27,600 nucleotides of DNA, taken from positions 1-27,600 of the IMG/VR virus record IMGVR_UViG_3300020377_000025; one strand, given 5' to 3'. The notes beneath the pieces were generated by a model that was given only the letters and a program-made list of their open reading frames with translations, had not been told where the DNA came from and did not search any database. Shown piece by piece: positions 1-27,600 of the stretch; the stretch's first letter is position 1, and each line of letters starts with the position of its first letter. This DNA comes from a virus. The position numbers and the translations under genes were made by a program.

Positions 1-1
1 A

Positions 2-85
2 CCAGAATCAAATCGCACTATCTTAATTGATGATGATGGACAAAGGATTACAGTTCATAATTATAAACAACTTAGGAGAAATTAA
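2..85 (+). CDS. 3' end of an unidentified gene (partial)
   Basis: The window opens inside a reading frame that gives 27 residues ending HNYKQLRRN and a TAA stop. Its start lies upstream of the window. The stop is three bases before the ATG of the next gene, and the ribosome binding site of that gene (TTAGGAGA) lies inside this frame, so the two are probably co-transcribed. The fragment is too short to assign a family. The other two frames are closed early, which is the main support for this being coding. Confidence 0.55.
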   Translation, partial: PESNRTILIDDDGQRITVHNYKQLRRN

Positions 86-88
86 ATC

Positions 89-430
89 ATGAAAGTTTGG
101 CAACCTGAGATAGGAGATCATTGTGGCATTTATTATTATAGTGATGTACACCCTGCTACTGTAGTTAAGAGAACTACAAAATATGTGTGGGTTCAAAAGG
201 ATGATTATAAACTACAAGAAGATTGGAAACCTGAGATAGTCGCAGGTGGATTTGCAGGTCATTGTGTAAACAATAGCGATCAAAGGTATGACTTTACCAG
301 AAATACTAATGGTGCTATATTAAAATTTAGTTTAAGGAAAAATGGATGGTGGGGTCAATGTGGCGATACATCCACTAGACCAACAACACTTAGACATGGT
401 TGGAGAGCATTTTATGATTACAATTTCTAA
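89..430 (+). CDS. Conserved phage hypothetical protein (AGGF...DYNF type)
   Basis: A 113-residue protein. The start is supported by TTAGGAGA at about 10 nt spacing. It opens with a GDxxGIYYYSDxxPATVV stretch (residues 9-26) that looks like an SH3-like beta barrel. A central IVAGGFAGHC (about residues 50-59) follows, then FSLRKNGWW (about 80-88), and the end is HGWRAFYDYNF. From memory, this order of motifs belongs to a widespread family of uncharacterised proteins found in phages and some bacteria. No catalytic residues can be proposed. No transmembrane segment or signal peptide is visible. It sits at the end of an operon cut by the window edge, before a promoter-like segment ahead of the helicase. 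Confidence 0.85.
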   Translation: MKVWQPEIGDHCGIYYYSDVHPATVVKRTTKYVWVQKDDYKLQEDWKPEIVAGGFAGHCVNNSDQRYDFTRNTNGAILKFSLRKNGWWGQCGDTSTRPTTLRHGWRAFYDYNF

Positions 431-446
431 ACTGTCACATCAATAG

Positions 447-475
447 AGGATTTTATATTCATTATCCATTATAAT
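447..475 (+). promoter_or_regulatory. Probable promoter for the helicase operon
   Basis: A perfect TATAAT lies at 470-475 in the 66-bp gap after the preceding gene. The sequence 17 nt further up (447-452) is AGGATT, which does not match the CNCTAT box of the repeated cassettes, so only the -10 box is convincing. The predicted transcript would begin about 15 nt before the TTG start codon. Confidence 0.45.
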
Positions 476-496
476 ATTATTATTGACACAGAAACT

Positions 497-1741
497 TTGA
501 ATACTAAACTAAGACCACATCAAACTAGAACTCTCAACATGATGAGCAAGCATCCTAAAGGATGTGTATATGTTCCTACAGGTGGAGGTAAAACTATTTG
601 CATGATTGCTGATGCTATCAAACAGTATCAAAATAGTTCTTTACCTAAAACTATTATTGTTGTAGCACCTAGAATACTACTTGCTCAACAGTTATCAGCA
701 GAATTCTTATCACATATTGATAATGTAGAGGTACTTCATGTTCACTCAGGAGAAACTGAGCATTTCAGCACAACTAAAACTGATGTAATTGACAACTGGC
801 ATTTCAACAGTACAGAGCATCAACTTATCTTTACAACTTATCATTCATTACACAGAATTTCAGATTCTAGTATCAATGTTGACACAATATATTTTGATGA
901 AGCACATAACTCAGTTCAGAGAAATTTCTTTGATGCTGTATCATACTTTGCTAGACATTCAACTAGAAAGTATTTCTTTACTGCAACACCAAAATATACT
1001 AGGTCACTAGAGACTGGTAGAGGTATGAATAATACAAAAGTATTTGGTAATACTCTAATCAATGTCCCTGCACCAGAGTTAGTTCAAAATGGTTGTATTC
1101 TTTCCCCTAAACTAGAAGTTTATGATCGAGAAGAACAAAGAACAAAAGATAATGCTAGTGACATTGATCGGGATGTTGTTCTTGATATTGTTGATGATAT
1201 AGAAGAACATAACAATGCTAAAGTTCTAGTTGCAGCACCTAATACCAGAGTATTGTGGCAAATGCTCTCACAAACAGACATTATCGAAGAACTCAAGTCA
1301 CGCAATTATGACTTAATGCACATAACATCAAAGCATGGTGCATATATCAATCAAAAGAAAGTTCGTAGAGATAAGTTCTTTGATACTCTATCAGATTGGG
1401 GTAATGATGACAATAGAAAGTTTATTCTATTTCATTATTCTATTCTATCTGAGGGTATCAATGTTCAAGGTCTAACTCATACTGTATTACTGAGAAATCT
1501 ACCAGTAATTGAAATGGCACAAACTATTGGAAGGGTCATTCGATTACATAAATACGATTATCAGGACATACAAAATGAGAAACTATTGGCAGGAGACATA
1601 CAATCCTACCGTAAACCGCATGGAATTGTAAATGTCCCAGTCAACAGTAAAGCATCTAAGGCAACCAGAAACAGATTACAAAAGATAATCGAACTCATTT
1701 TTGAGGAAGGTTTGCCCGCCCATTCATTCGCTAACAACTAA
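497..1741 (+). CDS. SF2 DEAH-box helicase (UvsW/SSL2-like)
   Basis: A 414-residue superfamily 2 helicase. Visible motifs are a Q-motif-like LRPHQ (5-9), motif I PTGGGKT (27-33), Ia VVAPRILLAQQ (55-65), Ic IFTTYHSL (111-118), motif II DEAH (134-137), motif III TATP (162-165), motif V SEGINVQG (about 318-325) and motif VI QTIGRVIR (342-349). The family uses ATP to remodel DNA or RNA. T4-like phages use UvsW for branch migration and replication-fork repair, and that role is plausible but not proven here. The TTG start at 497 is chosen because no in-frame ATG or GTG exists between the upstream stop and residue 15, and starting at ATG 539 would remove the LRPHQ motif. First gene of a short operon that continues with two small proteins and a DNA methyltransferase. 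Confidence 0.9.
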   Translation: MNTKLRPHQTRTLNMMSKHPKGCVYVPTGGGKTICMIADAIKQYQNSSLPKTIIVVAPRILLAQQLSAEFLSHIDNVEVLHVHSGETEHFSTTKTDVIDNWHFNSTEHQLIFTTYHSLHRISDSSINVDTIYFDEAHNSVQRNFFDAVSYFARHSTRKYFFTATPKYTRSLETGRGMNNTKVFGNTLINVPAPELVQNGCILSPKLEVYDREEQRTKDNASDIDRDVVLDIVDDIEEHNNAKVLVAAPNTRVLWQMLSQTDIIEELKSRNYDLMHITSKHGAYINQKKVRRDKFFDTLSDWGNDDNRKFILFHYSILSEGINVQGLTHTVLLRNLPVIEMAQTIGRVIRLHKYDYQDIQNEKLLAGDIQSYRKPHGIVNVPVNSKASKATRNRLQKIIELIFEEGLPAHSFANN

Positions 1742-1745
1742 TCAC

Positions 1746-1916
1746 ATGAAATACATTCAAGTTGTAACTTACAGAAAGTTACCAAAAGGAACAAAAGAGT
1801 ACACCGAAGAAGTTACAGCATCAACACCAACTGCTGCTAAAAACTTTATACAAAACAAACTAGGAGTTGAAATTGAAGTTATTAAAAACTTGACTACAAT
1901 TCCACCAGTAAACTAA
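1746..1916 (+). CDS. Small hypothetical protein, 56 aa
   Basis: The ATG at 1746 is five bases after the helicase stop. A longer frame upstream overlaps the helicase and is not used. The protein has a beta-strand-like start (MKYIQVVTYRKL), a turn, then an amphipathic helix TAAKNFIQNKLG and a final strand EIEVIKNL. The pattern of an alanine-lysine helix followed by GVEIEVIK is shared with the next gene, so the pair may be diverged paralogues. Function unknown. Confidence 0.75.
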   Translation: MKYIQVVTYRKLPKGTKEYTEEVTASTPTAAKNFIQNKLGVEIEVIKNLTTIPPVN

Positions 1917-1931
1917 CTATTTTATTTTATT

Positions 1932-2096
1932 ATGTCTTTATTTGATACAAACTATCGTACAGCAACCGTAACATTTTATAAAAATGATATGGGTTTAATT
2001 AGTGTAGATGTCCCTGCTACTAACTATGATAGTGCTAAAAGAACAGTCAGAGAACAGTATGGAAATGTAGATATTAAGAGGGTTAATCTTAACTAA
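1932..2096 (+). CDS. Small hypothetical protein, 54 aa
   Basis: Begins MSLFDTNYRTATVTFYKND and ends VDIKRVNLN. It has the same strand-helix-strand outline as its upstream neighbour: a helix SAKRTVREQYG is followed by NVDIKRVN, comparable with AKNFIQNKLG followed by VEIEVIKN. The stop overlaps the methyltransferase start (TAATG), which implies translational coupling. No classical Shine-Dalgarno is seen, only AT-rich sequence. Function unknown. Confidence 0.75.
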   Translation: MSLFDTNYRTATVTFYKNDMGLISVDVPATNYDSAKRTVREQYGNVDIKRVNLN

Positions 2097-3046
2097 TGAT
2101 AGATACAATTCTTTATGGAGACTGTAGAGACACCATTAGGACTATTGATACAGAAGTTCAAATGTGTGTTACTTCCCCACCTTACTATGGACTGAGAGAT
2201 TACGGAGGAGAATCTAATCAGATAGGACAAGAGAATAGTCCAGAAGAATATATTAATTCTTTAGTGGAAGTATTCAAGGAGGTAAGAAATGTATTATCTG
2301 ATGATGGTACATTATGGGTAAACATAGGCGATAGTTATTATAACTATCGACCAGGAAAAGGTCAAGGTTTAGTTAAACAATCAGTATCTAAAACTAAACA
2401 AGATTTACCTGATAAATGTGCAAGGAGAGCAAACAAATTAGAGGGATTAAAAGAAAAAGATTTAATCGGTATTCCTTTTATGTTAGCATTTGCACTAAGG
2501 ACTGATGGATGGTATCTTAGGCAAGATATTATTTGGCATAAACCTAATCCTATGCCTGAGAGTGTGAAAGATAGATGCACCAAATCTCATGAATATATCT
2601 TTTTACTCAGTAAGAGTAAGAAATATTATTATGATAATGAGAGCATCAAAGAACCTGCTAAGGACTGGGGAACTAGAGATCGCACTAATGGAAAGTATCA
2701 TAATAAGGGAACTGGACTACAACCGCACTCAGGATTAAGTAAGAGTTATCCAACAAAGAATAAGAGATCCGTTTGGAGTGTTACCAATAAACCATATAAG
2801 GATGCACATTTTGCTGTATATCCACCTGACTTAATTGAACCCTGCATCAAGGCAGGGAGTAGAAAAGGCGATATTGTGCTAGATCCATTCATGGGTAGTG
2901 GCACAACCGCTATGGTAGCAAAAAATTTAGGAAGGCATTATATAGGATGTGAATTGCATGAATCCTATGGAGATTTAATTGATAAGCGTGTGCCAGTTGA
3001 GAAACCTATACACAATTCACTTACAAAGGCATTAGATTTAGTATAA
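2096..3046 (+). CDS. Site-specific DNA methyltransferase, beta class
   Basis: A 316-residue member of the N6-adenine/N4-cytosine methyltransferase family (PF01555 type). The catalytic motif IV TSPPYY is at 26-31. The variable, target-recognition part lies in the middle. The AdoMet-binding motif I DPFMGSGTT is at 263-271, followed by GRHYIGCEL (279-287). The order IV, target domain, I is that of the beta class. The SPPY form is found in both N4-cytosine and some N6-adenine enzymes, so the modified base is not decided. No restriction endonuclease gene is adjacent, so it is most likely an orphan phage enzyme, perhaps protecting phage DNA. Its TAA lies inside a -10-like TATAAT and a long palindrome (see 3042-3066). 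Confidence 0.93.
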   Translation: MIDTILYGDCRDTIRTIDTEVQMCVTSPPYYGLRDYGGESNQIGQENSPEEYINSLVEVFKEVRNVLSDDGTLWVNIGDSYYNYRPGKGQGLVKQSVSKTKQDLPDKCARRANKLEGLKEKDLIGIPFMLAFALRTDGWYLRQDIIWHKPNPMPESVKDRCTKSHEYIFLLSKSKKYYYDNESIKEPAKDWGTRDRTNGKYHNKGTGLQPHSGLSKSYPTKNKRSVWSVTNKPYKDAHFAVYPPDLIEPCIKAGSRKGDIVLDPFMGSGTTAMVAKNLGRHYIGCELHESYGDLIDKRVPVEKPIHNSLTKALDLV

Positions 3047-3066
3047 TGGATCTATAGATCATTATA
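3042..3066 (+). promoter_or_regulatory. 25-bp near-perfect palindrome with TATAAT at the end of the methyltransferase gene
   Basis: The left arm TATAATGGATC and right arm GATCATTATA are separated by TATA. If one G of the GG pair at 3048-3049 is skipped, the remaining 24 bases are a perfect palindrome. The methyltransferase stop (3044-3046) and a perfect -10 hexamer TATAAT (3042-3047) lie in the left arm. The core GATCTATAGATC (3049-3060) contains two GATC sites. It may be an operator or a transcript hairpin for the downstream gene, which starts at 3071. No good -35 box is seen 17 nt upstream (ACTTAC). Confidence 0.5.
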
Positions 3067-3070
3067 CATT

Positions 3071-3370
3071 ATGAAACTAACAACTGAAGAATTACAAGAA
3101 CTCAAGTATCATCTAGCAGACAGAATTGTAGATAATATGGACATCAAAGACTTAGTAAAATATGTTTTTGATGATTACATGGAATATTTTGATAAAATCT
3201 CTGAAGTTGAATTCATGAATGAAGCAAAAAACTACTGGGATGATGCTTGCTTTGAGGAAGTATTGGAGGATGTTAGAGATTTTATAAAGTGTGATTTTAA
3301 AAAACCAATGGAAGATCGTGAAGCATCTAACATTTTTATTGACATTAACAACAATGGAGGTAAGTATTAA
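3071..3370 (+). CDS. Acidic hypothetical protein, 99 aa
   Basis: Starts MKLTTEELQELKYHLADRIV, a strand-like MKLT followed by a helix. This opening resembles several other small proteins in the window (LTDEEL, LTDKQL, LTEHQI). The rest is rich in acidic and aromatic residues (DDYMEYFDKI, YWDDACFEEVLEDV) and looks helical. The stop overlaps the next ATG (TAATG), so translation is coupled. No membrane segment. Function unknown. Confidence 0.8.
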   Translation: MKLTTEELQELKYHLADRIVDNMDIKDLVKYVFDDYMEYFDKISEVEFMNEAKNYWDDACFEEVLEDVRDFIKCDFKKPMEDREASNIFIDINNNGGKY

Positions 3371-3753
3371 TGCCACAAACAATATCAGTAGAATATACTC
3401 TAACTGATGAAGAGTTAGAGAATATTTTAGAAATGGCATCCTATGGTTCTAACTACTGGGCGGATGAGATCAATTACAACCTAGATGAGACTATGTTGAT
3501 CGAAGTAGTAGAGGGTATGAGAGACAAGAAATATAATATCACAAAAAATATGATCGAGCAAAGTATTGTAGCAATTGCCGAGAATAAAGTTGAAATACAA
3601 TTACATACAAGTAATCGTAAGAAAGTTTTTGATTACATGACTAGGGATATATGGGATACTGATGCATGTTCATCAATAGATTACATTTGTGATTCTACTA
3701 TGGCGGACTGGATTTTACAATGTGCATGTATGGGCGACATTCCTTATGGGTAA
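3370..3753 (+). CDS. Acidic hypothetical protein, 127 aa
   Basis: Opens MPQTISVEYTLTDEELENIL, the beta strand plus LTDEEL helix seen in other small proteins here. The second half has IWDTDACSSIDYICDSTMADWILQCACMG, with several cysteines but no CxxC metal pair. The protein is co-translated with the preceding gene. Its stop codon directly abuts the first repeated stem-loop/promoter cassette. Function unknown. Confidence 0.8.
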   Translation: MPQTISVEYTLTDEELENILEMASYGSNYWADEINYNLDETMLIEVVEGMRDKKYNITKNMIEQSIVAIAENKVEIQLHTSNRKKVFDYMTRDIWDTDACSSIDYICDSTMADWILQCACMGDIPYG

Positions 3754-3812
3754 TGTGACAATAACATTTCCGCACACTAATCACACTATTTTCTCAAGAA
3801 ATAGACTACAAT
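3754..3812 (+). promoter_or_regulatory. Repeated cassette A: stem-loop plus promoter
   Basis: TGTG (3754-3757) can pair with CACA (3773-3776) right after the upstream stop. It is followed by CACTAT (3784-3789), 17 nt, and TACAAT (3807-3812), then ATACAAAC and a strong AAAGGAG ribosome site for the next gene. The right part from AAATAGAC onward is nearly identical to cassettes H and I. The box-spacing-box layout repeats ten times in the window, which is the main support. Confidence 0.75.
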
Positions 3813-3839
3813 ACTAATATACAAACAAAGGAGTTTTAA

Positions 3840-4310
3840 ATGCCAAATTGGTGCAAAAATAGAGTTACAGTATGGTCAAGCATGTCAGACAAAGAAACCG
3901 ACCAACTGAACCGTATCAAAGAAATCTTTACATCTAAGGATACAGTTTTTGGTAAAATCATACCTAGTCCAGACTGGGCAACTATTCCAAATGAGGATGG
4001 AGAACTACCTACAGTCAGAGAACACAAAAATCCAAAAACAGGCGAAGTGTCATTTGTTACAACTGAATTTCCTAAAAGTGGTAAGCAAGATTCCAGATGG
4101 TACGATTGGAATTTACAAAACTGGGATACTAAATGGGATGTTGTAAATTCAGTTGAGGTAGATGCTGAGGAAGATATGCTAGAACTTAACTTCAATACAG
4201 CATGGAGTCCACCAGAATCAATATGTCACAAATTGCGTGAAATGTTCCCTGATGTTAGCATACAATGGTTCTATGATGAACCAGGAATGGAAATTGCAGG
4301 TTACCTGTAA
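3840..4310 (+). CDS. Api92-like protein (DUF1281-like, ferredoxin-fold domain)
   Basis: A 156-residue protein with the hallmarks of the Api92/DUF1281-like family: start MPNWCKNRVTV, central NWDTKWDV (about 93-100) and FNTAWSPPES (about 118-127), and an aromatic C-terminal part (QWFYDEPG, then GYL). Family members occur in phages and on plasmids or integrated elements, and their biochemical role is unknown to me. The start is supported by AAAGGAG at about 6 nt. It is the first and apparently only gene behind cassette A, before the hairpin and promoter at 4313-4366. Confidence 0.88.
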   Translation: MPNWCKNRVTVWSSMSDKETDQLNRIKEIFTSKDTVFGKIIPSPDWATIPNEDGELPTVREHKNPKTGEVSFVTTEFPKSGKQDSRWYDWNLQNWDTKWDVVNSVEVDAEEDMLELNFNTAWSPPESICHKLREMFPDVSIQWFYDEPGMEIAGYL

Positions 4311-4312
4311 AC

Positions 4313-4366
4313 CACTTTTATAAGTGTCCACTATAGAGACTATTTCAACCAGATAGTCTCTATAAT
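4313..4366 (+). promoter_or_regulatory. Repeated cassette J: hairpins plus promoter with a 12-bp dyad
   Basis: CACTT (4313-4317) pairs with AAGTG (4322-4326) just after the upstream stop, and AGTG/CACT pairs around 4323-4332. The promoter is GACTAT (4338-4343), 17 nt, TATAAT (4361-4366). TATAGAGACTAT (4332-4343) and ATAGTCTCTATA (4353-4364) form a perfect 12-bp inverted repeat with a 9-nt spacer. It covers both promoter boxes and looks like an operator. Confidence 0.75.
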
Positions 4367-4391
4367 GTAAATATACAACAGATTTTTTATT

Positions 4392-4577
4392 ATGTCATCA
4401 CAAATGTTATTTCTTATAGATGTATATTCTGACTGGTGCAAGAAAAACAAATTTCCTAGAGTATGTGCATCCGACCTACTAGAAATGCCAGAATACAATG
4501 GTAGGTTAAATTTATTACAAAAAACATGGTTAGAGAATTTTATCTCTACATGGGATCTAGTCAACCAATACACTTAA
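4392..4577 (+). CDS. Small hypothetical protein, 61 aa
   Basis: Starts MSSQMLFLIDVYSDWCKKN and contains CASDLLEM and LLQKTWLENFISTWD. The layout of a short helix, a xASDLL segment, then LxxxQxxWLxxFxxxWD is one I associate with small cyanophage proteins of unknown role. No Shine-Dalgarno precedes the ATG, only TTTTTTATTATG. First gene of a five-to-six-gene run after cassette J. Confidence 0.75.
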   Translation: MSSQMLFLIDVYSDWCKKNKFPRVCASDLLEMPEYNGRLNLLQKTWLENFISTWDLVNQYT

Positions 4578-4582
4578 TTATC

Positions 4583-4723
4583 ATGAGAATATTAAATGCT
4601 CAAGAGTATAGACTCTTAACTGAAACAGTATTGAATTCAGTTCAATATATCAATCAGAATAACAAAGATCAACTAAATTCAATTTTAGATAAACTTTACA
4701 ATGGAGAAGTGACTGATGAGTAA
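4583..4723 (+). CDS. Small hypothetical protein, 46 aa
   Basis: MRILNAQEYRLLTETVLNSV opens with a strand and an LT-type helix, and the end is LDKLYNGEVTDE. The first ATG after the preceding gene is used because an upstream in-frame ATG would overlap that gene deeply. The LxxLxNGEV ending resembles the end of the protein at 8612-8797 (LIVNGEVEKCN). Overlaps the next gene by 8 nt. Function unknown. Confidence 0.65.
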   Translation: MRILNAQEYRLLTETVLNSVQYINQNNKDQLNSILDKLYNGEVTDE

Positions 4724-4886
4724 GTACAAAACAACACCAAAAGAAAAAATGATAATCAATCTCATGGAGGAGGTTATTAACATTTTATCAACTTGCGAAG
4801 ATTTATCTGATCCCGCATTTTCAATGTATGACACTATGAAACATGCGGTTGACAAAGAAGTTTACTATCCATTATACGACAAATGA
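4716..4886 (+). CDS. Small hypothetical protein, 56 aa
   Basis: Starts MSKYKTTPKEKMIINLMEEV inside the end of the preceding gene and ends YYPLYDK. Mostly helical in appearance, with one cysteine. The stop overlaps the next start (ATGA), so it belongs to a chain of overlapping genes. GGAGAAG lies about 6 nt before the ATG and serves as the ribosome site. Function unknown. Confidence 0.65.
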   Translation: MSKYKTTPKEKMIINLMEEVINILSTCEDLSDPAFSMYDTMKHAVDKEVYYPLYDK

Positions 4887-5047
4887 AAATTACATTTAAA
4901 AACACAAAGAAAGAAATTTATGATGCTATGCTACGGTATGATAACATAAAATTTCTAAAAGAGAAGGATATTATCAAATTAAAACAAGAGAGAAATATTC
5001 TTGTTTACTTGGTTATCATCCTATTTACTACCACTTGCTTATTCTAA
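4883..5047 (+). CDS. Small protein with C-terminal membrane segment, 54 aa
   Basis: The first 38 residues are charged and helical (KKEIYDAMLRYDNIKFLKEKDIIKLKQERN). The last 16 (residues 39-54) are a hydrophobic run ILVYLVIILFTTTCLF with no charges, ending at the C-terminus. This arrangement predicts a tail-anchored inner-membrane protein with its charged part in the cytoplasm. The hydrophobic run is short for a full span. Overlaps both neighbours (ATGA before, TAATG after). Function unknown. Confidence 0.65.
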   Translation: MKITFKNTKKEIYDAMLRYDNIKFLKEKDIIKLKQERNILVYLVIILFTTTCLF

Positions 5048-5259
5048 TGAAAACCTATACTAACTATTTGGGTTCAAAATTTGATATTGAACCAATAACT
5101 AAAACAGTCAATCGTTACACTAGAGCAGGGAATGAGGGTAGAAATATCTTTTGTCCTAAGTGTGATAAAAGATCGAGGGTATTCCATTTTAGTTGGTCAG
5201 CACTTAATTGTCAGCATTGTGACACTATGATAGACAAAAATCAATGGAGGACAGTTTAA
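5047..5259 (+). CDS. Zinc ribbon protein, 70 aa
   Basis: Four cysteines form two pairs: CPKC (36-39) and CQHC (55-58), separated by SRVFHFSWSALN. This is a typical zinc ribbon knuckle arrangement, suggesting binding to nucleic acid or a protein partner. The N-terminal 30 residues hold a basic stretch (NRYTRAGNEGRN). The ATG at 5047 overlaps the upstream stop (TAATG); an earlier TTG in frame is less likely. The partner is unknown. Confidence 0.75.
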   Translation: MKTYTNYLGSKFDIEPITKTVNRYTRAGNEGRNIFCPKCDKRSRVFHFSWSALNCQHCDTMIDKNQWRTV

Positions 5260-5429
5260 TGAAAACTAACAACTTAAAACTGACTGATAAACAATTGAAA
5301 AGTTTATATCATTTTGTAGAGGAGTTTAATTTAAACAAAAATCCACAAATTGATAGAGTCCATTCTAAACTATTCAAATTATTTTGGGATCGAGAGGAGG
5401 AGTGTGCCAATAATATTTCCGCACATTAA
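5259..5429 (+). CDS. Small LTDKQL-type protein whose end is encoded by a promoter cassette, 56 aa
   Basis: The ATG at 5259 overlaps the preceding stop and has GGAGG at 5246-5250. The protein opens MKTNNLKLTDKQLKSLYHFV and continues PQIDRVHSKLFKLFWD, matching the strand-helix-helix plan of the proteins at 9722 and 9958. The last nine residues, ECANNISAH, come from the left half of cassette B and match the last nine of the 9722 gene (ECDNNISAH) except at one position. The original C-terminus was therefore probably replaced when the cassette arrived. Function unknown. Confidence 0.75.
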   Translation: MKTNNLKLTDKQLKSLYHFVEEFNLNKNPQIDRVHSKLFKLFWDREEECANNISAH

Positions 5430-5461
5430 CCACAGCATTTTTCAACCATTGTGTCTATAAT
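5402..5461 (+). promoter_or_regulatory. Repeated cassette B: stem-loop plus promoter
   Basis: TGTG (5403-5406) can pair with CACA (5422-5425) within the end of the upstream coding sequence. The promoter is CAGCAT (5433-5438), 17 nt, TATAAT (5456-5461). CCATT (5446-5450) and AATGG (5459-5463) form a short dyad around the -10 box. The -35 box is the least conserved of the main copies. Confidence 0.7.
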
Positions 5462-5484
5462 GGTAGTATAAGACAAATCAAACT

Positions 5485-5820
5485 ATGAGAACTTGGATTT
5501 TTAAAGACTACTTAAATGATAAGCATGGGGAATTCATACCTATGCAAACTATTGAATCAGAATTTTTCGGTAGGCACTTTTTCATTGACATTGGATTCCA
5601 CTTTATTACAGCACCTAGTCTCAAGTCAGGTGGTTATGACAAGTCACAATTAGAATATGTTAGTGACTGGACTGACTGGGAAGGTGTTGATATGGGCGAA
5701 TTGATGGACATTAATCGCAAACTATGTTGGAATCAATGGCAAGAAGATAGAGAGAAAGCAAGGGAAGAATACCTTGAACTAGAGCATGCAGTTGAGACTG
5801 GAGACATTACTTACTTCTAA
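5485..5820 (+). CDS. Acidic, tryptophan-rich hypothetical protein, 111 aa
   Basis: Begins MRTWIFKDYLNDKHGEFIPM. It has an aromatic centre (FFGRHFFIDIGFHFIT), a WTDWEGVDMGELMDINRKL segment and an acidic helical end (EDREKAREEYLELEHAVETGD). First gene after cassette B. No strong Shine-Dalgarno: the ATG is preceded by AAATCAAACT. The stop overlaps the next start (TAATG). Function unknown. Confidence 0.8.
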   Translation: MRTWIFKDYLNDKHGEFIPMQTIESEFFGRHFFIDIGFHFITAPSLKSGGYDKSQLEYVSDWTDWEGVDMGELMDINRKLCWNQWQEDREKAREEYLELEHAVETGDITYF

Positions 5821-6065
5821 TGATTATTGACCCTTTTTTAAACAACCCAAACACACTTTACTATCAAAAACTCATGAATAACAAAATAGAAACAAAACAC
5901 TGGGATTTACAGTCAGATCTAGCAGATTGTATCCAAACTGATTTCGGTGGTAATGAAGAAAAATTACTAGATGAGATCCTATCTGAATACTTAACACTAA
6001 TTGATGATAAAAGGAAGGATGAGTTAAGAGAAATCATAACAGAAAATTTCTTAGGAGGTGTTTAA
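5820..6065 (+). CDS. Small acidic hypothetical protein, 81 aa
   Basis: Opens MIIDPFLNNPNTLYYQKLM and is helical and acidic further on (EEKLLDEILSEYLTLIDDKRKDELREII). The start is coupled to the upstream stop. The coding end contains TTAGGAGGTG, which is the ribosome site of the next gene. Function unknown. Confidence 0.78.
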   Translation: MIIDPFLNNPNTLYYQKLMNNKIETKHWDLQSDLADCIQTDFGGNEEKLLDEILSEYLTLIDDKRKDELREIITENFLGGV

Positions 6066-6066
6066 A

Positions 6067-6249
6067 ATGAACTATAAAGAGTCAATTGTGCTAGATGGAT
6101 ACATCAATCTATGGGAAGTTATCCCAGAGGATAAACATTCAAAACTTGCTAACTTGATATGGAAAGCATTAGATGATGAAGGAATTACATTATCACAGGA
6201 TGCAGAGTTAAGTATTCGAGTGTATGACAGTATAGAAAGTGGCACATAA
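6067..6249 (+). CDS. Small hypothetical protein, 60 aa
   Basis: The ATG at 6067 is chosen over a GTG nine bases earlier because GGAGG (6055-6059) sits 7 nt before it. Sequence features: SIVLDGYINLWEVIPED, KLANLIWKALDDEGITLSQDAELSIRVYDS. The stop codon TAA is in the loop of a GCACA/TGTGC hairpin (6242-6255) that starts the next promoter cassette. Function unknown. Confidence 0.78.
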   Translation: MNYKESIVLDGYINLWEVIPEDKHSKLANLIWKALDDEGITLSQDAELSIRVYDSIESGT

Positions 6250-6281
6250 TTGTGCTATTTTCTCACAATTACCATTATAAT
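6242..6281 (+). promoter_or_regulatory. Repeated cassette C: stem-loop plus promoter
   Basis: GCACA (6242-6246) and TGTGC (6251-6255) form a hairpin with a 4-nt loop that holds most of the upstream stop codon (6247-6249). The right arm leads into TGCTAT (6253-6258), 17 nt and TATAAT (6276-6281). The leader has ACAAACAAA and no clear Shine-Dalgarno. Confidence 0.72.
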
Positions 6282-6306
6282 AAGTACATAACAAACAAAT
6301 CTAATT

Positions 6307-6510
6307 ATGGTCATCCTAGAATCAATCGAATATGATAGAACTACATCCGATCAGGAAGAACTAGAGTTCAAAGAATTCAATGCTCTAGGTTTTTGGGATT
6401 ATACAACTTCGGATGATCTATGGAATAGAGTAGAAAAGTACATGGGAACTAAACTACATTCTATTAGATTTTGTGATAATAGACCACACATACTTACATC
6501 ATTCAAATAA
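6307..6510 (+). CDS. Small hypothetical protein, 67 aa
   Basis: MVILESIEYDRTTSDQEELEF, then FNALGFWDYTTSDDLWNRVEKYMGTKLHSIRF. Acidic first half and a mixed strand-helix second half. First gene of a three-gene operon behind cassette C; the next ATG follows the stop with no gap. Function unknown. Confidence 0.75.
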   Translation: MVILESIEYDRTTSDQEELEFKEFNALGFWDYTTSDDLWNRVEKYMGTKLHSIRFCDNRPHILTSFK

Positions 6511-6726
6511 ATGAAAACACAATTACATGAGTTCTATGTGACTCGCAAATGCACTAAAATGGAATACTTTACTGTTAGAGCAGAAAGTATGGATCAAGCA
6601 AAGTATGAAGTAGAACATGGTTATGACTACTACAATTTCGATTGGGATGAATTCGATCATGAAACAGTTGATATAGTAGAGCAAGAGATCCCAGTTCAAC
6701 AACTTACATTATCAGGAGTATTTTAA
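6511..6726 (+). CDS. Small hypothetical protein, 71 aa
   Basis: MKTQLHEFYVTRKCTKMEYFTVRAESMDQAKYEVEHG shows a strand, a turn, a second strand and an alanine-lysine helix. The pattern of VRAESMDQAKYEV is like the SxxxAK helix of the small proteins at 1746 and 1932. The C-terminal half is acidic (YDYYNFDWDEFDHETVDIVEQE). Start directly after the upstream stop, end directly before the next ATG. Function unknown. Confidence 0.78.
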   Translation: MKTQLHEFYVTRKCTKMEYFTVRAESMDQAKYEVEHGYDYYNFDWDEFDHETVDIVEQEIPVQQLTLSGVF

Positions 6727-6939
6727 ATGAACCCACAATTTAAAGTACCATTAACTGAGCATCAAATCTCTACCATTCTTTACACTATGGAGGGTTACAT
6801 GCAAGGATCGGATGATAATGAAGATTCTAACTTTGTTAGTGATGTTGATGAAATTTTTAGAATTCTTGAGACTACCATAGACAAATACTATGATAAGGTA
6901 GAAAAGGCACAAAGTAAACAACCCGAACCAGAATGGTAG
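6727..6939 (+). CDS. Small LT-type protein, 70 aa
   Basis: MNPQFKVPLTEHQISTILYTMEGYM has the strand plus LTxxQI helix pattern shared by several small genes here. An acidic linker (SDDNEDSNFVSDVDE) and a second helix (IFRILETTIDKYYDKVEKA) follow. The stop codon TAG overlaps the left arm GGACA (6939-6943) of the next cassette. Function unknown. Confidence 0.75.
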   Translation: MNPQFKVPLTEHQISTILYTMEGYMQGSDDNEDSNFVSDVDEIFRILETTIDKYYDKVEKAQSKQPEPEW

Positions 6940-6995
6940 GACAGTTTACTTAGTGTCCACTATTTGCACTATTTTCAAACTATTGCCATTATAAT
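6939..6995 (+). promoter_or_regulatory. Repeated cassette D: stem-loop plus promoter
   Basis: GGACA (6939-6943) can pair with TGTCC (6954-6958). Alternatively TAGTG (6951-6955) pairs with CACTA (6958-6962). The promoter is CACTAT (6967-6972), 17 nt, TATAAT (6990-6995). ATTGCCATTATAATGGTAAT around the -10 box is palindromic apart from one pair. CGGAG (7008-7012) is the ribosome site of the following gene. Confidence 0.75.
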
Positions 6996-7020
6996 GGTAA
7001 TATACAACGGAGAAAAATTT

Positions 7021-7197
7021 ATGAGTACATTACATCATGAAGCATTACTAGAAGATTGTTTTGATGAAGCAATACAATCTTTTTGTGAGTCTAACAAATT
7101 GACTGAAGCAGAATTTGCTGAAATATCTAATCATGAAGGTGTTATATTAGCAATAGAGAAAAGTGCTAGACAAAGATTTGAGGACTTGTGCCAGTGA
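7021..7197 (+). CDS. Small hypothetical protein, 58 aa
   Basis: MSTLHHEALLEDCFDEAIQSFCESNKLTEAEF, then a helical end. The ATG at 7021 has CGGAGAAAA upstream. A frame open further upstream runs back through the promoter and is not used. The FxEAIxxFCExNxLTEAEF segment is a layout I associate with small cyanophage proteins of unknown role. Function unknown. Confidence 0.75.
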   Translation: MSTLHHEALLEDCFDEAIQSFCESNKLTEAEFAEISNHEGVILAIEKSARQRFEDLCQ

Positions 7198-7565
7198 AAA
7201 TACCGTCCACACATTTCCCATTTACATGGAGCAACTACTATAATAAAGGTATAGCGTCACCAAACTTTATGAATCAATCCGATAGAATCAGTCCAGAAAT
7301 CAAAGAATTTGCAGAATATGTATTTTCTTTTTATGGTGCTGATGATGCCATTTACCCTATGAAGCATAATAAAACTAATCAGTTAGTCACTTATTATGAA
7401 ATATTACTTGCTATTGATCTCTTAATGAAAGAGTACAAAAGAAGAGAAAATGACACAATACCGTTCACTTATGGAGGTGGAGATTCTCTTGATAGAGAGA
7501 GAGTAAGGGATGTACTTGTTAAGTCAATGGATTTCGATAAAAATATGTATGGAGGTGCGATATAA
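7194..7565 (+). CDS. Hypothetical protein, 123 aa (GTG start)
   Basis: The GTG at 7194 overlaps the preceding stop (GTGA) and has GAGG (7180-7183) at about 10 nt. Another GTG at 7188 would add two residues. The protein starts KIPSTHFPFTWSNYYNKGIASPNF, contains FAEYVFSFYGADDAIYPM, EILLAIDLLMKEYK and RERVRDVLV, and looks mostly helical and soluble. Function unknown. The stop overlaps the next ATG (TAATG). Confidence 0.8.
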   Translation: MKIPSTHFPFTWSNYYNKGIASPNFMNQSDRISPEIKEFAEYVFSFYGADDAIYPMKHNKTNQLVTYYEILLAIDLLMKEYKRRENDTIPFTYGGGDSLDRERVRDVLVKSMDFDKNMYGGAI

Positions 7566-7708
7566 TGACCACCAAACAATTAATTAGAGAATATGTTGAT
7601 GACCACTATAAAACATTTGGATTTTATCCTTATGAGGTGGAAGTTGACGGTCAAGTTTACTCTTATGGTGGTTACTGGACAATCTTAGAGGATGATAGAT
7701 TTGATTAA
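7565..7708 (+). CDS. Small hypothetical protein, 47 aa
   Basis: MTTKQLIREYVDDHYKTFGF is a helix followed by YPYEVEVDGQVYSYGGYWTILE, a likely beta hairpin. This small fold with YPYxVEVDGQVY is familiar from cyanophage hypothetical proteins, although I cannot attach a function. GGAGGTG (7552-7558) is the ribosome site. Start overlaps the previous stop. Confidence 0.72.
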   Translation: MTTKQLIREYVDDHYKTFGFYPYEVEVDGQVYSYGGYWTILEDDRFD

Positions 7709-7711
7709 ATC

Positions 7712-7776
7712 CAATAGTGTGACGATTATATTTCCGTCCACTATTGACCCTATTTTACAAACATTACCCTTATAAT
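7712..7776 (+). promoter_or_regulatory. Repeated cassette E: strong stem-loop plus promoter
   Basis: CAATAGTG (7712-7719) pairs with CACTATTG (7739-7746), and GACG (7721-7724) pairs with CGTC (7735-7738). This gives 12 base pairs with a single bulged T and a 10-nt loop, the best stem of the series. The promoter is CCCTAT (7748-7753), 17 nt, TATAAT (7771-7776). TACCC/GGGTA flank the -10 box. AAAGGA is the downstream ribosome site. Confidence 0.8.
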
Positions 7777-7785
7777 GGGTATATA
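7736..7785 (+). repeat. 50-bp direct repeat, left copy
   Basis: These 50 bases are identical to 8101-8150. The pair lies 365 bp apart and brackets exactly one gene (7801-8094), with each copy carrying a complete promoter. Confidence 0.9.
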
Positions 7786-7800
7786 CAAAAGGATTTTATT

Positions 7801-8094
7801 ATGCCCCGAACAAACAAATCAAGTAAAAGACTAGATGCAAAGACTAAGCAAACAATCAAAAATATTGAGTTTTGTATAGATCAATGCGGTATGAATGATG
7901 ATGAAATCGGAGAAATGCTTAGAGCAATTGAAAAACTACATATAAGTTCAGTTCAACATTTTTGTGAAGAGTTCGTTTTTATTGCAGAGGGAACTACACC
8001 AAAAGAAAACCTAAAATATCATCATGATGACTTTTTCAATATAGCAGAATTCAATGCAATGTATTGGGGACAAAATCAACAAATGGACACTTAG
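7801..8094 (+). CDS. Hypothetical protein, 97 aa, bracketed by direct repeats
   Basis: MPRTNKSSKRLDAKTKQTIKNI is a basic start. It is followed by FCIDQCGMNDDEIGEMLRAIEKL and an aromatic acidic end (KYHHDDFFNIAEFNAMYWGQNQQMD). Mostly helical in appearance. It has its own promoter (cassette E) with AAAGGA before the ATG. Its TAG stop is the loop of the hairpin at the head of cassette F. The 50-bp identical repeats on both sides make it a candidate for excision or transfer as a unit. Function unknown. Confidence 0.8.
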   Translation: MPRTNKSSKRLDAKTKQTIKNIEFCIDQCGMNDDEIGEMLRAIEKLHISSVQHFCEEFVFIAEGTTPKENLKYHHDDFFNIAEFNAMYWGQNQQMDT

Positions 8095-8141
8095 ATTAGT
8101 GTCCACTATTGACCCTATTTTACAAACATTACCCTTATAAT
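8084..8141 (+). promoter_or_regulatory. Repeated cassette F: perfect stem-loop plus promoter
   Basis: TGGACACT (8084-8091) and AGTGTCCA (8098-8105) form a perfect 8-bp stem whose 6-nt loop contains the TAG stop of the upstream gene. The promoter is CCCTAT (8113-8118), 17 nt, TATAAT (8136-8141), with TACCC/GGGTA around the -10 box. The leader has AACAAACAAA and no Shine-Dalgarno. Confidence 0.8.
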
Positions 8142-8150
8142 GGGTATATA
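8101..8150 (+). repeat. 50-bp direct repeat, right copy
   Basis: Identical to 7736-7785 over 50 bases. The flanking bases differ on both sides, so the match ends sharply. Confidence 0.9.
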
Positions 8151-8166
8151 ACAAACAAATTTTATT

Positions 8167-8610
8167 ATGGTAACACTAAGTACAAACTACAAAGAAACTT
8201 TAAAATCTGAGACTGTTACAACTATTGATGAGTTACTAGAGGATTATAACATAAATTTCGGATTAGATGAAATACTAGAATTCATTGATGAGTATGGAGA
8301 AGAAAATATTAACTATTTCGCTGACTATGATTATCTAGTTCACAATATACATGCATTTGGTAGAGAGCAAGAAGTAATAGATGCTTATATTAATGATAGT
8401 CTAGGTAGCATAAGTTATATTGATTCAATAGATGTTGATGCATATTGCGGACAATTTGATGATAAAGAAGATTTTATTACTCAATATGAGTTAGTAGATA
8501 TTGATATTCCTAGATGGTTAGTTATAGATTATGATGCAACTTGGGAGTGTAATGTTCGTCATGATTATTCTTGGAATGAAGAAACTAATGATGTATGGAG
8601 GAATCACTAA
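8167..8610 (+). CDS. Acidic protein with ArdA-like C-terminal region (possible antirestriction)
   Basis: A 147-residue protein with 36 Asp/Glu and only 7 Lys/Arg. Residues 92-107 (AYCGQFDDKEDFITQY), 114-127 (IPRWLVIDYDATWE) and DYSW (133-136) follow the C-terminal pattern of ArdA antirestriction proteins, in which a GxFDSxEDF segment is followed by IPxxLxxYxDYxA. ArdA proteins mimic DNA and inhibit type I restriction enzymes. The strong negative charge fits DNA mimicry. The first 90 residues are not recognisable as the ArdA N-terminal part, and the protein is shorter than typical ArdA (about 165 residues), so this may be a diverged or single-domain relative. First gene behind cassette F; the next gene follows with its own GGAGG. 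Confidence 0.75.
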   Translation: MVTLSTNYKETLKSETVTTIDELLEDYNINFGLDEILEFIDEYGEENINYFADYDYLVHNIHAFGREQEVIDAYINDSLGSISYIDSIDVDAYCGQFDDKEDFITQYELVDIDIPRWLVIDYDATWECNVRHDYSWNEETNDVWRNH

Positions 8611-8611
8611 A

Positions 8612-8797
8612 ATGACAATTTACAATCCTAAGTATGATAAAAGAACCGCAATCTTTACTGAGTTATGTTCACTTTATGAGAGTAATAATAGCGATTTTTA
8701 TTACATTTTAGATGGATTAGTTACTATCTTAAATGATAATCAACTAGAGCAAGTTAAACAACTAATTGTTAATGGAGAAGTAGAAAAATGCAACTAA
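8612..8797 (+). CDS. Small hypothetical protein, 61 aa
   Basis: The ATG at 8612 is 9 nt after GGAGG (8598-8602). An upstream open extension overlaps the acidic protein in another frame and is rejected. The protein starts MTIYNPKYDKRTAIFTELCSLY and ends LEQVKQLIVNGEVEKCN. The NGEV ending resembles the 4583 gene. Overlaps the next gene by 10 nt. Function unknown. Confidence 0.75.
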   Translation: MTIYNPKYDKRTAIFTELCSLYESNNSDFYYILDGLVTILNDNQLEQVKQLIVNGEVEKCN

Positions 8798-9117
8798 CAA
8801 GTAAGTGTGGCACTATGGTTATCGACTATTACAAGTGCAAATCTTGGAAAACTAATAAAGTTTTACCTACTGTTTACTTAATGGTATCAACTTTTAAAGG
8901 TGTTACTATCAAGAAACAAAACTTACAAGAATTAGAGTTTTATAGTTCAGTAGGTAGAAAAATAGATCATGGTTACATCAAAACTGGACAAAATGACCTA
9001 CCACAATATTATGATGAAAATTTAGATAATGATGGTAGATTATACAATCTCGATAAGAATGTATGCCCTGAGATAACAAAAGCATTTAAAGAACTAAGAG
9101 ACAAAAACCGATTATGA
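8788..9117 (+). CDS. Hypothetical protein, 109 aa
   Basis: MQLTSKCGTMVIDYYKCKSWKTNKVLPTVYLMVSTFKGVTI suggests several beta strands. A polar middle part (QNDLPQYYDENLDNDGRLYNLD) and a short helix EITKAFKELRDKN follow. GGAGAAG (8774-8780) is the ribosome site. Last gene of the operon that starts at cassette F. Function unknown. Confidence 0.78.
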   Translation: MQLTSKCGTMVIDYYKCKSWKTNKVLPTVYLMVSTFKGVTIKKQNLQELEFYSSVGRKIDHGYIKTGQNDLPQYYDENLDNDGRLYNLDKNVCPEITKAFKELRDKNRL

Positions 9118-9143
9118 ACAATTATTACAATCACATTAATAAA

Positions 9144-9172
9144 GGCATATTTTTCATAATATCCTTTATAAT
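9144..9172 (+). promoter_or_regulatory. Probable promoter L (diverged cassette)
   Basis: TATAAT is at 9167-9172 with GGCATA or GCATAT 16-17 nt upstream, followed by TTTTC as in the cassettes. There is no clear stem-loop. It lies in the 84-bp gap before the next gene and looks like a degenerate relative of the repeated promoters. Confidence 0.55.
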
Positions 9173-9201
9173 GGTTATAGAAACAATCAACTTTCAAAAC
9201 T

Positions 9202-9456
9202 ATGCAAACATCTATTAAATCAATAAGCAAAAACCATAGCATAGGCACTTTAATAGAGTTGTATATGAAAGAAAATACTGATTACTTTAATGGTTCAGTT
9301 GAGAGAATGATCTCATTTGTGAATGACCTTACACAATGGAAGTTTATCACAATGGGATTTAATGATAGGACACAAAAACCATATATTGTTTATAGTGATA
9401 CAAAATTTTACAAACTGACTGAACTGTTTAAAATTGATCCACAATATGCCAATTAG
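9202..9456 (+). CDS. Hypothetical protein, 84 aa
   Basis: MQTSIKSISKNHSIGTLIELYMKENTDYFNG, then ERMISFVNDLTQWKFITMGFNDRTQKPYIVYSDTKFYKL. It looks helical first and strand-rich later. Single gene between promoter L and cassette G. No evident Shine-Dalgarno (CTTTCAAAACT). Function unknown. Confidence 0.75.
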   Translation: MQTSIKSISKNHSIGTLIELYMKENTDYFNGSVERMISFVNDLTQWKFITMGFNDRTQKPYIVYSDTKFYKLTELFKIDPQYAN

Positions 9457-9503
9457 ATTTGTGTCCACTATTGACCCTATTTTTCAAACATTGCGATTAT
9501 AAT
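9440..9503 (+). promoter_or_regulatory. Repeated cassette G: weak stem-loop plus promoter
   Basis: CACAA (9440-9444) can pair with TTGTG (9459-9463) across the upstream stop codon. The promoter is CCCTAT (9475-9480), 17 nt, TATAAT (9498-9503). The 21 bases from 9463 to the end of the CTATTTT stretch are shared with cassettes E, F and I. Confidence 0.75.
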
Positions 9504-9533
9504 GGTAGTATAAACAAACAAAATTGATTTTTT

Positions 9534-9725
9534 ATGAAATACGCAATTTTTACAAAACCAGTTCAATTTACAAAAGATTATAAGCATGCATGCATTATTG
9601 CGGATGAATACTTTAACAAAACTGGTATAATTGTTGCGGTAGAGGAGGTTCAGCGATTACATCAATTTCCATCACAAAACGCTGACCTTTACAAAACACC
9701 TTATTTTACAGAATTTGCATCATGA
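9534..9725 (+). CDS. Small hypothetical protein, 63 aa
   Basis: MKYAIFTKPVQFTKDYKHACIIADEYFNKTGIIVAVEEVQ has a strand, helix, strand outline. It is followed by a polar tail with QFPSQNADLYKT. The stop overlaps the next start (ATGA). Function unknown. Confidence 0.72.
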   Translation: MKYAIFTKPVQFTKDYKHACIIADEYFNKTGIIVAVEEVQRLHQFPSQNADLYKTPYFTEFAS

Positions 9726-9898
9726 AATTAACAATCACAGTTACAGGCGGACAGTATCAAATGTTACATAACCTAATGTGTGATGCCTATGATCGAGGTT
9801 ATGACCAAAGACCTAGAATAGACACACAAACATTTGATAATCTTATGGATGCCATTTGTAATGCAAAAGAGTGTGACAATAATATTTCCGCACACTAA
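9722..9898 (+). CDS. Small strand-helix protein with cassette-encoded end, 58 aa
   Basis: MKLTITVTGGQYQMLHNLMC, then PRIDTQTFDNLMDAICN. The plan is a beta strand, a helix and a second helix introduced by ID, the same as in the proteins at 9958 (IDAKAYDSLSDKF) and 5259 (IDRVHSKLFKL). The last nine residues ECDNNISAH are encoded by the stem-loop part of cassette H and recur in the 5259 gene with one change. Function unknown. Confidence 0.75.
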   Translation: MKLTITVTGGQYQMLHNLMCDAYDRGYDQRPRIDTQTFDNLMDAICNAKECDNNISAH

Positions 9899-9930
9899 TT
9901 GCCCTATTCTCTCAAAAAATAGACTACAAT
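9870..9930 (+). promoter_or_regulatory. Repeated cassette H: stem-loop plus promoter
   Basis: AGTGTG (9870-9875) pairs perfectly with CACACT (9891-9896), a 6-bp stem with a 15-nt loop lying in the end of the upstream coding sequence. The promoter is CCCTAT (9902-9907), 17 nt, TACAAT (9925-9930). The right half matches cassettes A and I. Confidence 0.75.
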
Positions 9931-9957
9931 ACTATTATACAAACGAATTTATTAATC

Positions 9958-10107
9958 ATGAAATACAATTACACTTTCACAACTGACGAGGATCAAGTAC
10001 TGTTAGATATGTTACAGTACTTTGATGATATGGGTTTACCTGAGCATATAGACGCTAAAGCATACGACAGTCTAAGCGATAAGTTTTTCAAAAACAACCC
10101 TGCATAG
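9958..10107 (+). CDS. Small strand-helix protein, 49 aa
   Basis: MKYNYTFTTDEDQVLLDMLQYFDDMG, then PEHIDAKAYDSLSDKFFKNNPA. A beta strand is followed by two helices, the second introduced by ID, so it is a likely paralogue of the preceding gene. Acidic. Single gene between cassettes H and I, and its TAG stop lies in the stem of cassette I. Function unknown. Confidence 0.75.
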   Translation: MKYNYTFTTDEDQVLLDMLQYFDDMGLPEHIDAKAYDSLSDKFFKNNPA

Positions 10108-10164
10108 TGACGATTATATTTCCGTCCACTATTGACCCTATTTTTTAAAAAAATAGACTACAAT
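10104..10164 (+). promoter_or_regulatory. Repeated cassette I: stem-loop plus promoter (mosaic)
   Basis: ATAGTG (10104-10109) pairs with CACTAT (10127-10132) and ACG (10110-10112) pairs with CGT (10123-10125), with one bulged C and a 10-nt loop. The promoter is CCCTAT (10136-10141), 17 nt, TACAAT (10159-10164). The left 37 bases equal cassette E and the right half equals cassette H. Confidence 0.78.
10108..10144 (+). repeat. 37-bp direct repeat shared with 7720-7756
   Basis: These 37 bases are identical to 7720-7756 in cassette E. After this point cassette I switches to the sequence type of cassettes A and H, which marks a recombination-like boundary. Confidence 0.88.
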
Positions 10165-10202
10165 ACTATTATACAAACAAATTAATTCATTTTTTCACTT
10201 AT

Positions 10203-10514
10203 ATGACAAATACAAAACTCACTCAGCAACTAATCAACAGAATTCAAGAAGTTGAGAAATTTAACGATATTGCAGAATTATGCGAGGATTTTCAAACTTT
10301 TGTAGATGAGTTGAGCGACTGGGAAGTTTCACATATTGGTGGAGTTGACTTTTTCTCAGGTAAGAGAGTAACCGATCCTGTAACTGGTAGATCTGACTGG
10401 GAACTAAATCAAGAGTTAGATATGACTATGTTAGATAATTTCTTTAATTCATTTGGATGCACTAAAGCAAATCCACATCCGACTAGCAAATACTACAACG
10501 CTAGGGTTATGTAA
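10203..10514 (+). CDS. Hypothetical protein, 103 aa
   Basis: MTNTKLTQQLINRIQEVEKFNDIAELCEDFQTFVDEL is helical. The second half has IGGVDFFSGKRVTDPVTGRSDWEL and MLDNFFNSFGCTKANPHP. First and only gene behind cassette I. No Shine-Dalgarno is seen ahead of the ATG (TTTTTCACTTAT). Function unknown. Confidence 0.78.
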   Translation: MTNTKLTQQLINRIQEVEKFNDIAELCEDFQTFVDELSDWEVSHIGGVDFFSGKRVTDPVTGRSDWELNQELDMTMLDNFFNSFGCTKANPHPTSKYYNARVM

Positions 10515-10541
10515 CTAATTGTTTCAATTCCCCCATATATG

Positions 10542-10570
10542 CCCCATTAGTGGCAAAAATCCATTATACT
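10542..10570 (+). promoter_or_regulatory. Probable promoter K (degenerate cassette)
   Basis: CCCCAT (10542-10547), 17 nt, TATACT (10565-10570) keeps the spacing and most bases of the cassette promoters. The left half is not conserved, and only a short GCC/GGC stem is visible near 10541-10554. Confidence 0.55.
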
Positions 10571-10607
10571 AATAATAACAAAACAATTTCACTTCATTTT
10601 TTAAATC

Positions 10608-10940
10608 ATGCGTAAAATCGAAACACAAATGAACATGGCAATCAGATCACAAAAGAACTGGGCGGGCGGTAATACAACCGTATTTACTGATGATGCAGGT
10701 TTATACTCTACAGTTTACCTACATGGTAACAAAATTGCTTCATACTCTCATGTAGATAGATCTCTTGAATTGCTAGATGGCGGTTGGCAGTCCAATACAA
10801 CCAAATCACGCTTAAATGCACTTTGCTCAGAGTTAAAACCAGGTTTTAGAGTATTTCAAAAGCAATTTGAGTGGTTTATTTCAGATACACTAAACAACAA
10901 AACTTTCCCATTCACTTCTGGCGGTTTAATCACCGCCTAA
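10608..10940 (+). CDS. Conserved phage hypothetical protein (LHGNKIA...DGGWQSNTTKSRLNA)
   Basis: A 110-residue protein with three blocks I recognise from a widespread uncharacterised phage family: MRKIETQMNMAIRSQKNWAGGNT at the start, VYLHGNKIASY (about 36-46) and LLDGGWQSNTTKSRLNALC (about 55-73). The rest, with FRVFQKQFEWFI, is aromatic. No enzymatic motif is apparent. It has its own promoter-like segment (K) and is followed by two more small genes with short gaps. The base composition is slightly richer in G and C than its neighbours. Confidence 0.85.
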   Translation: MRKIETQMNMAIRSQKNWAGGNTTVFTDDAGLYSTVYLHGNKIASYSHVDRSLELLDGGWQSNTTKSRLNALCSELKPGFRVFQKQFEWFISDTLNNKTFPFTSGGLITA

Positions 10941-10977
10941 GATTGTCCTTACTAATTAACATTTTACTAACCTAATT

Positions 10978-11280
10978 ATGCCTAGAAAAACATCACTAAC
11001 CGTAGAAAAGTTATCAAAAGATATTAACTTTTTCTATGGTTATATTGCTGAGTGTGAGTTACTACTACCGTTTAATGCTAATGTAAACAATACCTTAGAA
11101 TATATCAAATCTGAGTATCAACAAGAAGATTTAATTATATCTCACAAAGTATTAGATAGTGGCGATATTACACTTTATATTAATGGTACTGGAGAAAAGC
11201 AAATTAACTCACTAATTAATATTATCTCGGAAGATTATAATGTCATTGATTGTCAATTAGAGTCAATCACAGAATGTTAA
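10978..11280 (+). CDS. Hypothetical protein, 100 aa
   Basis: MPRKTSLTVEKLSKDINFFYGYIAECELLLPF, then YQQEDLIISHKVLDSGDITLYINGTGEKQINSLINIISEDYNVIDCQLES. The middle looks like a beta sheet and the end a helix plus strand. No Shine-Dalgarno (CTAACCTAATTATG). Function unknown. Confidence 0.75.
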   Translation: MPRKTSLTVEKLSKDINFFYGYIAECELLLPFNANVNNTLEYIKSEYQQEDLIISHKVLDSGDITLYINGTGEKQINSLINIISEDYNVIDCQLESITEC

Positions 11281-11312
11281 ATAATACGAGAATCGACCGC
11301 CCCTAAAAGTTA

Positions 11313-11540
11313 ATGAAACTAGAAGATTGCAAAGTTGGATTAACAATTAAGTATGAACATATGCAGGGGCAAATACAATTTATTAGTGACCAATATATAA
11401 CCTTTTGTGTTAGTGAACAAGAGGTAACTTGCAAGTTAAGTAAATACAAAACCACTAAATGTTGTCTCTTAGTGTTTCCCCACCAACTAAAAGATTGTAC
11501 ACTAATTAACACTAATGAAACACAGAATACCGCAGAGTAA
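11313..11540 (+). CDS. Small conserved phage protein (MKLEDCKVG type), 75 aa
   Basis: MKLEDCKVGLTIKYEHMQGQIQFISDQYITFCVSEQEV, then KCCLLVFPHQLKDCTL. The pattern of xxEDCKVGxxVKY, a GxIxFIxxxYITxC strand pair and CLLVxPxxxxx is familiar from small cyanophage proteins and suggests an SH3-like beta barrel. It contains five cysteines (positions 6, 32, 40, 50, 51) without a clear metal-site spacing, and a sixth near residue 62. Last gene before the long non-coding region. Confidence 0.78.
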   Translation: MKLEDCKVGLTIKYEHMQGQIQFISDQYITFCVSEQEVTCKLSKYKTTKCCLLVFPHQLKDCTLINTNETQNTAE

Positions 11541-11631
11541 GTTATATTTAACCGCATAATGTGTAAATCGCAGTTATAACAATACATCTCACACATTTGC
11601 ACACTAAGTAATAATTAAGCACATTACAGTT

Positions 11632-11645
11632 AATATAAACAATTA
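11632..11645 (+). repeat. 14-bp direct repeat AATATAAACAATTA, first copy
   Basis: Identical to 11724-11737, 92 bp downstream. In such AT-rich DNA a chance 14-mer is less striking than it looks, but both copies lie inside the longer inverted structures of this region. Confidence 0.6.
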
Positions 11646-11723
11646 ACACATAATTACGCAAAGTTATTAAATATTAAAATAAACATATATGAGAGATTTA
11701 TAACAATAACTGTATGTTCCTTA

Positions 11724-11737
11724 AATATAAACAATTA
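11724..11737 (+). repeat. 14-bp direct repeat AATATAAACAATTA, second copy
   Basis: Second copy of the repeat at 11632-11645. Confidence 0.6.
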
Positions 11738-11793
11738 GCAGTAAATGTGAGATCTTATTGTGTACTAAGCGAGCGTAACATAAGGAAAAGAAA

Positions 11794-11853
11794 ATGTCAA
11801 CAACTGAGACACACAAAGTTACACACAGTCTTGTAATTGTCAGCATTAAATAA
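11794..11853 (+). CDS. Possible 19-residue leader peptide
   Basis: ATG at 11794 opens MSTTETHKVTHSLVIVSIK and stops at TAA. TAAGGA (11781-11786) is a good ribosome site at about 8 nt. Its first codons are the left arm of the 12-bp inverted repeat, so translation would compete with the hairpin. No promoter is visible upstream, and a peptide this short could be chance. Confidence 0.25.
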   Translation: MSTTETHKVTHSLVIVSIK

Positions 11854-11881
11854 CATTTAAGACTTCTGACAGTTGTTGACA
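11795..11881. repeat. 12-bp perfect inverted repeat overlapping a -35 box
   Basis: TGTCAACAACTG (11795-11806) and CAGTTGTTGACA (11870-11881) are exact inverse copies 63 nt apart. Inside lie TGTCAG (11838-11843) and CTGACA (11866-11871), and AATTGTCA (11835-11842) also pairs with TGACAATT (11877-11884), so alternative pairings exist. The right arm contains the TTGACA box of the promoter at 11876. Confidence 0.8.
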
Positions 11882-11904
11882 ATTAGCAAGGAATAATGTA
11901 TAAT
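11876..11904 (+). promoter_or_regulatory. Consensus sigma70 promoter
   Basis: TTGACA (11876-11881), exactly 17 nt, TATAAT (11899-11904). It is the only perfect match to both boxes in the window and differs from the CNCTAT cassettes. Predicted start of transcription is near 11911. No gene begins within 250 bp except across the structured leader. Confidence 0.8.
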
Positions 11905-11910
11905 ACTATT

Positions 11911-12037
11911 AGTTACAAACACTTTTCTTATTACGCAGACTAACTAACAACAACTCAGAGCATTATTGGCAGTCTTAAGTAATAAGAATGTCACATAAGA
12001 TTGTCTTGCTATTATACAATTAACGACAGTGTTTTTT
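11911..12037 (+). ncRNA. Candidate structured small RNA or leader
   Basis: Starts where the consensus promoter would begin transcription. It contains the stem TTCTTATTAC (11925-11934) with GTAATAAGAA (11979-11988), extended by AGACT (11937-11941) with AGTCT (11971-11975). It ends near a TTTTTT tract (12032-12037) preceded by a weak TGTC/GACA pairing. The terminator-like end is not strong, so the transcript could also read on as a long leader for the 12181 operon. Confidence 0.4.
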
Positions 12038-12133
12038 GTTCTTAAATATATTTTGTGGTTTCATGATGGGGTTTTAATTCAAAGGAACCTTTCTAAGCTA
12101 TAAACGACCCAATTCGACCTTTCGTTACCTCTC

Positions 12134-12161
12134 TATAAAAAAAATTTCTGATATATAAAAA
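12134..12161 (+). promoter_or_regulatory. Two possible late-type promoter boxes (TATAAAAA)
   Basis: TATAAAAA occurs at 12134-12141 and at 12154-12161, each one base away from the T4 late box TATAAATA. They lie 20-47 nt before the 12181 gene. In AT-rich DNA one mismatch is weak evidence, and the doubling and position are the only support. Confidence 0.35.
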
Positions 12162-12180
12162 CAAAGGTCAGTCCACGAAT

Positions 12181-12348
12181 ATGGTAAAAAAATTCAACAG
12201 GGTAAAACTGCCTGTTAGGATTGACTCAGTTACTGATGAGTATATCATTACAATACCTGAGTCGTTTGTTCAACAGTTAGATTTGTACGAAGATCAGGAA
12301 CTCACACTCGAACTTTACGAAGAAGGAATCTACATCTCGGAAGAATGA
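12181..12348 (+). CDS. Small AbrB/MazE-like domain protein, 55 aa
   Basis: MVKKFNRVKLPVRIDSVTDEYIITIPESFVQQLDLYEDQELTLELYEEGIYISEE. The core YIITIPESFVQQLDLYEDQELTLEL follows the swapped-hairpin AbrB/MazE pattern, in which a strand ending IP is followed by a short helix, then a turn with D and a strand of alternating hydrophobics. Such proteins bind DNA as dimers, either as transcription regulators or as antitoxins. No toxin-like gene is next to it. The stop overlaps the next ATG, so the gene heads an operon of four overlapping genes. The family call is inferred from pattern only. Confidence 0.65.
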   Translation: MVKKFNRVKLPVRIDSVTDEYIITIPESFVQQLDLYEDQELTLELYEEGIYISEE

Positions 12349-12509
12349 CTAAAACTTATCATGTCTACTTTAAAGAGGAATGTATCTTTAAGAATCTAGA
12401 TAAGAGTGAGTTCAAGGTGATATGGGGAAGAATATATAAGTCGTACCATAAGGGCGACATTACTTATAGTGTCGTTACCGATCAAGATTATACTGATGCC
12501 TCGTTCTGA
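12345..12509 (+). CDS. Small conserved cyanophage-type protein, 54 aa
   Basis: MTKTYHVYFKEECIFKNLDKSEFKVIWGRIYKSYHKGDITYSVV. The pattern YHVYxKxxCxFKNLxxxEFKVIWG is one I remember from many marine T4-like phages, where the role is unknown. The ATG overlaps the upstream stop (AATGA). The last residues overlap the start of the following oxygenase by 14 nt. Confidence 0.75.
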   Translation: MTKTYHVYFKEECIFKNLDKSEFKVIWGRIYKSYHKGDITYSVVTDQDYTDASF

Positions 12510-13089
12510 GAGTTATACATGGGGTCCTTATCTTTGGAGGACTACAATACATGAAGATCAAACTGAGTTAATACTTAAGAGGGCGAATGAGATTCGTGGT
12601 GTTAAGTCAGCAGCACCCATGTTACCATTTAACTTTGATGATGAGTGGCACTTTACTGATAAGGATAAGCAATGGTTCTGGGGCATCTTCAAACCCTACT
12701 TCAAGACATATCTGAATGGTTATAGTAAACATAACGACTTGCCTCCTCCTACAGACCATGATGTAAGTAATTGGGCATTTGATCATATATGGGCGAACTA
12801 CTATAAATCGGGCGATATGACAGCACTCCACAACCATGTAGGAGACTTGTCTATCGTATTATACCTACAAGTACCTACTTACACTGATAAGGTCATTGGA
12901 ACTGCCCCTGCTGCAGGTTCAATAACATTTGCGTGGGGCGACTCGAAGCGTACTTTAGAACCCAAGCAAAACGAGATGCTTATCTTCCCTTCTGGGTTAC
13001 TTCATATGGTAATGCCACATAAGACAGAGAATGTAGAAAGAATATCTCTATCAGCGAACCTCTACTATAATAATACATTCAATGGATAA
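12496..13089 (+). CDS. 2OG-Fe(II) oxygenase-like protein 1
   Basis: A 197-residue member of the putative 2-oxoglutarate-Fe(II) oxygenase family common in marine T4-like phages (TIGR02466/PF13759 type). The jelly-roll signature is seen as HNH (112-114), SIVLYLQVP (119-127), FPSGLLHMV (164-172) and ERISLSANLYY (181-191). H112 or H114 and H170 are likely iron ligands, and R182 likely binds 2-oxoglutarate. ATG 12496 is preferred over a GTG at 12469. The hydroxylated substrate is unknown; a structural protein, a nucleotide or a host target are all possible. Overlaps the second oxygenase by 8 nt. Confidence 0.85.
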   Translation: MPRSESYTWGPYLWRTTIHEDQTELILKRANEIRGVKSAAPMLPFNFDDEWHFTDKDKQWFWGIFKPYFKTYLNGYSKHNDLPPPTDHDVSNWAFDHIWANYYKSGDMTALHNHVGDLSIVLYLQVPTYTDKVIGTAPAAGSITFAWGDSKRTLEPKQNEMLIFPSGLLHMVMPHKTENVERISLSANLYYNNTFNG

Positions 13090-13666
13090 GGTACATACTT
13101 GGGGACCTCCTATATGGCAAACTACTCTAGATGATAGTATTATAGAGGGTTTACTGCATCATGGCGATCAGATAAGGAATCGTGAAGAGTATAATGCTGA
13201 GGTAGACTTGGCAATGAATACTCATGATGAGTGGAACTATCCTAGAGAGGTAGTTGATTGGTTCTCAAAGGAGGTCAAGATAAAGGTAGCAGACTATATG
13301 GAACTATGGTCAAAGCATATAGATGTCACATATAATAAGTGGTTATCGAAGTGGTATATTGACAACCTATGGGTCAACTACATGCAGAAGCATGATTGCA
13401 ATCCATTACATGATCATAGAGGTAATGTAAGTTTTATTGTCTATCTAAACGATGTACCAGAACTTAAGAATGAGAAACAAAGACTGAATATGACTAACAA
13501 CGGACCTACGCCAGGTTCTGTTATGTTCTGCCATAATGATCAAAGAAAAGATTTTTTCCCTACTAAAAATCAATTCTTTATGTTTCCTTCTAATACCTTA
13601 CATATGGTCATACCCTACAAGAGTGATGTAACAAGAATATCTGTGTCAGGGAATATTATCTTCTAA
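13082..13666 (+). CDS. 2OG-Fe(II) oxygenase-like protein 2
   Basis: A 194-residue paralogue of the preceding gene. Equivalent features are WGPPIWQTTLD (7-17, compare WGPYLWRTTIH), HDH (110-112), SFIVYLND (117-124), FPSNTLHMV (168-176) and TRISVSGNII (184-193). H110 or H112 and H174 are likely metal ligands and R185 the cosubstrate arginine. The two copies differ widely outside these motifs, so the duplication is old and both sites look intact. It starts inside the end of the first gene. A separate promoter follows directly after its stop. Confidence 0.85.
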   Translation: MDKVHTWGPPIWQTTLDDSIIEGLLHHGDQIRNREEYNAEVDLAMNTHDEWNYPREVVDWFSKEVKIKVADYMELWSKHIDVTYNKWLSKWYIDNLWVNYMQKHDCNPLHDHRGNVSFIVYLNDVPELKNEKQRLNMTNNGPTPGSVMFCHNDQRKDFFPTKNQFFMFPSNTLHMVIPYKSDVTRISVSGNIIF

Positions 13667-13695
13667 TTGTCATACACTATATAATGTGTTATAAT
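13667..13695 (+). promoter_or_regulatory. Sigma70-type promoter for the glycosyltransferase
   Basis: TTGTCA (13667-13672), 17 nt, TATAAT (13690-13695). The first box begins directly after the stop codon of oxygenase 2. ACAC (13674-13677) and GTGT (13686-13689) lie in the spacer as a small dyad around TATATAAT. Confidence 0.7.
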
Positions 13696-13716
13696 AATGA
13701 TGTGTTTTAAAACATT

Positions 13717-14475
13717 ATGGCAAAAGGATTCACAGTAAAGGCAAAGTCACCTGCCAAGAAAAAGGCGACTGAAGAATGGGATTATGATAAAGCATGGGAG
13801 ATCTTGAAAGGTAAGTCTTTAGTCTTCTGTATGCCTGGTCGTGGATGTTCATTCGTATTCTTAAAGAATTTTGTACAACTAGCATTTGATTTAGTTCAAC
13901 ATGGTGTAAGTATACAGATATCACAAGATTATAGTAGTATGGTTAATTTCGCCCGTTGCAAATGCTTGGGTGCAAATGTCCTGCGAGGACCTGACCAAAT
14001 ACCTTGGGACGGTAAACTTAAGTATGACTATCAGTTGTGGATCGACTCAGATATAGTATTCAATACACAAAAGTTCCTGCAATTAGTTCTTATGGATCAG
14101 GACATTGCTGCAGGTTGGTATATGACGGAAGATGGTCAAACCACTTCTGTTGCTCACTGGTTGGATGAAGACAACTTCCGTAATAATGGAGGAGTCATGA
14201 ATCATGAGACTGGTGAAACAATGACTAAGAGAAAGAAACCATTCACTGTCGATTACACAGGATTTGGATGGGTTCTTATTAAGCATGGTGTATGGGAGAA
14301 TGAAAAGATGAAATATCCTTGGTTCGCACCTAAGATGCAAGTATTTGAATCAGGTGAGGTACAGGATATGTGTGGTGAGGATGTATCATTCTGTTTAGAT
14401 GCTCTAGAAGCAGGTTATGAGATCTGGTGTGATCCTCGTATCAGAGTTGGTCATGAAAAGAACAGGGTAATATAA
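13717..14475 (+). CDS. Glycosyltransferase-like protein (GT-A fold)
   Basis: A 252-residue protein. After a basic tail (residues 1-17, KAKSPAKKK) come a strand SLVFCMPGRG (34-43), NFARCKCLGANVL (77-89), the metal-binding-like LWIDSDIVF (107-115), a FGWVLIKHGV segment (183-192), GEDVSFCLDALEAGY (220-234) and a C-terminal VGHEK (244-248). DxD, an ED base motif and a late histidine in this order fit GT-A family glycosyltransferases. Donor and acceptor sugars are unknown; targets might be phage DNA, phage structural proteins or host surface sugars. Its own sigma70-type promoter is directly upstream, and a 1-nt overlap links it to the next small gene. Confidence 0.82.
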   Translation: MAKGFTVKAKSPAKKKATEEWDYDKAWEILKGKSLVFCMPGRGCSFVFLKNFVQLAFDLVQHGVSIQISQDYSSMVNFARCKCLGANVLRGPDQIPWDGKLKYDYQLWIDSDIVFNTQKFLQLVLMDQDIAAGWYMTEDGQTTSVAHWLDEDNFRNNGGVMNHETGETMTKRKKPFTVDYTGFGWVLIKHGVWENEKMKYPWFAPKMQVFESGEVQDMCGEDVSFCLDALEAGYEIWCDPRIRVGHEKNRVI

Positions 14476-14591
14476 TGATTGATAGAAAGATAAACAAGAA
14501 AACTAGACAAGGGAACGGTAAGAATACAAAATATTCTGCGTCGTCCCGAAACGCTCCTCGAAAAAAGTATAGAGGACAGGGTAAAAACTAG
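14475..14591 (+). CDS. Small basic protein, 38 aa
   Basis: MIDRKINKKTRQGNGKNTKYSASSRNAPRKKYRGQGKN. It has 13 Lys/Arg and only one acidic residue. The ATG overlaps the glycosyltransferase stop (TAATG). It is probably disordered and may bind nucleic acid. I recall similar short basic proteins in other marine T4-like phages at this kind of position, but no function is known. Confidence 0.72.
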   Translation: MIDRKINKKTRQGNGKNTKYSASSRNAPRKKYRGQGKN

Positions 14592-14595
14592 CGGG

Positions 14596-14619
14596 CGAGC
14601 GTTGCTCGTATTCTTTTAA
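14596..14619 (+). terminator. Weak hairpin, possible terminator
   Basis: CGAGC (14596-14600) and GCTCG (14604-14608) form a tight G+C-rich stem with a 3-nt loop. ATTCTTTT follows, which is a poor T tract. It sits directly after the small basic gene and before the ATG at 14624, so it could limit read-through or shape the leader of the next gene. Confidence 0.45.
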
Positions 14620-14623
14620 GATC

Positions 14624-14881
14624 ATGAAATCACTCAAGTTCACAATTAAACAGGATGGTTCGGTAACCGAAGAAATAATCGGTGCTGAAACCATCCCTAT
14701 GGATGAATGTCTGAAGATTATTAAAAATCATATTGAAAAAAGATTACGAAAAGAGGAAAAAAACAGTCCTCTATACGAAGAAATTGTAAAAGATGCGTTA
14801 TGGGAACATGAAATAGAGGAAGATGGACTATTTTATGAGACACAATACTACGAAATGGAGCATACTTCAGAGGGTTGTTAA
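14624..14881 (+). CDS. Acidic hypothetical protein, 85 aa
   Basis: MKSLKFTIKQDGSVTEEIIGAETIPMDECLKIIKNHIEKRL resembles the short DUF2997-like pattern (KxIxIxxDGxVxxEVxGxxGxxC plus helix), but this is weak. The second half is helical and acidic with ALWEHEIEEDGLFYETQYYEMEH. No Shine-Dalgarno. Located between the hairpin at 14596 and the late promoter of gp25. Function unknown. Confidence 0.75.
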   Translation: MKSLKFTIKQDGSVTEEIIGAETIPMDECLKIIKNHIEKRLRKEEKNSPLYEEIVKDALWEHEIEEDGLFYETQYYEMEHTSEGC

Positions 14882-14900
14882 AAAAACTCGAAAAATGGGG

Positions 14901-14908
14901 TATAAATA
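14901..14908 (+). promoter_or_regulatory. T4-type late promoter of the baseplate operon
   Basis: A perfect TATAAATA, the T4 late promoter consensus, lies directly upstream of gp25. By the T4 geometry (box at -13 to -6) transcription would start near 14914, giving only about 8 nt before the GTG at 14922. Recognition would need a phage late sigma factor and sliding clamp, which are not in this window. Confidence 0.78.
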
Positions 14909-14921
14909 ACTCACGAAACCT

Positions 14922-15329
14922 GTGCCGATTTTCGTGCCATCTCAAAAATCCCATAATTATAAAGATATAACACTCGATTTTGTACCTAATCCTGTTACTG
15001 GGGACTTAGGAGTGCTCAAAAACGAGAGAGCAATCATGCGTTCTGTTAGAAATCTTGTGCAAACTAGGATAAGAGAGAGATTTTATAGTGATGTAGGATC
15101 AGAAATAGGAGATCTTCTCTTTGGTTTTTGTGATGTTGCCACTGGAAGCATCATAGCAAGTGAAGTTAACTCACTTTTAGCAACATATGAACCAAGAATA
15201 TCTGAAATATCTGTAATTGCAACACCTAGACCCGATGATAATGAGTATGAAATGCTAGTAAGTTATAATATTGTGGGGCAAGAAGCAACTGCACAACAGT
15301 TTTCGTTCATTTTAGAGGCAACTAGGTAA
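14922..15329 (+). CDS. gp25: Baseplate wedge subunit gp25
   Basis: A 135-residue protein of the GPW/gp25 family (T4 gp25 is 132 residues). It is a central bundle component of the contractile-tail baseplate wedge and is related to type VI secretion TssE. Visible are a conserved start VPSQKSHNYKDITLDFVPNP (5-24), the ERAIMRSVRNLVQTRIRERFY helix region (35-55) and the family EPR motif (90-92) in the ATYEPRISEI segment, followed by a strand-rich end. It begins with GTG at 14922; a second in-frame GTG lies at 14934. No Shine-Dalgarno is apparent. Co-transcribed with gp6 four bases downstream. Confidence 0.93.
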   Translation: MPIFVPSQKSHNYKDITLDFVPNPVTGDLGVLKNERAIMRSVRNLVQTRIRERFYSDVGSEIGDLLFGFCDVATGSIIASEVNSLLATYEPRISEISVIATPRPDDNEYEMLVSYNIVGQEATAQQFSFILEATR

Positions 15330-15333
15330 AACC

Positions 15334-17253
15334 ATGCCCGTAACCAAGTTTACTAACTTAGATTTTGATCAAATTAAGGATCAAATTCGTCAATATTTAA
15401 GATCAAACAGTAATTTTACTGATTTTGACTTTGAAGGATCCAATATGTCGATACTAATTGACATATTAGCATACAATACTTACATTTCTGCCTTCAATAG
15501 TAACATGGTTGTCAATGAATCCTTCTTGGATTCAGCAACATTGAGAGAAAATGTTGTTTCTTTGGCAAGAAACATAGGATATGTGCCTAGATCTCGTAAA
15601 TCTGCTCAAGCAGTCATAAGTTTTGACTTTAAATTTAACGGAAATAGCAATACTGTCACATTACGCAAAGGATTAGTCTGCGTAGGAGCACAAAATAACA
15701 CTTCTTTTACATTTTCAATACCAGAAGACATAACTGTTGTTTCTCCAATTGATGTAGGAACCAATATTACGATAAATCCGCCAAGAACTGCTAAGTTTGA
15801 GAGCATTACAGTCTTCCAAGGCACACTTTTAAGGAAAAATTTTGTAGTAAACGGTAGTTTAGACCAAAGATTCATATTAGAGAACTCATTTATTGATACA
15901 GAGTCGATTAGAGTGTTTGTAAGGAAGGGTGGAGCAAGTGCAGGACTAGAATATTCAAGAATTGACAACATTACAGGTCTAAATGAGACATCTAACATCT
16001 ATTTGATACAAGAAATCAAGGATGAGAAGTATGAATTGCTATTTGGTGATGGATTCTTCGGTAAAAAACTAGAAGATGGTGATGTAATCGAAATAAGTTA
16101 CATTATTACTGATGGAAAAGCAGGAAATGATGGAAAATTCTTCTCTTTCAGTGCTGATGCGGTAGATGATTCAAATAATCCCCTTCCATCGTCAGTAACA
16201 CCTAACATTATAACAGTTCAGAGTGCAAAAGGTGGCGGTGATATAGAAAGTATAGAGTCAATTAAGTATATTGCACCTAGAGTTTACTCATCACAGTACA
16301 GGGCAGTCACAACAAAGGATTATGAGGCAATAGTGCAAAGTGTATTCCCTGATGCGGAGTCTGTTTCAGTGGTTGGCGGTGAAGAATTAGATCCACCTGA
16401 GTTTGGAACCGTTGTGCTAAGTATAAAACCGAGAAACTCAACATTTTTATCTGATTTTACAAAAACAAGAATTTTAGAGACACTCAAAAGTTACTCAGTA
16501 GCAGGAATCAACCAAAGAATCACTGATCTTAAGATTCTATACATCGAACTTGATAGTACAGTCTATTATAACTCAAATGTGTTTAGTGATACCGAAGGTT
16601 TGAACGCACAAGTATCAAATGCACTATCTGAATATGGTAAATCGACTAATTTAAACAAATTTGGAGGAAGATTTAAGTATTCTGACTCTCTAGCAGTAAT
16701 TGATGATACTAATAAAGCAATTACATCAAATATTACTAGAGTTACAATGCGTAGAGACTTAAAACCCGTCTTTAACGCATTTACTCAATATGAATTGTGT
16801 TTTGGTAATCAGTTCCATGTAAACAAAGATGGTAGAAACATCAAAAGCACGGGATTTACGATTTCTGGAAGAACAGAGACATTATTCTTTACTGACATTC
16901 CAAATCCAGACTTAAGAACAGGTCAATTAGCAGTTATTCAGTTAGCAGAGGTAACAACAAACGAATCTGCTATTGTAGTTCCTTCTGCAGGGACAGTAGA
17001 TTACATAAAAGGTGAAGTTATCATCAATACCTTAAATATTACAGGTACAACTCTTGGAAATGGTTTAGTAGAGATTCAAGCGTTCCCAGAATCTAATGAT
17101 ATCATAGGATTGAAGGATTTATACCTTCAATTAGACATGTCTAATACTAAGATAAATATGATCAAGGATACGATCTCTTCTGGACAACAAATATCTGGAA
17201 TTGGTTACAAAACAACCTCTAGTTACTCAAATGGTACTATTATTAGGTCATAA
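15334..17253 (+). CDS. gp6: Baseplate wedge subunit gp6 (baseplate J-like)
   Basis: A 639-residue protein (T4 gp6 is 660). It forms the ring joining wedges of the contractile-tail baseplate. The N-terminal part FDQIKDQIRQYLRSN and FTDFDFEGSNMSILIDILAYNTY (about 10-53) is typical. The baseplate J-like signature FGDGFFGKKLEDGDVIEISY with GKAGND lies at about 236-266. The IAPRVYSSQYRAVTTKDYEAIV region with VSVVGGEE lies at about 312-351. The C-terminal part is strand rich. Its start follows gp25 by four bases; the large structural gene begins six bases after its stop. Confidence 0.94.
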   Translation: MPVTKFTNLDFDQIKDQIRQYLRSNSNFTDFDFEGSNMSILIDILAYNTYISAFNSNMVVNESFLDSATLRENVVSLARNIGYVPRSRKSAQAVISFDFKFNGNSNTVTLRKGLVCVGAQNNTSFTFSIPEDITVVSPIDVGTNITINPPRTAKFESITVFQGTLLRKNFVVNGSLDQRFILENSFIDTESIRVFVRKGGASAGLEYSRIDNITGLNETSNIYLIQEIKDEKYELLFGDGFFGKKLEDGDVIEISYIITDGKAGNDGKFFSFSADAVDDSNNPLPSSVTPNIITVQSAKGGGDIESIESIKYIAPRVYSSQYRAVTTKDYEAIVQSVFPDAESVSVVGGEELDPPEFGTVVLSIKPRNSTFLSDFTKTRILETLKSYSVAGINQRITDLKILYIELDSTVYYNSNVFSDTEGLNAQVSNALSEYGKSTNLNKFGGRFKYSDSLAVIDDTNKAITSNITRVTMRRDLKPVFNAFTQYELCFGNQFHVNKDGRNIKSTGFTISGRTETLFFTDIPNPDLRTGQLAVIQLAEVTTNESAIVVPSAGTVDYIKGEVIINTLNITGTTLGNGLVEIQAFPESNDIIGLKDLYLQLDMSNTKINMIKDTISSGQQISGIGYKTTSSYSNGTIIRS

Positions 17254-17258
17254 AAAGA

Positions 17259-20200
17259 ATGATAGAAACATACAGTCCACTATCTTCTAGGGTTAAGACC
17301 TATCAAGTTGTCGGTGATCAGACTCCAGAGTTTGCAATCGCTGAAAACCCACTATTAGAAGAATTCCTAAAGCAATATTACATATCACAAGAGTATCAAG
17401 GCGGTCCTCTTGATATTGGTGAAAATATCGACAAATACATCAAGGTTGACAATCTAACCAAAGATGTAATAAGTGGTAATGCGTCTATTTCCTCTGGTAT
17501 CGACTCTACAACCGATACAATAACAGTTACTCCAAATACAAAGGGATTTCCACAAGAATTTGGTCTTTTAAAGATTGATAATGAGATTATAACATATACA
17601 GGTGTTACTACCAATAGTTTTACTGGTTGTACAAGAGGTTTTAGTGGCATTACAACATACAGCACTGTTGCTGACCCTAGCAATCTAACATATACAACAA
17701 CTACACCTGCTACACACGATTCTGGAGCACATGTACAAAATTTAAGTGCATTATTCTTAAAAGAATTTTACACTAAGATAAAAACTCAATATGTGCCTGG
17801 TTTAGAGGGTGTAGAACTTAGTCCAGAACTAGATGTTAACAATTTTATAAAAGAAGCAAGAAGTTTATACGAATCTAAGGGAACTGACGAATCTTTCAAG
17901 ATTTTATTCAAGGCATTATTTGGTATAGACCCAAAAATCAATGATCTTGAAAAATTCCTCATAAAACCATCTTTTGCTAACTTCCTAAGAAGGCAATCAT
18001 TCGCAGTTAGAGTAATATCTGGTAATCCGTTAAAATTAATCGGTCAAACTCTATATCAAGACAATGAAGTAGGTAATGACCTTGTAAATGCTGCATCAGG
18101 ACCTATTTCTGATGTTGTGCAGATAAGAGATGACTATTATCGTATATCTGTCTTTATTGGTTTTGATGATAGAGATTTAATAGAAGGTAGTTTCGTAATA
18201 CCTGGCAAAACACAAGCAGTTGGTAAAATTGGCATTGGTGCAACTGTAATTACCGTTGACTCTACCATAGGATTTGGAAAAACTGGTAATTTCCAAGTTG
18301 GACTGATTACTGATGATGATTATCAAACATTAGAGTATACTGAGAAGACTGTAAACCAGTTTATTGGTGTAACAACCACAACTAAAGAGATCGCTTCCAC
18401 AACTGACTTATATGCACCTACTACAGTTTATGGTTTTGAAGATAACGACTTAAGTAAACGAGTCGAGATGAGATTGACTGGAGTGTTGAGTAATTTTGAA
18501 TCTTTACAAAACTTATATGGACTAACTGAAAATTCTCGTATTAATGTTAAAAATTTAGGTCGTTTTGTCAAGAACCCACCAACAGGAGCTACATATAGTC
18601 AAACATTTTTTAATTCTTGGATTTACAACACTAGTGCTAGATATGAGATAACAACAGTTGCAGGTTCTTCATTTACCTTAAGAGGAAGAATAGACAAGTC
18701 AAGTTTGAAGAAAGGTGACACCATAGAATTGGTTATAAGGAACACACAAACGGTTGTAGCGGATAATTTAGAGGTTAACTTCGTAGATGTCGGATCAAAC
18801 AGTATAAGTGTGCTAGGAGCGTTTACACTGCAGAATAACATCGACTATGATGTAAGAAGGGTACAAGAAAAGGCAACTAGTACCGAAGTTCCTATTATTG
18901 GTGGACAAAATCAAATACTTGCAGATGTAACTAACACATATGTTTTAGATTCTAAGTATGCTCCAACTAACTTACAAGAAGGATTCGTTGCATCTAACTC
19001 TATTCCATCATATGAGATAACAACTAAAAAAATACAAGCTACCTTAACAAATCCATTAATATCTCAAGGTGATTTCCAAGATTACGATATTTCAATAGAC
19101 AGATACTCAGTTATTGCTTTTTCAAACAATGTACCGTTTAGAACTGGTGAAGAGATAGCATATGTGCCAAGAGGTAACACCGTTCCTATAGGAGGTCTTA
19201 CTCGTGCGTCATATTTTGTAGAAGTATTGCCACAAAGAAATAAAATAAAATTATATCAAGCAAGATCATTCATTCCATCTGGTTTATGTGTTGGATTTGC
19301 TCCTACAGAACTCCCTACAGGAATACATGATTTTATCCGTGTAGAACAAGCAAGAGAATCTATATTTCCTGCAAAAACACTTAAACGATTTATTCTTGAT
19401 CAAAACTTAACAGACGGTACAAGACCAAAGGTTACATCGGAAAAAACACAACCTGGCACAACAGGAATGTTGGTTAATGGTGTAGAAATTACAAATTACA
19501 AAGATGAAAGAAATATTTTCTTCGGACCTGTAAGATCCTTTGATATAGTAAATGCAGGTACTGGATATGATGTTTTAAATCCACCATCAATCACTTTTGA
19601 AGATAATACAACAGGTATAAACACTGCATACGGTAGAGTATCAATTGCAGGAACTGTTACTAACATTTTAGTAGATCCAGTAGAATTTGAAATTAAAAAA
19701 GTAGTTTCTGTTGATATTAATGGTGGAAATGGATCTGGAGCAAGGGCAGAGGCAATAACAGAACTGGCGTATAGAACACTTACATTCAACGCCAAGAAAT
19801 TTGCAATTGGTGGTAATATTGACACAGATTCTGACCGTTGGATACTAGACAGAGAACATTTTTATAAAACAGGTGATAGAGTAATATACAACTCTAATAA
19901 CAATAATCCAATAGCACTTTCTACTAGCACTGCTGTTGGTGTTGACACTTCTTTAGTAAATGGACAATCATACTTTGTTGGTGCAGCTGCATCTACAATA
20001 TTCCAACTTTATAGAACAAAATCCGATGCAGTAGCAGGTGTTAACACGATAAGTATTGGAACCACTGCAGGAGATCTTAATGTTGGTATACATCAACTCA
20101 ATGACTATGAAACAAAAAGAAGAATATCGAGAATTGCAGTAATTGACTCTGGATCGGGATATACTAATAGAAAAATTTCAGTATTACCAACTGCAATTAA

Positions 20201-23200
20201 TCTTGAGAAAGATTATGTCTATTATGAAGGTCATGGGTTTAAAGATGGCGAAGTAGTGCATTATGATGCTGACTCTACGGTTATTAGCGGATTATCCACC
20301 ACTACTCAATATCAAGTATTGGTTATTGATGAGAATAGTTTTAGAGTTTGTAATTCTGGTTCTATATCTGACAGATTGCCAGATTCAACAAATTTTGTCA
20401 ATAAAAAATACGAAAGGTTTGCATCTGGGGCAGTAGGGTATCAAAACTTCTTTTATCCACAGGTAACTGTAGATGTTAATGTTGTTACCAGTGATGACGC
20501 AAATAAAACCCTAACTGCGACTCCAATTGTTCGTGGTCCTATCATAGACACTCTTTTGTTTGATAAAGGACAAGATTATGGATCTAACATTATTAATTTT
20601 GAGAAATCACCTATTGTAAGTGTTAACACTGGTAATCTAGGTCAAATTGGACTAACCATAGTCAATGGTAGAATAGTAGATGCATTTGTTCAATCAGGTG
20701 GTCAAAATTATGACGGTCCTCCAGATCTTACCGTTCTTGGTATAGGAACTGCAAATGGTGGACAACTTCGTGCAGTCATGGCAGATAATGGCACTATTGA
20801 TAGTGTTAAGGTAATATCAGCAGGTGTTGGATATGCATTATCGACAACATCAGTTCTTGTGCTTGCACCTGGTAGAGCTGCAACATTCTCTAGTAATATT
20901 AGAAAACTTACATGTAATAAATTTGTAACTAGTCTAACTGACAATGGTGACTATCTAGGTTCTACAGATGGTGGATTAGCAATAGAAAGTGTAGGATATG
21001 GTGCTACTGTAAGAGATAGATTTGGAGATGATGGTGTAGGTCACTCTCCTATCATAGGTTGGGCATATGACGGTAATCCAATATACGGTCCTTATGGATT
21101 TTCAGATAGAGATAATAGTCAATCTGGATCTAGAAGATTACTTACATCCTATAAGTTAGAACCTACAAAAATATTCAATAGACCTTCATTAACTGAGTTT
21201 GAAGCAGGATTTTTTGCAGAGGATTATCATTATGATGCAAGCGGTGATTTAGATGAGCATAATGGTAGATATTGTAAAACACCTGAGTTTACTCAAGGAA
21301 TTTATGCATATTTTGCAACTGTAGATAACTTACTCACACCTGAGTTTCCATACTATATTGGCGATACTTACAGATGGTTCCCAATTCAAGAAAATATAAC
21401 TGTAGGTCAGAAAATTCAACAAGGTAATTTTAACTTTGAGGAATCACAATTAGTTAGAAATACAAAACCATACAACATGTTTGGTAGCGGTGTTTCATAC
21501 GATTACATCGTTCAACCATATAATTTCATAAATCAAATTGCTTTTCCTCAAAGAATTTTATCAGGATCAATTGACAATATTAAAATTAACCAACCAGGTG
21601 TAGGATATACTGTTGGCACAGCATTAAACTTTGATAACTCTGATACTGGAGGAACTGGGGCAGCTGCAATTGTAGATAGAATAAATGGTCAAACTGTAAA
21701 CGAGATTAATACAATATTTGAAAAATTTGATGATATTGTTTTTGAGTGGAGTAATGGAAATATATTTGCTTACAAGTTCCCCTTCCATGAATTAAAACAA
21801 AACGACTTCATTCAAGTATCTGGATTATCAACTAGCGTTAATAAATTAACAGGATCGCATGCGATTAGTGTAATTGATTATTCTACAAATTTAATTGATG
21901 ATGGATTTAGTGGTATTGTAACAGATCTACAAGTATCGAGTATTCCATTTCAAGTTTCAGTTGGTGCTACCGTTGGATTCTTTGCACAGTCAGGTATAAG
22001 CACATTAACTGGTATCACATCAGAAACTGCACATATATTGAATATATTCAGAGAAGATGATGTATTAAGAATTCGTAGATCTGGTGCAGGTGGAACTTCT
22101 CAGGTATCAGGAATTGGGGTATCATTCTATACAGATAGAATTGTTATACCGCTAGTAACTGAATATTTTGAATCAAAACCAGATAGAAAAATATATTTCA
22201 ATCCACAGGAAGCAGTTGGGTTTGGTACTACAGTAAGTCAAACTATAACTAGATCATACGAATATCTAGGGCAGACAAAAGAAAGATCTATATTAACACA
22301 AGAAATATTCTTAGATTTCCATAATCTTCAAACTAATGACGAATTAAAAGTTACAGTTCCTCCTAGTGGAAGCAATATATCATGTGCTACATCTTCAATA
22401 TTCTCAGGTACATTTAATTTACCATCAACAGTTTTTGTAACTAGAAAAACACAAAACACTATTGGAATAAAAACAACTAAAACTTCTGATGATATATTCT
22501 TTATTAGTGGTGGATCTGACAAATATGATTATTTGTTTGAAAAAATAGAACCAGATAAAATTACAGGTACAATACAAAAAATTGAAACCACTATTGAGAC
22601 TAATGCTAATCATAATTTACAAGATGGTGATGAGATAGATCTAATTGTAAAACCAGGTCTTGCTACGGGTATTGGAACTACAACATTTGCTAGATTAAAA
22701 ATTATTGACGATTACTTAGTTACTAATCCTGTAACCTTTGATTCTGTTGGTGTAAGTACAATATTAAACAGAATTACAGCAAATAATCATGGATTAATAA
22801 CAGGTGATAGGATATTATATGATTTTGATTCTGGATCAAAAGTTGATGGACTTGATAAAGGTGAATTGTACTATATTGTTAGAATAGACGATAATACAAT
22901 ATCTCTTACAAATACCTTTGCAGAAACTGCAATACCAGAATTTGTAAATTTAAGATCAGCAGGAACTGGATCAGAACATACACTTAACCCAATAAATCCA
23001 CAATTAAGACCATTTAAGAATAATGATTTGGTCTTTGACATGAGTGATCCTAGTCTAACAGATCATGAATTAAAATTCTACTATGATACAAATTATTTCA
23101 ATGAATTTGTTGGATCTGCGACAAGTGGTAGTTTTGAGGTTGTAGGAGTAACCACATTAGCAACAGTTGGTATTGGATCTACAATTCCTCTGTTTAGTAA

Positions 23201-26200
23201 TCCTTTCCATCCAACAGTTTGCCTAAAATACTCGGATACTTCACCTGATCTTATATTCTATAATGTTTTCGGTCCTAGTGGTGTTACAACAACAAATAAT
23301 ACAGGAGTAGTTAATCACGGTCAAATTAAATATGTAGATAGTCAATATGTTGGCACATATAATATTGTTGGTGTATCAGACAATGAATTTAAAGTTAATC
23401 TAAGATTTGCTCCAGAATCATTACAATATTCAAGTGATGATTGTGATTCCTTAGCATATACCACACAATCACCAACTGCTAGTGGTGGTATTAATTCAAT
23501 TAGATTCCTTAGTCGTGGATTGAACTATGACAAATTACCTGGCATTAGCAGTGTTTCTGGAACTGGTTCTAATGCAATATTAATCGCAGAATCAGTAGAT
23601 GTCAACTTATTGGCAGATGTATCAGTTCCTGATGATGTTTTTGGATATCCTTCTGATAATACCTTAAAACCAGATGCTTTTATACCTAGAGTTCTTACTA
23701 TTTCTGATTATTCAACAATAGTAGATGTTAGAGTATCATTTGGTGGTAAGTCATATATTAATGCTCCTCAACTAATAATCTATGATAAACTTACAGGTGA
23801 GGTTGTAGATAGTGGACTTATAACATGTGAGTTAAGTGATTCTGCTGTTACTAGTGTAAAAATTAATGTTCCTCCATCTGGATTGTCTGAGAATGACTTT
23901 GGCATAGCACCGATAAGAAATAGTAATGGAATATCTATTTTAGAGGCATTTGCGGATTCTGGTATTTTAACATGTAAGATATCTACACCAATTTTAGGAT
24001 ATAAGAAAGAACCTTTAGAAATTGGAGATTCTGTATATGTTGAGGGTATTACCGCAGAAAGTGGTGAAGGATATAACTCAGCAGATTATAAGTTTAATTC
24101 GTTCATAGTTTCAGACTATAACGATGCAGTAAACCCAAGACAAGTAACATTCGACTTAAATGGTATTTCCACTAATCCTGGCACAGGTGCAACTGCAATT
24201 TATGGTTTTGGTAACATTACTAAGACCGAATTCCTTGCCACATTTGAGGTCACTAAGGGATTCTCATCATTTGTTCCGAATGAGCAATTTAAGAGAAATA
24301 ACGATCCACTCGCTGATGTTAGATTAGATTTCATCAATGTTAACAGTGCTAATCTTATTGTTAGTGGTGCTGAAGATTTAGAGATAGGTGATTTATTGAT
24401 TGGTAAGTTAAGTGGTTCCTCTGCTATAATTACTGGTGTAGAAGAGTTTGATGGCAACTTTAACATACAATCATCAGTTAAATCTGTAGTAGGTTGGCGA
24501 GATAATGTTGGATTAATTAATGACACTAACCAAGTATTACCTGATAACGATTACTATCAAAACTTATCATACGCTATTGAAAGTCCTAAGACCTACGAAG
24601 ATTTGGTCACATATGTAAATGATATTGTACACCCAACAGGACTTAAGAATTTTGCAAATACTGAAATTATAACTGACGCAGAGTTGCCAGGTTACAAAGC
24701 TGTTGGTGAGACATTTAAACCTGCAGAAGACGGTGGTGAGTTAGTGTTAGATCTAACAACAGATGAACCATTACGAGTAGATGCGATATATCCATTTGAC
24801 TTAGGAAGAGATTTCCAACCACAAGATAATGTTTCAAAATTTGTAGAATTAAGAAGTACAAGACTTGCAGACTTTATTCTTAATAAGACAAATAGAGTAT
24901 TGACTCATGATGATATAAGTCCTGATTTTGTTTCTAATGAATCTAATGATTTAAGTGCTTACAGATCTGTAGCTAGTTACCCATCACCAAGATATTTCTC
25001 AAGATTCTTTACGCAAACTGTTCATAACGCAGAAGATCCTAAAAAGAATCAATATCAGGTAAATGAATTTATTTCTATTACTCTTGAGAATGAAACATAC
25101 TTATTACAAAAATATCAAGACAAGAACTATGATCAACTTGGTCTTACAACCAGTTATGTTCAGTTTGAGACTGATTACTCTGGTGCTGACACAAATCTAA
25201 TCGTTTATCCTAATGAACCGTTTGATACCGATTTTCAAATTAAAACTTTACGACAAGAATTTGGTGATAGTGTTGGAGTAGGATCTACTGCTTTTGGTCA
25301 TGTTAGAGTAGAATCATCAGTGAGTGTAGTCGCTGCAGCATCTACACTTGGAATTTCTACTATAACCAATGTAGTGGGTGTTTCTACACTAACAACTAAA
25401 GCAGCACTTATACAATTCCTCATAATTGATACTGTTGATCCTCAAGTAGATTATCTTGAGTATGCTGTAATGCATACTGGCACAGACACATATTTGACAG
25501 AGTTAGCAGCATTTAACACTAAACAAAATTTAAGTGGTTTATCTTCTCCTAATTTCATAGGAACTGTAACATCTAACATAGATGGCGGTATATTAAAACT
25601 TGATTTTGAGAATGGAAGAGAAAATACAGTACAAGTTAAATCAAGAATGCTTGCAGTAGATCCTTCAGTTGTAGGACCTACTACAAATTACCGATTTAAA
25701 ATACCATTCAGTCCAGATGGAACAGAAAGAACAGCGAGATTAGAAGTTTCAAGTCAAGCAAAAGCAGGTATTAGTACACTTGTAGGTATAGCAAGCATTA
25801 GAGACTTATCTCTTAAGTCTACTGTGCATGTTGCAATAGGTGATACACAGGCAATGCATCAGATTTACTTATTAACTGATCCATTCAATCAAGAAAACTT
25901 TATAACAGAGTATCCATTAGCATCAATTGGTGCTACAATGGGAATAGGTACATTCGGTTCTACATACAGACCTGATGGGCAGATAAATCTAGAGTTCCAT
26001 CCATCAGTTTCTGGTGTTGTTAGTGTTACTGCGTACAATGAAATATTATATAAAGAAGAAGATCCTAATGGTACATTCTTTGGTGTTGGTGGATTTGATT
26101 ACGGATCAGCGTCCGAGAGAGTATCACAAGCAAGATACTTAGGAATAAACAATAGAGATAGTAAAACATTTGAATTAAAACATCAGGGTGTGCCAATATA

Positions 26201-27600
26201 TGCACAAGAAACTAACCCAGAAGATCCATCTGCCCTTAATAGAGTAACAGGAACATTCAATCAAAAACACTTTTTCTCTACTCAAGAGCAATTAATATAC
26301 AAACCAGATTCCAACCTAATAGGTGTTGGCGGTACTGCCCTTGTATATGTTACGGGTGCGGGTACAACTGGTCATCTTCCCGACCTTGTTTTTGCAATTA
26401 AGGATAATGAGGACGAATATAGGATTGCGTTAACTAAAAATGACGCAATATCAGGTGCTGCTGTTACATTTTTACCTAATACTGGTGCAGGTAATCAGCA
26501 TAGATTCTCTATGGCAAAGAGAGATTCTAAGTCTATAGTCTCAATTAGCGGTCTTGTACAAAAACCAATTGCGTTTACATCGGTTAATTATGATTTACAA
26601 GTTCCTGTTGCAGGATTTGTTACCGCATTTGTATTAAGTGGTATTGGATCTATACAATCTGGAGACTTGATCAGAATTGAAGATGAATATTCTATTGTAA
26701 GGAATGTTGGATTTGGTACAACCAGTGCAGGTCCTGTGGTCGGTGTAGGCACTTTCAAGATAGCTGAAGTAGAAAGAGGTGCAGTTGGTACTGCTGCTAC
26801 TCCACACGCTGCAGGACAACCTGCTAGGATCTTTAGAGGATCATTCCAGATATTAGATAGTAATATACATTTCACTAATGCACCTTTAGGTGGTGATTTA
26901 GGTATAGTAAATCCAAATAATTTACCATATCCTAGAGCAACATTCAGTGGAAGAACATTCCTAAGACAAGATTATATCAAAAATCAATTGTTCGATGACA
27001 TATCTAACTCATTTGACGGTTTAGAGACAATTTACCCATTAACATCTACTGGAGCTGCGGTTACTGGTATTGGTACAACGGGTGGTAACGGTGTATTATT
27101 CATCAATAATATATTCCAAGCACCATTTAGTGAAAATAACACCAATGCAAACTTTAAAATTATAGAAAATGCGGGTATTAGTTCTGTACAATTTACAGGT
27201 ATCAGTTCTATAGGGTTTACGACACCGATAATAGATGTTGGAGATATTAATGAGAACCAATTACCGAGAGGTGGAATTATTGTATCCGCAGGATCTACGC
27301 CAGGTAGAGGTTATGCTCCATTTGTAGGTGCAAAAGTAGTTCCTGAGTTAGATTCTAATGGTAACATCACAGGTGTTATCGGCATTCCTACCGTAACTGG
27401 AACTGGATTCCAGATTAGCACTGCGTCATATAATAATGTAACTGGTATATTGTCCGTAACAACTGCGACAAACCACGGACTCGGTATTGATGATCAAATA
27501 AAACTTGTTGGTCTATACTTTACATGTCCAAAAGATGATGTAGGTACACCTACAAACTTTGTATATAACCCTGCAACAGGTATAACAACAGTTACTTTAC
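17259..27600 (+). CDS. Giant virion structural protein with YHYH domain (partial, runs off window)
   Basis: One frame stays open from ATG 17259 to the window end, at least 3,447 codons (checked at several points in frame). Residues 208-222 (GTDESFKILFKALFG) lie in the YESKGTDESFKxLFxxLFG pattern of T4-like baseplate wedge proteins, so the N-terminal part may correspond to gp7 or a related wedge protein. The following part is a string of beta-rich repeats with G-x-GY and P motifs, for example near residues 761, 961, 1144, 1184, 1444, 2081, 2161 and 3351. The stretch VGHSPIIGWAYDGNPIYGPYGF around residues 1261-1282 is a YHYH domain. Other marine T4-like phages carry large proteins of this type, thought to be baseplate or fibre-like structures. 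A role in host contact is an inference. Confidence 0.88.
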   Translation, partial: MIETYSPLSSRVKTYQVVGDQTPEFAIAENPLLEEFLKQYYISQEYQGGPLDIGENIDKYIKVDNLTKDVISGNASISSGIDSTTDTITVTPNTKGFPQEFGLLKIDNEIITYTGVTTNSFTGCTRGFSGITTYSTVADPSNLTYTTTTPATHDSGAHVQNLSALFLKEFYTKIKTQYVPGLEGVELSPELDVNNFIKEARSLYESKGTDESFKILFKALFGIDPKINDLEKFLIKPSFANFLRRQSFAVRVISGNPLKLIGQTLYQDNEVGNDLVNAASGPISDVVQIRDDYYRISVFIGFDDRDLIEGSFVIPGKTQAVGKIGIGATVITVDSTIGFGKTGNFQVGLITDDDYQTLEYTEKTVNQFIGVTTTTKEIASTTDLYAPTTVYGFEDNDLSKRVEMRLTGVLSNFESLQNLYGLTENSRINVKNLGRFVKNPPTGATYSQTFFNSWIYNTSARYEITTVAGSSFTLRGRIDKSSLKKGDTIELVIRNTQTVVADNLEVNFVDVGSNSISVLGAFTLQNNIDYDVRRVQEKATSTEVPIIGGQNQILADVTNTYVLDSKYAPTNLQEGFVASNSIPSYEITTKKIQATLTNPLISQGDFQDYDISIDRYSVIAFSNNVPFRTGEEIAYVPRGNTVPIGGLTRASYFVEVLPQRNKIKLYQARSFIPSGLCVGFAPTELPTGIHDFIRVEQARESIFPAKTLKRFILDQNLTDGTRPKVTSEKTQPGTTGMLVNGVEITNYKDERNIFFGPVRSFDIVNAGTGYDVLNPPSITFEDNTTGINTAYGRVSIAGTVTNILVDPVEFEIKKVVSVDINGGNGSGARAEAITELAYRTLTFNAKKFAIGGNIDTDSDRWILDREHFYKTGDRVIYNSNNNNPIALSTSTAVGVDTSLVNGQSYFVGAAASTIFQLYRTKSDAVAGVNTISIGTTAGDLNVGIHQLNDYETKRRISRIAVIDSGSGYTNRKISVLPTAINLEKDYVYYEGHGFKDGEVVHYDADSTVISGLSTTTQYQVLVIDENSFRVCNSGSISDRLPDSTNFVNKKYERFASGAVGYQNFFYPQVTVDVNVVTSDDANKTLTATPIVRGPIIDTLLFDKGQDYGSNIINFEKSPIVSVNTGNLGQIGLTIVNGRIVDAFVQSGGQNYDGPPDLTVLGIGTANGGQLRAVMADNGTIDSVKVISAGVGYALSTTSVLVLAPGRAATFSSNIRKLTCNKFVTSLTDNGDYLGSTDGGLAIESVGYGATVRDRFGDDGVGHSPIIGWAYDGNPIYGPYGFSDRDNSQSGSRRLLTSYKLEPTKIFNRPSLTEFEAGFFAEDYHYDASGDLDEHNGRYCKTPEFTQGIYAYFATVDNLLTPEFPYYIGDTYRWFPIQENITVGQKIQQGNFNFEESQLVRNTKPYNMFGSGVSYDYIVQPYNFINQIAFPQRILSGSIDNIKINQPGVGYTVGTALNFDNSDTGGTGAAAIVDRINGQTVNEINTIFEKFDDIVFEWSNGNIFAYKFPFHELKQNDFIQVSGLSTSVNKLTGSHAISVIDYSTNLIDDGFSGIVTDLQVSSIPFQVSVGATVGFFAQSGISTLTGITSETAHILNIFREDDVLRIRRSGAGGTSQVSGIGVSFYTDRIVIPLVTEYFESKPDRKIYFNPQEAVGFGTTVSQTITRSYEYLGQTKERSILTQEIFLDFHNLQTNDELKVTVPPSGSNISCATSSIFSGTFNLPSTVFVTRKTQNTIGIKTTKTSDDIFFISGGSDKYDYLFEKIEPDKITGTIQKIETTIETNANHNLQDGDEIDLIVKPGLATGIGTTTFARLKIIDDYLVTNPVTFDSVGVSTILNRITANNHGLITGDRILYDFDSGSKVDGLDKGELYYIVRIDDNTISLTNTFAETAIPEFVNLRSAGTGSEHTLNPINPQLRPFKNNDLVFDMSDPSLTDHELKFYYDTNYFNEFVGSATSGSFEVVGVTTLATVGIGSTIPLFSNPFHPTVCLKYSDTSPDLIFYNVFGPSGVTTTNNTGVVNHGQIKYVDSQYVGTYNIVGVSDNEFKVNLRFAPESLQYSSDDCDSLAYTTQSPTASGGINSIRFLSRGLNYDKLPGISSVSGTGSNAILIAESVDVNLLADVSVPDDVFGYPSDNTLKPDAFIPRVLTISDYSTIVDVRVSFGGKSYINAPQLIIYDKLTGEVVDSGLITCELSDSAVTSVKINVPPSGLSENDFGIAPIRNSNGISILEAFADSGILTCKISTPILGYKKEPLEIGDSVYVEGITAESGEGYNSADYKFNSFIVSDYNDAVNPRQVTFDLNGISTNPGTGATAIYGFGNITKTEFLATFEVTKGFSSFVPNEQFKRNNDPLADVRLDFINVNSANLIVSGAEDLEIGDLLIGKLSGSSAIITGVEEFDGNFNIQSSVKSVVGWRDNVGLINDTNQVLPDNDYYQNLSYAIESPKTYEDLVTYVNDIVHPTGLKNFANTEIITDAELPGYKAVGETFKPAEDGGELVLDLTTDEPLRVDAIYPFDLGRDFQPQDNVSKFVELRSTRLADFILNKTNRVLTHDDISPDFVSNESNDLSAYRSVASYPSPRYFSRFFTQTVHNAEDPKKNQYQVNEFISITLENETYLLQKYQDKNYDQLGLTTSYVQFETDYSGADTNLIVYPNEPFDTDFQIKTLRQEFGDSVGVGSTAFGHVRVESSVSVVAAASTLGISTITNVVGVSTLTTKAALIQFLIIDTVDPQVDYLEYAVMHTGTDTYLTELAAFNTKQNLSGLSSPNFIGTVTSNIDGGILKLDFENGRENTVQVKSRMLAVDPSVVGPTTNYRFKIPFSPDGTERTARLEVSSQAKAGISTLVGIASIRDLSLKSTVHVAIGDTQAMHQIYLLTDPFNQENFITEYPLASIGATMGIGTFGSTYRPDGQINLEFHPSVSGVVSVTAYNEILYKEEDPNGTFFGVGGFDYGSASERVSQARYLGINNRDSKTFELKHQGVPIYAQETNPEDPSALNRVTGTFNQKHFFSTQEQLIYKPDSNLIGVGGTALVYVTGAGTTGHLPDLVFAIKDNEDEYRIALTKNDAISGAAVTFLPNTGAGNQHRFSMAKRDSKSIVSISGLVQKPIAFTSVNYDLQVPVAGFVTAFVLSGIGSIQSGDLIRIEDEYSIVRNVGFGTTSAGPVVGVGTFKIAEVERGAVGTAATPHAAGQPARIFRGSFQILDSNIHFTNAPLGGDLGIVNPNNLPYPRATFSGRTFLRQDYIKNQLFDDISNSFDGLETIYPLTSTGAAVTGIGTTGGNGVLFINNIFQAPFSENNTNANFKIIENAGISSVQFTGISSIGFTTPIIDVGDINENQLPRGGIIVSAGSTPGRGYAPFVGAKVVPELDSNGNITGVIGIPTVTGTGFQISTASYNNVTGILSVTTATNHGLGIDDQIKLVGLYFTCPKDDVGTPTNFVYNPATGITTVTL

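Follow-up and report, generated by a model that had tools for sequence, protein, structure and literature searches.

Ten repeated promoter cassettes that separate the short operons of a T4-like cyanophage carry, at a constant distance upstream of the -10 box, a 22-bp imperfect dyad (TGnCAnTT-N4-AAnTGnCA) that was overlooked in an earlier note on this DNA. Judged from the way its arms vary, the dyad looks like a place where a dimeric protein would bind DNA rather than an RNA stem. The cassettes are probably insulated start sites, acting as operon-boundary promoters, that are read by host sigma factor together with a phage-encoded dimeric regulator.

The window (the whole stretch of 27,600 nucleotides of viral DNA that was analysed) contains a hyperplastic region of tiny genes that was assigned to the Kyanoviridae, the T4-like cyanophages, and that is syntenic with P-SSM3 and with P-SSM7. 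The region is flanked by a helicase and an N6-N4 methylase on one side and by 2OG oxygenases, gp25, gp6 and gp7 on the other. Ten to eleven cassettes lie within 6.8 kb between the helicase/methylase and gp25, preceding almost every small gene group. All ten intergenic cassettes of the earlier note are present where it had placed them, on the plus strand, which is the gene strand, and all have a TATAAT or TACAAT box (Table 1). They can be aligned gap-free over about -60 to +20 relative to the -10 hexamer, the repeated unit being the whole of about 85 bp. The eleventh copy, at 10542, is indeed degenerate. The count of ten intact copies was incomplete, as a further copy has its -10 box at 9167 and scores 28 bits against a profile that includes this copy.

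Table 1. Cassettes and the region that carries them. Fractions give the number of 300 shuffles that reached the dyad score of the copy.
Feature	Position	Strand	Dyad	Box at -35 position	-10 box	Other
Hyperplastic region	3071..11540	+				~30 small ORFs, with 1-6 genes per transcription unit from one cassette to the next
Cassette 1	3755..3830	+	variant 3755-3776 (TTTCCG type); best at 30 nt from -10, yet 27/300	CACTAT 3784-3789	TACAAT 3807-3812	spacer inverted repeat CTATTT..AAATAG
Cassette 2	4309..4384	+	4309-4330 (0/300)	GACTAT 4338-4343	TATAAT 4361-4366	12-bp perfect inverted repeat spanning spacer, 4332-4343 / 4353-4364
Cassette 3	5404..5479	+	variant 5404-5425 (7/300)	CAGCAT 5433-5438	5456-5461	codes for final residues NNISAH of upstream ORF
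Cassette 4	6224..6299	+	6224-6245 (0/300)	TGCTAT 6253-6258	6276-6281	8-bp spacer inverted repeat 6247-6254 / 6264-6271
Cassette 5	6938..7013	+	6938-6959 (0/300)	CACTAT 6967-6972	6990-6995	
Cassette 6	7719..7794	+	variant 7719-7740 (2/300)	CCCTAT 7748-7753	7771-7776	
Cassette 7	8084..8159	+	8084-8105, TGGACACT/AGTGTCCA (0/300)	CCCTAT 8113-8118	8136-8141	
Extra copy	9144..9190	+	none detectable (238/300)	GGCATA 9144-9149, 17 nt	TATAAT 9167-9172	overlooked in the earlier note
Cassette 8	9446..9521	+	9446-9467 (0/300)	CCCTAT 9475-9480	9498-9503	
Cassette 9	9873..9948	+	variant 9873-9894 (16/300)	CCCTAT 9902-9907	TACAAT 9925-9930	spacer inverted repeat; codes for C-terminal NNISAH of upstream ORF
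Cassette 10	10107..10182	+	variant 10107-10128 (5/300)	CCCTAT 10136-10141	TACAAT 10159-10164	spacer inverted repeat 10138-10156
Degenerate copy	10512..10590	+	none (214/300)	CCCCAT, 17 nt	TATACT 10565-10570	

The CNCTAT box that had been read as the cassettes' own -35 element is exact in seven of the ten copies; cassettes 2 and 4 depart from it by one mismatch and cassette 3 by two. When up to one mismatch was allowed, CNCTAT-17-TAYAAT occurred 13 times in the window, compared with 3.2 ± 2.0 times in shuffled sequence (0 of 100 shuffles reached 13), and the nine cassette copies recovered in this way were all on the plus strand. The spacing is exactly 17 nt in every copy, as claimed, but this alone is not independent evidence, because the whole cassette is repeated. 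Moreover, the box is local to this phage: CNYYAWT stands at the same place in only 24 of 241 non-redundant promoters, and a TTGACA-like box in 35. A weak C-rich preference at -23 is seen across promoters, and CNCTAT is a local form of such a preference at the -35 position rather than an element of general use. TTGACA promoters were not in excess in the region, with 53 against an expected 55. What is strongly conserved is the -10 box, a purine start and an A-rich leader, index 12 being A or G in 98% of copies in the iterated profile set and index 13 being T in 88%; by the measure of a sigma70-like promoter, the -10 and start are conserved and a consensus -35 is missing in most copies. The common leader ATACAAAC was overstated, being exact in cassettes 1, 9 and 10 only, and ACAAAC occurs in six window copies. 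A palindrome around the -10 box itself (CCCTTATAATGGG, cassettes 6 and 7) was not in excess over half-swapped controls.

The family extends well beyond the window. An iterated profile built from the window copies gave 551 plus-strand and 26 minus-strand matches in marine phage contigs, 378 copies having less than 90% identity. The earlier note had named, as evidence against itself, a pattern equally frequent inside coding sequence, and this was not seen: across related loci, 492 of 516 plus-strand matches were noncoding in DNA that is 76% coding, and only 25 matches lay on the minus strand. Matches were also present in the isolates P-SSM2, P-SSM3, P-SSM4, P-SSM7, P-TIM40, S-PM2, Syn9, Syn1, S-RSM4, ACG-2014a and P-TIM68; there was none within the first 50 kb of RB49. 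The exact dyad-spacer-TATAAT pattern occurred more than 40 times in cyanophages (control matches, 0) and not at all in T4, RB49 or the Microcystis phage LMM01. BLASTN of one single cassette against phage records returned nothing, and a second returned one weak intergenic match in P-SSM3 plus chance-level matches; no match was obtained in an exact string search of IMG/VR or in Rfam. The window and its relatives have numerous copies within T4-like hyperplastic regions, a hallmark of promoter-early stem-loop (PeSL) cassettes, which supports the earlier view of PeSL-like, early-type promoter cassettes that lie between short operons and are widespread.

The dyad lies 29–32 nt upstream of the -10 box, and exactly 30 nt upstream in all ten claimed window copies. 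Its right arm is divergent (TTTCCG) in five of these, two of them with scores reached by 5–9% of shuffles. As most copies were gathered with a profile that contains the dyad, the 241 promoters (less than 70% identity) were selected by TATAAT and the start bases only. A dyad was found in 182 of them, compared with 11 in shuffled sequence, and 174 of the dyads lie at 29–32 nt; this set escapes the circularity for promoter choice, the dyad matrix itself still being derived from profile-found copies of other loci. About a quarter of the promoters had no detectable dyad. The 29-nt stretch that separates the dyad from the -10 box has an identity of 0.30, which is the level of chance.

The dyad could instead be an RNA stem-loop that terminates the upstream operon, with an ordinary promoter for host sigma behind it, as in a plain PeSL with no phage regulator. 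This is rather unlikely, even though the dyad overlaps or closely follows the stop codon of the preceding gene (median stop-to-(-10) distance 47 nt), T-rich sequence follows it in some relatives, and terminator-then-promoter cassettes exist in RB49, which also has hairpins within the -35/-10 spacer. With the copies in register the arms do not covary, an apparent signal at distance 13 being a register artefact; at one position the commonest pair is a G/G mismatch (139 copies, against 113 with G/C), and all eight arm pairs are formed in only 8 of 375 copies. Because the arms vary independently, binding of a dimeric protein to the DNA is the more likely role of the dyad. Hairpins between dyad and -10 box do occur, in 27% of cassettes compared with 3.4% of half-swapped controls, and predicted true terminators in 8.4% of non-redundant cassettes compared with 0.7% of controls; these terminators are, however, a separate hairpin 3' of the dyad, whose right half is kept in 86% of the cassettes concerned. 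No terminator is evident on the plus strand of the window copies. The fixed distance to the -10 box despite random identity in between also speaks against a stem-loop, as does a dyad in P-SSM2 (66593–66612) with a suitably spaced -10-like box on either side.

The same sequence evidence would apply if the dyad were the operator of a phage repressor silencing early genes later in infection, and repressors often use symmetric sites. A dyad upstream of the polymerase core footprint, at a fixed distance from promoters without a consensus -35, nevertheless fits activation better, and an operator of this kind is unlikely. A recombination or nuclease site for gene shuffling, with the promoter link secondary, would account for the clustering of block ends between related phages, which concentrate at -75..-25 and 0..+50 of the -10 box (104 of 504 within -75..+50, compared with 43.8 ± 6.7 at random), and for one clean exchange of two genes between two sites in the loci L086 and L087, with its left breakpoints in the -10/leader. 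Yet cassette junctions were broken in 31% of cases and other gaps of at least 60 bp in 28% (p = 0.45), and a fixed spacing to the -10 box has no obvious role in recombination, which makes such a site very unlikely. The earlier proposal of one-by-one gain and loss of genes is partly supported by that exchange and by the breakpoints that pile up at cassette edges, but not clearly above other intergenic gaps; gene shuffling at cassettes has no more than modest support. Least probable is a host regulator exploited by the phage: host PhoB has been shown to bind cyanophage S-PM2d promoters (PMC10976474), and multiple NtcA promoters have been predicted in cyanophages (PMC3037559). Against this, dyads were at control level in 15 cyanobacterial genomes (4 matches, 3 in controls, for the exact pattern, which degenerate host sites would escape) compared with about 19 and 0 in phage records, and the NtcA site GTA-N8-TAC and the CRP site TGTGA-N6-TCACA occurred in 4 and 0 of the 241 promoters, respectively.

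In the preferred reading, that of insulated start sites with a phage-encoded dimeric regulator, host RNA polymerase carrying its primary sigma factor would open the TATAAT box and start at the conserved purine (A, then T) 6 nt past the hexamer, so that a short A-rich leader precedes a small operon. The dyad, whose centre lies about 53.5 bp ahead of the start, would take the place of the consensus -35, at a distance that stays constant whatever the intervening sequence. A dimeric phage-encoded protein would bind it and contact polymerase, most likely as an activator, and would play the role of T4 MotA in phages reported to be without MotA, AsiA, Alt and Mod. The terminator or other hairpin that a minority of copies hold between dyad and -10 box may stop or trim the upstream transcript and, since the cassette separates operons, genes would be exchangeable at its edges. 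Protein binding, the phage origin of the protein, activation and timing are what we infer from this arrangement. A host sigma factor with a phage activator was a guess in the earlier note; it gains a concrete basis because the dyad lies at a fixed distance and is not enriched in host genomes. A centre near -53.5 counts against an activator, as it differs from the classic positions of -41.5 or -61.5. An AbrB/MazE-like ORF (12181–12348) was rejected as the dyad regulator, since P-SSM2, P-SSM3 and P-SSM4 have dyads but no such match, and inspection of the proteins common to ten isolates revealed no obvious regulator. The further step, in which the dyad is the site of a phage-encoded dimeric activator and marks a Kyanoviridae-wide promoter class of its own that replaces T4 MotA/AsiA and Alt/Mod in polymerase takeover, is offered tentatively and falls somewhat short of an even chance.

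T4-like cyanophages are abundant in the ocean. How they transcribe their early and middle genes in the absence of the T4 regulators has been described as unclear (PMC2984593). A phage-specific dyad at a fixed distance would be a concrete handle on this question, serving as bait for the regulator and as a guide for predicting early operons from sequence. PeSL cassettes reportedly occur in RB49/phi1 and other T4-like phages (Arbiol 2010; Comeau 2014), where recombination between copies reportedly gives rise to mini-circles. The cassettes here resemble them as small repeated putative terminator/promoter units, stem-loop then promoter, between small genes of T4-like hyperplastic regions and perhaps tied to gene exchange. 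They differ in being without a TTGACA -35 and in the extra dyad at a fixed distance; moreover, predicted true terminators occur in only some 8% of copies, where they overlap the -35 position rather than preceding it. With T4 middle promoters, which combine a MotA box with a sigma70 -10, they share a strong -10 and, instead of a consensus -35, an upstream site for a phage protein, putative in the present case; the T4 site, however, sits near -30 and does not have the form of a 22-bp dyad. A dense PeSL set was not found in cyanophage S-PM2 (PMC4503421), and cyanomyoviruses are without motA and asiA (PMC2984593). The genome of halovirus HF2 also has repeated intergenic elements that act as promoters, although virus, host and sequence are unrelated (PMC8707807). 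Finally, pMarR of cyanophage P-SSP7 sets a precedent, being a dimeric activator that is encoded by a cyanophage and makes contact with the alpha subunit of polymerase (PMC9692554), although its phage is a podovirus, its target is a host promoter, where it acts downstream of the start, and it has no link to the dyad.

The ten intergenic promoter cassettes that an earlier note had claimed in the window (CNCTAT-like boxes between 3784 and 10136) lie on the plus strand and could be aligned without gaps. All ten are real and a further copy, with its -10 at 10565, is degenerate as described; an eleventh copy at 9167 had been overlooked. The proposed CNCTAT-17-TAYAAT pattern is exact in seven of the ten, whereas two copies carry one mismatch and one carries two; with at most one mismatch allowed, the window holds 13 matches against 3.2 expected. 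The transcription units between cassettes comprise one to six genes each. Direct reading of the sequence showed that two unrelated ORFs share the C-terminal residues NNISAH (5400-5429, 9872-9898), because the cassette overlaps and encodes their 3' ends. The single perfect TTGACA-17-TATAAT promoter in the scanned region (11876-11904, inside the 640-nt gap 11541-12180) lies outside the array and has none of the cassette features.

The window was assigned to a Kyanoviridae genome, as a 27.6 kb fragment. The downstream gene order is two 2OG oxygenases, gp25, gp6 and then a very long open frame at the gp7 position, and the annotations of P-SSM3 and P-SSM7 display an identical order from helicase through small ORFs to gp25. 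The 2OG-Fe(II) oxygenase genes (12469-13666) are adjacent and related to each other. A 55-aa ORF at 12181-12348 resembles the MazE/AbrB swapped-hairpin DNA-binding proteins (PF04014, below cut-off), matches to which occur in some cyanophages and are missing from others. The first gene of one cassette operon (8167-8610) encodes an acidic protein of 147 aa that matches PHROG 36653, annotated as an anti-restriction protein.

Features of the window, of the cassette (counted from the first base of the -10 hexamer) and of the exchanged modules
Feature	Position	Remark
Helicase	497-1741	
N6/N4 methylase	2096-3046	
Tiny ORFs, about 30	3071-11540	
Kyano_Gp96 gene	10608-10940	
22-bp dyad	about -52 to -31	
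C-rich preference, weak	from -23	-35 position
TATAAT	-10 hexamer	
Purine then T	+12, +13	putative start
A-rich leader	downstream of putative start	
Exchanged modules, L086	1385-1883, 8573-8800	
Exchanged modules, L087	4562-4792, 11537-12035	

A search profile built from eleven copies and iterated across about 160 fetched contigs (2.0 Mb) gave 551 matches on the plus strand and 26 on the minus strand. In the gene-called set, genes being simple ORF calls here as in the window, 492 of 516 plus-strand matches were noncoding, in DNA that is 76% coding. Non-redundant copies (<90% identity) numbered 378, the relatives not being independent samples despite identity filters. All 11 cyanophage isolates examined carry cassettes, from two to fourteen each, some of them outside the hyperplastic region (e.g. 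ahead of cobS in P-SSM4, and downstream of gp32). The first 50 kb of RB49 gave no profile match.

Upstream of the -10 lies an imperfect inverted repeat, the dyad (TGnCAnTT-N4-AAnTGnCA). Profile-collected sets include the dyad by construction; to avoid a circular choice, promoters were selected by TATAAT and the start bases alone, in intergenic gaps ahead of a start codon. The dyad was present in 182 of these 241 promoters (<70% mutual identity, relatives again not being independent samples), against 11 after shuffling, and in 174 of the 182 it lies 29-32 nt from the -10. The 29 nt separating the two elements show an identity of 0.30, which is the chance level. For every one of the ten copies claimed in the window, the dyad matches best at exactly 30 nt; five of them have a variant of the right arm and score lower.

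The dyad could act as a DNA site or as an RNA stem. With copies in register, no covariation was found between the arms. At pair 8/17 a G/G mismatch outnumbers G/C. At pair 5/20 A as well as C is often found opposite either T or G, and all eight pairs are formed in only 8 of 375 copies. This pattern looks like that of a degenerate protein site and would be unexpected for a maintained hairpin. One P-SSM2 dyad (AY939844, 66593-66612) is flanked on either side by a correctly spaced -10-like box; there is no annotated gene on its minus-strand side. Exact-pattern scans for the strict dyad gave 4 matches against 3 control matches in 15 cyanobacterial genomes, and about 19 against none in 17 phage records. 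A psbA probe with a 99-100% match to Prochlorococcus served only to reach the host genomes. Because the strict dyad is at control level in hosts and above it in phages, and the NtcA site pattern is rare and that of CRP absent in the 241 promoters, the reader is likely to be a phage protein; a search for a candidate dyad-binding phage protein identified none.

In 27% of copies a perfect stem, 6 bp or longer, lies between the dyad and the -10, compared with 3.4% when halves were swapped between loci and 5.9% when swapped within a locus. In one class (8.4% versus 0.7%) a GC stem is followed by a T run reaching the -10 and, judged by its sequence, is a true intrinsic-type terminator. In a second class CCCCATTCG..TGGGG stands immediately ahead of the -10. 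In the window, the copies CCCTATTTT appear related to the CCCCATTCG left arm, with pairing retained in some (-10 at 3807, 9925 and 10159) and lost in most, so that the CNCTAT box, formerly read as the phage's own -35 box, would instead be partly a hairpin arm. The C-rich element scored best at offset -23 in 163 of 378 copies, against about 16 shuffled.

In related contigs the ends of conserved blocks cluster to either side of the promoter core, with 104 of 504 falling within -75 to +50 of the -10 against 43.8 at random. Two contigs about 96% identical, L086 and L087, have two gene modules swapped between two sites, the left breakpoints lying in the -10/leader and the right ones at stop-start overlaps. 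The suggestion that genes are gained and lost one at a time is partly supported, but junctions are not clearly broken more often at cassettes (31%) than at other gaps ≥60 bp (28%; p = 0.45). The cassettes thus mark exchange boundaries; a causal role in exchange is not claimed.

S-PM2 is without the dense promoter-early-stem-loop (PeSL) cassettes typical of other T4-like phages (PMC4503421), and early and middle control in cyanomyoviruses has been described as unclear (PMC2984593). Set against the part of the PeSL description available, the cassettes agree in place and arrangement, and only in part in their terminator feature and sigma consensus. RB49 promoters have comparable spacer hairpins: near 43008, 33312 and 25315 a perfect hairpin fills the -35/-10 spacer (e.g. 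GGGGATCGGTGATCCCC), like one cyanophage class. We have filed the cassette as an element that works like a PeSL, and the dyad as a new element.
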